Assembly (NCBI GenBank): GCA_937924525.1
Contig: CALDSU010000008.1
Coordinates: 124,001 to 188,000 of the forward strand
Source of the DNA: an uncultured Bryobacteraceae bacterium
Lineage (GTDB): Bacteria; Acidobacteriota; Terriglobia; Bryobacterales; Bryobacteraceae
Reading direction: 5' to 3'
Length of the DNA stretch: 64,000 bases
Notes under the pieces: generated by a model
Seen by the model: only the letters and a program-made list of their open reading frames with translations
Told to the model about the DNA's origin: nothing
The model's database searches: none
Made by a program: the position numbers and the translations under genes
Part shown: positions 1 to 64,000 of the stretch, in pieces
Layout: every line of letters begins with the position of its first letter
How positions within the stretch are numbered: position 1 is the stretch's first letter

Positions 1-781
1 GGATCTCGACGCCGGCTGCTTTGCCGCCCTCCACCAGAATCCGGTCCACCTGCGCGCACTTCAGCACATAGCCGCCCTTCCGCTGGAGCGCGCGCCCCAG
101 GTCGTCGGCGAACTTCTGCGAGCTTCCCTTGGGATAGTAGTTCCCCAGAAAGTACGCCAGCCGCAGCATGGCGTCAAACAGGAACGAAGTCTGGCTGGGC
201 AACGAACCCCAGTGCGGCGTGTCCGCCATCAGCAGCGCCTTGATGCGCGGATCCCGGAAGTGTTCGTCCAATTTCTGCGTCACCGTGTAGCCGGCGTACG
301 CATCCGCCTTGTCGTTGTCGACTCCGCGGAAATAGTAGAGCAACCCGGACAGGTAAGCCTGGCGCAAATCGTTGAAATAGCTGTCCACCCCCGCCGCTTC
401 GTCCGGAAACCATTCCTTCAGCCTCTCCAGGTAGGCGGTCAGGTCGGCGGGCACCGCGAACGGCCGCAAGCCCGGGAAATGGAACTGGTCGACGGGATCC
501 ATCTTTACCCATTCGGTGGGAATCTCCAGTTCCTGAAGCAGCTTGCCGGTCAGGGTGGTGGGATTGCCCAGCAGCGGATAGAAATGGGTGGCGGCATCGA
601 AGACGTAGCCCTTGCGGCGGAACGTCGAGCAGTAGCCGCCCAGCATGTAGTGGCGTTCCAGCAGCAGAACCTTCAACCCCGCCTTGGCGAGCAGATTGCC
701 GCAAAACAGTCCTCCGATGCCGGAACCGATGATGATGGCGTCGTACTGTTCCGGGTACTCCCGGCCAAAGATCACGGGCAT
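1..781 (-). CDS. Phytoene-desaturase-like NAD(P)/FAD-dependent oxidoreductase, C-terminal part outside window
   Basis: The reading frame opens at 781 (or 787) and is still open at base 1, so only about 260 N-terminal residues are visible. Residues 12-30 form an FAD-binding Rossmann strand-turn-helix (IIIGSGIGGLFCG), followed by an acidic end of strand two (LLLERH) and the GGYCSTF segment typical of CrtI/carotenoid isomerase/retinol saturase-like enzymes. ATG 781 is preferred because a GGAG lies 9 bases upstream; ATG 787 is too close to it. It follows the fabG-like gene by about 20 bases and is the last visible gene of the long leftward operon. In this family the enzymes desaturate, saturate or isomerise polyene chains. 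Together with the ketosynthase, ACP and ketoreductase genes it suggests modification of an acyl or polyene chain rather than carotenoid synthesis, because no phytoene synthase is visible. The substrate is unknown. Confidence 0.8.
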   Translation of the reverse strand, partial: MPVIFGREYPEQYDAIIIGSGIGGLFCGNLLAKAGLKVLLLERHYMLGGYCSTFRRKGYVFDAATHFYPLLGNPTTLTGKLLQELEIPTEWVKMDPVDQFHFPGLRPFAVPADLTAYLERLKEWFPDEAAGVDSYFNDLRQAYLSGLLYYFRGVDNDKADAYAGYTVTQKLDEHFRDPRIKALLMADTPHWGSLPSQTSFLFDAMLRLAYFLGNYYPKGSSQKFADDLGRALQRKGGYVLKCAQVDRILVEGGKAAGVEI

Positions 782-800
782 ACGCATCGGCTCCGCAACG

Positions 801-1505
801 CTAGCTCAAACCTCCGTCCATCGTCAACACCTGGCCGGTGATGTAGGCGGCGTCGCCGCTGGCCAGGTAGACAGCCGCCCGGGCCACCTGCTTCGCCGTC
901 CCCGGCTGGCCAAGAGGGATTTGCGAGTATAGCTTTTTCCGCGTGTTTTCGTCCATGGAGGACGTCATGTCCGTCTCAATGAATCCGGGCGCGATGGCGT
1001 TCACCCGCACGCCGAACCGCGCCACCTCCCGCGCGAGCGCCTTCGTAAAGCCGATCACGCCCGCCTTGGACGCCGAGTAGTTGGTCTGCCCGGACATGCC
1101 CATGATGCCGCTCACGCTAGTGACGTTGATGACGCACCCCTGGCGGCGCAGGAAGTCTTTGATCAGGACGCGGGTGTAGTTGAACACGCCGGTCAAATTC
1201 GTGTCCAGGACCTCCCGCCACGCCGCGGGATCCATGTTGTAGAGCGCGCTGTCCTTGCGGATGCCCGCGTTGTTCACCAGCACCTGAATCGGGCCCAGCG
1301 CGGCTTCCACTTCCTTGACCACCTGTTGGGCCCGGTCGAAGTCGCGGACGTCGGCCTGGTAACCCGCGGCCCGCTCCTCCAGCGCGCGCGCCGCTTCGAC
1401 GTTGCCCGCGTAGGTGAACGCCACCCGGTAACCTTCAGCGACAAACTCTTCCACGATGGCGCGGCCGATGCCGCGGCTTCCGCCCGTAACCAGCACCACG
1501 CTCAC
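801..1505 (-). CDS. 3-oxoacyl-ACP reductase, FabG-type SDR
   Basis: This is a 234-residue classical short-chain dehydrogenase. The N-terminal TGGSRGIG motif (residues 7-14) binds NAD(P)H, NNAG lies near 78-81, and the catalytic Ser130, Tyr143 and Lys147 (YSASK) are all present. The C-terminus (ITGQVLTMDGGLS) is typical of FabG. The ATG overlaps the stop of the upstream HMG-CoA-reductase-like gene by 4 bases, so the two are translationally coupled. In this cassette it most likely reduces 3-ketoacyl groups on the ACP encoded at 5483-5758, i.e. it is a pathway-specific ketoreductase rather than the housekeeping FabG. No dehydratase or enoyl reductase is visible; these may lie beyond base 1 or be borrowed from primary fatty acid synthesis. 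Confidence 0.88.
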   Translation of the reverse strand: MSVVLVTGGSRGIGRAIVEEFVAEGYRVAFTYAGNVEAARALEERAAGYQADVRDFDRAQQVVKEVEAALGPIQVLVNNAGIRKDSALYNMDPAAWREVLDTNLTGVFNYTRVLIKDFLRRQGCVINVTSVSGIMGMSGQTNYSASKAGVIGFTKALAREVARFGVRVNAIAPGFIETDMTSSMDENTRKKLYSQIPLGQPGTAKQVARAAVYLASGDAAYITGQVLTMDGGLS

Positions 1506-2704
1506 TTCGGCCGGTTCCTCCCGTAATGTTCATGCGCGGCGACGAACTCGCCGGTCGTGATGGCCGCCCCCATCGAAATCTCCCCGCCGAGCACCGCGGC
1601 GGCGACAATTTCGGCGAACTTTTTCGCCTTGCCCGATCCCGCGCACCCCATGATTCCCAGGGCCTCGCGCGGCGTCGGCAACCCGGTGCCGCCGCCCACC
1701 GTGGCCACCGTCAGCGCCGGCAGCGTCAGCGACACGAACAACCCCTCCTCGTGAAGTTCGAAGTACGTGATGCCGCACGCCGCATTCACCACGTTGGCCA
1801 CATCCTGGCCGGTGGCGATAAAGATCGCCGTCAGTCCGTTGGCGTAGTGGGCGTTGTAGCCGACCGCGTTCGCGTGCAGGTGGCCGAGCATCGTCGAGTG
1901 CCACACCTCGAACAGTTGCCGCGCCGTGCAATGGAGGTACAACCGCAGGGCCTCGTGCGTCACCACCGCGCCCGCCGTCACCCGCTTGCCCTTGCCGCGG
2001 GTCAGCAGATACCCAGAGGGGCGTTTCTCTGAGCACATCCCGCTGAAGATGAAATAGCGGATGTGCGGGTAGTTGCGCTCAATCCACCGGCACGCCTGCT
2101 CGGTCGCCTTTACGATCATGTTCATGCCCTGGGCGTCTCCGGTCGCATAGCCGAGATTGACGATCACCTGCCGGCCCATCTGATAACAATGGAGTCCGGT
2201 GAGCCTGCCGTGCCGGGTGGTGGATTCGGCGGCCTCCCGCAGGTGCGGCAACTGCCCGGGCAGCCATTCGGTGAAGTCTCGCGCCGCGTGCACGTCGGTG
2301 AAGAAAAAGGTGGGGGAGATCTGGTTCTCGTCGGCCTGGATGGATACCTGCACGCCGCCGGACTTGCTCAACGCCACCATGCCGCGCTCGTAACTGCGAA
2401 TCAGCGCTCCCTCGGTGGTGGCCATCGGGACGTAGAACAACCCTTGCGCATAGCGCCCCTGCACCAGCACGGGACCGGCGATCCCCATGGGGATCTGGGC
2501 CACGCCGATGGGGTTCTCGATGTTGCCCCGCATTTGCTCCGTGTCCCAGGAGCACGCCCCGACATGCTCGAGCGCCGCGCCGGTCTTCTGTTCCACCCAG
2601 CGGCGGCGGCGCGCCACCCGCTCGGCGTCATAGCCCTGATCTTTCAGCCGGGGCAGCAGATCAGCAGGGCCCAACTCAATGGGCGGTGTGTTAGCGGTCG
2701 CCAC
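1502..2704 (-). CDS. HMG-CoA reductase homologue in a ketosynthase cassette
   Basis: This 400-residue protein starts at a GTG that shares one base with the upstream stop and has GGAAGG 6 bases before it; the frame stays open further upstream but only inside the preceding gene. HMG-CoA reductase signatures occur in order: ENPIG with Glu63, PMGIAGP, ATTEGALI, GYATGDAQGMNM, CSEKRP with Lys227 (CTDKKP in classical enzymes), GQD with Asp301, and the C-terminal HEHYGRNR with His391. All four catalytic positions (Glu, Lys, Asp, His) are therefore filled. The family performs a four-electron reduction of an acyl thioester to an alcohol. The neighbours are ketosynthases, an ACP and a ketoreductase, and no other mevalonate-pathway gene is visible. 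A role in making or releasing the cassette product is therefore as plausible as mevalonate supply; that is inference. Confidence 0.87.
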   Translation of the reverse strand: MATANTPPIELGPADLLPRLKDQGYDAERVARRRRWVEQKTGAALEHVGACSWDTEQMRGNIENPIGVAQIPMGIAGPVLVQGRYAQGLFYVPMATTEGALIRSYERGMVALSKSGGVQVSIQADENQISPTFFFTDVHAARDFTEWLPGQLPHLREAAESTTRHGRLTGLHCYQMGRQVIVNLGYATGDAQGMNMIVKATEQACRWIERNYPHIRYFIFSGMCSEKRPSGYLLTRGKGKRVTAGAVVTHEALRLYLHCTARQLFEVWHSTMLGHLHANAVGYNAHYANGLTAIFIATGQDVANVVNAACGITYFELHEEGLFVSLTLPALTVATVGGGTGLPTPREALGIMGCAGSGKAKKFAEIVAAAVLGGEISMGAAITTGEFVAAHEHYGRNRPK

Positions 2705-2979
2705 TATTTGCCTTCCGTGAATTTCTCGCCTGCGGTCTTGCAGACTTCCATCAGCGAGGCAGCCTTCTCCATCCACACGCCCGCGATGGCTTCGGCCTTC
2801 TTTTGGAGACCTTCCTCCTTGGGCCACGCGAACAGGGGCTGCGCCTCCTTGAACAGGGTCTCGGCCGACTCCACGGGTTTCAGCATCATTTCCAGGCTTT
2901 TGTAGCAGGCGCCCAGATAGATGGCGAAGCCGGTCTGGAGAAACTCCGGCATGATTTTGCGATCAAGTTCGTCGGCCAT
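2704..2979 (-). CDS. Small unknown helical protein of the ketosynthase cassette
   Basis: This 91-residue protein is not one I recognise. It lies 17 bases after the chain-length-factor-like gene and its stop overlaps the GTG of the HMG-CoA-reductase homologue, so it is clearly an operon member. It has no signal peptide and no transmembrane segment. The sequence is rich in Ala, Glu, Lys, Met and Leu and looks like three or four amphipathic helices, with two cysteines (about positions 25 and 80). It could be a small scaffold or carrier-associated protein, or a phasin-like lipid-surface protein, but no motif proves either. A longer reading frame extends upstream through the previous gene, but ATG 2979 is the only start that fits the operon layout. 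Confidence 0.72.
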   Translation of the reverse strand: MADELDRKIMPEFLQTGFAIYLGACYKSLEMMLKPVESAETLFKEAQPLFAWPKEEGLQKKAEAIAGVWMEKAASLMEVCKTAGEKFTEGK

Positions 2980-2996
2980 AAGCAATCCGGAAAGGG

Positions 2997-4202
2997 TCAC
3001 ACGGACTTGAGCACGAGCGACGCGTTGTTGCCGTCGCAGCCAAAACAGTTCACCAGCACCGCATGGGCGGAGAAAGGTTGCGCCTGCGCCGACAACCGGA
3101 GCGGCGCGTCCGCGCCGATGAAACCGGCCGTGGGCGGGGCGTGCTGGCGGCGCAGGGCCGTGGCGCCGCACAGCGCCAGCAGCGCGCCGGAAGCGCCCAT
3201 CGCTTCCCCAAACGCAGCCTTCGGCGCGGATACTGGCAACTCGCCCAGCCGCGGCCCGAACACCTCCTTCAGCGCGTGCCATTCCATCTGGTCGGCCGCC
3301 GGACTGCCCGACGCCCCCGCGATCACGCAGCCGATGTCGGCGGGCGTCAGGCCGGCGGCCTCCAGCGCCTGCCGCATCGCCGCCGCCGCTCCCTGCCCGC
3401 GCACGTGGAACGCGTTGATGGCGTGCGCGTCGTGCGCCGAACCAAAACCGGCGATCTCAAACAGCGGCGTCACGCCGCGCGCCCGCGCGCGCTCCTCGGT
3501 TTCCACCACCAGCAGCGCCGAACCCTCCCCCAGCACCATGCCGTCATGTCCGGCTTGAAACGGCCGCGACCGCCCGGAAGCGGAGAGTACACCGGCTTTC
3601 CGGAATCCCACGAACGATTCCTCGCACAGTTCCTCCACGCCGCCGGCCAGCAACGCCGAGGCGCGGCCGAACCGGAGAAACTCCGCCGCATAGTGAATCG
3701 CGTACAGTCCTGAGGCCAGCCCGGCGGAGATGGTCGAGTTCACTCCGCGCAGCTTGAACTTGATGGCCGCCTGCCCCGCCGGCGAATTGATCACCGTGTT
3801 GGGGAATTCCATCGGGTTGACATACTTCACGCCGTCGGTCTGCCCGCTCCAGTCGAAAGACGTGATGCTGTGCACGGAGCCGAACATGGTGCCGCACACC
3901 AGGCCGAACTGCGGATCTCCTTCGGCGTTCTCCGGCTGCTTAAGCCCGGTGGCGGACAAGGCCATTTCCGCCGCCACGCACAACAGCCGCGCGGCGCGGT
4001 CCAGCACCCGAATCCCTTTGGTTCCCAGCCAGGTTTGCGGCACAAAATCGCGCACTTCGGCCGTGATGGCCTCTTCGCCGAACATCTGGCTCGGCCCGAT
4101 CCCGGCGCATCCGGCGTAAAGGTTGTCCTCGAACTGTTCCCGGCCGGCCCCGATCGTGGAAATCACGCCCACGCCGGTGGCCACGATCCGCGGCGCAGTC
4201 AT
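2997..4202 (-). CDS. Chain-length-factor-like inactive ketosynthase (KS-beta)
   Basis: This 401-residue protein has the thiolase-type KAS II fold over its full length (start RIVATGVGVIST, end LVNCFGCDGNNASLVL). All three catalytic residues are replaced: the nucleophilic Cys is Leu162 (SAGLASG), the first His lies in a GASGSP segment without histidine, and the second His is Glu (AFGEAMG). This pattern is that of chain-length factors, which pair with an active KS and set chain length. The start codon overlaps the stop of the active KS gene by 4 bases (ATGA), the usual arrangement for KS-alpha/KS-beta partners. I infer a heterodimer with the 4199-5422 product that elongates a chain on the nearby ACP. 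Confidence 0.85.
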   Translation of the reverse strand: MTAPRIVATGVGVISTIGAGREQFEDNLYAGCAGIGPSQMFGEEAITAEVRDFVPQTWLGTKGIRVLDRAARLLCVAAEMALSATGLKQPENAEGDPQFGLVCGTMFGSVHSITSFDWSGQTDGVKYVNPMEFPNTVINSPAGQAAIKFKLRGVNSTISAGLASGLYAIHYAAEFLRFGRASALLAGGVEELCEESFVGFRKAGVLSASGRSRPFQAGHDGMVLGEGSALLVVETEERARARGVTPLFEIAGFGSAHDAHAINAFHVRGQGAAAAMRQALEAAGLTPADIGCVIAGASGSPAADQMEWHALKEVFGPRLGELPVSAPKAAFGEAMGASGALLALCGATALRRQHAPPTAGFIGADAPLRLSAQAQPFSAHAVLVNCFGCDGNNASLVLKSV

Positions 4203-5422
4203 GCCGCCTCCTCAAAGCGCGCCAGACACAGGGATGCGTTGTTGCCCCCGAACGCGTAGGCGTTATTGAGCACCAGCCGCGGATTGGTCTGCCGGGCGGT
4301 GTTGGGCACGTAGTCCAGATCCGCGTCCGGGTCGGGTTCCGTGAAATTGATGGTCGGCGGGATGACGCCCGTGTGCAGCGCCAGGGCGCAGGCCACCGCC
4401 TCGATCGCGCTGGCCGCCCCCATCGTGTGGCCGAGCATCGACTTGATGGAGCTCATCGGCACCTGCGGCGCGCGGCGGCCAAACAAGGTCTTAACTGCGA
4501 TCGTCTCGACGCGGTCGTTGGTCGGCGTTCCGGTCCCATGCGCGCTGATGTAATCCACCTCATCGGGCGAACGGCCGGACTCCCTCAGCGCCATGTCCAT
4601 CGCGCGGATTGCGCCGTCCCCCTGCGGATGCGCCGCGGTCATGTGATGCGAATCGCAGCTCACGCCGTAGCCCAGCACCTCCGCGTAGATCCGCGCGCCG
4701 CGGGCCAAGGCGGCCTCCAGCGGTTCCAGCACCAGCACTGCCGCGCCCTCGCCGGGCACCATCCCTTTGCGATTCCTGTCAAAAGGCTGGCATTTCTCGG
4801 GCGCGATCGCGCCCAAACGCGCGAACCCGGTGTAGGTGATGCGCGAGAAGGGATCCGCGCCCCCCGCCAGCATCAGGTCCGCGCGCCCGGTCCGGATGAG
4901 ATCAAACCCGTAACCGATCGCGTAGTTGCCCGCGGCGCACGCGGTGGGGATCATCAGGCAGGGACCCTGCAACCCCAGTTCGATGGCGACGTTGCTGGGA
5001 ATCACATTACACGGGTATTTGGCGCCCAGATCCGCCGGCAGCGCGTCGAGCCCCTCGGCTTTACGGATGTCGTTGTACTTCTCCACAAACCCCGGCTCGC
5101 CGGAGGTGGTGCCCATCGAGATCCCCACGCGCCGCGGCGCAAAGGCGGACAGGCTCAAACCGGCGTCGTCGAGCGCCATCCGGGCCGCCGCGATCGCCAA
5201 CTGCGATCCTCGCCCCATGCTCTCCGGGTCGCGGTTGCGCACCCAGTGCGCCGGATCGAACGCCTTGACCTCCGCGCCGATGTGCACCGGATAATCGGAG
5301 GTATCGAACGAGCGCACCGGCGCAATCCCGCTCTGGCCGGCCACCAGGCTGCGCCAGAACTCTTCCCGCCCGGCGCCGACCGGCGTAATCAGGCCAGCCC
5401 CCGTGATCACTACTCGCTTCAT
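4199..5422 (-). CDS. Beta-ketoacyl-ACP synthase, FabF-like, catalytic subunit (KS-alpha)
   Basis: This 407-residue protein carries the complete Cys-His-His triad of decarboxylative ketosynthases: Cys162 in PTACAAGN, His295 in SAHGTGTP and His332 in SMLGHTMG, with the C-terminal FGGNNASL loop. Start ATG 5422 has GGAAGGAG 5 bases upstream; an upstream in-frame ATG at 5458 adds 12 residues without family similarity. It follows the ACP gene by 60 bases and overlaps the KS-beta gene by 4. It condenses acyl and malonyl units carried on ACP. Pairing with an inactive partner, plus a dedicated ACP and ketoreductase, marks a type II polyketide/specialised fatty acid assembly system rather than housekeeping FabF. 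Confidence 0.9.
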   Translation of the reverse strand: MKRVVITGAGLITPVGAGREEFWRSLVAGQSGIAPVRSFDTSDYPVHIGAEVKAFDPAHWVRNRDPESMGRGSQLAIAAARMALDDAGLSLSAFAPRRVGISMGTTSGEPGFVEKYNDIRKAEGLDALPADLGAKYPCNVIPSNVAIELGLQGPCLMIPTACAAGNYAIGYGFDLIRTGRADLMLAGGADPFSRITYTGFARLGAIAPEKCQPFDRNRKGMVPGEGAAVLVLEPLEAALARGARIYAEVLGYGVSCDSHHMTAAHPQGDGAIRAMDMALRESGRSPDEVDYISAHGTGTPTNDRVETIAVKTLFGRRAPQVPMSSIKSMLGHTMGAASAIEAVACALALHTGVIPPTINFTEPDPDADLDYVPNTARQTNPRLVLNNAYAFGGNNASLCLARFEEAA

Positions 5423-5482
5423 TGGGACTCCTTCCCTGGCTCGATGACCCTCCCGCACGCCACTCCCGGGTGGCGAACGCGC

Positions 5483-5758
5483 TTACGCGCGCACCGCGGT
5501 GCCCGCCGCCTCCAGATGACGTTGCACCACTTCCACCGTATCGTTCACGTTCCTGATCTGCGAGAACTCGTCCTCGGGAATGTTGATCTTATACTTCTTG
5601 TCCACCGCCACCATGACTTCCATCGCCATGAGCGAGTCCACCCCCAGGTCGTCCTGAAAACTGGCGGTATCCTCGATCTCCTCCGGGGTGCGCTCGGTCA
5701 CCTCCGCGATCAGCCGCTTGATCTCGCCGCGAATCTCGTCTGTTGTAATCGCTTCCAC
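5483..5758 (-). CDS. Acyl carrier protein
   Basis: This is a 91-residue acidic protein of the ACP fold. The phosphopantetheine attachment serine is Ser42 in LGVDSLMAME, preceded by the usual DDLG and followed by the helix II segment VAVDKKYKINIPEDE. I chose GTG 5758 because residues from there match a normal ACP length and GGAGG lies about 11 bases upstream; the frame is open upstream to 5914 but that part overlaps the patatin gene. It follows the patatin gene by 47 bases and precedes the KS-alpha gene. It should carry the growing chain for the ketosynthase pair and needs a phosphopantetheinyl transferase from elsewhere. Confidence 0.87.
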   Translation of the reverse strand: MEAITTDEIRGEIKRLIAEVTERTPEEIEDTASFQDDLGVDSLMAMEVMVAVDKKYKINIPEDEFSQIRNVNDTVEVVQRHLEAAGTAVRA

Positions 5759-5805
5759 TGCTTTCTTTTCCTCCGTTCCGGGCGTCCCCGTGACGCCCGC
5801 CTTGC

Positions 5806-7632
5806 TTACAGCCGTTCCGCCGGTTGCCGCCGCTCGACCGCGGCGCCGGCTTTCACGCGCTGATATCCCTCCAGAATAACCGGCAGGTTCATCTCCGCTA
5901 CCCGCCGCCCGCACTCGATGATCTCCGGCGCCCGCGCGAACTGAAGCATCGTAATGGTACCGTAATCGGGCGTCAACACGAAATTCGCCGCGTCTTCCGC
6001 CCGCGCCTGCCCGATCTCGTGGCCCATGATCCGCGTGCAGCGGAACATCAGGTCGAAGGCGTTGAACGGATAGCGGGAACTGATTTCCTGCGCCTCCATG
6101 GCCGCCATCGCGTTGACGGCGACGATGAACCGCGCGCCCATCCTCCGGACCAGACGGACGGGCACCGGGTTCATGATGCCGGAATCCACCAGCAAGACGT
6201 CGCCGCGCTTGAACGGCGGCATCAGCCCGGGCAGCGCGATCGAAGCGCGCACGCAGTGGGTGACGGGACCGTCGCGGATCGTGAACTCCTTGCCGGTCTT
6301 GATGTCGACCGCATTCGCCCAGTAAGGAATTTCCAGCTGGTTCACCGTCCGGGCGCCCCAGTACCGCTCAAAGGTCTTCAACACGATGGCTTCGTTGAGC
6401 AGGCACATCCGCCAGAACCGCCATTCGATAAAGCGGCGCGTGCGCGTCTTCCAGTAATCGGCGATTTCCTGCAAGTCGGGGATCGCAATCCCCGCGGCCC
6501 GCAGCGCGCCGATTACACTACCCATGGAGCAGCCCGCGATGACATCGATCGGCAGTCCGGCCTTCTCAAAGACGGAGAGGACGCCGATGTGCGCCCAGCC
6601 CCAGGCCGCCCCGCCCCCCAGCGCGATGCCCACTTGAGTGCCCAGGATATGGCGGGCCAGCGAGTCCACGCTCCGGCGAAAGCGCGCCGTCACCGGCCGT
6701 CCGGCGCGGAACGCCGTTTCCGATTCGGCGGCGTCAAAGATCAACTGGCGGCCGCCGTCGAGCACGGGAAGCGTAGGGGCCTCGCCGCTTTGGGCCACAA
6801 ACCGCCCGGATCCGCTATCGGCGGCAAGCGCGTCCCCCGGACCGGCCAGCCAGCCCCGCATCACGTCGGGAGCGTTCGCCTGGGCCAGCGCGGCGGCCAC
6901 TTCCCGCACCGCCGGCGCCGACGGCAGGGGATTCAGAATCACAAACGGGAAACGCGCCTTCCACTCCGTCAGCCGGCGCGCCAGTTCTTCGCGCATCTCC
7001 CCTGCCGAGCCCCGGAGGCCTAGATCGACCGCGTAGGACTGCGGGGAGAGCAGGCGCTCGGCCCCTTCACCGCTTTCGGCCAGATGCACGCACAGCGCGG
7101 CTTCTCCGGACTGTTCCGCCAGCGAAAGCGCCAGCAGGCTCCCAAACGCGTACGGCGCTGCCCAGTGCGGCTGACTTTCCAGCACCACCACCGGAGACAC
7201 CTTCGCCTTGGCGCCGCCGGTCACCGTGGAATGCATCCGGTCCGCGATCACTTCCAGCAGTCCGCGCAGAATCGTCTCGCGGTTCTGGGGCAGCCGCACC
7301 GAGGCTTCCTTGGTCAGGACGAGCACCTCCGCGTCGACCACCACCTCGACGTCCGCCGAACAGGTTTTGCCGGTCACGAACGACAGCTCGCCAAACAGGT
7401 CGGGTGGCTGCAAATACGCCACCGTTTCCCGGGAATCGGCGCGTTCGACGCGCACCGCGCAGCGGCCGGAGCGCAGGAAGTACACCGCCTGGCTGCGGCC
7501 GCCCTGCTCCAGGATCTTGGCGCCCGCCGGATAGCGCCGCTCCTCGAACAACGCCGCAATTCTCTCGAGTTCGCCGGCCGGGACGCCGCGAAAGACGGGG
7601 GACGTCGAGAGAAACGCCACGCGGTCCTGCAT
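5806..7632 (-). CDS. cNMP-binding-domain patatin-like phospholipase (NTE family)
   Basis: This 608-residue protein has three parts. Residues about 10-125 are a cyclic-nucleotide-binding/Crp-type beta barrel (ILEQGGRSQAVYFLRSG, LFGELSFVTG). Residues about 140-300 are a linker domain. Residues about 330-590 are a patatin-like hydrolase with oxyanion loop GIALGGGAAWG, nucleophile Ser369 in GCSMG, and Asp483 in VDSG (usually DGG). The layout matches neuropathy-target-esterase and YchK/RssA-type lysophospholipases. It starts 3 bases after the stop of an FG-GAP/ASPIC gene and is followed by the ACP gene, so it bridges the two halves of the operon. No signal peptide is seen, so it probably acts on the cytoplasmic face of the membrane. 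A role in lipid release or remodelling is an inference. Confidence 0.88.
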   Translation of the reverse strand: MQDRVAFLSTSPVFRGVPAGELERIAALFEERRYPAGAKILEQGGRSQAVYFLRSGRCAVRVERADSRETVAYLQPPDLFGELSFVTGKTCSADVEVVVDAEVLVLTKEASVRLPQNRETILRGLLEVIADRMHSTVTGGAKAKVSPVVVLESQPHWAAPYAFGSLLALSLAEQSGEAALCVHLAESGEGAERLLSPQSYAVDLGLRGSAGEMREELARRLTEWKARFPFVILNPLPSAPAVREVAAALAQANAPDVMRGWLAGPGDALAADSGSGRFVAQSGEAPTLPVLDGGRQLIFDAAESETAFRAGRPVTARFRRSVDSLARHILGTQVGIALGGGAAWGWAHIGVLSVFEKAGLPIDVIAGCSMGSVIGALRAAGIAIPDLQEIADYWKTRTRRFIEWRFWRMCLLNEAIVLKTFERYWGARTVNQLEIPYWANAVDIKTGKEFTIRDGPVTHCVRASIALPGLMPPFKRGDVLLVDSGIMNPVPVRLVRRMGARFIVAVNAMAAMEAQEISSRYPFNAFDLMFRCTRIMGHEIGQARAEDAANFVLTPDYGTITMLQFARAPEIIECGRRVAEMNLPVILEGYQRVKAGAAVERRQPAERL

Positions 7633-7635
7633 GGT

Positions 7636-9330
7636 TTAACGGGCCGGTCCGGCCTTGGCGATGATGCCTGTTCCTTCCTCCACCGTGATGAATTGGTTGG
7701 CGGCGATGTTCGTCAGGGTTTGCTTGGCGCCGCTGGGCCATTCGATGTCCAGCTTGGTTACGGTGGGATCGCTTCCCAAGCCGAACGTCAGCGCCAGGTC
7801 GCTCTGCGAACAGTAACTGGAGCCGCTCCGCACCGTGTTCCACTGCCGCCCGGACGCGCTCTCCAGCCGGACGGTCGCGCCGATGGCGCTCTTGTTCGAC
7901 TTGGTCCCTACCAGCTTGAGGCATAAGAACCGGTTCTTGTTTCCGCCGTCGTTCCGGTACAGATACGCCGGCCCGTGATTGGACGTGATCAGCAGGTCCA
8001 GGTCCCCGTCGCGGTCAATATCGGCATACGCCGCGCCGCGCGCGACGATCGGCCGGCTGAGTTCCGCGCCCACCTTGGCCGTGGTCTCTTCGAATTTGCG
8101 CTTGCCCAGATTGCGGAACAGGTGCGGCGGCTCTTTGTAGGAAACCTTGGGCTGGACGCGCCCGATCTCCTCCTCAATGTGGCCGTTGGCCGCGAAGATG
8201 TCCAGATAGCCGTCCAGGTCGTAGTCCCAGAAGAACACCGCGAACGCCAGCGTCAGCAGGCTGGCGCGCCCCACCGCCGAGGTAGGCGCCTCGTCGACAA
8301 ACAGGCCCGTGCCCTCGTTGTGATACAGCCCCAGCATCTGGTTGGAGAAGTTGCCCACGATCAGGTGCGGGCGTCCCGAGCGGTCGTAATCGCCGAAGTC
8401 AACGCCCATCGCGCCGCGGGCGACGCCGTCTTCGCCGAACGCCACCCCCGCCACCATGCCTTCTTCCGTAAACGTGCCGTTCTTGTTGTTCCGGTACAGT
8501 TTATTGGGCTGCGTGTCGTTAGCCACGAACAAATCGGGCCAGCCGTCGCCGTTGTAGTCGAACACCACCACGCCGAGCGACTTGCTGGTCGGATCGCCCA
8601 AGCCAGCTTTTTCGCTGACGTCCTCGAACTTGCCGCCCAGGTTCCGGTAAAGTTTGGACTGCGTTCCCTTATACGACTCGGGCGTGCAATACGACTTGGT
8701 CGCCCCGTCCAGCGAGCACCACAGGTCGCCCTTCGCGGTCCACTGGACGTAGTTGGCGACAAACAGGTCGAGTTTGCCGTCGCGGTCGTAATCCAGCCAT
8801 GCCGCGGACGTGCCAAAGTTGGCGTTGCTGATCCCGACTGCCTTGGTGACATCCCGGAACTTGCCGCCGCCCTCGTTGCGGAACAGGCGGTCGCCTTCCA
8901 GGGCCGTGATATAGAGATCGTCCTTGCCGTCGTTGTCGTAATCGCCGGCCGCCACCCCCAGGCCATACATCTCCACATCCAGGCCGCTGCCCGCTGTGAT
9001 ATTGGTGAAAGTGCCGTTCTTGTTATTGCGGTAGAGCGCGTGGAGGGACTTGCGCCCGCGCGGCGTCCAGTCCTTGCTATTTACCAGGATGATGTCCGGC
9101 CAGCCGTCCTGGTCGGCATCGAAGAAGGCGCCGCCCGACCCCAAAGTTTCGGGCAGCCATTTCTTCCCCGCCTTGCCGCTGTTGTGGGTGAACTTGATTC
9201 CCGCCGCGGCAGTGATGTCGGTAAACTTCACCGGCACGGCGGGTCCGGGCGCCACGCTGGCCACCGCCCACGCGATGCCCGCCGCACCCAGCGCCCACGA
9301 CGCGGATGAACTGAACCGGGTCAACTTCAC
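7636..9330 (-). CDS. FG-GAP/VCBS repeat protein with ASPIC/UnbV domain (CRTAC1-like)
   Basis: This 564-residue exported protein starts at GTG 9330, overlapping the cytochrome gene stop by 4 bases (GTGA). A hydrophobic N-terminus (about residues 10-30) looks like a signal peptide. It is followed by repeats built on the calcium-loop pattern DxDxDGxxD (for example DADQDGWPD, DYDNDGKDD, DYDRDGKLD, DYNGDGWPD) separated by LYRNNKNGTF-type strands, as in integrin-like beta propellers. The last 100 residues match ASPIC/UnbV (NKSAIGATVRL, then IEWPSGAKQTL). The family is common in Acidobacteria and Planctomycetes, and its biochemical role is mostly unknown. It is the fourth FG-GAP/ASPIC protein in this operon and the only one downstream of the cytochrome gene. 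Confidence 0.9.
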   Translation of the reverse strand: MKLTRFSSSASWALGAAGIAWAVASVAPGPAVPVKFTDITAAAGIKFTHNSGKAGKKWLPETLGSGGAFFDADQDGWPDIILVNSKDWTPRGRKSLHALYRNNKNGTFTNITAGSGLDVEMYGLGVAAGDYDNDGKDDLYITALEGDRLFRNEGGGKFRDVTKAVGISNANFGTSAAWLDYDRDGKLDLFVANYVQWTAKGDLWCSLDGATKSYCTPESYKGTQSKLYRNLGGKFEDVSEKAGLGDPTSKSLGVVVFDYNGDGWPDLFVANDTQPNKLYRNNKNGTFTEEGMVAGVAFGEDGVARGAMGVDFGDYDRSGRPHLIVGNFSNQMLGLYHNEGTGLFVDEAPTSAVGRASLLTLAFAVFFWDYDLDGYLDIFAANGHIEEEIGRVQPKVSYKEPPHLFRNLGKRKFEETTAKVGAELSRPIVARGAAYADIDRDGDLDLLITSNHGPAYLYRNDGGNKNRFLCLKLVGTKSNKSAIGATVRLESASGRQWNTVRSGSSYCSQSDLALTFGLGSDPTVTKLDIEWPSGAKQTLTNIAANQFITVEEGTGIIAKAGPAR

Positions 9331-12248
9331 GCTCCTCCTCCTGCTCCCAGCGCGCCAGGCGCGGGCTCCGCCTGCGCGGCCCGGACCGGGGCCGGCTTTC
9401 GCGCCTGCCCGGCCGTCATCCGCCGCGCCGCCGGTTTCGCGACCGGCTCCTCCAGCGGCACACTGTCGTGGTCGTGAATCTGTTGCCGCTCATTATTATC
9501 TTCCGGGCTGACCAGGCGCCGCTTCGCCGTGATCGTCTGCGAAGCCTCGTCCGCTTTGAACCGCCGGAACAGTTTTTCTTCCCGCGCCGCGTTCTCCTGG
9601 TCGCCCAAACCGCGATAACACAGCATGGCGGTGTAGTGCATTTGCAGATCTTCGGGATCGATCAGACACACCTGCTGCAGCACGTCCAGCGCGGCCCGAT
9701 ACTCGCGCTTCAGGAACAGAATCCGCGCCTTCTGATTCAAAACCACCCGATCCCGCGGATACTTCGCCAGCACCTTGCTCAACGATTCGAGCGCCGCATC
9801 GTAATCCCCATCGGACCGCTCGATCATCGCTTTAAAGAAGTGGATCCGCCCCAGCGAGGCATCGATGTCCAGCGCCTTCTGGATGAAGGGCTTCGCCGCG
9901 TCCGTCTCTCCCTCCTGGATCAACGCGCGCGCCACGTTCAACCATCCGTCGGCGTAACCCGGTTCCGCCTCGGTGACGCGCTGGAACGCGTATTCGGCGC
10001 CCTTCAGATCTCCCTGCAACAGCAAGCCGATGCCCCAATCGTTCCACCGTTCCCGGTCCTTCGCGGTCACCGCCGGCTTCCAATCCGGCGTCCCGACCTC
10101 GAGCGTCGCTTGCGCCTCGGCCAGGGTGGTGATGGGCAACACCGGAATCTCGCCTTTGATCAGCCCGGACACATTGGCCGGAATATTGGCCTTGTCAAAC
10201 GAATACTCGAGGCTGTTGTGCGCAGCGCTCAGCAGCGACGGATCCTGACCCGGCTTCGGTTCGCCGGCATAGGAGAACTGCGTGTAGTAGTGGGAGAACT
10301 TGCGGTGATTCAGCTTGGCCGTCAGGGTAATCGGTCCCCGCACGCCCTTGGGAATGCGCAACCGGTAATGCGCCACATCCGCCGCGCCCGGCGGAATCAG
10401 CCGCACGTACAGCACGGTCCGCATCTGCCAGGCATTGCGCTTGTTGATGGGATTGCCATCCCCATCAATCTGTAGCGCCTTGTAGAAGTGCGCTCCGGGC
10501 TCTACTGGCCCCTTCCCCTCGTCTTCGACGCGCCCGCTCCAGAAGATCGGTTTCCCGTTCGCATCCTTGGCGATCAGTTCGAGCCAGATGTCAAAGGCGT
10601 CCACCGTTCCGCCCGGAAAGAAGTGACCGATCTTGCGCGTCCGCACCACCACGTCGACTCGCACGGTGGAGCCCGGCTCCACCTTGGCGCGCGCGGTGTC
10701 GATGGGAGCGGCGATCTTCCCCACCTCCCGGATGATCACCTGGCCCGACTGTTCCGCTTCCTCGCCCACCGCAAAACTCGTGGCCAACTGCGGCACTTCG
10801 CCGGACCGCCGGACCATCTGCGTTTCATGGGCGCTCTCCTCGAGCGGAGACACCGAAAAGATATCGACGGTGATGAAACCCGATTTCAGGAACCGCTCGA
10901 CGGCGCCCAGTTGCGCCTGGTCGCGGTTCACATGGGGCAGCGCCGTATTGGCGCCCGGGAATCGGTGGGAATGGACCTGCCCGTTGATGTTGCCGGGGTC
11001 GCGCGACGGCACCAGCGGCATATGGCAGTCAGCGCAATCCATCGGTTCCTTGGGATAGTAAAACGAACGCGCCCCCTGCCCGGAGACGCCGCTGGCCTGC
11101 CAGTTGTCGTAATCGTTAAAGCCGCGCATCCACCGGTAGTCATTCACCGGGACATCCAGGTGCACCTTGTGGCACGCGGAGCAATACTCCGCCGTGTCCT
11201 GCCGCATGAACGGCTTCATGAACGTGCGCTTGTGCGGTTGCGGCTCGGCGAACGTCAGGAAGCGGTCCACGGCCCGGATGAACTTGTTCTTGCTGGTGGC
11301 CAGCTCGTGCAACGGGGGATATTCAATCAGGAAATTGCCGTTCCCCATGCTGGAAGACACGTGCACGATCGAGTGGCACGAGGTGCATGCCAGGCCCGCG
11401 TGCGCCTCGGGCGTGTCGATCTGTTCCTTGATGGGCCTCTCGAAACGGCCGTTGAAGAACACCGCGTGGTCGTGGCAGCCGGCGCACCATTTGCTGGGTT
11501 GCGTGCCGACCACGTCCTGCATGTACTCGATGGATTTCCGGTAGAACTGGTTGTTGAACGACGCGAAGTGGTGCGCCGAACCCTTCCACTGCTCGTAAAT
11601 GTCCTTGTGGCATTCGCCGCAGGCTTCCGAGTCCATGAAGAAATTCGACGGGATGATGCCGTTGACGTTCGTGTTCGCCGACGAGGGAAAGAAGGGCGAT
11701 TTCGGTCCCGCGCCCTCCTCTTCCATGCTGGTGGGAACCACCAGCGGATTCCTGATGCGGTCCCACCGGTCGGGGAACACCTTGCGGTATATCTCCGCCG
11801 TCACCGGCCAGATCACCAACAGCGCCGCGGACGCCTGGAACGCCTTCTGGAATCGCCGCCAGCCGCCGCCCTCGGCACGCGCTTTCCGCCAGACGTAGGG
11901 AACCAGCAGCGCCACGCCCAGCGCCGCAAACACGATGTGCGACCAAAAAGCCCAGCGGTTTTGCATCAGGTTGCCCGCGCCCGGGATGTAGGCTCCCAGG
12001 CACAGAAAGACGCCCAGGCCCAGCGCAATCACCAACGCCCCCGCCGCCCGGGCGACGCCTTCCCGCAGCTCGGCGTCCTTCAGGGCCAACCAGATCAGCA
12101 CGCCAAACAGGACACTCCCCAATCCTATGTGAACCATCACATTGGTCATGTAGAAAATGGTTGGCTCCGCGAACGCCGCCAGATAGGCGGTGTTCACCAG
12201 CAGCACCACGAAGAAGATCGCAACCAGTTTAGGCAGTTTGGTCGACAT
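9327..12248 (-). CDS. Membrane-anchored pentaheme cytochrome c with C-terminal TPRs
   Basis: This 973-residue protein has a distinctive architecture. About five hydrophobic helices occupy residues 7-155. A periplasmic heme domain follows with five CxxCH sites at about Cys210 (CGECH), 255 (CAGCH), 288 (CTSCH), 356 (CSACH) and 405 (CADCH), with extra histidines between them as possible distal ligands; this resembles the cytochrome c554 group. A beta-rich region without a recognised family spans about 480-720, and three or four TPRs lie at about 750-915, with a Pro/Ala-rich tail. It is probably a membrane-to-periplasm electron-transfer protein that docks partners through its TPRs. It lies 15 bases after the TPR/VCBS gene and overlaps the next FG-GAP gene by 4 bases, so electron transfer and FG-GAP proteins are made together. 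Donor and acceptor are unknown. Confidence 0.9.
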   Translation of the reverse strand: MSTKLPKLVAIFFVVLLVNTAYLAAFAEPTIFYMTNVMVHIGLGSVLFGVLIWLALKDAELREGVARAAGALVIALGLGVFLCLGAYIPGAGNLMQNRWAFWSHIVFAALGVALLVPYVWRKARAEGGGWRRFQKAFQASAALLVIWPVTAEIYRKVFPDRWDRIRNPLVVPTSMEEEGAGPKSPFFPSSANTNVNGIIPSNFFMDSEACGECHKDIYEQWKGSAHHFASFNNQFYRKSIEYMQDVVGTQPSKWCAGCHDHAVFFNGRFERPIKEQIDTPEAHAGLACTSCHSIVHVSSSMGNGNFLIEYPPLHELATSKNKFIRAVDRFLTFAEPQPHKRTFMKPFMRQDTAEYCSACHKVHLDVPVNDYRWMRGFNDYDNWQASGVSGQGARSFYYPKEPMDCADCHMPLVPSRDPGNINGQVHSHRFPGANTALPHVNRDQAQLGAVERFLKSGFITVDIFSVSPLEESAHETQMVRRSGEVPQLATSFAVGEEAEQSGQVIIREVGKIAAPIDTARAKVEPGSTVRVDVVVRTRKIGHFFPGGTVDAFDIWLELIAKDANGKPIFWSGRVEDEGKGPVEPGAHFYKALQIDGDGNPINKRNAWQMRTVLYVRLIPPGAADVAHYRLRIPKGVRGPITLTAKLNHRKFSHYYTQFSYAGEPKPGQDPSLLSAAHNSLEYSFDKANIPANVSGLIKGEIPVLPITTLAEAQATLEVGTPDWKPAVTAKDRERWNDWGIGLLLQGDLKGAEYAFQRVTEAEPGYADGWLNVARALIQEGETDAAKPFIQKALDIDASLGRIHFFKAMIERSDGDYDAALESLSKVLAKYPRDRVVLNQKARILFLKREYRAALDVLQQVCLIDPEDLQMHYTAMLCYRGLGDQENAAREEKLFRRFKADEASQTITAKRRLVSPEDNNERQQIHDHDSVPLEEPVAKPAARRMTAGQARKPAPVRAAQAEPAPGALGAGGGA

Positions 12249-12263
12249 GGCTATCTTTCGACT

Positions 12264-15200
12264 CTAGCGGCGGCCTGCGACCTCCCTCAATACTCGAAAT
12301 CTATTAGGGCTCCGGCCCTCCGACATGGGCCGGAGCAGGCGCAGAGCCGGGCGGGTGGTGTACTCCCGCTGCAGGCGGCTTTCCGGAAAGCGCTCCGACG
12401 CCGGGTAGGGGTAACGCGACATCCCATGAAAAGGCAGCGGTCCCACCGTCTGCGAGTGCGCGGTGTTGGCGTCTCCATCTTTGGCCCACCCGTCCACCAT
12501 CAGCAGAAAATCGCGCCGCCAGCCCTTGGGCAGAGCCGGCAAAGCCTCCGCGTCGAAGCGCAGCCGCAACTCATCGCCTGAACCCATGATCAGCAGGTTG
12601 TCGTCAATGTGCTCGAGCAGGGGCAGCACCGGCCCGTACCGGGTGTACAAACCGGGCGTCGGGTTCCACATCGAGGTGGACGACACTTGCCCGTAGACGA
12701 AGGATTCGGGCTGCTTCCGCTCGGGATGGATGACGGCGCGGGAGAAGCCGCGGAACCGCAGTTCCGCGTCCCGCGCAGCCAGGTCGGTCAGCCGGACGGG
12801 CGGCGCCCCGGGATCTTCCCCGAGGAAGATCTCATCCCAATAGACGCAAAGATTCGTCACGATGCGCACGCGCCGGTCCGCCGTAAGGAACTTGCCGGTC
12901 AAGTCGACCGCAATGGTCTTTGGTTTCCCTGCGGGAATCCCCAGATCTTCGATGACCGTCTGCCACTCTCCCCGGGCGTTCTTCACCTGCAAAGACGGCA
13001 TCAGCAGCCCTTCGCGCGAGGACTGCGCCACCCCCAAAAAGGTGCTGCCGTCCGCCCAGTCCACCCAACCGGAAAGGATCAGCACAGCGCGGTTGTCCGG
13101 CGCCGCCTGGCCGAAATCGAGTTCCAGCGTTTGCCGTTCGGCCACCCCGGCGTAGTCGCGCTGGAATTGGTCGGGATACCACTGGTCCAGCCGGGTGAGT
13201 CGGTCCAGCACGTCCACCGGCTGGCCGAGCGAACGGCTGCTCAGCCGCGCGGCCACCGGGTAGCGGCGCTCCTTGACTCCGTACAGACGAAATTCCGGAA
13301 ACGGCGGGGCTTTGAACTTATCGTTGGTGTAGATGCTGGTGTCCGCCGGATGGTCCACGGCGATCAGGCGGACGTGGTCCAGATAGGCCACTTCGCGCAA
13401 TTCCTCGGTGATCCGGATCTCAAAGCGGCCGTCGGCCGGGGCAAGCGATTCCCCCCGGATCTGCACATATTCGTCGTGATCCACCGGGAAGAACTCCCCG
13501 TCGCCCGCGCTGGCGCCCAGCGGCGCCACGCCCAGCACGTCGGTGATGAATTCGAACTCACGGCCGTTCCAGGTGAAGATCATCGGGCAGGAACCCGACA
13601 GGCGCTGCGCCTCTTTGTAGGCCAGCGTCTTGCCTGCCGGCTGCCTGGTTTCGTTCTGAATCAGCCCGTTAGGCCACGTGATCCGAACCGTGTCGGCCTG
13701 GTTGCTTCCCCGCAAACCAAAGACCAGGGGAAGCCCGTGATACACCCGCTTCTGATACAGCGAACCCGCTTTGACTTCCACTTCCGCGCCGGGCGCCAGT
13801 TTCAGGTTCTTCACGCCCGTCAGCGCGACCCTCATCCACTGGTGAGAGGTATCGGTCTCGTTGCGCAGCATCCGGATGTTGCTGGCCGCCGAGGCCAGGT
13901 CCTCTCGCCCGTCACCGTCGAAATCCGCGGTGGCCAGGGCCGCCGCTTTCGGCACGGCGGTGGCCGAGATCTCGAACTTGCCCTGCCCCAGGTTGCGAAA
14001 CACTTTGCCGGATGCCACCAGGTCGGCAAAGCCGCGGCTTTCCAGGTCGGCGAACACGACCGGCGCCGAAGCGTCCAGCTTCGCGCTGGCTTGCAGCTTG
14101 CCGTCATGGTTGACCGCCACCACGACGCCTTGCGATCCCGCCAAGGCCAAGTCCATCCAGCCGTCGTTGTTGACGTCGAACGGCGCGGCCTGCGTCATGC
14201 CGGACGGCAAGGCGTCCAGGGGCACGGCTTCAAACTTGGCGAGGAGACGGTCACGGTAGAGCACCGGCGGCCGGTCCTGATAGGTCACCACCACGTCGGT
14301 GCCGATCGTGTCGGCGATCAGCTCGAAAATCGCCCCGTGCGTCGCCGCGCCCTTCACGAAGGGGAATGTCGCCGTCTCGTCGGAAAAGCCCTCCGCGCCG
14401 TGGTTGCGGAGGAGGCGGGAGTCCTCCCCCAGGAGCAGCAGGTCGAGGTCGTAGTCGTGATCGTAGTCCACCCACAGCGCCGCCCGGTACCGCCCCGCGG
14501 GCAGTTCCGCGGCGTGCCGGGCGAACTTGCCCTTCTGATTCTGGTAAAGCGCCGCGCCGGCCGCGGACACGACGGCCAGGTCGGGGAGCCCGTCGTTGTC
14601 AAAATCGCCTGCCGCAAGGTGCACGGCGCCCTTGATCCCACCCAGTCCGGACGCCGCGACGGGTTTCTTGCCGCCCTCCAGCAGGGTGACTCCCTCGGCG
14701 GACCACGCCACCAGGTCGGCCCGCCCCGTGCCGGACGCGTCCAGCGCCGCCAGGCCCGCAGCCTGCACCGCGACTTCACTGGCCGCCAGCTGGACAGCCG
14801 CCGCCGGACCCGCGGCGGGCAGCGGTTCGATGGGATCCATGATCTCGGAGTAGAAACTCCACTCCATGTCCTCCGGCACGGCGGCTCCCTGGGTTTTCTG
14901 CTTGATCGCCTGGAACGTCTTCAGCTCGCGCGAGGCATCCTCGCCGCGGCCGGCCTGGCGGTAGGCGTTGTAAAGCTGGAAATGGGGCCCGGCGAGGTTG
15001 GGGTCCAGTCGCGCCGCCGTTTCAAACTCCTTCAGCGAGTCCTCCGCACGGCCGGCGAGCTTGTACAGCACGCCCAGGTTATAGTGCGTCACCGGTTCGT
15101 CCGGAACCAGCTTGGCCATCTGTTCCAACTGCACGATGGCCTTTTCGTACTCCGATTCCTTTTTGTAGACGATCCCCAGGTTGAACCACGTGTGCGGAAT

Positions 15201-15503
15201 CGAGGGATCCTGCTTCTGGGCTTTCTCAATTTCGGCAACGCCTTCCTGGGTCTTGCCGGCGCGGAGCAGCGCCAGGCCGTAGTTGAGCCGTTCGCGCGCG
15301 GAATCCGGCCGCAGCTCCAGCGCTTTCCTGAACTCATCGACGGCCTGCAACTGCGTGGTGGGATTCTCGTAGAACGCCTTGCCGAGATTCCGGAGATGCC
15401 ACAGCCGATCTTCGCTCGACGCGCCGGATTCCGCCGCCCGCACCAGCAGGATCGCGGTCAGGACGACGACGCCGCCCGAAGCTAGGTACAGAATCCTCCT
15501 CAT
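12264..15503 (-). CDS. TPR and FG-GAP/VCBS repeat protein with large unassigned C-terminal domain
   Basis: This 1079-residue protein begins with a single hydrophobic segment (residues 5-24; signal peptide or anchor). Residues about 30-190 form four to five TPRs (ALELRPDSARERLNYGLAL, HTWFNLGIVY, VTHYNLGVLY). Residues about 230-550 hold degenerate VCBS/FG-GAP blades (DFDNDGLPD, DYDHDYDLD, DVNNDGWMD, DFDGDGRED). Residues about 560-620 resemble a UnbV segment (VRITWPNG). The remaining roughly 440 residues begin with CPMIFTWNGREFEFITD and belong to no family I can name; they look beta-rich. It lies 37 bases after one FG-GAP gene and 15 before the cytochrome gene. It is probably a large cell-envelope scaffold of the same apparatus. 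Confidence 0.85.
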   Translation of the reverse strand: MRRILYLASGGVVVLTAILLVRAAESGASSEDRLWHLRNLGKAFYENPTTQLQAVDEFRKALELRPDSARERLNYGLALLRAGKTQEGVAEIEKAQKQDPSIPHTWFNLGIVYKKESEYEKAIVQLEQMAKLVPDEPVTHYNLGVLYKLAGRAEDSLKEFETAARLDPNLAGPHFQLYNAYRQAGRGEDASRELKTFQAIKQKTQGAAVPEDMEWSFYSEIMDPIEPLPAAGPAAAVQLAASEVAVQAAGLAALDASGTGRADLVAWSAEGVTLLEGGKKPVAASGLGGIKGAVHLAAGDFDNDGLPDLAVVSAAGAALYQNQKGKFARHAAELPAGRYRAALWVDYDHDYDLDLLLLGEDSRLLRNHGAEGFSDETATFPFVKGAATHGAIFELIADTIGTDVVVTYQDRPPVLYRDRLLAKFEAVPLDALPSGMTQAAPFDVNNDGWMDLALAGSQGVVVAVNHDGKLQASAKLDASAPVVFADLESRGFADLVASGKVFRNLGQGKFEISATAVPKAAALATADFDGDGREDLASAASNIRMLRNETDTSHQWMRVALTGVKNLKLAPGAEVEVKAGSLYQKRVYHGLPLVFGLRGSNQADTVRITWPNGLIQNETRQPAGKTLAYKEAQRLSGSCPMIFTWNGREFEFITDVLGVAPLGASAGDGEFFPVDHDEYVQIRGESLAPADGRFEIRITEELREVAYLDHVRLIAVDHPADTSIYTNDKFKAPPFPEFRLYGVKERRYPVAARLSSRSLGQPVDVLDRLTRLDQWYPDQFQRDYAGVAERQTLELDFGQAAPDNRAVLILSGWVDWADGSTFLGVAQSSREGLLMPSLQVKNARGEWQTVIEDLGIPAGKPKTIAVDLTGKFLTADRRVRIVTNLCVYWDEIFLGEDPGAPPVRLTDLAARDAELRFRGFSRAVIHPERKQPESFVYGQVSSTSMWNPTPGLYTRYGPVLPLLEHIDDNLLIMGSGDELRLRFDAEALPALPKGWRRDFLLMVDGWAKDGDANTAHSQTVGPLPFHGMSRYPYPASERFPESRLQREYTTRPALRLLRPMSEGRSPNRFRVLREVAGRR

Positions 15504-15540
15504 ACGTTTGGTGCTCCCCGTGGCCCCGATGCTTGCGAGC

Positions 15541-17265
15541 CTAGTTCTTGGGTCCCCAGGCGGGAACCACGCCCTTGCCTTCCTGCACGTAGTGGATCTT
15601 GTTGACGCTCAGGTTCACCTGCTCGGTGAGGCCGCTCGGCCATTGAATCTCCACCGCGTCCAGCTTGGCCGCCCGGCCCACGCCGAAATGCAGCCGCAGG
15701 GAACTCTGCCCCGCATAGCCGTTGCCGCCGTTCACCTCGCGAATCTGCGTGAGTCCGCCTGCCGTCAGCGTGACTCGCGCGCCGATGGCGTCCCGGTTCG
15801 ATTTCGTACCGATCAACTTCATCTGCACCCAGTTGCCGGCCCCCTGCGTCCGCCCGCGGTAGAGCAGCGACTTCTGATCCGCGTTGGTCTGGTAGAAATC
15901 GAGCAGCCCGTCGTGGTCGAAATCGGCCATGCCGATCCCGCGCCCGTCCAGGTCATTGTCGACGCCGGCTTCCGCGGAAATCTCCTTGAACGCCTGATTG
16001 CCGAGGTTGCGGAACATTTTCTTGCGCTGGTAGCCGCTCCAGGTCATGTTGCCGATGTTCGGCCAGTTGTTGACGTCGGTGAAGTCGATGCCGGGCGTGG
16101 TGATCATGGTCACCAGCACGGGGATGTAGTTTTCTTTGCCCGCCGACCGCAGGCCGTTCACTACAAAGATGTCCTGCCAGCCATCGTTGTCGAAGTCGCC
16201 GAACTTCGCCGCCCAGCCCCACAGCGTCGGACACGTGCCGGTCTCTTTGGAGAGGTCCGTGAAGGTGCCGTCGCCGTTGTTGTGCCAGAGCATGTTGCAT
16301 TCCTTCATGTACTCGTCCGTGATGTTGGTCACGTAGATGTCGAGGAAGCCGTCGTTGTCGTAGTCGGCGACGTCGACGTTCATGCCTTTCTTGGTGTCGA
16401 AGCCCAGGCTCTTTTCCGTGGTGTCGCGGAAGGTGCCGTTCTTGTTATTAAAAAAGATCCGGTCGGTGCCGTAGTCGTTGGCGAGGTAGAAATCCTGCCA
16501 GCCGTCGTTGTCGAAATCCCCGTGGCCGATGTCCAGCGTCCAGCCGGTGTGATGAGCCAGCCCCGCCTCCTTGGTCACGTCGGTGAACCGGCCGTTCCCT
16601 TCGTTGCGCCACAAGGCAACGCCGCCGCCATTCACGGCGTTGTCGAGGTCATTGGGCAGCACGTGCGGCGTCTTCAGGTCGAGCAGGTTCTCAGCTTTGA
16701 AGTAGTGGCCGAGCATCACGTCCAGGTCGCCGTCCCGGTCGTAGTCGAAGGCTACCGCGGCGATCGAGTTCCCAAACTTCGTGAAACCGCTGCCGGCCGT
16801 GACGTTCTTGAACTTGCCGTTCCGCTCGTTGTGATACAGGATGGGCGTGCCGAAGCGCACCACCAGCAAATCCTGCCAGCCGTCGTTGTCATAGTCGAAC
16901 CACAGACCGTCGGCGACAATCGACAAGGGATCGTTTCCGCCGGCGACCCCGGCTGCCTCACCGACTTCAGTGAACTTCCAGTTGCCGTCGTTGCGATAGA
17001 GTTTGCTGTGCTTGCCCTCGTCCGAATCGGTGACAAACAGGTCGTCCAGCCCGTCGTTGTTGAAGTCGCCGACCGCGACCGCCGCGCCGCCCGAGGTGAA
17101 CATGCGGAGCACATCGGCCGACTTGCCCTTGAAGTGGCGCGTCGTGTGCGTCATCTGGACGCCCGCCGGACCGGCGATCTCCTCGAACTGGATTTTCGCC
17201 ACGCCGTTCCAGGCCAGCAGCAGCGCCGGCACGACGGCGGCGATCCACAGGACCCGCCGGCTCAC
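15541..17265 (-). CDS. FG-GAP repeat protein with ASPIC/UnbV domain (CRTAC1-like)
   Basis: This is a 574-residue exported protein. GTG 17265 is chosen over the in-frame GTG 17277 because GGGAGG sits 4 bases before it and it forms a GTGA overlap with the stop of the TPR gene. The N-terminus (SRRVLWIAAVVPALLLAW) is a signal peptide. Seven or more DxDxDG loops (DFNNDGLDD, DYDNDGWQD, DYDRDGDLD, DFDHDGLLD) describe a beta-propeller-like FG-GAP domain, and the C-terminal 100 residues (SNRDAIGARVTL, QWPSGL) are ASPIC/UnbV. It closely resembles the 17960-19693 product in length and motif order, suggesting a local duplication. No enzymatic residues can be assigned. Confidence 0.9.
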   Translation of the reverse strand: MSRRVLWIAAVVPALLLAWNGVAKIQFEEIAGPAGVQMTHTTRHFKGKSADVLRMFTSGGAAVAVGDFNNDGLDDLFVTDSDEGKHSKLYRNDGNWKFTEVGEAAGVAGGNDPLSIVADGLWFDYDNDGWQDLLVVRFGTPILYHNERNGKFKNVTAGSGFTKFGNSIAAVAFDYDRDGDLDVMLGHYFKAENLLDLKTPHVLPNDLDNAVNGGGVALWRNEGNGRFTDVTKEAGLAHHTGWTLDIGHGDFDNDGWQDFYLANDYGTDRIFFNNKNGTFRDTTEKSLGFDTKKGMNVDVADYDNDGFLDIYVTNITDEYMKECNMLWHNNGDGTFTDLSKETGTCPTLWGWAAKFGDFDNDGWQDIFVVNGLRSAGKENYIPVLVTMITTPGIDFTDVNNWPNIGNMTWSGYQRKKMFRNLGNQAFKEISAEAGVDNDLDGRGIGMADFDHDGLLDFYQTNADQKSLLYRGRTQGAGNWVQMKLIGTKSNRDAIGARVTLTAGGLTQIREVNGGNGYAGQSSLRLHFGVGRAAKLDAVEIQWPSGLTEQVNLSVNKIHYVQEGKGVVPAWGPKN

Positions 17266-17963
17266 TGGTCCTCCCACAACTCGTGCAGATTCGTGTCCAC
17301 CCGCTTGTTGGGATCCAGCGTTTCATCGATGTATTTGGCCAGTTCTTCCCCGCTCCGCGAGAGCCGGTCTTTCAGCCGGGGCTCGTTCGGAAACAGCTTG
17401 GCCCCTTCCTGCCACACCGCCCGGGCCTTTTCAAGATCGTCCATCTTCCAGTAGCCGTCTCCCAGGGAAATGTAGGCGCGCACATGATACGAGCGAAGCT
17501 TGTCCTGCTTCTGCATCTTCATGGCTTCCTCCAGGTCCTTGACCCCCAGCGGCGCCTTGCCGAAGATTTTCGGCCAGTACAAGTAGCTGTTGCCGCGCGT
17601 GTAGAGCGCGATCCAGGAAGGTCTCAATTCAATTGACTTGCTGAAGTGCGAAAGCGCGGTATTGGCCAGAATCACCTGGGTGATGGCCCCGGCGTCGGGA
17701 ATCTTGTCGACGTAGGCAAAGCCGTAGTTGAGGTATGCATTCGCGGCCTGCGGGCTCTTGGCCACGAGTTCCTCGAAAAACTTGATGCAGCGGTCGTACT
17801 GCTTGAGCTGAATCACCGCCTGCCGGTACTCGCTCCCCGCCCGAAGGTCGTCGGCGTTCTTGGCTAAGGCTGCCTCGTACCGGTCCAGGTCGGCCAGCGT
17901 CGCTCCCGACGCGCCCACACCCGCGAGCGCCCACGCACATACCAGAAGTCTTGCCTGTCTCAT
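17262..17963 (-). CDS. Exported TPR protein
   Basis: This 233-residue protein has an N-terminal signal peptide (RLLVCAWALAGVGASGA, about residues 4-21) and three or four TPR-like helical hairpins. The clearest are AANAYLNYGFAYVDKI, ALSHFSKSIELRPSWIALYTRGNSYLY and SYHVRAYISLGDGYWKMDDLEKARAVW. It sits between two FG-GAP/ASPIC genes and overlaps each by about 4 bases, so it is translated with both. TPR domains mediate protein-protein contacts. I infer a periplasmic adaptor that organises the FG-GAP proteins or connects them to the TPRs of the cytochrome and the 1079-residue protein. Confidence 0.85.
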   Translation of the reverse strand: MRQARLLVCAWALAGVGASGATLADLDRYEAALAKNADDLRAGSEYRQAVIQLKQYDRCIKFFEELVAKSPQAANAYLNYGFAYVDKIPDAGAITQVILANTALSHFSKSIELRPSWIALYTRGNSYLYWPKIFGKAPLGVKDLEEAMKMQKQDKLRSYHVRAYISLGDGYWKMDDLEKARAVWQEGAKLFPNEPRLKDRLSRSGEELAKYIDETLDPNKRVDTNLHELWEDQ

Positions 17964-19693
17964 TTCTGACTTGCCTTTGCGATCAAAATCTCCGCTTTCG
18001 GTTTGCCCTCCAGCACCCGGTAGATCCGGTTGGGGGGAAGGTTCTCCAGGGTTTGCTTCGCGCCCGACGGCCAGCGGATTTCCACTTGATCGATCTTTTC
18101 GTTCTTGCCGAGGCCGAAGTGGACACGGTTGGTGCTCTGGGCGGCAAAACCGTTGCCGCCATTCACGAAACTCAGTTGGGTCCGCCCGCCGGAGGTCAGC
18201 CGCACCTGCGCGCCGATGGCGAAGCGGTTGGCCTTGGGCGATCCCAGCAGGAATTGCACCCAGTTCCGTCCCGGCGGCAACGTATTGCGGTAGAAATACG
18301 GCTCCGCGTTGGCGTTGGCCACGTACATGTCCAGCCGGCCGTCGTTATCAAAATCCGCCACGCCGATGCCCCGGCCATCGCGAACGGAATCCACGCCGTG
18401 CCGCGCCGCGTGGTCCTTGAAGCCCGCGCCGCCTTCGTTGTGAAACAGCCGTTTCTTCTGATAGCCGCTCAGACTTTTCGATCCCATGGGGGGCCAGTTG
18501 CGCGCGTCGGCCAGTTCGATGTTCGGACGGGTGATCATCTCGAAGATGTCGGGCACGTAGCTCTCCTTGCCCGCCGACACCCAGCCGTTGACGACGTAGA
18601 GGTCCTGCCAACCATCGTTGTCGTAGTCAAAGAACTTCGCGCACCAGCCCCACCCGGTGTTGTAAGTATCCGTTTCCCGCGAAACGTCCGCGAAAGACAG
18701 ATCTCCGTTGTTGCGCCACAGGAAGTTGCCCTCCCGCATGTAGTCGTCGGTGATGTTGGTGACGTAAATGTCCAACAGCCCGTCGCCGTCAAAGTCGCCC
18801 CAATCGACGTTCATGCCCTTCTTGGTGTCGATGCCGATGGCCTTTTCCGTGATGTCGGTAAAGGTGCCGTCGCCGTTGTTGACGAAGAAGCGGTCGGTTC
18901 CGAAATCGCAGGCGACGTACAGATCTTCGTCCCCGTCGTTGTCGGCGTCGGCGTGCCCCATATCCAGCGTCCAGCCGGTCAGGCGGAACCCGGCCTGCTC
19001 CGTCGTGTCGGTGAACGTGCCGTCGCCGTTGTTGCGATATACAGTCACCCCACCGCCATTGTTCGCCGTCTCAAAGCTTTCCGGAAAGAAGCGCGGCGTT
19101 TCCGGGTTGAACACGTTGACCGGTTGAAAGTAACTGCCTACGAACACGTCCACCCAGCCGTCGCGGTCATAGTCGAAAGCCACGGCGGTGATCGCGTTCT
19201 TGTAGCCCAGCATGCCGCTCGTGCGGGTGACGTCGCGGAACTTGCCGTTGCCCAAGTTTTCGAACAACTGGTTCTGGCCGAAACGGATGACCAGCAGGTC
19301 GGGCCGCTGGTCATTGTTGAAATCGAACCAGAGCGCATCGGCCGAGGCGTTCTGCGCGTCGTTGCCGGCGGCCAGACCCGCCGCCTCCGCCACATCCGTG
19401 AAGGTAAAATCGCCGTTGTTCCGGTAGAGGCGGTTCTTGCCGCCTTCGGCCGAATCGGTGACGAAGAAATCGTCGAAGCCGTCGCCGTTGTAATCAGCCA
19501 CCGCCACGGCCGCGCCGAGCGCGGTGTAGCCGGCCATGATATGCGCGTACGGGTTCTTGAACTCCCGGTTGGTGTGCTGGTGCGTGATGCCGGCCCGGGC
19601 CGTGACATCCTCAAACCAGCGCTCGCCGACGCCATTGGCCAGCAAGGCCAGACCCGCCGACGCCGCTGCCGCCAGCACCACGCGTCCCGTCAT
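17960..19693 (-). CDS. FG-GAP repeat protein with ASPIC/UnbV domain (CRTAC1-like)
   Basis: This 577-residue protein has an N-terminal signal peptide (TGRVVLAAAASAGLALLA), about seven FG-GAP blades with calcium-type loops (DYNGDGFDD, DFNNDQRPD, DYDRDGWVD, DADNDGDED, DFDGDGLLD, DYDNDGWQD, DFDNDGRLD), and an ASPIC/UnbV C-terminus (NRFAIGAQVRL, then IRWPSGAKQTL). The ATG overlaps the upstream gene by 4 bases, and its stop overlaps the TPR gene by 4 bases. It is the closest relative of the 15541-17265 product inside the window. The function of the family is not established; the fold suggests ligand or carbohydrate binding in the cell envelope. Confidence 0.9.
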   Translation of the reverse strand: MTGRVVLAAAASAGLALLANGVGERWFEDVTARAGITHQHTNREFKNPYAHIMAGYTALGAAVAVADYNGDGFDDFFVTDSAEGGKNRLYRNNGDFTFTDVAEAAGLAAGNDAQNASADALWFDFNNDQRPDLLVIRFGQNQLFENLGNGKFRDVTRTSGMLGYKNAITAVAFDYDRDGWVDVFVGSYFQPVNVFNPETPRFFPESFETANNGGGVTVYRNNGDGTFTDTTEQAGFRLTGWTLDMGHADADNDGDEDLYVACDFGTDRFFVNNGDGTFTDITEKAIGIDTKKGMNVDWGDFDGDGLLDIYVTNITDDYMREGNFLWRNNGDLSFADVSRETDTYNTGWGWCAKFFDYDNDGWQDLYVVNGWVSAGKESYVPDIFEMITRPNIELADARNWPPMGSKSLSGYQKKRLFHNEGGAGFKDHAARHGVDSVRDGRGIGVADFDNDGRLDMYVANANAEPYFYRNTLPPGRNWVQFLLGSPKANRFAIGAQVRLTSGGRTQLSFVNGGNGFAAQSTNRVHFGLGKNEKIDQVEIRWPSGAKQTLENLPPNRIYRVLEGKPKAEILIAKASQK

Positions 19694-22035
19694 AACTTCA
19701 CCGCCGCATACCTCTTTTCCACCAGTTCATCTTTGCCCTCGGTGATCTCCAGAATGCGATTGCCGGCGACGTTGCGGAAGGTTTGCGTAATGCCCGACCG
19801 CGGCCATTTCACCACCACCTCATCCACCGCCGTCGCCTCCCCCAGGCCGAAATGCTGCCGCAAGGTGTTCTGCGAGCCGTATCCGTCGCCAAGAAACACC
19901 TCGCGCATCTGCGGCTGACCCTGCACCTTGAGGTACACGCGCGCGCCCACCGCGTCGCGATTCGACTTGGTCCCCACCAGTTCGAAGGCGATCCAGTTGC
20001 GCTTACCGCCGATGTTGTTCTTGAGCAGAATGTGCCGGTCCGTGGACGCCGACACCGCCAGGTCCAGCACGCCGCGGTTCCAATAATCGGCCGCGGCCAC
20101 GCCGCGGGCGTTGGTGATCAGGTCCGTGCCGGTGGGCCGGCCGATCTCGGAGAACTTGCCGTTGCGGTCGTTGCGCAGGTATCGCTTCCGTTCCCAGCCG
20201 TGCCACGAGGTGGACCCAAAATTGGCCGGATCAAAAAAAGCGCCCGTCTTGTACTCGTCCTGCTTGCTGACCACATTGTTCAGGAAGTCCAGTTCGATCT
20301 CGGTGCCTTGGTCGTTGTAGACCCAGCCGTTCACGGCGTAAATGTCCTTCCAGCCGTCGTTGTCGTAGTCGCCCAGGTAAGCGCCCCAGAACCAGCCGAT
20401 CGGATTGGCGTTCGCCTGCCAGGTGGTGTCCTCAAACTTCCCGTCGCCCTTGTTGCGCAACAGCGTGTTGCCCGAGGCCATCTGCTGGAAGACCTCGACG
20501 AAGCCGAAGCCGGACTGCCGGAACACCTCGAAGTACAAAGGCATATCCGTCTTCCAAACGCCCTGCCGCATGCAGTTGATCATATAGCGGCCGACCGTCG
20601 GCCACTCCGCGTACCAGGCTTCCTCCGAACGGATATTCGTGACGTAGATGTCAATCTTGTTGTCGTTGTCGTAGTCGCCCATCGACGCGTTCATCCCGGC
20701 GCCGTAAGCCAGGGTGCCGGTCTTGACGGTCACGTCCGTGAACGTGCCATCGCGGTTGTTGCGATAGAGGGTGTTCCGCCCGAAGTCGTTGACGACGTAC
20801 AAATCCGCGTAGCCGTCGTCGTTGTAGTCGCCGAACACCGTACCCAGGCACAGCCCCACTTCGCCTACGCCGGATTCCTTCGTCACGTTGGTGAAGGTCC
20901 CGTCGCCGTTGTTGCGGTACAACTGGTTGGGCTCGCCGTTGCGCGCGTAGAACGTGGTGGGGATGTCCAGCCGCGGATCGAGGTAACGCCCGACGTACAG
21001 GTCGAGCAAACCGTCGTTGTTGTAGTCCGCCCAGGAGGCCACGGTCGTGCAGCAGTCCTCGCCAATGCCCGCTTGCTTGGTGACGTCGGTGAACGTTCCG
21101 TTTCCGTTGTTGCGAAAAAGTTGGTTCGGCTGGAACGTCCGGCTGACGAATAGGTCCTTATGGCCGTCGTTGTCGTAGTCGGCGAACACGCCCACGCTGA
21201 CGCCGTCCAGCCCTTGCAAGCCCGCCTGCGCGGTCACGTCCGCGAACTTGCCGTTGCCCAGGTTCCGCATCAGTTTGGACTCGACGCCGTCGGGGATGAA
21301 CAGGTCGTACCAGCCGTCGTTGTCGTAGTCGACCGCGGAAATGCCCGCCGGCCCGTAGCGGATCATCGCGAATTTCAAGGGCTGGTTCAGGAACGCCGGG
21401 TAGTAGCGGTTCTCGAAATCGATTCCCGCCGCCGCAGCGACGTTTTCAAAGTGCGGTGCGTCGCTGATAAAACGGTCGCCCTCAATCAGCGACGTTTCCA
21501 CAATGCGAATGTCGGCGCCCTCTCCCCGCAGTCTGAAGCGGAAGTAGGCGCGGTCGATCCCCTCCTGCACGGCGCCCTTGGGCTTGCCGATGACCTCGAA
21601 GCGGACGCTCAGCACCGTATCGTCGCGCCGGTCCCATTTCTCCACGCGGTGAACGTACAATCCCGACTCGCTGATGGAATCCAAGGAATCCAGGTAGGCG
21701 CGCCATTCGGCCAGGGCGGCGTCCCGCGTCGGCAGGTCGCCGTCAGATTCAAAAAGGTACCGGCGCACTCCGTCGCGGTCCTCCACCTGCCGTAAGCGGT
21801 TCAGTCCCAGCCGTTTGCCTTGGAAATCCGCCGCGTAGAAAGCCTCCACGCCTCCCAGATCCCGCTCGTGCAGAGCCTCGCCGATCTTCCGCAGCATCAC
21901 CGTGGCGTCGCGGCCGGTGTTGAAGAACTGCCAACCCTTTTGATCGACGAAGTCCACGCTCATCGTGCCGCCCAGGTAGAGGGCGACCGGAGCCAACACC
22001 GATCCGAAAATGACAAGACGATTGCGTGATGGCAT
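19690..22035 (-). CDS. FG-GAP repeat protein with ASPIC/UnbV domain and extra N-terminal domain, first gene of the operon
   Basis: This 781-residue protein is the promoter-proximal gene of the leftward run. A hydrophobic stretch (about residues 6-24) serves as signal peptide or anchor. Residues about 25-190 form an alpha/beta domain unique among the paralogues here; it contains FRFRLRGEGADIRIVETSL, which resembles a SnoaL/NTF2-like or lipocalin-like fold, but I cannot name it. FG-GAP blades follow (DYDNDGWYD, DYDNDGHKD, DYNNDGLLD, DYNDDGYAD, DYDNDNKID, DYDNDGWKD), then ASPIC/UnbV (SNRDAVGARVYL, VKWPRSGI). A GGAG lies about 14 bases before the ATG, which is a weak ribosome site. Its upstream region holds the candidate operon promoter. 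Confidence 0.88.
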   Translation of the reverse strand: MPSRNRLVIFGSVLAPVALYLGGTMSVDFVDQKGWQFFNTGRDATVMLRKIGEALHERDLGGVEAFYAADFQGKRLGLNRLRQVEDRDGVRRYLFESDGDLPTRDAALAEWRAYLDSLDSISESGLYVHRVEKWDRRDDTVLSVRFEVIGKPKGAVQEGIDRAYFRFRLRGEGADIRIVETSLIEGDRFISDAPHFENVAAAAGIDFENRYYPAFLNQPLKFAMIRYGPAGISAVDYDNDGWYDLFIPDGVESKLMRNLGNGKFADVTAQAGLQGLDGVSVGVFADYDNDGHKDLFVSRTFQPNQLFRNNGNGTFTDVTKQAGIGEDCCTTVASWADYNNDGLLDLYVGRYLDPRLDIPTTFYARNGEPNQLYRNNGDGTFTNVTKESGVGEVGLCLGTVFGDYNDDGYADLYVVNDFGRNTLYRNNRDGTFTDVTVKTGTLAYGAGMNASMGDYDNDNKIDIYVTNIRSEEAWYAEWPTVGRYMINCMRQGVWKTDMPLYFEVFRQSGFGFVEVFQQMASGNTLLRNKGDGKFEDTTWQANANPIGWFWGAYLGDYDNDGWKDIYAVNGWVYNDQGTEIELDFLNNVVSKQDEYKTGAFFDPANFGSTSWHGWERKRYLRNDRNGKFSEIGRPTGTDLITNARGVAAADYWNRGVLDLAVSASTDRHILLKNNIGGKRNWIAFELVGTKSNRDAVGARVYLKVQGQPQMREVFLGDGYGSQNTLRQHFGLGEATAVDEVVVKWPRSGITQTFRNVAGNRILEITEGKDELVEKRYAAVKL

Positions 22036-22182
22036 AGCTTAGTGAAAGGTCTCCGCTTCAGTCCACTTCCGTTCGGCCAGGAACTCGAGGAAGGCTGTGT
22101 TCGGACGGCCGCCTCAACCGCTCTGTATCCCTCCGCGCCGCCCACTTCTCCGCATTTGAACCGCTGCGGGAAAACACCAAAA

Positions 22183-22211
22183 GGCTAACAATCGTCCCCT
22201 CGCAGTGTCAA
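22183..22211 (-). promoter_or_regulatory. Candidate sigma-70-type promoter of the 22-kb leftward operon
   Basis: On the minus strand a perfect TTGACA (-35, bases 22211-22206) is followed after a normal spacing by only a weak -10 (TGTTAG or TTAGCC, about 22183-22190). This would give a leader of about 145 bases before ATG 22035. The weak -10 suggests the promoter may need an activator. I looked for a -24/-12 (GG-N10-GC) element in the same region and found no convincing one. Confidence 0.4.
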
Positions 22212-22426
22212 GAAAATCACGTAAATTCCAGACTTTATGGTCTCTTTATGCGATTCCGGGGGATCCAGGCGTCCGCGAGCGCCAGCCCTCCGTCACTGGA
22301 CACTCGCGGAGCCCGCCTCCGATCCGCGCCGTCCTCCGATCGGCGCACCACCTCAACAGCACGTTCGATGCCGAACCGTAACTGGCTGGAAAGACTCGCT
22401 TCGCGGGTCCGGGAACCGGTCACTGC

Positions 22427-22445
22427 CTGTCCAAGGGCTGGACAG
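22427..22445. repeat. Inverted repeat, possible operator
   Basis: CTGTCCA and TGGACAG are perfectly complementary around the 5-base loop AGGGC. The repeat is in the divergent intergenic region, 128 bases before the chosen regulator start. No T-tract follows, so a terminator is unlikely; a protein-binding site is possible but untested. Confidence 0.35.
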
Positions 22446-22530
22446 CTCCCGCGAAGCGCTTCCGCTTTGTCCCCGCGGCTGTCGGCTTCCGGGAAGCGTC
22501 GCTGGGTTCTGTACAGTCTTGTCCAGCCAA

Positions 22531-22560
22531 TTTACAGTCCCGGGAATGGCGGGATACACT
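22531..22560 (+). promoter_or_regulatory. Candidate promoter of the GAF-AAA-Fis regulator
   Basis: TTTACA (22531-22536) and TACACT (22555-22560) are separated by 18 bases. The implied transcription start falls about 6 bases before ATG 22573, giving a very short leader. If correct, the alternative upstream ATG at 22546 would lie inside the promoter, which supports the 22573 start. Confidence 0.35.
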
Positions 22561-22572
22561 AAAGCATTCGCC

Positions 22573-24117
22573 ATGCCGGTGTCACCGTTCCCGTCCGCCG
22601 AGGAAGCGCGAAGCGAGGACAAGCTGCGGGCTCTGCTGCATCTGTGCCAGCGGATGAACTGCGAACGGGACCTGGACCGCCTGCTCGACCTGGTGGCGCG
22701 GGAGGCGACCTTCCTGCTCGACTGCGACCGCGCGAGCATTTTCCTCTACGACCCGGAAAAGCAGGAACTGTGGTCCAAAGTGGCCCTCGGCAGCGAGGAA
22801 ATCCTGCGGTTCGACGCCAGCAAGGGCATTGCCGGCGCCGCGCTCCGCGGCGGCGAGACGGTCATCGTCTCTGACGTGTATCACGACCCCCGGTTCAACC
22901 CGAACATCGACGACACCACGGGCTACCGCACGCGCAATCTGATCGCCACGCCCCTCCGCCTGCTCAGCGGCGAGACGGTGGGCGTTTTCGAGGTCCTCAA
23001 CAAGAAGGACGGGAACTTCGATGCGGCCGACGCCGAGGTCGTGCGCTCGCTGGCCGCGCAAGCCGCCATCGCCATTCAGAACGCCCAACTCATCGGCGAA
23101 CTGCGCAAGAAGCGGGACGAGCTGACCGAGGAAAACACCATGCTCTGGCGGGAGGTCAGCGGCAAGTTTGCGCAGCCGCTGCTGCTGGGCAACAGCCCCC
23201 GCATCCAGCAGGTGTTGCGTCTGATCGACCGCATCCGGGATACGTCGGTGAGCGTGTTGATCGGCGGGGAGAGCGGAACCGGGAAGGAACTGGTGGCCCG
23301 CACCATCCACTACACCAGCCTGCGGGCGCGCAAGCCCTTTGTGGCGCTGAATTGCGCGGCTTTGCCCGAGACGCTGGTGGAAGCCGAGTTGTTCGGCATC
23401 GAACGCGGCGTGGCCACCGGCGTCGACAAGCGCATCGGGCTCTTTCAGGCCGCCCACGGCGGTACCCTGTTCCTCGATGAGATCGGCGACCTCAGCCTGA
23501 CCGCGCAGGCCAAGATCCTGCGCGTGTTGCAGGAGCGCACGGTCGAGCGGGTGGGCTCGCGGACGCCGGTGGCGGTGGATGTACGCCTGCTCGCCGCCAC
23601 CAACAAGGACTTGGAGTCGGAAATCAAGCAGGGCCGGTTTCGTGAGGATCTGTACTACCGGCTGCGGGTCATCCACATCCAGTTGCCGCCGCTGCGGGAT
23701 ATCCGCGAGGACATTCCGCTGTTGGCCACCCACTTCCTGGCCGAATGCAGCCGCGAGTTGAACAAAGGCCCGCATGAGTTTTCTCCCGCAGTGCTGCGCC
23801 GGCTCTGCGAACAGCCGTGGCCGGGCAACGTCCGCCAACTGCAAAACGAAATCCGGCGCATGGTAGCCTGCGCCCGCGGCCGTCTGATCGGCGAGGAAGA
23901 CCTGTTCGAAGGCCTGCTGGTGGATCCTGCCGCCCCCTCGCCGGCCGCGCCGTCTTCCGCCGCCCGCACGTTGCCGGAGGCGGTCGAGGAACTGGAGCGC
24001 AAACTCATTTCCGAAACACTCGCCGCCACGGGCAACAATCAGGTCCGCGCCGCGAAGCTGCTGGGCCTCAGCCGGCAGGGCCTGATCAACAAACTCAAGC
24101 GTTACCAATTAGCCTGA
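22573..24117 (+). CDS. GAF-AAA+-Fis transcriptional regulator of the sigma-54 activator family with altered GAFTGA loop
   Basis: This 514-residue protein has a GAF domain (about residues 30-180), an AAA+ domain (about 205-430; Walker A GGESGTGKE, Walker B GGTLFLDEIGDL, arginine-finger region REDLYYRLRV) and a C-terminal Fis-type helix-turn-helix (NQVRAAKLLGLSRQGLINKL). The sigma-54-contacting GAFTGA loop reads GVATGV, so the key Phe is missing. The classical coupling to sigma-54 is therefore doubtful. ATG 22573 is chosen over ATG 22546, and neither has a clear ribosome site. It is divergent from the 22-kb operon and is the obvious candidate regulator for it, with the GAF domain sensing a small ligand; that is inference. 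Its stop abuts the ATG of the TauE/SafE gene. Confidence 0.85.
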   Translation: MPVSPFPSAEEARSEDKLRALLHLCQRMNCERDLDRLLDLVAREATFLLDCDRASIFLYDPEKQELWSKVALGSEEILRFDASKGIAGAALRGGETVIVSDVYHDPRFNPNIDDTTGYRTRNLIATPLRLLSGETVGVFEVLNKKDGNFDAADAEVVRSLAAQAAIAIQNAQLIGELRKKRDELTEENTMLWREVSGKFAQPLLLGNSPRIQQVLRLIDRIRDTSVSVLIGGESGTGKELVARTIHYTSLRARKPFVALNCAALPETLVEAELFGIERGVATGVDKRIGLFQAAHGGTLFLDEIGDLSLTAQAKILRVLQERTVERVGSRTPVAVDVRLLAATNKDLESEIKQGRFREDLYYRLRVIHIQLPPLRDIREDIPLLATHFLAECSRELNKGPHEFSPAVLRRLCEQPWPGNVRQLQNEIRRMVACARGRLIGEEDLFEGLLVDPAAPSPAAPSSAARTLPEAVEELERKLISETLAATGNNQVRAAKLLGLSRQGLINKLKRYQLA

Positions 24118-25149
24118 ATGCCCTCCCTCATCGACCGCATCGGCCTGCGCGGCCCCAGGATGAAGTACTGGTTTTTGTACCTTGCGGCGTTTTATGTGGC
24201 ATGGGTCATGCTCGCCTTCGGTTACGGTTACTGGCCGGAGATTGTGGCGCACTGGCGGATCGCCCTGGTGATGATCTTCGGCTCACTGGTCGCCGGCTCC
24301 ACCCCGATGGGCGGCGGAACGGTGGCCTTTCCGTTTCTGGTGCTGGCCTTCGGCCATCCGCCGGCCCTGGGGCGCAATTTCGGCTTGGTCATTCAGGCCT
24401 TGGGCATGACCTCGGCGATGATTTTCATCCTCTGCCGGGGCACGCCCGTGCAGGTGCGTCTGCTCACCGCCACCAGCGTGGCCTCCGCGGCGGGATTGTT
24501 GCTGGGCACCTTCGTGGTCCATCCCCTCATCTCGAGCACCTTGGTCAAACTGCTGTTCTCCTGCCTTTGGATGAGCTTTGGCATCCTCACCCTGGCCAAG
24601 AACGCGGAGTTTTGCGCGTTGGAAAACAAGCCCCGCCTCTCCTGGGCTGCGGCGTGGAGGCTGGGAATCCCCATCGGCATCGCAGGCGGGGTGCTCACCT
24701 CGCTGATTGGGGTCGGCGTGGAGATGCTTCTCTATACCAGCCTGGTCCTGCTTTTCCGCAGCGATCTGAAGGTGGCCGTGCCCACGGCGGTCTCGACTAT
24801 GGCCATGGCAAGCGTCCTGGGCGCCGCCCTCCACCTGGCCATCGGCGACCTCGAGCGGGAAGTGTATCTGAACTGGCTGGCCGCAGGTCCGATCGTGGTG
24901 TTGGGTGCGCCGACGGGAGCATTCCTGGTCAGTGTGATTCCCCGGATTCGCACCCTGTATTTCGTCTCCTTGCTCTGCGTGGCGCAGTTCATCTGGACGC
25001 TCTACCAGGTCTCACCGGGAAGGAAAGAAACCGTCTTTGTGGTGATCGCTTTAGCCGTCGCGGTGCTGGCGTTCTATCTGATGTACCGCATCGGGCGCCG
25101 GCGAGCCCGGGCGCCGGCCAGTCCGCTTCTGGCCTGGCAGGAACCGTAG
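24118..25149 (+). CDS. TauE/SafE-family membrane transporter
   Basis: This 343-residue polytopic membrane protein has about eight hydrophobic helices. Two half-repeats are visible: GSLVAGSTPMGGGTVAFPFLV near residues 60-80 and GIAGGVLTSLIGVGVEML near 185-205. These glycine-rich re-entrant segments are characteristic of the sulfite exporter TauE/SafE family (now DUF81/TSUP), which moves sulfur-containing or organic anions such as sulfite, sulfoacetate or thiosulfate. The ATG follows the regulator stop without a gap, so both are probably one transcript. Substrate cannot be assigned from sequence; no sulfur-metabolism gene is adjacent. Confidence 0.87.
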   Translation: MPSLIDRIGLRGPRMKYWFLYLAAFYVAWVMLAFGYGYWPEIVAHWRIALVMIFGSLVAGSTPMGGGTVAFPFLVLAFGHPPALGRNFGLVIQALGMTSAMIFILCRGTPVQVRLLTATSVASAAGLLLGTFVVHPLISSTLVKLLFSCLWMSFGILTLAKNAEFCALENKPRLSWAAAWRLGIPIGIAGGVLTSLIGVGVEMLLYTSLVLLFRSDLKVAVPTAVSTMAMASVLGAALHLAIGDLEREVYLNWLAAGPIVVLGAPTGAFLVSVIPRIRTLYFVSLLCVAQFIWTLYQVSPGRKETVFVVIALAVAVLAFYLMYRIGRRRARAPASPLLAWQEP

Positions 25150-25171
25150 CCGGCCAGAAAGGGGGTCCGCT

Positions 25172-25630
25172 ATGTTCCGCCGGGCAGGTTTGCTGCGTGG
25201 AGGGCTGGCGGCCGTCGCGATGGCCGCCGCGCACCCGGAAGTGGCCGCATTGATGCGGCTCGACGAGGAATTCTGCGCCTCCTTCCAGAAAAAGGGCGCT
25301 GCTGGCTGGTTGGCATACTGGGCCCAGGATGCGATGGTGTTTCCCCCGCGCGGACCGATCCTATGAGGGAAGGCGGAAGCCGTCCGCTCCTACGCACCGC
25401 TCTTTGGAAACCGCCCGGGCACGTTGCGCGGGAAGCCGGCCGGCGGCGACGTCTCGGCCAGCGGCGACCTGGGTTTTACCTTCGGCGCCTGGGTTTCGTC
25501 CCGGCCGGGGACTGACGGCAAGCCGGTTACCACCACCGGGAAATACTTCACCACCTGGAAGAAGCAGCGCGACGGCTCCTGGAAGATCGTCGCCGATATC
25601 GGCCAGCCGGCGGCGCCCGAAAAACCATAA
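25172..25630 (+). pseudogene. DUF4440/SnoaL-like gene interrupted by an in-frame TGA
   Basis: A single reading frame runs from ATG 25172 to TAA 25630 (about 152 codons) and is broken only by TGA at 25364-25366. The first part has a signal-like N-terminus and the DUF4440-type stretch LDEEFCASFQKKGAAGWLAYWAQDAMVFPPRGPIL. The part after the stop continues with GKAEAVRSYAPLF and ends with GKYFTTWKKQRDGSWKIVADIG, which is the typical end of the family. At the stop position relatives usually have a charged residue before GK, so a CGA-to-TGA transition is the simplest explanation. The product would be a secreted NTF2-like protein. It may be a recent pseudogene, a base-calling error, or recoded; no selenocysteine element is evident. 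Confidence 0.75.
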
Positions 25631-25656
25631 GCGTGGCCTCCTGGGAGAGACCCGCC

Positions 25657-26970
25657 CTACGGCCGGGAGCTGTCCGGCGACGCCGGAGGCACGCTCATGG
25701 CCATCTGCTTTGCCGCCTTCGTCCCGGCGGCAGCCAGCCCTTCTCTCACCGCCAAGGACAGCCTTTGGCCCGCCTCGGACTCCCAGAACCGGGCGGTCTC
25801 CTCGAGTTCGGCGTCCGTCAGATCCCGATGGAGAAACAACAGGTGGACGATGGCGGCGTTGCGCGCCACCGCAGCGTAATGCGAGCGCACCTGCTCGAGC
25901 GCGGCCTCCAACTGCTCGGCGGTGAAACGCAGCCGCTCCGGGAGCACGGGGTTCATCGCGAGCGCCATCGCCCGCACCACGCCCAGCGTGACGTCGATCT
26001 CCCCCACCGTCAGCCCCATGCCGCCGTGGATCCGGTGAATCAGCGCAAGACGCGCTTCCGGCGGCGGGTTCTTTGGCAGTTCCTGAGCGAATTCGACCAG
26101 CCGTGCGTGCGCGCCCGGAGAGGCAGCGGCCGCGCTGGCGAGTTCCAGCTTGCGGGCTGCCGGCTGGTCCAGGTAGGCCGCCAGCGCCTCCGTTTCCCCC
26201 GCGTGAAACCGGGCGGCCAGCAACTTCACCATGTCGTCCTCCTCCGCCACAAAGCGGCGCAGGTGCCGGGCAGCGGCGTCGCGCAGCCCATCCGCATCGA
26301 CATGGCGCAAGCGGCTTTTTTCGAGAAACGAAACCGGATTCACCGTCTCCACGAACCGCCGCAACTCGGCATCGACCCCGGACCCGCGCAGCAGGCGGGC
26401 GAACAGATCTCCCAGAGGCCAGCCGGGCGGCGCCGGAAAGCCGGCGCTGGGCGCCTGCTCCGGCGGCGGCGATGGAGGAAGCTTCGGACCCAGCGCCGAG
26501 GGGTCCGGCAGCACGCCGGCTTCCCTGGCGGAATGGACCAGAGCCGCCGCGGCCTGCGGCGTAATCTCGCGCACACGCGCCGCCGCGGGAGGGGTGGAAG
26601 GAACCTCGCGGATCCGGATCGGTTCACGGGGCTGCGCCGGAGCGGGGGGCGTCGCCGGGGTCGCCGCCGCGGGCGGTGCGGCCGCCGCCTCTTCCCCCCC
26701 GCGGTCCGGAGTCAGTTGGTCGCAGGAGACATAGCCCAACCGCTTGGTTTCGCCCACCCGGCTGATGGCGCACCATGTGATTTCGTCCCCGAACAAAACC
26801 AGGGTGATCTGTACCGCGTCTCCCTTGGACAATTGCCCCACGGGCGCGGACGCGGTGGACATCTTCGGATAAACCGGCAGCCGGTCGATGCCGGCCACGG
26901 CGCGGGCGCCCGCCGTCTGCGCATACGCCCAGGCGGACGCCAGACAGCCGGCCGCCAGCCATCGCCTCAT
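25657..26970 (-). CDS. Exported protein of unknown function, paralogue of the upstream gene
   Basis: This 437-residue protein begins with a signal peptide (RRWLAAGCLASAWAYAQTAGA). Residues about 28-92 resemble a bacterial SH3-like domain (LPVYPKMSTASAPVGQLSKGDAVQITL ... CAISRVGETKRLGYVSCDQL). A Pro/Ala-rich linker (about 95-210) follows, then a helical domain of about 220 residues with two repeats of the type LDQPAARKLELASAAAASPGAHARLVEFAQ and FWESEAGQRLSLAVREGLAAA; these recall DUF2059-type helical bundles. It lies 6 bases downstream of its paralogue at 26977-28017, so the pair is one transcript and a tandem duplication. SH3-like N-domains often bind cell-wall material, so an envelope role is a guess. 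Confidence 0.72.
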   Translation of the reverse strand: MRRWLAAGCLASAWAYAQTAGARAVAGIDRLPVYPKMSTASAPVGQLSKGDAVQITLVLFGDEITWCAISRVGETKRLGYVSCDQLTPDRGGEEAAAAPPAAATPATPPAPAQPREPIRIREVPSTPPAAARVREITPQAAAALVHSAREAGVLPDPSALGPKLPPSPPPEQAPSAGFPAPPGWPLGDLFARLLRGSGVDAELRRFVETVNPVSFLEKSRLRHVDADGLRDAAARHLRRFVAEEDDMVKLLAARFHAGETEALAAYLDQPAARKLELASAAAASPGAHARLVEFAQELPKNPPPEARLALIHRIHGGMGLTVGEIDVTLGVVRAMALAMNPVLPERLRFTAEQLEAALEQVRSHYAAVARNAAIVHLLFLHRDLTDAELEETARFWESEAGQRLSLAVREGLAAAGTKAAKQMAMSVPPASPDSSRP

Positions 26971-26976
26971 GGTCGT

Positions 26977-28017
26977 CTACCCGGCCGGACGCCGGGCCGG
27001 GCGTCCGCCTGCGTCTCCCAGGCGCTGGAGGTTGCGGAGGAGATTTTGCGCCACCGCGCGGATCGCGGTTAGAAATCCCTGGTGCAGCACCGGAGGAAAC
27101 CAGCGCCCCTGGTCTGATTCCCAGAAACGAACGTACTCTTCCAGTTCCTCATCCGGCAGCGAACGGTAGGCAAAAAGGAAGTGCAACAGCGCCCCGTCGT
27201 GGGCGGTTCTCCAAAAGTCCGCGCGCAGACTCTGGAGCGAACTTTCGCTGAGCGAACCGCCGGGAACCAGCGCCGTGGCGACCTCCCGGACCAAGACCAT
27301 AGCCATTTCGACCCGGAACTCCGACGAGCGCAAGGCGCTGTCCAGCCGCTGCACCAGGTTCAACCGGCGCTGCGAGGCAGGATCGCGCCGCAGTTGCTCG
27401 GCGTACTCGACCAACTGCCGTCTCGCTTCCGGAGACGCAGCCTGGACCTCCAATTCGACGACGCGGCGCGACAGCGGCGACCGGAGCCAGTACAGCAGTT
27501 CGGGCGCGCGGCCCACCGCGAAATGGAGCCGCAGATGCTGCCGCAGCGGACCATAGAATTCCTCCGGCCGAAAGGAATCGGCCAAAATGCGATGCAAGCG
27601 GCCGATCTCCGGATGCTTCTCCTTGCCGCCGAACAGCGCCGCGAACTGACGTTCGTCGGTAATCTCGGCGATTTGCCGGCGGACGCCGGACAAATCGAGC
27701 AGAGCATCGATCACCGCATCGCGCTCGCGGTCCGCCAGCGCCGCGTTTCGGACGGGCGGCCGTTCCAGGGCGTCGCAGGGGAGGAAGCCCCGGATTCCGT
27801 GATAGGCAACCGCGGTCCAGCACCCGTCGGCGGAAGCGATGGACAGTCCCGTTTCGACCACATCGCCGGCCTGCACTTCCGCCAGCACGGGGCTCTGCTG
27901 GCTTCGTTCCGCGTGCATCGCCGCGGATCGCATCGCCTGAAGGGGGGCCGCGCCCGCTTCCGCCACCGCCAGCAGGACAAGCACACACAGGCCCGCTGGC
28001 GGCCGGAGTCGTCGCAT
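26977..28017 (-). CDS. Exported protein of unknown function, paralogue of the downstream gene
   Basis: This 346-residue protein has a signal peptide (LCVLVLLAVAEAGAAPL, about residues 9-25), an SH3-like segment (about 30-85; SPVLAEVQAGDVVETGLS ... YHGIRGFLPCDAL) and a helical domain with the same two repeat signatures as its neighbour (LRSPLSRRVVELEVQAASPEARRQLVEYAEQL and FWESDQGRWFPPVLHQGFLTA). It lacks the proline-rich linker. A consensus TATAAT with an upstream TG ends 6 bases before the ATG, so transcription should start at or next to the A of ATG, giving a leaderless message. Function is unknown. Confidence 0.75.
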   Translation of the reverse strand: MRRLRPPAGLCVLVLLAVAEAGAAPLQAMRSAAMHAERSQQSPVLAEVQAGDVVETGLSIASADGCWTAVAYHGIRGFLPCDALERPPVRNAALADRERDAVIDALLDLSGVRRQIAEITDERQFAALFGGKEKHPEIGRLHRILADSFRPEEFYGPLRQHLRLHFAVGRAPELLYWLRSPLSRRVVELEVQAASPEARRQLVEYAEQLRRDPASQRRLNLVQRLDSALRSSEFRVEMAMVLVREVATALVPGGSLSESSLQSLRADFWRTAHDGALLHFLFAYRSLPDEELEEYVRFWESDQGRWFPPVLHQGFLTAIRAVAQNLLRNLQRLGDAGGRPARRPAG

Positions 28018-28023
28018 ACCGGG

Positions 28024-28032
28024 ATTATATCA
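28024..28032 (-). promoter_or_regulatory. Extended -10 promoter, leaderless geometry
   Basis: The minus strand reads TGA-TATAAT (TATAAT at 28029-28024), a consensus -10 with the TGn extension, and ATG follows after 6 bases. The expected start of transcription coincides with the start codon at 28017. No good -35 is seen, which fits an extended -10 promoter. Confidence 0.55.
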
Positions 28033-28695
28033 ACGGCCCGCGAAAAAGAACTCGGTGAAAGCACTGAAGACCGCCACCGCCAAGGCGGGATAGCCGGCGC
28101 GGATCTTCAGCTCGTGGCCTGCGTCCGGGACCTCCATCACCCGCCGCGCCGCCGGGATGGACCGGAAGGCATCCTCCACCTCGACGGCGCCGCCGAAGGT
28201 ATCCTTCGATCCCTGGACCGCGAGGACGGGAATCCGCAGCGAAGGGAGATGGCCGGTGCGGAGCTGATCGGGTTTGCCAGGCGGATGCAGCGGATACGAG
28301 CATAACAACAGACCGCGGAGTCCCGCCGGATCCTCGGCCGCCAGCAGCGAAGCCTGGCGGCCGCCGTAGGAATGCCCGCCCAGCCAGACGCCGGCGATGC
28401 CCGCCTCGCTCAGCCAGCGGGCCGCTGCCCGCAACCCCTCCCGATCGCGGCCGGCGTCCGCCGGGCGGGGCGGACCCGCTGGCCGCAATTGCCGAAAGGG
28501 CAGGTTGCAGCGCAGCACCGCGTAGCCGCGCCGCGCGAATTCGCTGGCGAGCGCCACCAGCCAGGGAGCGTGACAATTGGACCCCGCGCCATGGGCCAGC
28601 GCCAGTCCCCCCGCTGACGCTGAGTCCGGCCAGTGCGCCACGCCTTCCACGCGCACGCCGCCGGGCGCGGCGGAGCTGACGGCTTCTACTCTCAC
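28030..28695 (-). CDS. Alpha/beta hydrolase, dienelactone-hydrolase/KANL3-Tex30-like
   Basis: This 221-residue protein is a compact alpha/beta hydrolase. The nucleophile lies in GGHSYGGRQ (GxSxG, about Ser116), an oxyanion region LAHGAGSNCHAPW lies near residues 33-45, the acid is probably Asp in VQGSKDTFGG, and the histidine is in DAGHELK. The start is GTG 28695, which overlaps the stop of the DoxX-thioredoxin gene by 4 bases; the frame remains open far upstream but only as a shadow of that gene. It is cytoplasmic by sequence. The substrate is not predictable; small esters or acyl compounds are typical for this group. Confidence 0.82.
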   Translation of the reverse strand: MRVEAVSSAAPGGVRVEGVAHWPDSASAGGLALAHGAGSNCHAPWLVALASEFARRGYAVLRCNLPFRQLRPAGPPRPADAGRDREGLRAAARWLSEAGIAGVWLGGHSYGGRQASLLAAEDPAGLRGLLLCSYPLHPPGKPDQLRTGHLPSLRIPVLAVQGSKDTFGGAVEVEDAFRSIPAARRVMEVPDAGHELKIRAGYPALAVAVFSAFTEFFFAGR

Positions 28696-29633
28696 GGAGC
28701 TTTGGCTTCCGCGAACCCGATGCGGCGCAGCGTGGCCGCCGGTTCCTCGCCGTCGAACTGAGTCACCAGCATCTTCTGGCGCCCGTCCTCCACCGCCACG
28801 GCGACCGGGGTTGAGGAAAACGAAAACGCCTTTTGCAAAATCTCCACGTCGTGGGAAATGCCCGCGCGCATCCCGGTGGCCTCCAGAAAACCGGCCGCGA
28901 ACTGGGGCTGCACCGTCGGCACCACGACCACGCGCGTCCCGCCCCAGTCCAGCCTGGCCATCTTGCGGCCGGCTTGCAGACAATGCGAGCACTCGGGGTC
29001 GAAAAAGTACAGGAAGACTTTCCCTTCGCGCAGCGAGAACGGCTGTCCATCCACCGTAATCGTCGCCGGCGCCTGTGCTCCCCGAGGCTGCGTCACCGCC
29101 ACGCCGTAGGAGGCCAACGCGAACACCACCACGACGCCCAGAATCACGGCCGCGTTGCGGACTCCGTGGGAGGGCCTGCTCCACCATGCGGCCACCGCCG
29201 CCAGGACCAGCATGGCGGCGTCCGCCACGAAGAAACCGGGGCCCACCGCCCGCTTGATCCACGGGAAGCAATTGCATTCCTCCCCGCGCAGCGCCTGGTA
29301 GTGCCAGCCGACGTAGATCATGAACGCCACCAGCATCGCGGAAATCAGCCACGCTCCCCAGCGGCGGAACCGGGGCACCAGAATCAGCACCCCGGCGAAC
29401 GTTTCCGCGATGCCCAAAGCCAGCGCGGCCGGGACGCTCAGCGCTTCTGGGACCAGCGCTTGCGTCAGCCGCATGGCCGCCGCCGGCGTATCGGTGATCT
29501 TCCATACCCCGGCGACCAGGAACAGAGCGCTCATCGCGACGGCCGATGCCGCCGCCAGAAACGTCCTCCACCCGGAGACCTCCCACGCCCGGAAGGCCGG
29601 GCCCGGGTGGACCGTACTGTCATCCATGCCCAT
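28692..29633 (-). CDS. DoxX/MauE-like membrane protein fused to a thioredoxin-like domain
   Basis: This 313-residue protein (start ATG 29633; ATG 29627 is an alternative) has an N-terminal four-helix membrane domain (about residues 20-150) of the DoxX/MauE type, including [15 protein letters not shown] and a conserved EECNCFPW loop. One further hydrophobic segment (about 155-175) leads to a thioredoxin-like domain (about 190-310) with the redox motif DPECSHCLQ. MauE-type proteins support disulfide handling or electron transfer in the periplasm. It is translationally coupled to the alpha/beta hydrolase. It could reduce or oxidise periplasmic proteins, including c-type cytochrome apoproteins; that link is inference only. 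Confidence 0.82.
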
Positions 29634-29695
29634 TATTCTATGCCGCTCGCAGCCCCGAATCACCACGCCCCGGCCGTGGCCAACCCGCTGGACTT

Positions 29696-29713
29696 CAGGC
29701 GCCTTGGCGCCTG
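29696..29713. repeat. Perfect short palindrome upstream of tdh
   Basis: CAGGCGCC and GGCGCCTG are perfect inverted repeats separated by TT. The site lies 53 bases before the tdh start codon, where an operator or mRNA hairpin would be expected. There is no T-tract after it. No regulator in the window can be linked to it. Confidence 0.3.
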
Positions 29714-29765
29714 CCACGCGGCGCCGGCTCTGAAATACTGGAGGAGAGAAAGCGGCGGCGAAACG

Positions 29766-30791
29766 ATGAAAGCGCTCGTGAAGAAGGAATCCTCTCCCGG
29801 TCTCTGGCTGGAAGATGTCGCCGAACCAAGTATCGGCATCAACGATGTTTTGATCAAGGTGCACCGCACCGGCATTTGCGGGACGGACCTGCACATTTAC
29901 AACTGGGACGAGTGGGCCCAGCGGACGATTCCCGTCCCTCTGACCATCGGGCACGAGTTCGTCGGCGAAGTGGTGGAAACCGGCAGCAATGTGTCGGACT
30001 TCCGGGCGGGCGACCTCGTGAGCGGGGAAGGCCATGTGGTCTGCGGCCGCTGCCGAAACTGCATGGCCGGCCGGCGCCACCTCTGCGCCGCCACCCAGGG
30101 CGTCGGCGTCAACCGGCCCGGGGCGTTCGCCGAGTACATCTCCCTGCCGATGACCAACATCTGGCGGCACGACCCGCAAATCGACCAAAGCATCGCCGCC
30201 ATCTTCGACCCCTTCGGCAACGCGGTGCACACGGCGCTGGCCTTCGACGTGCTCGGCGAGGACGTGCTGGTGACCGGCGCCGGGCCCATCGGGATTATGG
30301 CGGCGGCTGTGGTCCGGCACGCGGGAGCCCGCAAGGTGGTCATCACCGATGTCAACCCCTACCGCCTGGAACTGGCGCGCCGCGTGGGCGTCACTCTCGC
30401 CGTGAACCCAAGGGAAACGCCGCTCCGGGACGTCCAAAAACAGCTCGGCATGAAGGAGGGCTTCGACGTTGGTCTCGAGATGTCCGGCAACGCCGCCGCC
30501 TTCCGGGAAATGCTGGCCAATATGTGCCACGGCGGCAGGATCGCCATGCTGGGCATTCCCCCGAACGAAATGGCCATCGACTGGAATACCGTCATCTTCA
30601 ACATGCTCACGATTCGCGGCATCTACGGTCGCGAAATGTATGAAACCTGGTACAAGATGACCGTGATGCTGGAGTCCGGCCTGGATATCCGGAGCGTGAT
30701 CACGCACGAGTTGCCCTATCGGGATTTCCAGCAGGGGTTCGAGGTGATGTCCACCGGTCAGTCCGGAAAGGTTGTGCTGCACTGGGCGTGA
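29766..30791 (+). CDS. tdh: L-threonine 3-dehydrogenase
   Basis: This 341-residue protein has the same length and residue numbering as E. coli Tdh. It is a zinc-dependent medium-chain dehydrogenase: Cys38 (GICGTD), His63 and Glu64 ([10 protein letters not shown]) at the catalytic zinc, the four structural-zinc cysteines Cys93, 96, 99 and 107, and the NAD motif [14 protein letters not shown]. It oxidises L-threonine to 2-amino-3-ketobutyrate with NAD+. The usual partner, 2-amino-3-ketobutyrate CoA ligase (kbl), is not in the window. The gene stands alone; its stop is 13 bases from the convergent obg stop. Confidence 0.93.
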
Positions 30792-30804
30792 CGCCCGGCG
30801 GAGG

Positions 30805-31851
30805 TCAGAACTCAGGTTCCGCGGCGGCGGAGCTTGGCTCGCTTTCCGGCGCGGGCGGCCGGAGCGCGTACTCGGCCATCGCGTAGCGCAGGGCGTCGAG
30901 CCCCTGCCCCGCTACTGCGGAAATCGGGAAGAAGGGCAGACCTTCGCTCTCCGCCAGGCGGCGGAGAGCCTCGAGACGGGACGGATCCTGCAAGGCGTCC
31001 AGCTTGGTCGCGACCACCAGCATCGGCTTGCGCGGGAGCGCGGCGCTGAAGGCGGACAGTTCGCGCATCACCGTCCGGAAATCTTCCTCCGGGTCGCGTC
31101 CGCTCGCGTCGGACACATCCACCAGGTGCGCGAGCAGCCGCGTCCGTTCGATGTGCCGCAGGAACTGAATCCCTAGTCCGTGCCCAAGATGGGCGCCTTC
31201 GATCAACCCGGGGATGTCCGCGATCACAAAGCTGCGAAAGTCGTCCAGGCGCACCACGCCCAGGTTCGGTTCGAGGGTGGTGAACGGGTAGGCGGCGATC
31301 TTCGGCCGCGCGGCGGATAAACGCGAGATCAGGGTTGACTTGCCGGCGTTGGGAAACCCGACCAGGCCCACATCGGCGAGCAGTTTCAGCTCGAGCCGCA
31401 GGCGTCTTTCCTCGCCCGGGTGTCCGGGTTCGTGCTCGGTGGGCGCCTGGTGCGTCGCCGTGGCGAAGCGAGCGTTGCCGCGCCCGCCGCGCCCGCCGCG
31501 CGCGACCGTAAACCGTTCGCCGGGCTGCGTGAAGTCGTGCAGCAACTCGCCGGTGTCGGCATCGTAAACCACCGTTCCCACCGGCACCGGGATTTCGATC
31601 GAGGCGCCGTCCTGCCCGGTGCGGTTGCTGCCTTCGCCGTGGCGTCCGCGGCCGGCCTTGTGCTCGGGATTGAAGCGGAAGTGCAGGAGGGTGTTGTAGT
31701 GCTGGCTCGCCACCATCACCACGTCGCCGCCGCGCCCGCCGTCGCCCCCGCTCGGTCCGCCTCGCGGAACGTACTTCTCCCGGCGGAACGCCAGGCAGCC
31801 GTTGCCTCCGTCCCCCGCTTTGACGTAAATGCGAACCTCGTCGACAAACAT
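30805..31851 (-). CDS. obg: GTPase Obg/CgtA, ribosome assembly factor
   Basis: This 348-residue protein has the glycine-rich Obg fold (about residues 1-158; [23 protein letters not shown]) and the G domain with G1 [10 protein letters not shown]2 FTTLEPN, G3 DIPGLIEGA and G4 TKLD. It is a GTPase that binds the 50S subunit during assembly and stress. ATG 31851 is chosen because homologues start MFVDEV; an upstream ATG adds seven hydrophobic residues that lie inside the terminator's T-tract. It follows rplU-rpmA as in most bacteria, but an intrinsic terminator separates it from rpmA and no ribosome-binding site is visible before the ATG. Confidence 0.95.
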
Positions 31852-31856
31852 AGCCG

Positions 31857-31891
31857 CAAAGAAAAACGCCAAGCCCGCGAAGGCTTGGCGT
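31857..31891 (-). terminator. Intrinsic terminator or attenuator between rpmA and obg
   Basis: On the minus strand ACGCCAAGCC (31891-31882) pairs perfectly with GGCTTGGCGT (31875-31866) around a 6-base loop, and TTTTTCTTT follows directly. It is a textbook rho-independent terminator ending about 5 bases before the obg ATG, so it should reduce obg expression relative to rplU-rpmA. Confidence 0.8.
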
Positions 31892-31912
31892 CAAAGCGGA
31901 GACGGAAACAGC

Positions 31913-32185
31913 CTACTGCGCCGCCGGCTCGGGCGCCGGCTTGACACTGACAAACTTGCCCCACCGGCCGCGCTCGCGATACTCGACAATGCCGGTGATT
32001 CTCGCAAACAGCGTGTCGTCCTTACCCAGGCCGACATTCTCGCCGGGCTTGATGCGGGTGCCGCGCTGCCGCACCAGGATCGAACCGCCGGGCACCAGTT
32101 GGCCGCTGAACACCTTCACGCCCAGCCGCTGCGCCTGCGAATCGCGCCCGTTTTTGGAACTGCCTAAGCCTTTCTTATGTGCCAT
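31913..32185 (-). CDS. rpmA: 50S ribosomal protein L27
   Basis: This 90-residue protein starts [19 protein letters not shown], the canonical L27 N-terminus that reaches the peptidyl-transferase centre, without the cleavable extension found in Firmicutes. The core [20 protein letters not shown] matches the family. It follows rplU by 9 bases and is followed by an intrinsic terminator. The C-terminal tail PAPEPAAQ is short and Pro/Ala-rich. Confidence 0.96.
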
Positions 32186-32194
32186 GCCAAACCC

Positions 32195-32506
32195 TCAAAC
32201 GACAATCTCGTTGACGCGCAATTCCGTGTAGTGCTGGCGGTGCCCGATGGTCCGCTTGTACTGCTTCTTACGCTTGAACTTGAAGACAATCACCTTCTTG
32301 GCGCGATCCTGACCGGTCACCGTGGCCACCACCTTGGCGTTGGCCAACTGATCGTTGGTCAAAACCCCGCCTTCATCGGGAAAAACCGCCAGGACGGAGG
32401 GCATCTCCAGCGACGCGCCTTTTTCCGCGTCCATCTTCTCCACGCGAATCACCTCCCCAGGGGCGACGCGATATTGCTTTCCGCCTGCTTCGATAATGGC
32501 GTGCAT
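32195..32506 (-). CDS. rplU: 50S ribosomal protein L21
   Basis: This 103-residue protein shows the L21 pattern: start [20 protein letters not shown], centre [27 protein letters not shown], end [23 protein letters not shown] lies just before the ATG. It is the first gene of the rplU-rpmA(-obg) operon and has a strong upstream promoter. L21 binds 23S rRNA in the large subunit. Confidence 0.96.
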
Positions 32507-32574
32507 ACATTCCCTTCCTTGGGTAGCGCTGAACGGACCGGCGAACGCGGCCCGGGCGTGCTGGTCAATATTCG

Positions 32575-32604
32575 ATTATACCTTGGCCCGGGCGTTTTTG
32601 CCAA
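32575..32604 (-). promoter_or_regulatory. rplU-rpmA promoter
   Basis: The minus strand carries TTGGCA (-35, 32604-32599), an 18-base spacer and a consensus TATAAT (-10, 32580-32575). Transcription would start near 32568, leaving a leader of about 62 bases before the rplU ATG. The two hexamers match 11 of 12 consensus positions. Confidence 0.7.
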
Positions 32605-32725
32605 ACGGGGTTGGTCTCCCCGGTCCGGCTCGGGTCCTGCTCCGGCCCTCCGCCGCGCGATTCGGCGGCCGGCGGCGCAAACCGGCCGCCTCGGTCTCCG
32701 GCAATCGTGATACGCTTGCAGGGTT

Positions 32726-33217
32726 ATGGCATCCCGTAGCGTCAACAAGGTCATTCTGCTGGGGCACCTCGGCAAGGACGCCGAGACCCGCTTCACCCCG
32801 CAGGGCACGGCGGTGACATCATTTTCCGTCGCCACCAACCGGCGTCTGAAAGACGCCCAGACGGGCGAATGGCGCGACGAAACCGACTGGCACAACATCG
32901 TCCTGTGGCGCGCGGAGAATCTGGCGAACTACCTCACGAAGGGCACGCAAGTGTACCTGGAGGGCCGGCTGCAGACGCGCAGCTATGAGAACAAGGAAGG
33001 CCGCAAAGTCTACGTGACGGAAGTGGTGTGCGATGCCGGCGACGTCATCCTGGTAGGAGGCCGCGGCGCGCAGCAGGCGGGCGGCGATTACAACCAAAAC
33101 GTCGTTTCCATGCCGCGCGGCCAGTCTTCCGCAAGGCCAGGCGGCGCTCCCGGCGGCCCGCCGGCGGACGACGCGGTGTTCAACCAGGGCATCACCGACG
33201 ACGACGTGCCGTTCTAG
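32726..33217 (+). CDS. ssb: Single-stranded DNA-binding protein
   Basis: This 163-residue protein has the SSB OB-fold (about residues 1-110; SVNKVILLGHLGKDAETRFT, VATNRRLKD, WHNIVLWRAENLANYLTKGTQVYLEGRLQTRSYE). A Gly/Pro-rich disordered linker follows, and the acidic tip DDDVPF recruits replication and repair partners. It coats single-stranded DNA. It stands alone, transcribed divergently from rplU. Downstream lies an inverted-repeat element ending in a T-tract that may act as its terminator. Confidence 0.95.
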   Translation: MASRSVNKVILLGHLGKDAETRFTPQGTAVTSFSVATNRRLKDAQTGEWRDETDWHNIVLWRAENLANYLTKGTQVYLEGRLQTRSYENKEGRKVYVTEVVCDAGDVILVGGRGAQQAGGDYNQNVVSMPRGQSSARPGGAPGGPPADDAVFNQGITDDDVPF

Positions 33218-33230
33218 CCTGGGACCTAGG

Positions 33231-33330
33231 GGAAAACGCCGGGACAGGCATCTCTGCCCGCTCGGGTTGATCGTAAGGCAAATGTTCGTTTCGTGCGCCT
33301 CGGGGCAGCGCAACCTGTCCCGGTTTTTCC
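33231..33330. repeat. Dispersed inverted-repeat element, copy A
   Basis: The element is about 100 bases long. CCGGGACAGG (33239-33248) pairs with CCTGTCCCGG (33314-33323) and an inner TGCCC with GGGCA. Both outer ends read G(G)AAAA on one strand and TTTTTCC on the other. A second element with the same GGACAGGC-TC-GCCCGC core lies at 54251-54337. The right end, with its T5 run, could also terminate ssb transcripts. Confidence 0.6.
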
Positions 33331-33450
33331 ACAAGTTATTAGATTAGCCTCGCCGCGGCCCTTTGGAAGGGACCGCGGGACCTGACCCCGCAACCATGGT
33401 GCTTCCGCGTGGCGACCCTTCCGGGCGCGGAAGAGAGGCCCGCGAGCGGT

Positions 33451-33456
33451 TACAAT
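33451..33456 (+). promoter_or_regulatory. Candidate -10 element of the VWFA gene
   Basis: TACAAT lies 14 bases before ATG 33471, so any transcript would have a leader of about 8 bases. No convincing -35 is present at the right distance. This is a weak assignment based on the -10 alone. Confidence 0.3.
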
Positions 33457-33470
33457 AAAGGGCGAAGCTC

Positions 33471-34532
33471 ATGGCATACCGCGTGGTGTGTTTGTGTCTG
33501 CTGGCAGCGCTGTTGGGCGCGCAGGAAACGCCGCCGGCGCCGGCCCCCGCCTCGCAGGAGACACCCTCCCCACCCATCCGCGTCGAGGTGAACGAGGTGA
33601 TTGTGCCCGTCACGGTCACCGACGATAAGGGCCGTTTTGTATCCGACCTCGAGGCCAGCGATTTCCGGATCCTCGATGAGGGCCGCCCGCAGCGCATCAG
33701 TTATTTCACGCGCGAGCGTGGCCAGCCAGTGGTGATCGGCTTCCTCTTGGACATGAGCAACGCCACCCGCATCCACTGGAAACACTACCAGGATGCGGCG
33801 ATGGAATTGATTTTCCACCTGCTGCCCGGCGAACCAAAGTACAGCGGCTTTCTGATTTCCTACGCCAACGAGGCGGAACTGCTGGTCAACACCACCACCG
33901 ATTCCGAGAAGCTGGTCGAAAAGATCCGCAAGATGAAGCCCGGCGGGGGAGCGGCGCTGTATGACGCCATCCATATTGCGCTGACCAATCGCAAACTGGT
34001 GAAAGGCGAGCCGATCGAACCGCGGCGCATCCTGATCATCATTGGCGATGGGCACGACACCGCCAGCAAGTACTCGCTGGAACAAGTGCTGGAGATCGCC
34101 CAGCGCGAACTGGTCACCATTCATGCGCTCAGCACGGTGGCGTTCGGCTTTTCGAGCGAAGGCGAAAAGAACCTGGAGCGCCTCTGCGGCGAGACGGGCG
34201 GGCGGGTGATGTACCCCCTCAACAATCTGTATAAGGACGTTTCCGGGTACCTGTCGACGCCCTCCGACGAAGGGAACTTCGCCCTGAAGGTCGGCACCGG
34301 AGGCTATGCGGCGGAAATCTCGAAGGGCATCATCAACGCCATCGCCGCGGTCGCGGGCGAGGTCACCACGCAGTACATCCTTCGCTACATTCCGGACTAC
34401 GGTCCGGATGCGCGCGCGGATGCGAAAGTATTCCGGAACATCGAAGTGAAGATCCATAACCTGCCCAACGTCCGCATCCGGGCGCGCAAGGGTTACTATC
34501 CGGTTGAGATCAAGTCCGTCGCGAGCCGATGA
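33471..34532 (+). CDS. VWFA-related exported protein of the acidobacterial type
   Basis: This 353-residue protein has a signal peptide (YRVVCLCLLAALLGAQ, about residues 3-18) and a short Pro/Ala linker. An N-terminal strand-rich segment (VEVNEVIVPVTVTDDKGRFVSDLEASDFRILDEG) characterises the acidobacterial VWFA-related family. The VWA domain (about 85-290) has a MIDAS-like DMSNA, in which the third serine of DxSxS is Ala, so metal binding may be altered. It lies two bases upstream of the next gene's ATG. These proteins are very abundant in Solibacter-like genomes, with no established function; adhesion or protein-protein contact in the envelope is likely. Confidence 0.88.
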   Translation: MAYRVVCLCLLAALLGAQETPPAPAPASQETPSPPIRVEVNEVIVPVTVTDDKGRFVSDLEASDFRILDEGRPQRISYFTRERGQPVVIGFLLDMSNATRIHWKHYQDAAMELIFHLLPGEPKYSGFLISYANEAELLVNTTTDSEKLVEKIRKMKPGGGAALYDAIHIALTNRKLVKGEPIEPRRILIIIGDGHDTASKYSLEQVLEIAQRELVTIHALSTVAFGFSSEGEKNLERLCGETGGRVMYPLNNLYKDVSGYLSTPSDEGNFALKVGTGGYAAEISKGIINAIAAVAGEVTTQYILRYIPDYGPDARADAKVFRNIEVKIHNLPNVRIRARKGYYPVEIKSVASR

Positions 34533-34533
34533 G

Positions 34534-35337
34534 ATGAGAGTGGGCGTCTCGACGCGCGCCGAATACGCGATCCTGCAAGCGGATCTGCCCGGCCGGTCCC
34601 TCCGGAATATCGGGGTCATCTGGTACGCGCCGGCGGAGGGGTCCCTGCGCTTCCGGCTGGCCGAGAACTGGGACCAGATCGCCGGCGATGACGACCGGGA
34701 AGTGCTGGAGCGCCTGGCGGAGGACTTCTCCCGGAAAATTCAGGAGTTTGGTCCGGAAGGCTTTCTGGCGTACCTGGAGGACAGCCTCTCGAACACGCTG
34801 CGTCTGACCGCGCGCCGCCCGGCGGAGCGCACGCTCGAGGAACTGTTCGCCGAGCACGTAGAACCGCCGCCCCGGTCCGCGAAAATCCTACCGTTTGTAA
34901 CGCACCTGCCGCGGATCCCGCTGCGGGCAGCCGCCACGCGATTTGGCGAGGACCTGGAGATCGGCGAGGATTTTGAAGATTGGGTTCCCGCGCCGCCCGG
35001 CTTGCGCCTCTCCCGGGACATGTTTGTGGCCCAAGTGGTGGGCAAATCCATGGAGCCGCTGATCCCGGACGGAAGCTGGTGCGTCTTTCGCCGCGGCGTC
35101 GTGGGCTCCCGGCAGGGGAAGCGCCTGTTGGTTCAGCGTCTCGGCGCGACGGGCACATCCGCCGAGTTCACCGTGAAGCGCTACTCCAGCCAAAAGCACG
35201 TGGACGAACAGGGCGAATGGCGTCACACGCGGATTCGGCTGGAACCGCTCAACCCAGACTTTGAGCCCATGGAGTTCTCGCCGGACGACGAAGCCCAGGA
35301 ATTCCGCGTCATTGGGGAGTTCGTGCGGGTGCTCTGA
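34534..35337 (+). CDS. DUF3037-like domain fused to an S24/LexA-type peptidase-like domain
   Basis: This is a 267-residue cytoplasmic protein. Residues about 1-100 (STRAEYAILQADLPGRSLRNIGVIWYAP ... LAEDFSRKIQEFGPEGFLAYL) resemble DUF3037-type proteins. Residues about 145-265 resemble the S24 peptidase domain, with the serine in VVGKSMEPLIPDGSWCVF and a candidate catalytic lysine in EFTVKRYSS. The usual N-terminal helix-turn-helix of LexA/CI repressors is absent, so this is not a normal SOS repressor. ATG 34534 starts two bases after the VWFA stop; the lipoprotein gene overlaps its stop by one base. It may be a self-processing or peptide-binding regulator; the function is open. Confidence 0.72.
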   Translation: MRVGVSTRAEYAILQADLPGRSLRNIGVIWYAPAEGSLRFRLAENWDQIAGDDDREVLERLAEDFSRKIQEFGPEGFLAYLEDSLSNTLRLTARRPAERTLEELFAEHVEPPPRSAKILPFVTHLPRIPLRAAATRFGEDLEIGEDFEDWVPAPPGLRLSRDMFVAQVVGKSMEPLIPDGSWCVFRRGVVGSRQGKRLLVQRLGATGTSAEFTVKRYSSQKHVDEQGEWRHTRIRLEPLNPDFEPMEFSPDDEAQEFRVIGEFVRVL

Positions 35338-35726
35338 TGCCGCGCCGCCGTCTTACCCTGAGTCTGCTGCTGGCCATCTCGATGGGGCCGATCGGCTGCG
35401 GGTCTGCGGAGCCGGAAGCGGAAGAGCGCATCGACATCCCGATCTACCCCCAAGCCTCGACGCTCCGCTCCGCCGGCGAACCCGGCGGCGCACATCACGA
35501 ACTCTATCTGTCCTCCGGAGACACGTCGGCGCAAATCAAAGACTGGTATCTGGAGCAATTCGCCCGCGAGGGTTGGGAGTTGGAGCGGAGCGGCGGCTTG
35601 GGCATTCTGCCCACGATCTTCGCCTGGAAGCGTAATCGCGCGGTCAGCGTGAAGGTGCTCGAGCAGCGCGATCGCCGCGTCATTCACCAGGTCGTGAAGA
35701 TCAAACCCCGCCGCCGGCTCTGGTAG
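35337..35726 (+). CDS. Small lipoprotein of unknown function
   Basis: This 129-residue protein has a type II signal peptide: RRR n-region, hydrophobic LTLSLLLAISMG and a lipobox-like MGPIGC with Cys22. The mature part is a compact alpha/beta domain (IDIPIYPQASTL, QIKDWYLEQFAREGWELE, RAVSVKVLEQRDRRVIHQVVKI) similar in pattern to small envelope domains that follow 'YP.A' motifs in other Acidobacteria. It overlaps the S24-domain gene stop by one base and is the last gene of this three-gene unit. No function can be assigned. Confidence 0.78.
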   Translation: MPRRRLTLSLLLAISMGPIGCGSAEPEAEERIDIPIYPQASTLRSAGEPGGAHHELYLSSGDTSAQIKDWYLEQFAREGWELERSGGLGILPTIFAWKRNRAVSVKVLEQRDRRVIHQVVKIKPRRRLW

Positions 35727-35732
35727 CCGCGC

Positions 35733-38429
35733 CTACGGCGTCACTGTGGAAGGGTTCGGGTTGACCAGCGGGAAGGTAATAATGTTGCTGACGTACACGT
35801 CCTGGGCGATGGTCAATTGGGTGAACGGATTGGACGGCAAATCCGAGTTCAACTCAAGCAAGACTTCGTAGATGCCGACTTCGCCCTGCTTGAGCGTCGC
35901 CTTTAGAACATTGGCCGCTTTGCCGCCGGCGAGGGAAGAAACAAATTCAATCGGATCCGTCTCCGGACCGTCATACCGGAGACCGGTCACTTCCGTGCGC
36001 GGCTCGGCCAGCCCCAACCCCGTCGCGTAAAGGATGATTCGTTCCCCAGGAACGGCGGGGTTTTCAGGAGAAACCAGCCCTTCATTCGCGCAGCAGAGCT
36101 GCGTATTGAACGCGGTCATCACCACCGTCGCCCCCTGGTTCGAACCCTCCCGGGATCTCGCCGCTGCGGAAAAGCGAATCCCCAGTCCCTCCGGTCCCCG
36201 GATACGCGCCTTCAGGAGAATGCGCGTAAACGAGCCCGACGGCTCCGCCGTGACAAAAGGATCCTGATTAATTAACTCCACCAGGCCGTTGCGAATGCTG
36301 ACCAGCGTGTCGCCTTCCTGGACCGTGTAGCTGTACTCGCGGCCATCGATGAACACGCTGGCGACATCGCCGGCTTGTGCCGAACCGTCCACAGACACCG
36401 TGCCGGTGGCAAAGGGGGAACCATGGAGCACCACGCCGGGCCGGGGCTCGGCGCCTTCGAAGGTAAAAATGCCGGGGTTCTGCTTGACGATGGTCACGGC
36501 GCGCGGCACCGTCACCGAAACCGTGCCATCCTTCCGCTTGGTCCGCACGTAGACGTTGACGCTCGTCCGGTCCCGCACCTCGAAGGGGATTTGGGCGTTG
36601 ATCTGATTCGGCGCCACGTAGAACAGAGGCGCGCGGATGCCGTCAAAATAAAGCTGCGTATCCGCGAGCTCGAGCGGCAGTTCCCGAAGGGACGGCCTGG
36701 CCTCTTCGATCCGCTCGCTCAGGTTGTCGCCGAACACGCGCACCACTGTGCCCGGGGCAATCTTGGCGGCGTCCATCCCTCCGGTCAGCGTCGCGCCGCC
36801 CGTGGTCACCAGAATCGTGGCCGTGGCCGGAGACAGGGAGGTCGAGTAAGGAATTTGGTTCCCGTCGCTGCCCGGCTTGCGCGCGGTAAGGATGACCGTG
36901 CGGACCGTAGGATTCGGCGTCGCCAGCACGTTGGGGTCGCCTTCGCCCTCGTTGATCAGATCAGCGAGGCGTCCTACGACGCCCTCCAGGGTATCGTCCT
37001 TCTTAATCTTGTACTTGTATTCCTTCTCCGCTCCCTCCGGTCCGATCTTCACGGTGATCTCATCGTTTTCCTGGATCTGGCCCGACAAGGCAAGACTGCC
37101 CACGGCGAAGATTTCGATGCTGGCCGCGTTCCGGACGCCTGTATAAGGGACGTTGGGCTCCGCTACCGAGTACACGTTGATGCGGCGATTGTACGTGTCG
37201 GCCACGTACAGGTTGGTCCCGTCCCATGCCAGTGACATCGGCGTGCGCAACGAGTCCGTGCTGTCGGACGCCTGGTTGATTTCTCCGCCCAACTGTCCGA
37301 TCACCCGGTCGGCGGCTTCGCCACTGCGGGTGGGGATCCTTTCGTAGATCAATACGCGGTCATTGCCGCCGTCGGCGATAAACAGGCGTTTTCCGTCCGA
37401 GAGCGCGTAGCGAGGGAAATCCAGCGTCGCCAGGCAGCGGTTCGGATAGATTGCTTTGCCCTCTTTGTCCGTGCCGGTCGGCTCACACAGCTTTTCCGCA
37501 TTGTTGGCGAACGCGCTGTTCAGGTCCGGCTGCCCGAGGGCGAAATCGGCGGGCTGCTGGTTGCGCGTGGGGATCGAGTTCCACACCAGCACCCGGTTGA
37601 ATCCCAGGTCCGCCACGTATAGGCGAATCCCGTCCGAGGTTACGGCCACGGGGTTCAACATCGTGGTCGGGGAAGCGACCGAAGGAGCTTTGGTCAGGTC
37701 CGGCTCGACGAACGAAGTAAAATCCGGCTGTCCGAGCACGACGTCCGCCGCCGCGCCGTTGCCGGTCGGAATGGAGTTGTAAATCAGCACGCGGTGGTTC
37801 TGCGTGTCGGCGATGAACAGCCGATTCCCCTGGATCCACACCCCTTGCGGTCCGCGGAGCGACTTGTTCGTCGGCGTGTTATTGGGCGGGATTCGCGCCG
37901 TGGTGAAGTTGTCCTGCCCCACGACGACATCCGCGGGCTGCTGGTTGGCGGTGGGAATGCGATTCCAGATCAGCACGCGGTTGTTGTCGGTGTCCGCCAC
38001 TACCAGGCGCACCCCGTCAGTCGCTACCGCCGTGGGCAACCGGAGCCGGTTTTGGGCGAGGCCGAACTCGGTTTTCGTGAAATCCGGCTGGCCAAGCACT
38101 AGGCTAGCTTTGCCCACGCACACCGGGCAGGGCTGGGTAAAGAACAGCTCCTGGGTCTTCTCGGGAATCATCTCCCGGATGTTGTGGTAGATGAGCACCC
38201 GATGATTCAGGGGACTCGCGCCGACGCGATTGGAATCCGCCACGAAGAGCGTGTCATTGGCATAAGCGAGCCCGCTCGCTGCGCCAATCAACTCGTCGGA
38301 GGCGCCAGGCCGCTGGTCGGTAAAGGTGCGCTGGCCGATGGTGGCGCGCGCCGCCTGGCCGGTCTCAAAGCGCTCTTCCGCCGCGGCTAAGGCGCAGATT
38401 ACGATGACTAAGGGAACGAGGGGCTTCAT
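35733..38429 (-). CDS. NHL-repeat protein with Solibacter-type C-terminal domain
   Basis: This is an 898-residue exported protein. ATG 38429 (MKPLVPLVIVICALAAAEE) gives a proper signal peptide; a longer frame upstream adds basic residues and overlaps the divergent gene. Residues about 25-410 form an NHL-type beta propeller with six or more copies of a pattern like GVRLVVADTDNNRVLIWN and VVLGQPDFT. Residues about 560-700 and the C-terminus contain the TIGR03437-like domain (PGTVVRVFGDNLSE, PLFYVAPNQINAQIPFEV, LYATGLGLAEPRTEVTG), which is largely restricted to Solibacter relatives. It is a cell-surface or secreted protein of unknown function; NHL propellers usually bind ligands or proteins. Confidence 0.87.
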   Translation of the reverse strand: MKPLVPLVIVICALAAAEERFETGQAARATIGQRTFTDQRPGASDELIGAASGLAYANDTLFVADSNRVGASPLNHRVLIYHNIREMIPEKTQELFFTQPCPVCVGKASLVLGQPDFTKTEFGLAQNRLRLPTAVATDGVRLVVADTDNNRVLIWNRIPTANQQPADVVVGQDNFTTARIPPNNTPTNKSLRGPQGVWIQGNRLFIADTQNHRVLIYNSIPTGNGAAADVVLGQPDFTSFVEPDLTKAPSVASPTTMLNPVAVTSDGIRLYVADLGFNRVLVWNSIPTRNQQPADFALGQPDLNSAFANNAEKLCEPTGTDKEGKAIYPNRCLATLDFPRYALSDGKRLFIADGGNDRVLIYERIPTRSGEAADRVIGQLGGEINQASDSTDSLRTPMSLAWDGTNLYVADTYNRRINVYSVAEPNVPYTGVRNAASIEIFAVGSLALSGQIQENDEITVKIGPEGAEKEYKYKIKKDDTLEGVVGRLADLINEGEGDPNVLATPNPTVRTVILTARKPGSDGNQIPYSTSLSPATATILVTTGGATLTGGMDAAKIAPGTVVRVFGDNLSERIEEARPSLRELPLELADTQLYFDGIRAPLFYVAPNQINAQIPFEVRDRTSVNVYVRTKRKDGTVSVTVPRAVTIVKQNPGIFTFEGAEPRPGVVLHGSPFATGTVSVDGSAQAGDVASVFIDGREYSYTVQEGDTLVSIRNGLVELINQDPFVTAEPSGSFTRILLKARIRGPEGLGIRFSAAARSREGSNQGATVVMTAFNTQLCCANEGLVSPENPAVPGERIILYATGLGLAEPRTEVTGLRYDGPETDPIEFVSSLAGGKAANVLKATLKQGEVGIYEVLLELNSDLPSNPFTQLTIAQDVYVSNIITFPLVNPNPSTVTP

Positions 38430-38432
38430 CCG

Positions 38433-40091
38433 ATGCGGTGTACGTCGAGCTGTTCGGTGCTTTCCCAAGTATACCAATCCCGCCGGGCTCGCCTGGCGGG
38501 CATTTGGCTGGGATGCGCGTGGCTTGCCAATTCCGGAGCCGCGGCGGAACCCTTGGTAACGTTAAGGTTGTTCCGCTACCAGGACGTCGGGGAGGCCACT
38601 CTGATCCGGGGTAGACAGACAACACTGTTGTCTGCTGGTCACACTCCCGCGGGGGGCAGTGAGTTCCGCGGCCGATGGACGCTGGAACTTCCAGGTTTCG
38701 AACCGGTTAGCGGCGACTGGCCGCTGTCGGTCACCAAGTCCGGCAAATCGCTCAGGTTTACGGTCCGCTTGCCCCGGGAGGACTACGTCGCCGCAGTGCT
38801 GGCGGGCGAGGCCTCCATCCTGCCCCAGGAGGCGTTGAAGGCGATGGCCGTGGCGGCGCGCACCTACGCGTTTCGTTTCGCGGGCAGACACGGCGCCGAG
38901 GGGTTCGATTTTTGCGACACCACGCATTGCCAGGACACCCGGCTCGCCGCGAGCCCGGCGCGCGCACGGGAAGCCGCCGAGGCCACCGAAGCCGAATTGA
39001 TCTGGTGGAAGGGCACGCCCGCGGCGGCGTTCTATCACCGCGACTGCGGCGGCCACACCGAGTCCGGCCAGACCTTGCTGGGGAGTTCGGTCCCGTATCT
39101 TCCCGCCGGGCCGGATCCTTATTGCCCCCGCACCCCGTGGTCCGCGACGATCGAGAAGGCGCGGCTGCAAAGCGCGCTGGCCGCGGAGGGATTGGGCAGG
39201 GTGACGGGCGTCTTCGCCCTCAGCAAGCGCCAATCCGGGCGCGCGCACGCCGTACGAGCCGGAGGCAGGATCATTCCGGCGGAATCGTTCCGCATGGCGG
39301 TGGGCCGGCAAATCGGCTGGAACCTGGTGCGCAGCGATTGGTACGAACTGGACGACAAGGGCGCTGCCGTTCACTTTGCCGGCAGAGGTTCGGGACACGG
39401 CGTCGGCTTGTGCCAGCTTGGCGCGGCCGCTATGGCGAAACAGGGCGCGGACTATCGCAAGATTCTCGAACAGTACTACCCGGGCGTCGCCATCGGCGTT
39501 TCGGCGCGAGGCATGCCTTGGAGCCGGCTCGGCGGCGAACGCGTCGAACTGTTCACCACCGACGCCCCCGACGACCGCCCGTTGGTCGCGCTGGCGGACC
39601 GCCTCGCCGCCGAGCTCGAAGCTAGGGTAGCGCTCGCGTTTCCCCAGCGGACGCGCATTGTGGTGTATCCCTCGGTAACCGTCTTTCGTGACGCCACCGG
39701 CGAGCCCGGTTGGGTTGCGGCCAGTACACGGCGCGGCGTGGTCCGCCTGGCGCCCGCGGGACGCAAGGCGCCGGTGATCCAACATGAACTCGCCCACGTC
39801 CTGATCGAGGCCCACGCCCATCCGTCTCTGCCGCGCTGGTTCCGGGAAGGGCTGGTCCTGTTCCTGGGGGACGCTCCCGCGCCCCGGTTGGCGCCCGGGC
39901 AGCCTCCCGAGGAAGACTGGCACCGAGACGCCGCCACCGCTCGCCGCGCCTACCAGCAGGCGCACGCGCAGGTGCTTCGCCTGGTGAAGCGGTATGGCGA
40001 CCGGCAGGTATTCAACTGGATTCCGCGCGGGTTGCCGCTAGTGGTGCTGCCGCCCGCGCCGCCGCCATCAGCCAGCCCGCAGCCGCGATGA
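38433..40091 (+). CDS. SpoIID/LytB-domain protein fused to a gluzincin-type metallopeptidase
   Basis: This 552-residue exported protein starts only 3 bases from the divergent NHL gene; GAGGGG lies 10 bases before the ATG, and GTG 38457 is an alternative start. A hydrophobic segment near residues 22-38 is the signal region. The SpoIID/LytB domain (about 80-350) has the hallmark segments VRLPREDYVAAVLAGE, AVAARTYAFR, FYHRDCGGHTES and GRGSGHGVGLCQLGA, which act as a lytic transglycosylase on peptidoglycan in SpoIID. The C-terminal part carries HELAH (His451, Glu452, His455) and WFREG (Glu472), the zinc motif of MA-type peptidases. It may couple glycan and peptide cleavage in the cell wall. It overlaps the convergent gene by 80 bases. 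Confidence 0.85.
   Translation: MRCTSSCSVLSQVYQSRRARLAGIWLGCAWLANSGAAAEPLVTLRLFRYQDVGEATLIRGRQTTLLSAGHTPAGGSEFRGRWTLELPGFEPVSGDWPLSVTKSGKSLRFTVRLPREDYVAAVLAGEASILPQEALKAMAVAARTYAFRFAGRHGAEGFDFCDTTHCQDTRLAASPARAREAAEATEAELIWWKGTPAAAFYHRDCGGHTESGQTLLGSSVPYLPAGPDPYCPRTPWSATIEKARLQSALAAEGLGRVTGVFALSKRQSGRAHAVRAGGRIIPAESFRMAVGRQIGWNLVRSDWYELDDKGAAVHFAGRGSGHGVGLCQLGAAAMAKQGADYRKILEQYYPGVAIGVSARGMPWSRLGGERVELFTTDAPDDRPLVALADRLAAELEARVALAFPQRTRIVVYPSVTVFRDATGEPGWVAASTRRGVVRLAPAGRKAPVIQHELAHVLIEAHAHPSLPRWFREGLVLFLGDAPAPRLAPGQPPEEDWHRDAATARRAYQQAHAQVLRLVKRYGDRQVFNWIPRGLPLVVLPPAPPPSASPQPR
38468..38476 (-). promoter_or_regulatory. Extended -10 promoter of the NHL-repeat gene
   Basis: The minus strand reads TGG-TATACT (TATACT at 38473-38468), a TGn-extended -10. 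It lies about 38 bases before ATG 38429, giving a leader near 32 bases. The promoter sits inside the divergent SpoIID gene, so the two genes' 5' ends overlap. Confidence 0.45.
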
Positions 40092-40638
40092 CATACGCCA
40101 GTCCGGCGCGGAGGAGCAGACTGGCGATCTCCCACCCGAGGCCGGTCACGGCCGGACGCCAGGACCAGAGCGCCCAGGCGGCCAGCGCTGCCGGAATCCC
40201 GAGCACCATCGCCTGGACGAACCGCACGCCGCGCTCGCGCAGTGGTCCGGGCAGCGTCACCAGCGCGAGCGAGGGAAGGACGATGCCGAGCGTCAGGGGC
40301 GCCGCGACCCACGCCGGGGCGCGCGCTCCCGCATACCAGGCCAGCGCGGCCGCCAGAGCCCCCCACAGCAGCAGGCGCGGCGCCTGTTTCGCCGCCCGGG
40401 CGAGCGCCTCGCGCCAGGAGATCTCTCCTCCTGCTTGCGCTCCCGCCAGGTAGTAGAGGGTCGCCGCAGGCAGCAGCAACAGCCACGCCGCTGCGGCGAG
40501 AAACTGCACCCCCGACCAGACGACGCCGGCCGCCGAACTGTCCGGTATCCAGAACCACCCGAGCGCCAGCGCGCCCGCCACCAGCCAGCCGCCGAGCGTC
40601 ACCAGCCACAACGAAGGACGTCCGCGGAGAACGCGCAT
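40012..40638 (-). CDS. Polytopic membrane protein of unknown function
   Basis: This 208-residue protein has six likely transmembrane helices (for example LWLVTLGGWLVAGALALGWFW, LAAAAWLLLLPAATLYYLA, LLLWGALAAALAWYAG, AWVAAPLTLGIVLPSLALVTL, AMVLGIPAALAAWALWSW, LAYVIAAAGWLMAAA). Its ATG overlaps the alpha-2-macroglobulin stop by one base (TGATG), so it is translationally coupled to that gene. The last 80 bases overlap the 3' end of the convergent SpoIID gene. I do not recognise a family; it could be a membrane partner for the macroglobulin system. Confidence 0.75.
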   Translation of the reverse strand: MRVLRGRPSLWLVTLGGWLVAGALALGWFWIPDSSAAGVVWSGVQFLAAAAWLLLLPAATLYYLAGAQAGGEISWREALARAAKQAPRLLLWGALAAALAWYAGARAPAWVAAPLTLGIVLPSLALVTLPGPLRERGVRFVQAMVLGIPAALAAWALWSWRPAVTGLGWEIASLLLRAGLAYVIAAAGWLMAAARAAAPLAATRAESS

Positions 40639-43600
40639 CACCGCACCTCCACCTCGCGGCTCTCCGACGTGGCCAGATACTGCGGCTGGTACATCGGCTG
40701 CACCCGGGCCGGGTTTACTTGGTAGCGGCCCGGATTCACCACGCGGAGCAGGTAGAAATGGTCCGCCCCGCGTTTGGGCAGGTACGTTTGGAAGAGCGCT
40801 ACCCGGTTGTCCCGGAACTCGCGCCGCGCGTAGGCATACTGCCACCACGGCGGGCGCTCCTGCAACGTGTACAAATCGTCCTTATCGATCGCCTCCGTCC
40901 CCGCCGGGATCGGATCCTCCAGCAGCAGGTAGTTCCAGCCGCTGCCCGCAACGCGCAACCGCACCGCCAGCACGTCCCCGGGTTGAAGCGTCGCGGCGGC
41001 GTCCAACGGTTCCAGACGGTGCACGATCTTCTCGCCTTCGCCGACCGGCCGCAACCGGAAGTACTCCCGGCTGATTCCCAGCGCGGCCGACCCGGTCTCC
41101 TCCAGAGCCCGTGCGGTGGAGTAATACTCGCCTCGCGCGGCCCAATAGAGCAGCCCGGTTCCCTGCTTGGTGACCCGAATCTGGTTTTGCCCGGCCGCCA
41201 GGTCCGCGGCGGTAAACCGGAGCGGTGGGGCGTTCGGGTTCAGCGCTTCCCTGGCGGTGACGCGGCGGGAATGCACCTGCCGTCCGTTCAGGAAGACAGT
41301 CAGCGTGTAATCTGGCTGGAGTTCGCCGCTTTGGCGCAAATAGTCCGTCAGGCCGTAGATCACCATCGCGGTCTGCTTGGTGGAACGCCAGTAGAACCCC
41401 TCGTCGCGGTGGGTGGCCAGCCAGTGCGCGGCTTTGGCGATCACCGGGCTGCCGGGTTTCGCGCGCACGAGCAGTTTTAAGGCGTGCGCCGTGGCTTCGG
41501 TGGAAGTGTCGCCGCGAAAGGCCAGCAGGTGGTCGTACTCCACGGGCCAGAACGCGTCGCGCTCGTCCGCGCGAGCCTGGGTTTCCAACCGCGCGGCCAC
41601 CTCCGCCGTGCGCGGATCGGCCGCCGCCTGCAAGGCCAGACCGAGGACCGACCAGCCATAGGGCGTCATCTCGTTGCGCGCCTGCCAGGCGGCCTCGAAC
41701 AGAGCCGCGTCCTTGGCTCCGGCGCTCGCCAGCGCGTAGGTGAGATAGGCGCGCAAGTCGGCGTGCAGCGATTCCTTGTCCTGCAAACGCCGGCGGATCC
41801 AGCGCCCCCCGCGCTCCAGCGGTTCTTCCCGCACCGGGTAGCCCGCCGCTCGCGCCTGCGCCAGGCCGGCTACCACGTACGCCGACATGAACGGATGCGA
41901 TTCGTCCCCCGGCCACCAGCCCCACCCGCCGTCCTCGTGCTGATACTCGTACAACCGGTCGAGGCCCGCGCGCACTTTCCGCTTGAGATCGGCGGCGTCA
42001 ATACCGCTGGGCAGGTTCAGCTCCCGGAGAGCCTGCGACACCACGACGTTGGGCAGAAAGCTGGACATGGTCTGCTCGGTGCACCCGTACGGAAACGTCA
42101 CCAGGTATTCGAGCGCGCCGAACAGGGCCCCGGCCACGGAAGGATGGAGCGTCAGCTCGATCGCCCGGGAGGAGGGCTCGATCTCGCCGGGGAACGCGAT
42201 ATCCGCCGCCGCTTCGCCCGCGGCGGCGCGGACCGAACCCGCCCGGGCGATCGCCAGCTTCACGCCGCGCGGCTGCACAGGCAGCTTGATCTCCAGCCCG
42301 TCGGACTCTTCGTCCGTCAGCGCCTGGCCCGTCAGGATGACTTCTCCGATCTGCGTGGCGCGCAGCCGCCATGCGGCCTTCCCTTCCCCGCCCGGCGGAA
42401 TCGCCAGATCGCGCGTCGCGCCGTCCAGGACCTCGGCGCCGCGCACGTCCAGGGAAACGCGGACCGTCTTCTCGCTCTTGAGATAGTTGTGCGTCAAAGC
42501 GGAGATGGTCACCTCGTCGCCTTGGGTCAGGAAGCGCGGCGTGGACAGCCGCAGCATCAGGTTCTTGCGCACCATGGTCTTCTGCGTCGCCGCACCCGCC
42601 GCCGTGTCCCGGGTGATGGCGCGCGCGGTGGCCCGCCACGTCGTGAGCGAATCGGGAAAAGAGAACCGGGCTTCGGCGCGGCCGTTCGCGTCTGTCACCA
42701 GCGCCGCGGCCCAGTAGATCGTGTCGGGGAACGCCTTGCGGATTCGGGGCTGAAGCAGCGCTTCCGGCTTGAGTTGCCCGTAGCTGGCGCGACGGAACTC
42801 GGCCAGCGGCATGGCCTTCTTACCCGCCTGGCCGAAGAAATAATAACTGAGCGAACTCTGCGTGGCTACGCGGTTCGGCGCCGAGCCCCAGAAGTGCAGG
42901 AAGAGGTCGCGCGCCGCTTCGGGGCGGATCGCATAAATCGCCTCGTCGACGACCCCGAGGCTGACCTCCGCTCCCGGCACAGCCGCGCCCGCGGCGTTGC
43001 GGGCGGAAATGCGATACACGGCGGGTTCGCCCGGCTGGAACTCTTTCCGGGAGGGCTCGATGTCGATTTGCAGTTGGCGGTCGGTCGCGGGCACGCGCAC
43101 CTTCTTGGCGCCCTCGAACATCTGGTTGTCCTTGACAAACACCGCGCTCACGAAAAAATTCGGGCTGAATTCCCGCCGGACCGGAACCTCCACCGTGACC
43201 GTGGCGCCGGGAGCTTCCACCACCTGCCGCGTGGCCACCCGCTGCCCTTCCGCGGTGACCAGCAGGCGCGCTCCGGGCACGCCGGTGACAATCAGCACCT
43301 TGGCCACCTCGCCCGGCTGATAGGATTTCTTGTCCGGCACCAGCGTCAGGCGTTGCTGCGGAGCGCCGTACCAGCTTCCGCCCGGACTGCTCACCCAGAT
43401 CCAGCCGGAACCTCGGACCGTCCGGTTCTCCGGAGTCCGGGCCGAAGCGTGGGCGGTGTACGAACCCGGTTCGCGGACCGCGAAGGTCACGCGCGCCTTG
43501 CCCGCGCTGTCGGTGGAGGTCTCGGCCACGGCCGGAGGGGACGCCGGCTCATTCCGGCCCCGCGCCCGCACCAGCTCCACCTGGACCCGGGCGGACACTG

Positions 43601-45257
43601 GCTGACCGCCGTAATCACGCGTTTCGATGTCAAACGCCGCCTGTTGCCCGGTCTCATACACGTACTGAGCCGGCTGTACGTGCACCAGAAAACTGCCCAC
43701 TGTCGCGATCACCCCGGCCGCCCCGCTGATCTGCCGGTTCGCGGCGTCCGTCACGCGAGCCTCCACCCGGTAGCGCTGGTCCCAACCGCGATCGGAAACG
43801 GCGGTCGGCAGGCGCACCACCAGCACACCTTCGGCGTCCAGTTGCCCTTCCTCCTCCAGCACCTGCTCGCGCTCGGAATAGAAGTCTTCGTCCCCTTCAA
43901 AGCCGGATTCGTCCATTTCCTCGGCGTAAAGGGGATACCAGTAACGCTGCCGGTGGACCACATATTGCACTTTGGCGTTGCGGACCGGCTCCCCGAAGAA
44001 ATAGCGCGCCTGAATCCTGGCCGAGATCGGTTCGCCCTGCAACACCCGCGGCTTCTCCGGCGTGACCCGTACTTCGTATTCGGGCTTGCGATATTCCTCG
44101 ACGTGAAAGCCCGCTCCGTGCCGCGCCTCGCCCACCTGAAACTCGAGCGAATGATAGCCCAGCGCCGCGTCCCCGGCGATCTCGAAACTCCCAGAAGCCG
44201 TGCCGTGCGGCGAGAGCGTGACGTCCTGGCGGTAGATGGTCTTGCCCTCGGGGTCGCTCACTTCGGCCCGGGCCGCGTGTCCGGCGGGAACGCTGAAGCC
44301 GTCGGCCTGGCGGTTGCGGACGATCGCCTTCCAATGCACCTTGTGCCCGGGCCGGTAGATCGGGCGGTCGGTATAGAGATACACCTCGGTGAAACGCTCC
44401 GGCTGGTTCCCAAGATTCCAGCCGTAAAGATTGCTGACCGCGAAATCGTCGCCGTGCCGCGCCAGGATCAGCGGATCGCCCGGATCGGCGTCTTGCAGGG
44501 GGAACTCGGCCAGCCCTTGCCGGTCCGTGCGGGCTTCCCCGATTTGCTGGCGCTTCGCCCATAGCCAGACGGGGCAGTCCGCGACCGGCTGCCCGGTTCG
44601 CCGGTTCGCCGCGAACGCCAGCACGGCTCCAGGCGCGCTCTTGGTGATGACCGCCAGGTCCGTAATCAAGACCACGGTGTAGGCCCGCAGTTCGCCATGG
44701 ACCGCCTCCACCAGGTACAGCGCTTTATCGGAGACCGCGATCGGGACCGCCTGCGATTCCCACCGCTGCCTGGCCGAAACCGGCTGCCGCCAAACCGCGA
44801 CTACCTGCTGCGGATTCAGCAGCGGCAGGCCGGTGGCGTATTGCGCCGCGGCGGGCAAGGGTTGCTGCTCGCGCCGGGCGATAAACGTGCGCACCGAGGC
44901 CCGCGCCTCCGCCGAGAATTGCGCCCGCAGCGCGTTGCGCAGCCGCGCGCGCATCCGCCGTTTGAAAGCGTGAAACCGTTCGATTCCGGTGGTCTCGCCC
45001 GTCACTTCCTGCGGCCGTTCTCCCGCGCCAAAGCCGTGCACGTTCTCCAGCTTGCGAAAGAAGGCCAGCGGATCCTGAACGCGGTACACCCGGAATTCCA
45101 GCGCCTCCACATGCTGGCTCCACAGCTGGATGGACGGCGTTTCCCCGGGGGCGAAGGTCCGGTTGGTCGACAGGGAGAAATACGGCCGCTGCTCCTGCGC
45201 CACCGTGGGCAGCAGGGCGGCAACGATCAGCGATAGAACAAAGGCGCGGTGCGTCAT
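40638..45257 (-). CDS. Bacterial alpha-2-macroglobulin with thioester
   Basis: This 1539-residue protein has a cleavable signal peptide (HRAFVLSLIVAALLPTVAQE) without a lipobox. It shows an MG2 domain (about residues 290-390; YLYTDRPIYRPGHKVHWKAIVR), further MG and bait regions, the A2M signature IYWAAALVTDANGRAEARFSFPDSLTTW, and the internal thioester GCTEQ with Cys1059, followed by helical terpenoid-cyclase-like TED repeats. Such proteins trap foreign proteases in the periplasm by covalent coupling. The DUF1175 gene immediately upstream (1 base) matches the E. coli yfaS-yfaT pairing, and lack of a lipobox also fits YfaS rather than YfhM/ECAM. No penicillin-binding protein gene (pbpC) is adjacent. 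Confidence 0.92.
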   Translation of the reverse strand: MTHRAFVLSLIVAALLPTVAQEQRPYFSLSTNRTFAPGETPSIQLWSQHVEALEFRVYRVQDPLAFFRKLENVHGFGAGERPQEVTGETTGIERFHAFKRRMRARLRNALRAQFSAEARASVRTFIARREQQPLPAAAQYATGLPLLNPQQVVAVWRQPVSARQRWESQAVPIAVSDKALYLVEAVHGELRAYTVVLITDLAVITKSAPGAVLAFAANRRTGQPVADCPVWLWAKRQQIGEARTDRQGLAEFPLQDADPGDPLILARHGDDFAVSNLYGWNLGNQPERFTEVYLYTDRPIYRPGHKVHWKAIVRNRQADGFSVPAGHAARAEVSDPEGKTIYRQDVTLSPHGTASGSFEIAGDAALGYHSLEFQVGEARHGAGFHVEEYRKPEYEVRVTPEKPRVLQGEPISARIQARYFFGEPVRNAKVQYVVHRQRYWYPLYAEEMDESGFEGDEDFYSEREQVLEEEGQLDAEGVLVVRLPTAVSDRGWDQRYRVEARVTDAANRQISGAAGVIATVGSFLVHVQPAQYVYETGQQAAFDIETRDYGGQPVSARVQVELVRARGRNEPASPPAVAETSTDSAGKARVTFAVREPGSYTAHASARTPENRTVRGSGWIWVSSPGGSWYGAPQQRLTLVPDKKSYQPGEVAKVLIVTGVPGARLLVTAEGQRVATRQVVEAPGATVTVEVPVRREFSPNFFVSAVFVKDNQMFEGAKKVRVPATDRQLQIDIEPSRKEFQPGEPAVYRISARNAAGAAVPGAEVSLGVVDEAIYAIRPEAARDLFLHFWGSAPNRVATQSSLSYYFFGQAGKKAMPLAEFRRASYGQLKPEALLQPRIRKAFPDTIYWAAALVTDANGRAEARFSFPDSLTTWRATARAITRDTAAGAATQKTMVRKNLMLRLSTPRFLTQGDEVTISALTHNYLKSEKTVRVSLDVRGAEVLDGATRDLAIPPGGEGKAAWRLRATQIGEVILTGQALTDEESDGLEIKLPVQPRGVKLAIARAGSVRAAAGEAAADIAFPGEIEPSSRAIELTLHPSVAGALFGALEYLVTFPYGCTEQTMSSFLPNVVVSQALRELNLPSGIDAADLKRKVRAGLDRLYEYQHEDGGWGWWPGDESHPFMSAYVVAGLAQARAAGYPVREEPLERGGRWIRRRLQDKESLHADLRAYLTYALASAGAKDAALFEAAWQARNEMTPYGWSVLGLALQAAADPRTAEVAARLETQARADERDAFWPVEYDHLLAFRGDTSTEATAHALKLLVRAKPGSPVIAKAAHWLATHRDEGFYWRSTKQTAMVIYGLTDYLRQSGELQPDYTLTVFLNGRQVHSRRVTAREALNPNAPPLRFTAADLAAGQNQIRVTKQGTGLLYWAARGEYYSTARALEETGSAALGISREYFRLRPVGEGEKIVHRLEPLDAAATLQPGDVLAVRLRVAGSGWNYLLLEDPIPAGTEAIDKDDLYTLQERPPWWQYAYARREFRDNRVALFQTYLPKRGADHFYLLRVVNPGRYQVNPARVQPMYQPQYLATSESREVEVR

Positions 45258-45258
45258 C

Positions 45259-46077
45259 TCAATCGGACTCCCGAAGAATGTTCCAGCGGTACACACCCAG
45301 AAAGTTGGGATTGCCGGCCAGGGGACGCCAGCGGGGCGAGGGATGGTGCAGCAATTGGCCCGCCTCCGGACGCCGGATCTCGCCCGGACCGCCGTCGAGC
45401 GGTCCGGTGTGATAGACGATCCAGTTGCCGCCGGGCTCGAACTGGCTCGGGCCCAGGTAAATCATGGCGTGGAACGGCAGGTCCTGCTCCAGTTGGCGGT
45501 AAAAGAGGAGGTCGCCGGGTTGCGCCCGGTCCAGACGGCGAGACAGAAAGTGCGCGTTGTGCCGGCGCAATTTGTCGGCGTCGGCGAACTGCGCGAACGC
45601 GGTGGTTTCATCGCCGCGCGCAAACGGTCCCGGCGTGATGCGGAACAATCCCGCGCCCAGGGGGGTGAAGGGGTAGCGGTACTTTTCCACCGACGCCTCG
45701 GGCGGCGGAGCGTCGAGTCCCAGTTCCGCAGCCCAGGCGCCGGTGTGCTCGCGGAGGGCTTCCCGATAGGCGAAGCGGAGCAGCGCGGCGCAATCGGTCA
45801 CCTCCCGGGGCAGCGCGCCCGGCGGACGGTAATAGAGCGCTTCGGCCAGAAAGGTGAACCAGCGGCGGAAACTCCGGCGGTCGTGCGCGACGTCCAGCGC
45901 CAGAAACGCAGGGAACCCGTCGCCGTCCACGTCGCTCCAGTCGGGCGCGGAGGTTTCCGCAGCCGGGGCGGTCTCCGCGGCGATCCGGCCGGGCGCGGCC
46001 GGAATGCTCCACCGCCAGGCGAGCGCCACACCAGTCAGCGCCAGCACCCCCACCCAGCCAATGCGCTGCGGCAACAC
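45259..46077 (-). CDS. DUF1175 (YfaT-like) exported protein
   Basis: This 272-residue protein has a signal-anchor N-terminus ([18 protein letters not shown]). The DUF1175 core is visible: [55 protein letters not shown] and [14 protein letters not shown]. The Cys in the TDCAALLRF helix plus the later His in FHAMIY recall NlpC/P60-type cysteine peptidases, which suggests a hydrolase; that is my inference. It precedes the alpha-2-macroglobulin gene by one base, as yfaT neighbours yfaS in enterobacteria, and probably assists its export, maturation or attachment. Confidence 0.85.
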
Positions 46078-46162
46078 AGCGTCATTCTAAAATAGGAACC
46101 GGAGCGCGAACAACAGAATCGATCCTCATGTGGCGCGGCAAAATGCCCGCGTGGAGGGATGG

Positions 46163-46534
46163 ATGACGGGAACAACGATCGCCGTAGGGATCCTGCTGGT
46201 AGCCCTGGGCGCGGGGAGTTATCTAGTGACGGGCATGCAGTCGCCCACGGCGCTGATCCCCGCCGCGTTCGGTATGGCGCTGGCGGGACTGGGGCTGGTA
46301 GCCAGGAACGAGCGCCGGCGCAAGCATGCCATGCATGCCGCGGTGCTGGTGGGCCTGCTCGGCCTGGGTGGTTCGGCGCGCGGGTTGGGTGGCGCCCTCC
46401 GCTACTTGTCCGGAGAATCCGTGGCGCGCCCCGCGGCCGTGCTGGCCCAATCCGTGATGGCCGTGGTGCTGATCGGCTACGTGGCGCTGTGCATCAAATC
46501 TTTTCTGGATGCCCGCCGCAACCGCGCCGCCTGA
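46163..46534 (+). CDS. Small membrane protein of unknown function
   Basis: This 123-residue protein begins at ATG 46163, chosen because GGAGG lies 5 to 6 bases before it; the frame is open to 46130. It has four hydrophobic segments (TTIAVGILLVALGAGSYLV, LIPAAFGMALAGLGLVA, HAAVLVGLLGLGGSARGLGGAL, VMAVVLIGYVALCIKSFL) and a basic C-terminus (DARRNRAA). The pattern resembles small four-helix inner-membrane proteins found singly in many genomes. It stands alone between a divergent and a convergent gene. No function can be given. Confidence 0.75.
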   Translation: MTGTTIAVGILLVALGAGSYLVTGMQSPTALIPAAFGMALAGLGLVARNERRRKHAMHAAVLVGLLGLGGSARGLGGALRYLSGESVARPAAVLAQSVMAVVLIGYVALCIKSFLDARRNRAA

Positions 46535-46551
46535 CGCGCGTGCGCGCCGCC

Positions 46552-48915
46552 TCAGTCCGCCGCCACGCGTTCCCACTCGGTCTTGTAGACGCCTTCCCAG
46601 TGCTCCTGCCCTTCCGTCACGCGGATGGTCTTGTTGACGGGCAGGTTCTCGAAACGCTGGCGGAGTCCGCTGGGCCAGCGAATTTCAAGGGCGTCCACCC
46701 GCTCAAGCTTCGCCAGGCCGAAATGCTGTTCGAACGGCAGGCACCCAAAGTTGGACCCTCCGCTGACCTCGCGAAACTGCTTGCGCCCGCCGGCTTCCAG
46801 CATGACGCGCGCCCCGATGGCCGAGCAATTGCTCTTAGTGCCTTTCAGGCGCACGTTGAGATAGTTCCCGGGAAGCTGCTTCGGCCGGTAGACCGACATC
46901 GTGAGCAGGTCCCCGGGATAGGCGCCGCCACTGGCGATTAAGATGCTCAGCCGGCCGTCTCCATGCAGATCGGCCATGTTGCCGCCGTGCCCTTTGCCGG
47001 TAAACGGCAAGCCGGCCGCGAAGGTGATGTTGCGGAATTTCTCGCCGTCCTGTTCGAGCAGGACGGGCGGCTCGACCCGGTCCATGCGGGGACTGCCGTT
47101 GCCCAGCACCAGGTCGAGGTAGCCGTCGTTGTTGAAGTCGCCGCAGTTGCCGCTCATGGTGCCCCAGCAACCGTTGATGCCGATTTCACGGCTCACCAGC
47201 GTGAAGGTGCCGTCCCCGTTGTTGCGGTAAACGCGCAGCGGGTTGCCGTCGGCGGGGCCTTCGCCGGTCTTCATCGTGTGAATCACGTCTTCGTGGTCGG
47301 ACCAGTTGAACTGCACGATGTCCAGCAGGCCATCGTTGTTGTAATCCCACCAGAAAGTCGTCGACCCGATGGCCAGACTGGTGAGCCCCGCCTGCTCGCT
47401 GACGTCGGTGAAGGTGCCGTCGCCGTTGTTGCGGAACAGTTGCGAACGGCCCATGGCGTTGGAGACGAACAAGTCGGGATAGCCGTCGTTGTTGTAGTCG
47501 CCCCAGGCGGCGCCGATGGTCGGCCAGAGGGTCTTCAGCCCGGCCTGCTCGGCGACTTCGGTGAAGGTGCCGTCGCCGTTATTGCGGAACAGCAGGTTCT
47601 TGTACTTGCGGTCAAACAGCCCGCCCAGGTTGTTCGCCACGAACAGGTCCAGATAGCCGTCGCCGTTGTAGTCGGCCCAGGCGGCGGTAAAGGCCGGACC
47701 CCAGCAGGTGATGCCGGCTTCTTTGGTCACGTCAGTGAAGGTGCCGTCGCCATTGTTGCGGTACAGCGCGCCTTCGCCCACAAAGAAGCCCAGACGGGTG
47801 ACGAAGACGTCCTCGAAGCCGTCGTTGTTGTAATCTCCCACCGCAATGGCGAAGCCGTTGATGCACTCGTCCATGCCGGAGCCGACCGAGACGTCAGAGA
47901 ACGTGCCGTCGCCGTTGTTGCGGTACAGGCTGCACCCACCGTGCGCGGCCGCGATCAGGACATCCAGATAGCCGTCGTTGTCGAAATCGAAGACCGCCAG
48001 CCCGCGCCCGGCGCTGGTCTTGTTCAAGCCGATCTTCTCGCAGACGTCCTCGAACTCCACCGTGGGCTGCGCATAGCCGACCTTCATTTCCATCCGCTGC
48101 CAGTCGGGCACCTCCGCCGGGTACCCGCCGAGTTTCTGCGCGGACTGCCACAGCCACATCCGGGAGCGTTCGTTGCCCGGATCGGCCGCCAGCGCCGCAC
48201 TCGCCGCGCGGACCGCTTCCGCGTACCTGCCCCCGCGCATGTAAGCCACCGAGGCTTCATGCAAAGCCAGGGCCTTGTAGTCGGGATCCTCGGCGGCCTT
48301 CATCAACTCCCGCGCGGCGTCCTCGTACCGCCCGACCTTCACTAGCACCCGGCCCAGCTCCGTGCGCACGTTGGCGTCGCGCGGTTCCTCCTTCAGCCGC
48401 CGCTCGTACTTTTCGATGATCGTGTTGTACTTGACACTGACGTAGATCTGCACTTCCGTGAACATCTCGAAGACGTCGCGGACAAACTTCGGGAAGCGCT
48501 GCGGCCCGACCACCTGGTACGAGGCCAGCCCCCGCAGGCTGGATTGGGTCATCAGCGTGCCGAAGGCCAGCGGCAGTTCGAACGGGACCACCCAGTTGCG
48601 CGGGTCGCGCGGATCCGCCGCGAAACGGAAACAGAAGCGCGTCGCCTCCAGAATCTCTTCCAGCGCTTCGCCCCAGGCCCGCTGATCCTTGGCGGTCATC
48701 CGGGCGATCCGCGCCACGCGGTTCGCCCATTCGGATACCGCGGTATCAATATCCGCCGGTCCGTCGAGCGGCGGAGCGGTGGGACGGGCGCGGCGGACGC
48801 CGGCCAGCGTTTCCATGCTCGCCTGCACCGTGCGCAGCGTGGAATCCGCCAGCAGCAGTCCCGTCTCCGCCATCCCCGCGGAAAGCTTCAGCATCGCGTC
48901 AAAAAGAGTGGCCAT
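46552..48915 (-). CDS. TPR, FG-GAP and ASPIC/UnbV protein (CRTAC1-like), second locus
   Basis: This 787-residue protein has no obvious signal peptide; its first 40 residues are only weakly hydrophobic. Residues about 30-140 include a conserved helical region, and about 150-250 hold two TPR-like hairpins (YERRLKEEPRDANVRTELGRVLVKVGRYEDAARELMKAA). FG-GAP blades then repeat the block LYRNNGDGTFTDV and DYNNDGYLD at least seven times, ending in ASPIC/UnbV (SNCSAIGARVMLEAGG, IRWPSGLRQRF). It follows a thioredoxin-like gene by 6 bases, so the two are probably coexpressed. Unlike the operon at 7.6-22 kb it stands without a cytochrome. Its function is unknown. Confidence 0.87.
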   Translation of the reverse strand: MATLFDAMLKLSAGMAETGLLLADSTLRTVQASMETLAGVRRARPTAPPLDGPADIDTAVSEWANRVARIARMTAKDQRAWGEALEEILEATRFCFRFAADPRDPRNWVVPFELPLAFGTLMTQSSLRGLASYQVVGPQRFPKFVRDVFEMFTEVQIYVSVKYNTIIEKYERRLKEEPRDANVRTELGRVLVKVGRYEDAARELMKAAEDPDYKALALHEASVAYMRGGRYAEAVRAASAALAADPGNERSRMWLWQSAQKLGGYPAEVPDWQRMEMKVGYAQPTVEFEDVCEKIGLNKTSAGRGLAVFDFDNDGYLDVLIAAAHGGCSLYRNNGDGTFSDVSVGSGMDECINGFAIAVGDYNNDGFEDVFVTRLGFFVGEGALYRNNGDGTFTDVTKEAGITCWGPAFTAAWADYNGDGYLDLFVANNLGGLFDRKYKNLLFRNNGDGTFTEVAEQAGLKTLWPTIGAAWGDYNNDGYPDLFVSNAMGRSQLFRNNGDGTFTDVSEQAGLTSLAIGSTTFWWDYNNDGLLDIVQFNWSDHEDVIHTMKTGEGPADGNPLRVYRNNGDGTFTLVSREIGINGCWGTMSGNCGDFNNDGYLDLVLGNGSPRMDRVEPPVLLEQDGEKFRNITFAAGLPFTGKGHGGNMADLHGDGRLSILIASGGAYPGDLLTMSVYRPKQLPGNYLNVRLKGTKSNCSAIGARVMLEAGGRKQFREVSGGSNFGCLPFEQHFGLAKLERVDALEIRWPSGLRQRFENLPVNKTIRVTEGQEHWEGVYKTEWERVAAD

Positions 48916-48921
48916 AGCGAA

Positions 48922-49476
48922 CTAAACCGGTTTGGGAAGAATGTAATAGACCGACATGATGGCGCAACCGAAACTGGCGGTATCCGCCTTCTCGATCGGC
49001 TGCCCGGCGCGGAAGGCGGCGATGGCCGGCTCCAGATACTCCACGAATTCCGGATCGGCGCGGAACTTGAAGTTGTCGATGGCGCCGCGGTAAAGCAGCG
49101 TCTTCTGCGCGTCCACCAGGAACGCCCGCGGGGTTTGTTGCGTGTACCACTGCCGCGCCACCGCCTGGCTGGCGTCATGCAGAATGGGAAACGTCAAGCC
49201 GCGTGCTGCGATGGTGGCCTTGAGCTTGGCCGCGGTTTCGCCGTGACGGGAGGCGATCGCCACCAACCCCAGATCCGGATGCCGGGCGGCGAACGTGTTC
49301 AGATACTCGTCGTAGCGGTTGCAGTGGGAGCATTCACCCGACCAGAAAACGACCACCGCGCCCCGCTTGCCTTCCAGATAATGATCCAAGCCAAACAGGC
49401 CGCTCCCGCCGATGAGAGGCAGGGAGAAATCCGTCACCGGCAACCCGATTTCCTGTTTTTCTCGCACAGGCGTCAT
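48922..49476 (-). CDS. Thioredoxin-like/redoxin-domain protein
   Basis: This 184-residue protein has a thioredoxin fold of the AhpC/TSA-redoxin branch: LPVTDFSLPLIGGSG at the start, the redox motif FWSGECSHCNRYDEYL (CxxC, about Cys50 and Cys53), a cis-proline region TPRAFLVDAQKTLLYRGAIDN, and the C-terminal FGCAIMSVYYI. No signal peptide is evident. The gene lies 6 bases before the FG-GAP/ASPIC gene. Redoxin genes of this type are often next to CRTAC1-like genes in this lineage, which suggests disulfide handling for those proteins; this is inference. Confidence 0.85.
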   Translation of the reverse strand: MTPVREKQEIGLPVTDFSLPLIGGSGLFGLDHYLEGKRGAVVVFWSGECSHCNRYDEYLNTFAARHPDLGLVAIASRHGETAAKLKATIAARGLTFPILHDASQAVARQWYTQQTPRAFLVDAQKTLLYRGAIDNFKFRADPEFVEYLEPAIAAFRAGQPIEKADTASFGCAIMSVYYILPKPV

Positions 49477-49542
49477 AGCTCGCCGTATTCTAGCGCAGCG
49501 TCCGGCGAGAACGTATAGCGGAAACAGATTAGACGGCGACCC

Positions 49543-50793
49543 TCAGGCCAGGGAGCGCACCGCCGCCACCGCCCGCTCCAGTTCCTCGGGAGAGTTATAG
49601 ATGTGCGGCGACCAGCGCAGTCCCGCGGCGTCGCCGGCGGCGGTCATGGCGATGCTCATCCGATGCTGCCGCCACAGCAGGTCATAGGCCTGTTTGATCG
49701 ACGGAGAAGCCAGCGCAAACTTCACCACGCCGCCGGACACCTCAGCCGCGAGGTCGGTCTTGAGGTTGACGCCCGGGATCCGCGCCAGTTCGGTCTTGGC
49801 GAAGGAGACGAGTTGGCGCAGACGTTTTTCCACGCGGGGCATGCCGATCAAGTCGAGAAAATCAATGGCGGCTTCGATGGCGGCCACCCGCGGATCATCA
49901 CGCTGGCCGAACACCTCGAATTTGCGCGCACCGGAAAGCTGCTCGCTCCAGCCCGCGGTCACCATCGACGGCCAGAGCCCGGGCAGACGCTCGGCCTTCA
50001 CAAACAGGATGCCCGCCTCGAGCGGTCCCATGGGCCATTTGTGCATGCTGGCCGCGTACGAGTCGCAGCCCATGGCCCGCAGGTTCACCTCCAGGGCGCC
50101 GAAGCTCTGCGCGCCGTCCAGGTGGAAGAAAATGCCGCGGCGGCGGGCCAGTTCGCCGATGCGTTCGGCCGGGTAGAGCGCTCCCGCCGTGTTGGTGACG
50201 TGCGTCACGGCAATCACCCGGGTGCGCGGCGTGATCGCGCGCTCGATGGTTTGCAGCAGCGCCTCCGGGCTGCCGGCGGGCACCGGCACGGGAGCGCTGC
50301 GCACGACGAAACCCACCCGGCGCGCGCGCACTTTCCAGGAATCCAGGTTGGACGGGTGGTTGTGTGCGGTCACCACCACTTCGTCGCCTTCCTTCAAGTC
50401 CAGCCCCTGCACCACGACGTTGGTGCTCTCGGACGTGTTGCGCGTGATGGCGATCTCCTCGGGGCTGACGCGCAGCAATCCCGCGATCTTGCCGCGCAGC
50501 CGTTCGCGCAGGCCCACATACTTTTCCCGGTTCTGAAACGACGGGTTGGCCTGGAAGTCGCGGAGATACCGCTCGTGGCGGTCCAGCACGGGCCGGGACG
50601 CCGGGCACACATTCGCCGCGTTCAGGTAAACCAGGCCCTCTTCGAGCGGGAACTGGCTCTTCACCATGCGCCAGAAGGACTCGCCTTCGCCGGCGCGGAT
50701 GCCCGCGCGGACCTGCTGGGCAAACGCCGGCCAGGCGCCCGCGGCGGCGGCGGCCGGGAGTCCGAGAAGAAAGCGGCGTCGGGATGCCGGCAT
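49543..50793 (-). CDS. Tat-exported class V aminotransferase-like PLP enzyme
   Basis: This 416-residue protein has a twin-arginine signal (SRRRFLLGLPAAAAAGAWPAFA), so it is exported folded. The class V aminotransferase/isopenicillin-N-epimerase-like core shows YLNAANVCPASRPVLD, ITRNTSESTNVVVQGLDL, HNHPSNLDSW, HLDGAQSFGA and the PLP lysine in ASMHKWPMGP. ATG 50793 is chosen over GTG 50802 because GGAGGAG lies 8 bases before it. It follows truA directly, the third gene of the pyrE operon. A Tat-exported PLP enzyme is uncommon; substrate unknown, possibly a cysteine- or amino-acid-related lyase or epimerase. Confidence 0.87.
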   Translation of the reverse strand: MPASRRRFLLGLPAAAAAGAWPAFAQQVRAGIRAGEGESFWRMVKSQFPLEEGLVYLNAANVCPASRPVLDRHERYLRDFQANPSFQNREKYVGLRERLRGKIAGLLRVSPEEIAITRNTSESTNVVVQGLDLKEGDEVVVTAHNHPSNLDSWKVRARRVGFVVRSAPVPVPAGSPEALLQTIERAITPRTRVIAVTHVTNTAGALYPAERIGELARRRGIFFHLDGAQSFGALEVNLRAMGCDSYAASMHKWPMGPLEAGILFVKAERLPGLWPSMVTAGWSEQLSGARKFEVFGQRDDPRVAAIEAAIDFLDLIGMPRVEKRLRQLVSFAKTELARIPGVNLKTDLAAEVSGGVVKFALASPSIKQAYDLLWRQHRMSIAMTAAGDAAGLRWSPHIYNSPEELERAVAAVRSLA

Positions 50794-50798
50794 AAGCT

Positions 50799-51602
50799 TC
50801 ACTCCTCCAGGTCGGATCTGTGAGTAGGATAGTCCGATTTCGGGCGCGGCGCATCTGGATATTCAACGCCGAGCAGAAAGAGGCCTTTGGCCGGCGCCGT
50901 GGGGCCCGCCTCCCCGCGCCGGCCCGCCGCCAGCAGACGGCGCCAATCCTCCAGACCGAGGTTACCCTTGCCAGTTTCCAGCAGCGCGCCCACCAGGTTT
51001 CGGACCATGTGTTTCAGGAAACCGGATCCGCGGACGCGGTAGAGCAACCGCTCACCTTCGCGGATCAACTCGGACTGGAAGATCGTGCGCACCTTGGACA
51101 GGCCCAGCGCGTCGCGCTCGTCGGCGGAGGCGAAAGCGGAGAAATCGTGTTCGCCCGTGAGCGCCGCCGCGGCGGCCGCCATCGCTTCCTCGTCCAGCGG
51201 GTAGGGATAGTGATGCGCATAGCGCCAGTCGAACGGCGAGCATTGCCCGGAGCGCACGATGCGGTATTCGTAAGTCTTGGCGAGCGCGTCGTGGCGCGGA
51301 TGGAAGTCCAGCCACGTTTCGCTGGCCTCCCAGACGCGCACCGCGGGCGGCAGCAGGCGGTTCATTGCTTTCGCCAGGTTGGGCGGGGGGATGGGGTTGG
51401 TGAGGGTGAACGCGGCCACCTGCCCCAGGGCATGCACCCCCGCGTCGGTTCGCCCGCTGCCCAGCGCCTTCACCGGCGCCCCTTCGATGGACGCCAGGAT
51501 CTCCTCGACGACGCCCTGGATCGTGGGCAGTTCGGGCTGGACCTGCCAGCCGTGAAAATCGGTGCCGTCGTAGGCGAGGGTGACGCGAATGCGCCGGCTC
51601 AT
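50799..51602 (-). CDS. truA: tRNA pseudouridine(38-40) synthase TruA
   Basis: This 267-residue protein has the TruA landmarks: LAYDGTDFHGWQ at the start, the catalytic aspartate in GSGRTDAGVHALGQVAAF, KTYEYRI, HDFSAFAS and FLKHMVRNLVGALLETGKG. It isomerises uridines 38-40 in the anticodon arm of tRNAs. The ATG overlaps the pyrE stop by one base. A small extension after the core (PKSDYPTHRSDLEE) is not conserved. Confidence 0.95.
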   Translation of the reverse strand: MSRRIRVTLAYDGTDFHGWQVQPELPTIQGVVEEILASIEGAPVKALGSGRTDAGVHALGQVAAFTLTNPIPPPNLAKAMNRLLPPAVRVWEASETWLDFHPRHDALAKTYEYRIVRSGQCSPFDWRYAHHYPYPLDEEAMAAAAAALTGEHDFSAFASADERDALGLSKVRTIFQSELIREGERLLYRVRGSGFLKHMVRNLVGALLETGKGNLGLEDWRRLLAAGRRGEAGPTAPAKGLFLLGVEYPDAPRPKSDYPTHRSDLEE

Positions 51603-52189
51603 CACTTGCGGCTGCCCGGTTTGACCGCGGGCGAGCCCTGCCGGCACAGCGGGCACTGCTCCGGCGCGAAAGTAACGGCTTGGAGGGTGGCCAGCGCCAC
51701 GCGCGGCGCGCCGACCTCGGCCACGCCCCCACTGCGGTCGATGATAGAACCCGCAGCGAGCACCCTGGCGCCGGACGCCTGCACCAGATTCACCACCTCG
51801 CGGGTACTGCCGCCCGTCGTCACCACGTCCTCCACCACTACCGCGCGCTCGCCCGCCGCCAGAGAGAAACCGCGCCGCAAGGTCATCGTTCCCTGCGTGT
51901 CCCGCTCCGCGAACAGGAAGCGGACGCCGAGCGCCCGGGCCACTTCGTGGCCGATGATGAGTCCGCCAAGGGCGGGCGCGATCACCAGGTCCGTGCCCTC
52001 CGCGAGGAAACGCCGCAACGCAACCGCCAGCGCGCGGCCCAATCGCTCGGCGTGGTTCGGGAACTGCAACACCAGCGCGCACTGCAAGTACTCCGGACTG
52101 TGCAGGCCGCTGGTGAGCAGAAAATGGCCGGTTAAATAGGCGCCGGTGGCTCGGAACAGCTCGAGCACAGGTAACTCTTGCGGCGTCAC
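51602..52189 (-). CDS. pyrE: Orotate phosphoribosyltransferase
   Basis: This 195-residue protein shows the PyrE signatures: LTSGLHSPEYLQC, the TDLVIAPALGGLIIGHEVARALG PRPP-site helix, FAERD, and the PRPP loop VVVEDVVTTGGSTREVV. It converts orotate and PRPP to OMP in pyrimidine synthesis. A C-terminal CPLCRQG motif (Cys-x2-Cys), found in many bacterial relatives, may bind metal. The start is GTG 52189, which has an extended -10 promoter immediately upstream, so the message is likely leaderless. It is the first gene of a pyrE-truA-aminotransferase operon. Confidence 0.93.
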   Translation of the reverse strand: MTPQELPVLELFRATGAYLTGHFLLTSGLHSPEYLQCALVLQFPNHAERLGRALAVALRRFLAEGTDLVIAPALGGLIIGHEVARALGVRFLFAERDTQGTMTLRRGFSLAAGERAVVVEDVVTTGGSTREVVNLVQASGARVLAAGSIIDRSGGVAEVGAPRVALATLQAVTFAPEQCPLCRQGSPAVKPGSRK

Positions 52190-52197
52190 AAACGCCC

Positions 52198-52206
52198 ACT
52201 ATACCA
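52198..52206 (-). promoter_or_regulatory. Extended -10 promoter of pyrE, leaderless geometry
   Basis: The minus strand reads TGG-TATAGT (TATAGT at 52203-52198). The start codon GTG 52189 lies 8 bases downstream, so the transcript should begin 0-2 bases before it. No -35 element of quality is present. Confidence 0.5.
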
Positions 52207-52269
52207 TTTAAAGAACGAGGAACTTTCCGGTCCTTCTCCACGTACAAGCTCAGTTAAGGTGCTCACCCC

Positions 52270-54186
52270 ATGTATTCGTTGCGACCTGTGATCGTCATTT
52301 GGTGCGTTTTTCTGCTGGGTCTGCCGCCCGCCGGGGCGCAGGTGTTTTCCGGCGGCCATCGGAACGGGATGTCGCGCATCACCGAGCCCTACCGGCCGAA
52401 GGCGCTGGCGCCCTTGAATCTGGCCAATTCCGGCCGGCTGGAGGATCTCGTGCGGGGCGGCTCGCTCTATCTTTCGCTCCAGGACGCGATCGCGCTGGCC
52501 TTGGAGAACAACCTGGATATCGAGTTGCAACGCCTCGGTCCTGCCATCGCGGAGGCAAGCCTGTTGCGCGCGCAAGCCGGCGGTTTGCTGCGCGGCGTGC
52601 CGCCCTCGGTGACGCAAGGACCCACCAGCGGGCAGGTGACCGGCGGCGCCCAGCGCGGGCAGGCGTCCGGGATCACCCAGAGCGCCGCGCAGCAAGCCTC
52701 TTCGGCGCAAAGCGGCGCGGGCGCCGGCACGGTGATCAGCCAGACGGGCACGGTGGTTCCCAACCTGGACCCGGTGCTCACCGGCTTCCTGCGCTGGGGC
52801 CACTTCACCAACCCGCAAACCAACTCCTTCGTCACCGGCAACAACACGCTGATTAACCGGAACGACATCAGCAATTTTCAATTCCAGCAGGGGTTCCTCA
52901 CCGGGACCACGGTTTCCCTCGGCCTGGCGAACTCGCGGCTGCGTTCCAACAGCCTCCGCGCCGAGCTGAATCCTTCCAATTCCTCGTCGCTCAGCCTGAC
53001 CCTCACGCAGAAGCTGCTTCAAGGTTTCGGCCGGCCGGTGAACAACCGGTTGATCCGCATAGCCAAGAACAATCGCGAAGTGTCCGACTTGCAGTTCAAG
53101 CAGCAGGTAATCAATACGGTTTCCGGCGTGATCAACCTGTATTGGGACCTGGTGAGTTTTATTGAGGACGTGAAAGTCAAGGAGCGCACGGTCGAACTGA
53201 ACCAGAAGCTGCTCAACGACAACCGCAAGCAGGTGGAAATCGGCACCCTGGCCCCGATCGAAGTAGTGCGGGCGGAGGCTGAGCTGGCGAACGCGCAGCA
53301 GGACCTGACGATCGCCGAAACGCGGGTGCTCCAGCAGGAAACGGTCTTGAAGAACGCGCTGAGCCGCACCGGGATCGCCAGCCCCACGATCGCCGACGCG
53401 CGCATCGTGCCCACCGACCGGATCACCATCCCCGAGACCGAAGCCGTCGAGCCGTTCCAGGACCTGGTGGCCAACGCGCTGAAAGCCCGGCCGGAACTGG
53501 CGCAGCGCCGCATTCAGATCGACAGTGACAAAATCAACCTGGCGGGCTCGCGGAGCCAGCTTCTGCCGCAGCTCGACGCGGTTTTCGCTTTTTCCAACAA
53601 CGGCCTGGCTGGCAGCATCAGCGACCTGCCGCTGCCGGAGGGCTCCCCGCCGCGCTTCGTGCCGGCGTACTTCGTCGGGGGCCTGGGCACCACGCTGGGC
53701 CAGGTGTTCCGCCGCAATTTCCCGGACTACAGCGCGGCGCTCCAGTTGAATATCCCGTTGCGGAACCGCGCCGCGCAAGCCGACATGGCCATCGACCAGC
53801 TGAACATCCGCCAGCGGGAGATCCAGTTGCAGCAGTTTGAAAACCAGGTCCGGGTGGAGGTGCAAAACGCGCTGATCGCGCTGCGCCAGAGCCGCGCCAC
53901 CTATAAGGCGGCGGTGCAGACGCGCATTTTCCGGGAGCAAACGCTGGACGCGGAACAGAAGAAGTACGCACTCGGCGCGTCGACGATTTTTAACGTGATT
54001 CTGGTGCAGCGCGATCTGGCGCTGGCGCAGTCGGCGGAAGTAGCGGCCTTGAGCGAATATGGCCGGGCGCGGGTGCAGTTCGATCTCGCCACCGGCAATA
54101 CGCTGGTGACTCACAACATCTCGATCGAGGAGGCCGAGCGGGGGCAGGTGTCGCGCGGGCCGTCGCCTCTGCCGCCCGGGCAGTAG
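52270..54186 (+). CDS. TolC-family outer-membrane protein
   Basis: This 638-residue protein has a signal peptide (VIVIWCVFLLGLPPAGAQ) and the outer-membrane efflux protein architecture: two halves with long coiled helices (VYLSLQDAIALALENNLDIELQ near residues 65-90; ALKARPELAQRRIQIDSDKI in the second half) and beta segments. An unusual Gly/Gln/Ser-rich stretch occupies about residues 115-165. Members form trimeric channels for efflux pumps or type I secretion. No inner-membrane pump or membrane fusion protein is adjacent, so the partner lies elsewhere. Confidence 0.88.
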   Translation: MYSLRPVIVIWCVFLLGLPPAGAQVFSGGHRNGMSRITEPYRPKALAPLNLANSGRLEDLVRGGSLYLSLQDAIALALENNLDIELQRLGPAIAEASLLRAQAGGLLRGVPPSVTQGPTSGQVTGGAQRGQASGITQSAAQQASSAQSGAGAGTVISQTGTVVPNLDPVLTGFLRWGHFTNPQTNSFVTGNNTLINRNDISNFQFQQGFLTGTTVSLGLANSRLRSNSLRAELNPSNSSSLSLTLTQKLLQGFGRPVNNRLIRIAKNNREVSDLQFKQQVINTVSGVINLYWDLVSFIEDVKVKERTVELNQKLLNDNRKQVEIGTLAPIEVVRAEAELANAQQDLTIAETRVLQQETVLKNALSRTGIASPTIADARIVPTDRITIPETEAVEPFQDLVANALKARPELAQRRIQIDSDKINLAGSRSQLLPQLDAVFAFSNNGLAGSISDLPLPEGSPPRFVPAYFVGGLGTTLGQVFRRNFPDYSAALQLNIPLRNRAAQADMAIDQLNIRQREIQLQQFENQVRVEVQNALIALRQSRATYKAAVQTRIFREQTLDAEQKKYALGASTIFNVILVQRDLALAQSAEVAALSEYGRARVQFDLATGNTLVTHNISIEEAERGQVSRGPSPLPPGQ

Positions 54187-54250
54187 CGGCGTGGTTCGCA
54201 GGGCGTCCGCCGCGGGCGCCCCGGCAGGCAAGACGTTTTCGCGCTGGTTG

Positions 54251-54337
54251 AAAAACCGGGACAGGCGACTCCGCCCGCGCGCACCACGCGAAAATCAGAG
54301 CATTCCGATCAAGCGGAGTGGACAGAGACGCCTGTCC
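54251..54337. repeat. Dispersed inverted-repeat element, copy B
   Basis: This element of about 87 bases has GGACAGGCG paired with CGCCTGTCC at its ends and an inner ACTCCGC/GCGGAGT stem. Its left 32 bases match copy A near 33231 closely (AAAAACCGGGACAGGC). It lies 64 bases after the TolC-like gene and 81 bases before the end of the PAP2 gene. Confidence 0.6.
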
Positions 54338-54418
54338 AGAAGCTTTCGCTGCCCTGTGCGGGCCGTTTCCCGGAAACACCCCGTGGGCGGCCAAGCGGAG
54401 AGGAAGAGAAGACGGCGA

Positions 54419-54964
54419 TCAACCAGCGAGGTGGAACACGGCGAACGCGATGGCGACGCCCAGCGCGGAACCCGCGACCACATCGCTCAGAAAATGCATG
54501 CCGAGAAGCACGCGCGAGGCGGCGATGCTGGCGGCGCAGAACAGGAGTCCCACCTGCAGGGAGGGATAAAAAAAGCTCAGGGACACCGCAATCGCAAAGG
54601 CGGTCATCGAGTGTCCCGAGGGAAAGGAAAACTGGTCCGGCGGCAGAAGCGTGGCCCAGGAATGCGGTGCGAACGCGCAGGGACGCCGCCGCCGGGCGGC
54701 CCGCTTCAGGCGCAAAAAGAGCGCCACGGCGATTCCCGCGGACAGCGCAGCCTGTCCCACGGCGATGAATCGCGCGGATCCCCCGAACAGCAGCAGAACC
54801 ACCGCCATGGCATACCACAGCCAGCCATCCCCAAGCCGGGAAGCGTACAGCATCCACAGCCGGATCCAGCGCGGCGGTCGCCAGCCGTTCACCCGCTGCA
54901 TGACGCGATGGTCGCGCGTCGCGATGTAACGCAACATCCCGCGAGCTGCTCCCACCGGTAGCAT
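54419..54964 (-). CDS. PAP2-family membrane phosphatase
   Basis: This 181-residue membrane protein has the three phosphatase signatures: KRAARRRRPC (K-x6-RP), FSFPSGHSM (PSGH) and SRVLLGMHFLSDVV (SR-x5-H-x3-D). About five transmembrane helices surround them. It should dephosphorylate lipid phosphates such as phosphatidic acid or undecaprenyl diphosphate. A TATAAA hexamer lies 6 bases before the ATG, again suggesting a leaderless transcript. It is convergent with the TolC-type gene and divergent from the glycosyltransferase gene. Confidence 0.88.
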   Translation of the reverse strand: MLPVGAARGMLRYIATRDHRVMQRVNGWRPPRWIRLWMLYASRLGDGWLWYAMAVVLLLFGGSARFIAVGQAALSAGIAVALFLRLKRAARRRRPCAFAPHSWATLLPPDQFSFPSGHSMTAFAIAVSLSFFYPSLQVGLLFCAASIAASRVLLGMHFLSDVVAGSALGVAIAFAVFHLAG

Positions 54965-55009
54965 ACCCCATTTATATGCCCCGATTCCTACATTCCGGTG
55001 ACATGTTGG

Positions 55010-55019
55010 CGAACGTTCG
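55010..55019. promoter_or_regulatory. AACGTT-centred palindrome 1
   Basis: CGAACGTTCG is a perfect 10-base palindrome between the divergent PAP2 and glycosyltransferase genes. Its centre lies 29 bases from that of the longer palindrome at 55036, and both share the AACGTT core, as expected for a pair of repressor half-site dimers. Confidence 0.4.
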
Positions 55020-55035
55020 GTAAAAACAATCGGGC

Positions 55036-55051
55036 GCCAAAACGTTTTGGC
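55036..55051. promoter_or_regulatory. AACGTT-centred palindrome 2, LacI-family-like operator
   Basis: GCCAAAACGTTTTGGC is a perfect 16-base palindrome with a central CG. This is the shape of LacI/GalR-family operators. It is about 125 bases before the glycosyltransferase ATG. No LacI-family regulator is encoded in the window. Confidence 0.45.
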
Positions 55052-55174
55052 TGCGCGCCAGTGGCGGAGCCGGAAACTGATTGGTAGGCTTGAGGGTTAC
55101 CTGCCCGGGCGCGCGCCGGCCGCTGCCGGAACGGCGAAACGGCCTGCTGCTCGCGCCCGGCGCCATCTGCGCTG

Positions 55175-56293
55175 ATGAAAATCCACTTCATGTTCTTCGA
55201 CGCGGGAGGGGGGCACCGGAGCGCCGCCACCGCGCTGCGCGAGGAAATCGCCGCCGCAGGCAAACCGTGGAACTGCGAACTGGTGCAGGTGCAGGAACTG
55301 CTGGACCAGTTGGATATCTTTCGCAAGTTCACCGGTCTGCGGCTGGAGGATTGCTATAACCTGCTCCTGAAAAAAGGCTGGACGCTGGGCTCCCCGCAAA
55401 TGACCCGGCTGATGCAAATGGTGATCCGCTGGTTTCACCGGGACCAGGTCCGCCTGCTGGCGGATTTCTGGCGCCGCCACCGGCCCGACCTGGTGGTTTC
55501 CCTGGTGCCCAATCTGAACCGGGCGATGTACGAGGCGTTGGCCGCGACCCATCCCGGCGTGCCGTACGTCACCATCCTGACGGACCTGGCCGACTACCCG
55601 CCTCACTTCTGGATCGAGCGGCAGCGCCAATACTTCATTTGCGGCACCGACAAGGCGATGGAGCAGGTGGCGCAGTACGGCCACCCGGAGGCGCACGCCT
55701 TTCGGGTTGCCGGGATGATTTTGAGTCCTCGTTTCCGCGCCCGGCCTCAGCTCGACCGCGCGGCGGAACGGCGCAAATTAGGACTCGATCCGGAAGCGCC
55801 CACCGGCCTGGTCATGTTCGGCGGGCAGGGATCCCGCGTCATGGAATTGATCGCGCGCGAGGTGGAAACTCAGCTCATCTGCATTTGCGGAAAAAACGCC
55901 CGCCTGGCCGAAAACCTGCGCGGCATGCGGCGCCGCCACCCGATGTTCGTCGAAGGATTCACCCGCGAAGTGCCCTACTACATGAGCCTGGCCGACTACT
56001 TCATCGGCAAGCCCGGTCCGGGCAGCGTCAGCGAAGCGCTGGCGATGCGGCTGCCCGTGATCGTGGAGCGCAACGTGTGGACCCTGCCGCAGGAGCGCTA
56101 CAACACCGACTGGGTGCGCGCGAACGGCTACGGGCTGGTGCTCCCCCATTTTCGCGGCATTGGACGCGCGGTGCGGGAACTGCTGGAACCGGAACGCTAC
56201 GCCCGGATCCGCCAGGCGGTGAGCACCTACGAAAACCGCGCGGTTCACCAGATACCGGACATTCTGGAACAGATTCTGCGCGCGCACTCCTGA
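55175..56293 (+). CDS. GT28-like glycosyltransferase, MGDG-synthase-like
   Basis: This 372-residue protein resembles the GT28 branch that includes plant and bacterial diacylglycerol glycosyltransferases and MurG. The N-terminal half has DAGGGHRSAATALREEI (acceptor-side glycine-rich loop). The C-terminal half has the UDP-sugar site elements GLVMFGGQGSRVM, ICICGKN, VEGFTREVPYYMSLADYFIGKPGPGSVSEALAMRLPVI. No signal peptide is seen, as expected for membrane-surface glycosyltransferases. It probably transfers galactose or glucose to diacylglycerol. It is followed 36 bases later by the phosphofructokinase gene. Confidence 0.85.
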   Translation: MKIHFMFFDAGGGHRSAATALREEIAAAGKPWNCELVQVQELLDQLDIFRKFTGLRLEDCYNLLLKKGWTLGSPQMTRLMQMVIRWFHRDQVRLLADFWRRHRPDLVVSLVPNLNRAMYEALAATHPGVPYVTILTDLADYPPHFWIERQRQYFICGTDKAMEQVAQYGHPEAHAFRVAGMILSPRFRARPQLDRAAERRKLGLDPEAPTGLVMFGGQGSRVMELIAREVETQLICICGKNARLAENLRGMRRRHPMFVEGFTREVPYYMSLADYFIGKPGPGSVSEALAMRLPVIVERNVWTLPQERYNTDWVRANGYGLVLPHFRGIGRAVRELLEPERYARIRQAVSTYENRAVHQIPDILEQILRAHS

Positions 56294-56328
56294 CGGCCGC
56301 CCGCCGCGTTGGCGACAATGGAAGTCTT

Positions 56329-57618
56329 ATGCTCACCTCCGCGGACTTTCAAGTAGAGGAACTGGGTGACCGCCGGGTCGCCTCGCCCCTGGCCATCCGG
56401 TTTGTGCCGGAGGGCGCCCGGATACCGCTGGACGCGGAGTTGCAGCCCGGCAAGGAATTCCGTCCGGACCTCTCGTTCGAGCGCGCCGGCCCGCGGGAGC
56501 GGCTGTATTTCGACCCCACGCAAGTTTCGGCCGCGGTGGTAACCTGCGGCGGCATCTGTCCCGGGCTGAACAACGTGATCCGGGCCATCGTGATGCAGGC
56601 GGTGCACGGCTATGGAGTCCAGGCCGTCTGGGGCTTGCGCTACGGGTACCGGGGCCTGGAAGAGGACAGCGGGCATCCCCCGCTGCTGCTGACGCCGCAA
56701 GTGGTCTCCGAGATCCACGAGCAGGGCGGCACCATTCTGGGCACCTCGCGCGGACCGGGAGATCCCGCCGCGATGGTGCGTTTCCTGGCCAAACGAAACA
56801 TCGGGATGCTGTTCACCATCGGTGGGGACGGCACGCAACGCGGCGCGCTGGCCATTCACCGGGAGGCGCGCCGGCTGGGGTATCCCCTGGCCGTGGTTGG
56901 GGTTCCCAAAACCATTGACAACGACATCCCTTACGTGTGGACGACGTTCGGCTTCTCGACGGCGATCGAGCAGGCGCGCGGGGTAATCGACTGCGCGCAC
57001 AACGAAGCGCGCGGCGTGCGCCACGGCGTGGGATTGGTGAAACTGATGGGCCGCGAGGCCGGCTTCATCGCCGCCGCCGCGACGCTGGCCAGCGGCGAGG
57101 TCAACTTTACGCTGATCCCGGAGGTCCCCTTCGCCCTGGACGGCGAAGACGGCTTCCTGGAGGCGCTGCGCCGCCGGCTGGCGGACCGCGGCCATGCCGT
57201 GGTGGTGGTGGCCGAAGGCGCGGGGCAGGACCTGTTCCAAGGCCAGGATTTCGGCAGGGATCTCTCCGGCAACGCCAGACTGGGCGACATCGGCTTGCTG
57301 CTCGCCGATCGGATTCGCGCCTACAGCCGGTCCACCGGCTTTCCCATCGAGCTGAAGTATTTCGACCCCAGCTACTATATCCGCAGCGCGCCGGCCAACA
57401 CCCACGACGCCATCTTCTGCGACCAGCTCGCGCGCAACGCCGTGCACGCGGCGCTGGCGGGCAAGACCGGCCTGATCGTCGGGCTCTGGTACAACATGAT
57501 GACCCACGTGCCCATCGCGCTGGCCGGCTCGGCGAAGAAGCGCGTCAGCGCGCGTGGCGAATTGTGGCAGGCGGTCCTAAAAGTGACTGGCCAGCCCGCG
57601 CGCATGGGCCCCGAGTAA
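56329..57618 (+). CDS. 6-phosphofructokinase, ATP-type
   Basis: This 429-residue protein has the PFK nucleotide site GGICPGLNNVIRA, the GGDGT loop (residues about 163-167) and the PKTIDNDI catalytic segment. Gly at the second discriminating position (GGDGT, not GGDD) indicates ATP use, while Lys in PKTID is more typical of PPi enzymes; the combination occurs in plant and protist ATP-PFKs. It phosphorylates fructose 6-phosphate to the 1,6-bisphosphate in glycolysis. An N-terminal extension of about 70 residues precedes the core. The dehydratase gene follows after 35 bases and may share its transcript. Confidence 0.9.
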   Translation: MLTSADFQVEELGDRRVASPLAIRFVPEGARIPLDAELQPGKEFRPDLSFERAGPRERLYFDPTQVSAAVVTCGGICPGLNNVIRAIVMQAVHGYGVQAVWGLRYGYRGLEEDSGHPPLLLTPQVVSEIHEQGGTILGTSRGPGDPAAMVRFLAKRNIGMLFTIGGDGTQRGALAIHREARRLGYPLAVVGVPKTIDNDIPYVWTTFGFSTAIEQARGVIDCAHNEARGVRHGVGLVKLMGREAGFIAAAATLASGEVNFTLIPEVPFALDGEDGFLEALRRRLADRGHAVVVVAEGAGQDLFQGQDFGRDLSGNARLGDIGLLLADRIRAYSRSTGFPIELKYFDPSYYIRSAPANTHDAIFCDQLARNAVHAALAGKTGLIVGLWYNMMTHVPIALAGSAKKRVSARGELWQAVLKVTGQPARMGPE

Positions 57619-57653
57619 TACAATGGGCCTTCCGGGTACAACCTTCCACTGTT

Positions 57654-59420
57654 ATGTCCAAAGAACCTATACTGCGTAGCGCCGACTGGTTCGGCCGCCG
57701 GGACAAGCTCGGCTTTGTGCACCGCTCCTGGATGAAAGCCGAAGGCTTCAGCCATTCCGTCTTCCAGGGTCGCCCGGTCGTCGGGATCTGCAATTCGTGG
57801 AGCGAGTTGACGAATTGCAACGCGCACTTGCGCCAGGTGGCCGATGCCGTCAAGCGCGGCGTCTGGGCCGCGGGCGGCTTTCCGCTGGAATTCCCGACCA
57901 TCTCGCTGGGCGAGCCTTTCATGCGGCCGTCCACGATGATGTTCCGCAACCTCATGTCGATGGACGTGGAGGAATGCATCCGGGCCAATCCGCTGGACGC
58001 AGTGGTGCTGCTCTGCGGCTGTGACAAAACGACGCCCGCGCAACTGATGGGCGCCGCCAGCGCCGACCTTCCCGCCATCATGTGCACGGGCGGCCCCATG
58101 CTGAAGGGCATGTGGCAGCAGCGGGAGATCGGCTCCGGCAGCGACGTCTGGCACTTCTGGGATGAGTTGCGCGCCGGCCGCATCAGTGAGGAGGAGTTTC
58201 AGGAGATCGAATCCTGCATGTCCCGTTCGCACGGGCACTGTATGACGATGGGCACCGCATCGACCATGACTAGCCTGGCCGAAGCGCTGGGCATGACGCT
58301 GCCGGGTTGCGCCAGTATTCCGGCGCCGGACTCGCGCCGCCTGGTGATGGCGGAGATGACGGGCGCCCGCGCGGTCGAGATGGCCCGAGCGGGCCCGCGC
58401 CCCAGCCAGATCCTGACCCGCCAGGCTTTCGAGAACGCGATCCGCGTCAACGCGGCGATCGGCGGATCCACCAACGCCATTATCCACCTGGTCGCCATCG
58501 CCGGACGGCTCGGGATGGAACTGCCCCTCGGGCTGTTCGATGACCTGGCGCGCTCGACACCGTTCCTCGCCAACGTGCGGCCGAGCGGCAAGTACCTGAT
58601 GGAGGATTTCTATTACGCGGGCGGCCTGCCGGCGGTGATGCGCGAGGTGCTGCCGCTGCTGCACGCCGGCAGCCTCACCGTCAACGGCCGGACGGTGGGC
58701 GACAACTACCGGGACGCCGCCTGCTACAACCGCGACGTGATTCGTCCGGCGGCGGAACCCCTGGCCAAGGAGGGCGGCACCGTCGTGCTTTACGGCTCGC
58801 TGGCCCCCCATGGCGCGGTGCTCAAGCCCACCGCCGCATCTCCCCAGCTGATGCAACATACCGGACGGGCGGTGGTGTTCGAGGATCACGACGACCTGAA
58901 GGAACGCGTCGACGACCCCCATCTGGACATCGACGCCGACTGCGTGATGGTGCTCAAGCACGGCGGCCCCAAAGGCGCGCCGGGCATGCCCGAGTGGGGC
59001 AACCTGCCGATCCCCGCCAAGCTCCTAAAGCAGGGCGTGGAGGACATGGTCCGCATCTCCGACGCCCGCATGAGCGGCACCAGTTACGGCACCGTGGTGT
59101 TGCACATCTCGCCGGAGGCGGCGGTGGGCGGCCCGCTGGCTATCGTCGAAAATGGCGACCGCATTGAGCTCGACGTGCCAAACCGCAGACTGAACCTGCT
59201 GATTTCCGAGGAAGAGAAGCAACGTCGCCTGGCCCGCTGGGAACCGCCGGTCCGGCACTACGACCGCGGATACGGCCGGCTGTTTCTCGATCACATTTTG
59301 CAAGCGCACGAAGGGTGCGACTTTGATTTCCTGCGGGCGTATCCGGGCGGCGAGCAACTGCGGGGCTCGCCCCGTTCGTGGAAACGCCGGGCGCAGGATA
59401 AGCTGCCTTCACCCTTCTGA
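57654..59420 (+). CDS. IlvD/Edd-family sugar-acid dehydratase, arabinonate/xylonate type
   Basis: This 588-residue protein is a full-length IlvD/Edd-family enzyme. The iron-sulfur cysteines are in NSWSELTNCNAHLR, LLCGCDKTTPAQLMG and SHGHCMTMGTAST. Motifs NAAIGGSTNAIIHL and DARMSGTSYGTVVLHISPEAA also match. The NSWSE...NCN pattern and length favour the L-arabinonate/D-xylonate dehydratase group over dihydroxyacid dehydratase (which starts with other residues around the first Cys). These convert aldonates to 2-keto-3-deoxy sugar acids in oxidative pentose catabolism. The leader has a TACAAT-like element about 35 bases upstream. No sugar dehydrogenase or aldolase is adjacent. Confidence 0.88.
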   Translation: MSKEPILRSADWFGRRDKLGFVHRSWMKAEGFSHSVFQGRPVVGICNSWSELTNCNAHLRQVADAVKRGVWAAGGFPLEFPTISLGEPFMRPSTMMFRNLMSMDVEECIRANPLDAVVLLCGCDKTTPAQLMGAASADLPAIMCTGGPMLKGMWQQREIGSGSDVWHFWDELRAGRISEEEFQEIESCMSRSHGHCMTMGTASTMTSLAEALGMTLPGCASIPAPDSRRLVMAEMTGARAVEMARAGPRPSQILTRQAFENAIRVNAAIGGSTNAIIHLVAIAGRLGMELPLGLFDDLARSTPFLANVRPSGKYLMEDFYYAGGLPAVMREVLPLLHAGSLTVNGRTVGDNYRDAACYNRDVIRPAAEPLAKEGGTVVLYGSLAPHGAVLKPTAASPQLMQHTGRAVVFEDHDDLKERVDDPHLDIDADCVMVLKHGGPKGAPGMPEWGNLPIPAKLLKQGVEDMVRISDARMSGTSYGTVVLHISPEAAVGGPLAIVENGDRIELDVPNRRLNLLISEEEKQRRLARWEPPVRHYDRGYGRLFLDHILQAHEGCDFDFLRAYPGGEQLRGSPRSWKRRAQDKLPSPF

Positions 59421-59444
59421 CGGCTCACGGGAGCCAAAGCCGTC
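59419..59444. repeat. Weak hairpin in the convergent gap
   Basis: GACGGCT (59419-59425) pairs with AGCCGTC (59438-59444) around a 12-base loop between the dehydratase and the convergent WD40 gene. No T-tract follows on either strand, so it is at best a weak terminator. Nothing else is seen in the gap 59421-59506. Confidence 0.3.
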
Positions 59445-59506
59445 GCAGGGCGGCTCAGACCTTGCCCCGGAAGCCGCCCCGCGGTAACCCGATCCTTCCT
59501 TAGGAT

Positions 59507-61846
59507 TCAGGGGGGATCCATCTGGTGGATCGGCTGAGGCTTCGAACTGGGGTGCCCACTAGGCGCCGGATTCAGGGCGCTCCGGCCTGGAGCGTCAACG
59601 CCCCCCGCCAACCGGACGGCGATCAAATCACTCCGCAGAATATCCGCCCGCGAGATCACCACCCACTGCTCGTCGGGCGACACGGTCAGGCCATTGGTGT
59701 CCGCCAACAGATCGTGCTCCAGCCTTGCCACTTGCACCAACTCCTGGCGCCGCGGATCATACCGGAAGAGCGTCCGAGGCTCGGAGTTATGACCAACGAA
59801 GTAAATGCGTCCCCCCGCCACATCCCAATGCCGGCGCGCGAAGTAGGGAAGCGTCGCCAGAAGCGCCTCTTCCCCCGACCCGTCCGCTGGCGCCCGCCAG
59901 ATTCCCGGCTCCGAGAGCGCCGGCAGGAAGTAGAGTTCCCCGCCATCGGCCGATTCCGCCGCGTCGTAGCCCCGATGCCGGGTCACCCGCACCGCCGGAC
60001 CGCTCCCATCTGCCCGCCGCTTCCAAATCTGTACCAACCCGCCCCGGTTGGAATTGAAGTACACCCACTGTCCATCCCGGGAAAAGCTCGGATTGCGTTC
60101 CTCCCACGTGTTCTCCTCCAACAAGCGCGGCTCGGCGCCACTCCGGGCTTCCATCACGAAGATTGCGCAATTTTCACGTACCCTCGCATCAAAGGCGATC
60201 CACTTCCCGTCCGGCGACCACCGCGGCGTGCCTAGCATGCGCCCGTTCGATTTCTCCGCCAGCTGGGTCATCTGGACCGCTCCGCTGCCGTCCGCATTGG
60301 CTACCCAGATTTCCCACCCGCCGGTCCGGTCCGAGGCCCACGCGAGTTTGCGGCCATCCGGAGAATAGCGGGGGAACATGTTCGCCCCCGTCGACAAGGC
60401 CACAGGAATCGCCGCCTCCCCCGTAACCGACGGGCCCAACCGCTGCCGCCAGAGATTCAAATTCACCGTGGCGGCAGTGAACACGAGCAACCGCCCGTCG
60501 CGGCTCACGGCCGGTCCGAGGACGCTCCCGCCCGGCGCGGCGAACGCCGTCGGCTTCGCACCAGCCACGGCCGCCACGGTCCACAACTGCTGGGCGTTGT
60601 TGCGCGCGCTTGAAAAGAGGAGAGTTCGGGAGTCCGGAAGCCACGCAAGCCCACGAACCTCGCGGCCATCATTGGTAATACGCTGCTCCCGCCCACTCCG
60701 CCGGTCCACCACGTACACATCGCTCACCGAGGCGCTACTCTGGCGAACAAAGGCCACCCTCGTGCCGTCCGGCGACACAGCCGGGAAAAAATCATGCGCC
60801 AGCTTCGTTGGCCGCGTGATCTGTCTCCGGGCCCCCGTCGCCAGTTCGAACTCCCAGAGCGCCGCCCCCTGCTGCGACCCTGCGGCGTCCCCCAGGATGA
60901 GCGACCTTCCGTCAGGCGCCCAGGAGGGTCCGGGATACCCCGTCGAAGTCAACAAATCAGATCGCCAGTTGAACCACTCCAACGTCCGGATTTCGCTCAA
61001 TTTCGTCGGATCTTCGCCGTTTGCCCCGATCATCCAGACCTCGATGGCGTCCGGCGACGCCCTCAAAAACGCAATTCTGGCGCCGTCCGGCGAATAAGCC
61101 GGGTGCATGTCCCGATCCGGCGTTGCCGTCAGTCGCCGCGGCTGCCCGCCCCGCGCAGGCACTGCGTAGAGGTCGAAATCGCCGCGATCGCCATCCCAGA
61201 CGAAAACGACCTGCTTGCCGTCGGGCGAGATCGTGGCGTCCAACTCCTGCCCTGGCAACCCGGTTAGGGGGTAGACCGACTGCGGCTGCAGATTCACGCC
61301 CTGGTTTCTGGCGTTCACCAGAGACAGGGCCCCGACGCCCAATTGGACTCCGGCCACCAACCCCAACGCCAACCAACGCCATCTTCGGAAGCGCCCATCT
61401 ACTTCGCACTGCGGCGCCTCCGGGGGCAGCGTCTCGATTTGCAGAAACGGCGCCGGCTTCTCCCGAAAGGCGAACTGCGCCACATAGCCACCCTTGGGGA
61501 CAACAACCTGAACGGAGTCCAGCGCCCCTTCCCGCTCGTAATATCGCTGGATCTTCTCGCGCAGCCGCCGCGCTTCGCTCCGCACCACTGGGTCCGTCTT
61601 TGGGTCATACGTTGGCTGCCGATCGAAGACCTCGACCCCGATAATGCTCTCTTTCAGTCTCGATTCGTCGCGCGCGAGGCTCGCCTCCACGACGTACCGC
61701 AGAAACCGCGACATCCGGCCGGAGCTCTGAAATTGCCCGCTGCGAAGCATGCGCTCCAGTTGCGCCCGAACCTGCGACGAGTCTGGCGCCCTCGCTTCCG
61801 AATTGTAACTAAGTTGTTGCAAATAAAACTCCTTACTGCGTCCCAT
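59507..61846 (-). CDS. Membrane-anchored WD40/TolB-type beta-propeller protein with conserved N-terminal domain
   Basis: This 779-residue protein has an N-terminal cytoplasmic domain (residues about 20-130) with the acidobacterial signature SRFLRYVVEASLARDESRLKESIIGVEVFDRQPTYDPKTDPVVRSEARRLREKIQRYYE and PKGGYVAQF. One transmembrane helix (about 155-175; WRWLALGLVAGVQLGVGALSL) leads to a periplasmic WD40-like/TolB-type propeller (repeats with SPDGKQVVFVWDGD, SPDGARIAFLRAS, SPDGRKLAWASDRTGGWEIW). The N-domain recalls membrane-anchored one-component regulators such as CadC, but I see no certain helix-turn-helix, so DNA binding is unproven. AGGGAG lies before the ATG. It is divergent from the YncE-phosphoesterase gene. 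Confidence 0.8.
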   Translation of the reverse strand: MGRSKEFYLQQLSYNSEARAPDSSQVRAQLERMLRSGQFQSSGRMSRFLRYVVEASLARDESRLKESIIGVEVFDRQPTYDPKTDPVVRSEARRLREKIQRYYEREGALDSVQVVVPKGGYVAQFAFREKPAPFLQIETLPPEAPQCEVDGRFRRWRWLALGLVAGVQLGVGALSLVNARNQGVNLQPQSVYPLTGLPGQELDATISPDGKQVVFVWDGDRGDFDLYAVPARGGQPRRLTATPDRDMHPAYSPDGARIAFLRASPDAIEVWMIGANGEDPTKLSEIRTLEWFNWRSDLLTSTGYPGPSWAPDGRSLILGDAAGSQQGAALWEFELATGARRQITRPTKLAHDFFPAVSPDGTRVAFVRQSSASVSDVYVVDRRSGREQRITNDGREVRGLAWLPDSRTLLFSSARNNAQQLWTVAAVAGAKPTAFAAPGGSVLGPAVSRDGRLLVFTAATVNLNLWRQRLGPSVTGEAAIPVALSTGANMFPRYSPDGRKLAWASDRTGGWEIWVANADGSGAVQMTQLAEKSNGRMLGTPRWSPDGKWIAFDARVRENCAIFVMEARSGAEPRLLEENTWEERNPSFSRDGQWVYFNSNRGGLVQIWKRRADGSGPAVRVTRHRGYDAAESADGGELYFLPALSEPGIWRAPADGSGEEALLATLPYFARRHWDVAGGRIYFVGHNSEPRTLFRYDPRRQELVQVARLEHDLLADTNGLTVSPDEQWVVISRADILRSDLIAVRLAGGVDAPGRSALNPAPSGHPSSKPQPIHQMDPP

Positions 61847-61987
61847 TCTACTCCCTTACACCCCACCACACCCCGACAATCTGGCATATTCAACATCGGA
61901 CAAGCCGGCAGTTTGTTGGGCCCTGAGGACACCTCTTTCCACTTACCGATCCGGACGCGAGCCGCTAGGATCGAGGGGCAAGGCGCC

Positions 61988-64000
61988 ATGACCAAACGGT
62001 TTCTCATTCCAGCCCTCGGGACCGGCATCGCCCTTTCCGCCTCGGTACTGCTGCCTCAAGTCCGTTTCCCCCTTCTTTCATCGACAGCACTCCTCGGACG
62101 CCAGCCGGACGGATCTTTCCTGGTTGCCACCAACCAATTGCTTCGCCCCTGGGAAGAGCAATCCATGATGGCAGGCCGTCCGGTTGAGATCGCCATGGAC
62201 CCCGCTTCGGGACTCACCGCGATCCTCAATACCCGCTCCGTTCACCTCCTTGACATCACCAGCGGCGCCGAGGTTGCTCGCGTCCCCACCGGCGCCACTT
62301 CTTACACGGGCCTCGCCTTCCGGCCCGCGAACCCGAAAGCTGAGCCGGGAAGGATGGCGCCCGCCCGCGAGATCTGGATCAGTGAGACCAGCCGAAACGG
62401 GCCCGACTCCTTAGCCATCATTCCCCTTCAAGACCGCAAGCCCGGCGAAATCCGCCGGATCCGGCTCTCCGGCCACGTCGTCCCGACTGGCATCGCCTTT
62501 TCCCCCGACGGGGCTTCTGCCTGGGTCGCCTTCAGCGACCGTGCCGCCATCGCCCTTATCAACGCTGATACCGGCGCCATCATTCGCCAGATCAGTACGG
62601 GAATGGTGCCCTACGCCGTCATGGTGTCCGCCAAGCACAACCGCGTTTACGTCAGCAACCGCGGCGGACGCAAGCCTCGCCCCGAGGAAACGAAAGCCCT
62701 CTCCAGCCGCACCGAAGTCGTCAGTGATCCCGTCACCGGCGCCACCACCACCGGCACCCTCAGTGTGATTGACATGACCAGCTATCAGGAGGCGCAGATC
62801 GACGTCGGCCTCGCCCCGGCCGGCCTCGCGCTTTCCCCGGATGAGTCGACCCTCGCCATCGCCAACGCCCACTCGGATTCGGTCACCTTCGTCGACCTTC
62901 AAACTTTGAGGACAACTGAGGTTAAAGTCCCCGCATGGCCCGAAGGGAGCTTCGGAGCGGAACCTTCGGCCTCCGCTTTCTCGCCGGACGGCAAGAGGCT
63001 GTACGTCACCTGCGGTGGATCGAATGCTGTTGTTGCGCTCGAAACCGATCGCGGCAAGTGGCAGGTTAAAGGAGCAATCCCCGTGGGCTGGTTCCCCACC
63101 GCCATCGCCGTTGATTCCGCTGGCTCCCTGCGCGTCGTGAACGTAAAAGGCGTGGGCAGGACGCTCGGTCCTGAAGGCGCCCACAACTCCCGCGCCCACG
63201 AAGGCTCCATCTGGAAGATCCCCCCGCCCACCGATTCCACTCTTCGGAACGGTCTGCGCGAGGCCAAGTCCGCAAACGCGCCCAAGTTCACCCCGGCCGA
63301 GGGTGTCGAAAGCCTCTCCCGGCTGGGCATTCGCCACGTATTTCTCATCATCAAGGAGAACCGGACCTATGACCAGGTCTTTGGCGACATGCCCAAGGGC
63401 AACGGCGATCCGAAACTCGTCATGTACGGCCGCGAGGTCACCCCCAATCATCATGCCCTGGCCGAGACCTTCGTTCTCCTCGACAACTTCTACACCGGCG
63501 GCGCCATCAGCTTCGACGGCCATCAATGGCTTATGCAGGGCTTTGTCAGCGACTACGTAGAGCGCGCCTTCGCCGCTTCCCCCCGGGGCTATGCCTGGAA
63601 TATGGCTGATGCGCTTACGGTTTCGCCGCAGGGATTCTTTTGGCAGGATCCCTCGCGCCCCCTCGACATCCGTCTCTACGGCCCGTTCTCGGAACCCATC
63701 ACCTGGGACCCCGCTACGAAACGCGCCGTCGACATCGACGGGAGCAGGCTGCCGGCCTGGAGCGAATACTGGAAGATGTATCAGGAGCGTAACTGGCATG
63801 GCAAGCTCGGCCACCGCAGCGGAGTACCCGCACTGCAGAAGTTGATCAACCCCGACTTCCCGCCAAGTTCGATGAATATTCCGGATGTCCTTCGCGCGGA
63901 GATCTGGCTTGAAGAATTAGCCGGACGCGAGAAATCCGGGCAGATGCCCAACCTCCTTATCTTCACCATGACCAGCGACCACACGATGGGTACACGGCCC
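61988..64000 (+). CDS. YncE-like beta-propeller/phosphoesterase protein, C-terminus outside window
   Basis: The reading frame runs from ATG 61988 to the end of the window (671 codons visible) without a stop. A signal peptide (FLIPALGTGIALSASVLLP) is followed by a YVTN/YncE-type propeller (about residues 60-400; DITSGAEVARVPTGATSY, VDLQTLRTTEVKVPAWP, SPDGKRLYVTCGGSNAVVALE) and then a phospholipase C/phosphoesterase-type domain starting near residue 440 (VFLIIKENRTYDQVFGDMPKGNGDP, NHHALAETFVLLDNFYTGG, ending with TMTSDHTMGT at the edge). Such fused proteins are usually secreted and hydrolyse phosphate esters. The right end of the domain is cut. Confidence 0.88.
   Translation, partial: MTKRFLIPALGTGIALSASVLLPQVRFPLLSSTALLGRQPDGSFLVATNQLLRPWEEQSMMAGRPVEIAMDPASGLTAILNTRSVHLLDITSGAEVARVPTGATSYTGLAFRPANPKAEPGRMAPAREIWISETSRNGPDSLAIIPLQDRKPGEIRRIRLSGHVVPTGIAFSPDGASAWVAFSDRAAIALINADTGAIIRQISTGMVPYAVMVSAKHNRVYVSNRGGRKPRPEETKALSSRTEVVSDPVTGATTTGTLSVIDMTSYQEAQIDVGLAPAGLALSPDESTLAIANAHSDSVTFVDLQTLRTTEVKVPAWPEGSFGAEPSASAFSPDGKRLYVTCGGSNAVVALETDRGKWQVKGAIPVGWFPTAIAVDSAGSLRVVNVKGVGRTLGPEGAHNSRAHEGSIWKIPPPTDSTLRNGLREAKSANAPKFTPAEGVESLSRLGIRHVFLIIKENRTYDQVFGDMPKGNGDPKLVMYGREVTPNHHALAETFVLLDNFYTGGAISFDGHQWLMQGFVSDYVERAFAASPRGYAWNMADALTVSPQGFFWQDPSRPLDIRLYGPFSEPITWDPATKRAVDIDGSRLPAWSEYWKMYQERNWHGKLGHRSGVPALQKLINPDFPPSSMNIPDVLRAEIWLEELAGREKSGQMPNLLIFTMTSDHTMGTRP

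Follow-up and report, generated by a model that had tools for sequence, protein, structure and literature searches.

The window, 64,000 nucleotides of Bryobacteraceae DNA, carries a tightly packed operon, with overlaps between starts and stops (Table 1), in which the gene for an HMG-CoA-reductase-like protein, P0001, lies beside ketosynthase (KS), acyl carrier protein (ACP) and FabG genes. HMG-CoA reductase (HMGR) is known for its part in supplying isoprenoids and sterols and also in breaking down mevalonate. On balance, judging from sequence and gene context, we regard P0001 as a probable dedicated non-mevalonate paralogue of class I HMGR, which would release a carrier-bound chain as a primary alcohol. 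In this scheme the KS pair would build the chain on the ACP, and the HMGR paralogue would reduce the carrier thioester with NADPH twice, via a bound aldehyde. The chain, freed as a primary alcohol, would then be processed by the flavoprotein and the acyltransferase. We infer thioester reduction, an ACP-bound substrate, an alcohol rather than an aldehyde as the product, and a polyene chain.

If this is true, the HMGR fold would have a second job and type II fatty acid/polyketide pathways an additional release mechanism. The cassette is also related to the proposed ladderane cluster, so that the released product would bear on the KS pair and the CrtI-like enzyme that the two share; in the available parts of the published accounts the chemistry of that cluster is unsolved (PMC4790861, PMC2649909). 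A literature search without subscription journals and preprints found no paper joining HMG-CoA reductase with ladderane and biosynthetic gene cluster, none joining it with Acidobacteria and the mevalonate pathway, and none on HMG-CoA reductase with a ketosynthase/ACP biosynthetic gene cluster in Acidobacteria.

Table 1. Genes of the operon and its upstream neighbours, with the catalytic codons of P0001 (positions in the window)
Feature	Position	Strand	Remarks
CrtI-like FAD oxidoreductase, 521 aa, start only	2..787	minus	complete in L002:17222-18787 (minus), past window edge
FabG-like 3-oxoacyl-ACP reductase, 234 aa	801..1505	minus	start overlaps HMGR stop (GTGA)
HMG-CoA-reductase-like protein P0001, 400 aa	1502..2704	minus	GTG start
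Catalytic His391 of P0001	codon 1534..1532	minus	
Catalytic Asp301 of P0001	codon 1804..1802	minus	
Catalytic Lys227 of P0001	codon 2026..2024	minus	
Catalytic Glu98 of P0001	codon 2413..2411	minus	
Small protein, 91 aa	2704..2979	minus	stop overlaps HMGR start by one base (TAGTG)
KS-beta / chain-length-factor-like protein	2997..4202	minus	start overlaps KS-alpha stop (ATGA)
KS-alpha (FabF-like)	4199..5422	minus	Cys162, His295, Lys327, His332
Acyl carrier protein	5483..5914	minus	exact start uncertain; domain spans residues 64-129 of longest ORF
cNMP-binding domain fused to patatin-like phospholipase	5806..7632	minus	upstream neighbour
FG-GAP / UnbV_ASPIC repeat protein	7636..9330	minus	upstream neighbour
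Cytochrome c554-type protein with TPR	9327..12248	minus	upstream neighbour

Family, Fold and Catalytic Residues of P0001

The first-pass annotation of this DNA had recognised an HMGR homologue at 1502-2704, and the call is borne out: residues 30-396 match PF00368 with 369.5 bits (curated cut-off, 27 bits) and an E value of 2.3e-110, which excludes a chance match. By this match and by its catalytic Glu, Lys, Asp and His, P0001 belongs to the class I HMG-CoA reductase family. The AlphaFold model (mean pLDDT 81) confirms the fold, with residues 51-70 of low confidence and the pocket geometry unreadable; it matches human class I HMGR 1dqa (Z 40.6, rmsd 2.8, 340 aligned) and 6hr7 from Methanothermococcus (Z 40.5, rmsd 2.7, 330 aligned). 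It shares with class I HMGR the fold, the four catalytic residues (Glu, Lys, Asp, His) and the greater part of DAxGMNM, the stretch that we take to be the NADPH site.

Residue counts and the tree are based on 60 rows, namely 59 of the 65 clade-a loci plus the window. Fragments and split matches (L104, L125, L128, L129, L130, L131) were left out, as were L132 and L133, which lie outside the group; the tree retains L132 as an additional row. Lys227, Asp301 and His391, named earlier as catalytic, occupy the places of the catalytic Lys, Asp and His in the alignment. The altered Lys motif, SEKRPSG, is present as described. The catalytic Glu, previously placed at Glu63, has to be reassigned: Glu63, within ENPIG, corresponds to human Glu528, and it is Glu98 that aligns with human Glu559 (ATTEG). 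Both Glu positions are invariant (60/60 rows), and the catalytic Glu, Lys, Asp and His are all kept throughout the family alignment (60/60).

A Conserved Ketosynthase Cassette

The KS, ACP and FabG neighbours reported earlier were confirmed, the KS genes being one KS and one KS-like gene. A Cys-His-Lys-His KS-alpha adjoins a Cys-less KS-beta, which is the arrangement of a type II PKS KS/CLF pair. In KS-beta the active-site Cys is replaced by Leu and both His are lost (L, G, K and E at the C-H-K-H places of KS-alpha); an active-site Cys occurs in only one of 45 KS-beta rows, the window row included. The best PDB sequence match of KS-alpha is 9s5h_B (547 bits), an entry for which the literature search found no paper and which presumably comes from an anammox bacterium, as suggested by 95% identity to a Planctomycetota genome. 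The best structural match of the KS-alpha model was 6kxd (Z 62.8, rmsd 1.9, 394 aligned), 9s5h not being among the 50 VIA-align rows listed; since its Z lies less than 1 from that of the ordinary FabF 1j3n, this fold match does not separate KS/CLF from FabF. The entry 6kxd is the ishigamide KS/CLF of a polyene type II PKS, a heterodimer-type KS pair like that of the window.

The core of the cassette consists of ACP, KS-alpha, KS-beta, HMGR and the CrtI-like flavoprotein, often with an acyltransferase, and it is conserved in Acidobacteriota and in loci that carry the labels of several further phyla. KS-alpha and KS-beta lie at most 3.6 kb upstream of HMGR in 39 of the 43 loci with that much DNA, the four loci without them being a counterpoint, and an ACP gene lies upstream in 37 of the 43. 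The CrtI-like gene is found within about 4 kb downstream of HMGR in 46 of 51 loci; as a further counterpoint, it is absent close by in the other five. At L109 an ACP gene (PF00550) precedes HMGR and a KS gene was not found. In one genome of the phylum sample, G238, the KS pair and HMGR are on different contigs, which counts against the proposed release. The N-terminal part of the acyltransferase gene looks SDR-like by eye and has no Pfam match.

For the 91-aa protein neither a family match nor a PDB match with an E value under 1 was found; it has matches in four of the 67 loci, in one case at a distance from HMGR. Matches to the cNMP-binding/patatin gene, some of them weak, occur in 7/67 loci. 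In L067-L072 the FG-GAP / UnbV_ASPIC protein is found upstream of the cassette at 76-85% identity and the cytochrome c554-type protein at 68-72%.

FabG stands behind HMGR in only 15 of the 51 loci with more than 4 kb downstream. Such a distribution would suit an enzyme that carries out a two-electron step only, either releasing an aldehyde or replacing FabG as the beta-ketoreductase of the growing chain, and in the available part of PMC9500038 the chemistry of HMGR has an aldehyde-reduction step that uses the same Lys. Nevertheless, FabG is also present in the window and in its close relatives, and all four residues of thioester reduction are invariant across the 60 rows, so we regard this alternative as possible but unlikely. 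The catalytic His of HMGR protonates the leaving thiol.

Loss of HMG Contacts in the Substrate Pocket

The position of human Arg590 is occupied by Ile129 in P0001 and by Arg in none of the 60 family rows; that of Lys735 is Ser270 in P0001, Lys in one row and Arg in nine. Both residues are present in all canonical HMGR copies (9/9). In a statin complex, as described in the accessible part of PMC9500038, Lys735 forms a salt bridge with the carboxylate of the HMG moiety. With neither Lys735 nor Arg590, P0001 lacks the HMG contacts expected of a biosynthetic HMG-CoA reductase. The Asp690 position has changed to Glu in 60/60 rows, as has that of Asn567 (60/60), a residue presumably near CoA. The Lys692 position is basic in all 60 rows (Arg in 51, Lys in five, His in four), so that some carboxylate-bearing substrate is still conceivable, and this counts against the release of a finished chain.

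The basic residue at this position and the small, closed pockets of HMGRs would agree with the reduction of an unusual starter unit entering the pathway, a short or dicarboxylic acyl thioester, with no finished-chain release. We think this improbable: without Arg590 and Lys735, two of the contacts usually made to HMG are gone, and no starter-making gene was recognised among the recurrent neighbours. Release of a carrier-bound chain as an alcohol, the idea put forward earlier, is partly supported, as the conserved ACP-KS-KS/CrtI-like linkage and the lost HMG contacts with retained catalytic residues all fit it.

Separation From Mevalonate-Pathway Enzymes

The first-pass annotation had named clustering with genuine HMG-CoA reductases, together with a complete mevalonate pathway elsewhere in the genome, as the evidence that would speak against its idea; what we found is a separate clade and no complete mevalonate route in the genome. 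The P0001 clade stands apart from the mevalonate-operon HMGRs with support of 100/98. The tree also comprised 22 of 24 matches at 43-47% identity (clade b), 9 of 20 at 36-41% (clade c) and the outlier L032, and leaves aside three matches that were weak (28-30%) and a short fragment in G017. The mevalonate-operon copies adjoin genes for IPP isomerase 2, a mevalonate-kinase-like protein and a decarboxylase in all nine loci read. In the TIGR00533 equivalog model P0001 scores 333.4 bits, below the cut-off of 441.8, whereas the one canonical acidobacterial HMGR tested (L056) passes with 450.5 bits.

P0001 is the one HMGR of the window genome, which is 99% complete and holds DXR and IspH. The earlier observation that no mevalonate gene is visible nearby holds for the scanned neighbours. 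In the whole genome HMG-CoA synthase (PF01154) and diphosphomevalonate decarboxylase (TIGR01240) gave no match, PF01154 being an imperfect marker, since the genome of L119 (G338) has a canonical mevalonate-type operon (L062) yet no match to it. Mevalonate kinase (TIGR00549) gave only matches below the cut-off of 163, at best 49 bits, and the kinase beside one canonical acidobacterial HMGR is also below it at 138 bits. The latter value is far above that of the window genome.

It is thus very unlikely that P0001 is a genuine HMG-CoA reductase making mevalonate, for example from the HMG-CoA that leucine breakdown supplies. Its fold and catalytic residues are the same, and HMG-CoA synthase is over the cut-off in 9 of 49 host genomes, six of which (6/49) have no DXR; these six count against the proposed release, a canonical HMGR having been seen in only one of them, the genome of L095. 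However, three genomes (G015, G246 and G238) hold a separate canonical HMGR besides the P0001-type copy, and tree, pocket, score and genome content all led us to reject a mevalonate enzyme. The N-extended HMGRs of Acidobacteriota (PF25653 plus PF00368; group b) resemble the P0001 clade in that Lys735 is absent in 22/22 rows and that the one scored, at 350.9 bits, is also below the TIGR00533 cut-off. They differ in their extra N-terminal domain (two scanned), in the retained Arg590 and DKK motif, and in their neighbours, which are ABC1/UbiB-like in 5 of 14 loci.

We find it hardly credible that the gene has decayed or is misplaced and serves no function, given the invariant catalytic residues, the conservation of the cassette in loci labelled as several phyla, and the purifying selection indicated by dN/dS of 0.019-0.039 in the three computable HMGR pairs (15 gene pairs tried, eight computed, six of unequal lengths, one without a KS match).

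Comparison With Ladderane and Other Systems

According to the part of the gene table available in PMC4790861, the proposed anammox ladderane cluster kuste3603-3608 has ACP, KS, a non-canonical KS and a CrtI-like gene together, as does the cassette of the window. The available parts of PMC4790861 and PMC2649909 list FabZ and a radical SAM enzyme for this cluster and no HMGR. Nine Planctomycetota ladderane-type loci gave the same picture, having within 20 kb FabZ and the radical SAM enzyme and no HMGR. The KS-alpha of the window shares 53-58% identity with those of these clusters, and the CrtI-like flavoprotein shares 31% (256 bits) with its positional counterpart in one of them (L190). In contrast, the window and L002 contain HMGR and FabG, and tblastn at E 1e-4 revealed neither FabZ nor the ladderane radical SAM enzyme in them. 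Among the 67 loci FabZ occurs in one (L085) and the ladderane-type radical SAM enzyme in none. A role of HMGR as a dehydratase standing in for FabZ was considered and dropped for want of a chemical basis.

In G257, G169 and G215, more distant KS pairs (52-53% KS-alpha identity) are accompanied by a FabZ-like gene, called by PF07977 in G257 and by eye in the other two. No HMGR match was found in these three genomes, and FabG matches occur only in the G257 and G169 loci. The KS-alpha tree was a quick one, without bootstrap and with long branches.

NADPH-dependent reductive release is the job of thioester reductase (R) domains and fatty acyl-CoA/ACP reductases, which have a Rossmann, SDR-type fold other than that of HMGR; P0001 would do the same job with a different fold. 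Neither thioester reductase nor fatty acyl reductase families were found among the scanned cassette proteins. The earlier statement that a thioesterase is lacking stands for thioesterase families in these proteins but has to be qualified, as a patatin-like esterase domain is encoded just upstream.

We know of no HMGR or CrtI-like gene in ishigamide or aryl polyene clusters. As a tentative and rather doubtful extension, the cassette may make retinoid-like polyene alcohols by a polyketide route. Here the KS pair would make a polyene on the ACP, HMGR would free the polyenol, the acyltransferase would esterify it and the CrtI/carotene-isomerase-like flavoprotein would alter its double bonds, while an RPE65-type carotenoid oxygenase and a halogenase-like flavoprotein would cleave or isomerise it. 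Halogenase-like genes are present in 14 and RPE65 genes in 12 of the 67 loci. In the window genome such a pair is found at a second locus, its halogenase-like protein being 49% identical to that of L155 and its RPE65-type protein 46-48% identical to those of L102 and L155.

Fold and active site of the HMGR-like protein

The HMGR-like protein is 400 aa long and covers model positions 2-368 of the 368 in PF00368. Its AlphaFold model aligns over 340 residues with human 1dqa (Z 40.6, rmsd 2.8) and over 330 residues with archaeal 6hr7 (Z 40.5, rmsd 2.7). The first-pass annotation had named Glu63, Lys227, Asp301 and His391 as catalytic; the alignment upheld the last three but placed the catalytic Glu at Glu98. 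The catalytic Glu, Lys, Asp and His, together with Asn289, are invariant in 60 rows of clade a, the HMGRs of the window type. The catalytic His is presumably His866 of the human enzyme. Human numbers were counted from Glu559 along the alignment and are consistent with the residues named in PMC9500038.

The substrate pocket of clade a is altered. The Arg590 position is occupied by Val, Ile, Thr, Leu or Gly, Lys735 is retained in one of 60 rows (Arg in nine), Asp690 is replaced by Glu in all 60, and Lys692 corresponds to Arg (51 rows), Lys (5) or His (4). The Asn567 position, which we take to be part of the CoA site, is also Glu in 60 of 60 rows, and the cis loop is shorter by one residue. All four residues (Arg590, Asp690, Lys692, Lys735) are kept in nine of nine HMGRs of clade c, the canonical mevalonate-operon type; clade b, the N-extended acidobacterial HMGRs, keeps the first three (22/22), Lys735 being replaced by Val or Ile. 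For a statin complex, PMC9500038 describes a salt bridge between Lys735 and the HMG-moiety carboxylate, with conserved polar contacts provided by Arg590, Ser684, Asp690, Lys691, Lys692 and Asn755. The dN/dS of HMGR was 0.019-0.039 (three pairs).

HMGR clades and the mevalonate route

HMGR matches were revealed in 48 of 297 genomes of the phylum sample, and the ones used form three groups. Clade a is represented in the window's genome and, at 55-68% identity, in six more; clade b has 43-47% identity and, in the two proteins scanned, an additional N-terminal domain, PF25653; clade c has 36-41% identity. A maximum-likelihood tree was built from 94 rows: 60 of clade a, 22 of clade b, 9 of clade c and 3 others. 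Each clade was split off by one branch, with support of 100/98, 100/99 and 100/99, respectively, the bootstrap being not fully settled; 6hr7 was placed beside clade c. In all nine clade-c loci read, HMGR is surrounded by genes for IPP isomerase 2, a decarboxylase and a kinase-like protein; for each of four types (decarboxylase, kinase, IPP isomerase 2 and isopentenyl phosphate kinase) one representative was checked with family models. HMGRs of clades a and c occur together in three genomes (G015, G246, G238).

The window's genome (99.3% complete) carries one HMGR copy. Both DXR and IspH were found, while HMG-CoA synthase and diphosphomevalonate decarboxylase gave no match in it; together with the separate clade, this led us to reject a role in the mevalonate pathway. 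For mevalonate kinase no match there exceeded 49 bits, the cut-off being 163, a value also missed by the kinase adjoining one canonical acidobacterial HMGR (138 bits).

It should be mentioned that clade b (L011-L031, L042, L050, L052; 22 used) is a second non-canonical clade, with an ABC1/UbiB-like neighbour at 5 of 14 loci. A lone long-branched HMGR (L032:1366-2643, genome G286) lies outside all three clades. In genome G338 a canonical operon of the mevalonate type (locus L062) contains an isopentenyl phosphate kinase gene; this genome also has DXR, and no PF01154 match.

Conservation of the cassette and its hosts

In the window the cassette genes form a minus-strand operon with overlapping or nearly overlapping starts and stops (see table).

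Layout and surroundings of the cassette (L002, DNA continuing beyond the window edge; G000, the window's genome)
Feature	Location	Strand	Remark
KS-alpha/KS-beta junction		minus	common ATGA
91-aa gene/HMGR junction		minus	1 base in common
HMGR/FabG junction		minus	common GTGA
FabG/CrtI-like gene gap		minus	13 bases
Remainder of CrtI-like flavoprotein gene	directly past window edge		
TetR-type regulator	past window edge, after CrtI-like gene		
Acyltransferase	past window edge		N-terminal part SDR-like, by eye only
Two ABC1/UbiB-like proteins, small phasin-like protein (by eye), two SRPBCC (Polyketide_cyc) proteins	L002:10049-15030		downstream of cassette
FG-GAP/UnbV_ASPIC repeat proteins, cytochrome c554-type TPR protein	window 7636-17277	minus	upstream of cassette
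Halogenase-like flavoprotein and RPE65-type carotenoid oxygenase	L200:7464-10552 = G000:C4:37463-40551		overlapping pair, far from cassette

Scanning named genomes with the clade-a alignment yielded 67 loci, of which 65 were taken as clade a. These are mainly from Acidobacteriota; Poribacteria, Zixiibacteria, Planctomycetota, Verrucomicrobia, Latescibacterota, Deltaproteobacteria and Cyanobacteria account for one or two loci each, and some phylum labels may be binning errors, since 66 of 67 titles say MAG. Among 49 host genomes (50 loci), DXR scored above cut-off in 35, three of them through partial matches only, and HMG-CoA synthase in nine, with two more below; 32 had DXR without an above-cut-off synthase, six the reverse, three both and eight neither.

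Both KS genes lie upstream in 39 of 43 clade-a loci with more than 3.6 kb of upstream DNA (absent in L100, L109, L113 and L121) and the ACP gene in 37 of 43. In L109 an ACP gene (9556-9834) immediately precedes HMGR, and the locus has no KS match. A CrtI-like gene follows within about 4 kb in 46 of 51 loci with more than 4 kb of downstream DNA; none was found at that distance in L094, L102, L110 and L131, nor in L090, whose CrtI-like gene is some 8 kb further on. KS-beta resembles chain-length factors in the loss of the catalytic Cys (kept in one of 45 rows) and the change of His332 to Glu (42 rows). KS-alpha of the window type is present in all seven clade-a genomes of the phylum sample. Three genomes (G257, G169, G215) have a more distant KS-alpha and no HMGR match; G008, also lacking an HMGR match, has a KS-alpha of the window type on a contig ending within KS-beta.

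UbiB-like matches occur in 16 of 67 loci. The gene at 7636-9330 has 76-85% identity in L067-L072, where HMGR has 71-78%.

Similarity to ladderane-type clusters

Among PDB sequences KS-alpha matched 9s5h_B best (547 bits), followed by 6kxd (369 bits). KS-alpha matches at E <=1e-110 were found in 40 of 392 Planctomycetota genomes. Nine of ten neighbourhoods read combine KS-alpha (53-58% identical) and a second KS with a FabZ-like gene, a CrtI-like gene and a radical SAM/B12 enzyme, and no HMGR was found in these nine. For one of them, L190, the radical SAM, CrtI-like, KS and FabZ domains were checked with Pfam. The tenth neighbourhood, in the genome that holds L117, includes HMGR and gave no match to FabZ or radical SAM. 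The nine share the make-up published for kuste3603-3608, the proposed ladderane cluster of Kuenenia (PMC4790861, PMC2649909). Expression of its genes in E. coli did not yield ladderanes there, and its CrtI-like enzymes made no lycopene. Ladderane-type cluster calls outside anammox bacteria have been reported for soil Verrucomicrobia (PMC7298704).

Neither FabZ nor the ladderane-type radical SAM enzyme had a match in the window and L002; among the 67 loci FabZ matched in one and the radical SAM enzyme in none. In a KS-alpha tree (a quick tree without bootstrap) the HMGR cassettes and the Planctomycetota FabZ cassettes fall on two sides (SH-aLRT 90 and 92). Fold and cassette type are both known; for their combination our literature search found no report.

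Proposed role

Because the catalytic residues are kept, the HMG contacts are changed and ACP and KS genes adjoin, the simplest reading of the sequences is that the HMGR-like protein acts as a four-electron reductive release enzyme: an NADPH-dependent reduction would free the carrier-bound chain as an alcohol. The observations of the first-pass annotation are partly confirmed, its catalytic Glu being the wrong one; the chain release that it proposed is partly supported and is the leading explanation by the tests that could be run. Gene context points to an ACP-bound chain as the substrate. The chain may be unsaturated, as suggested by the CrtI-like gene and by halogenase-like (14 of 67) and RPE65-type (12 of 67) genes in part of the loci.

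The halogenase-like protein encoded far from the cassette in the window's genome has 49% identity to that of L155 and 27% to that of L123; its RPE65-type partner is 46-48% identical to the counterparts in L102 and L155. In other genomes such pairs adjoin KS or HMGR genes.
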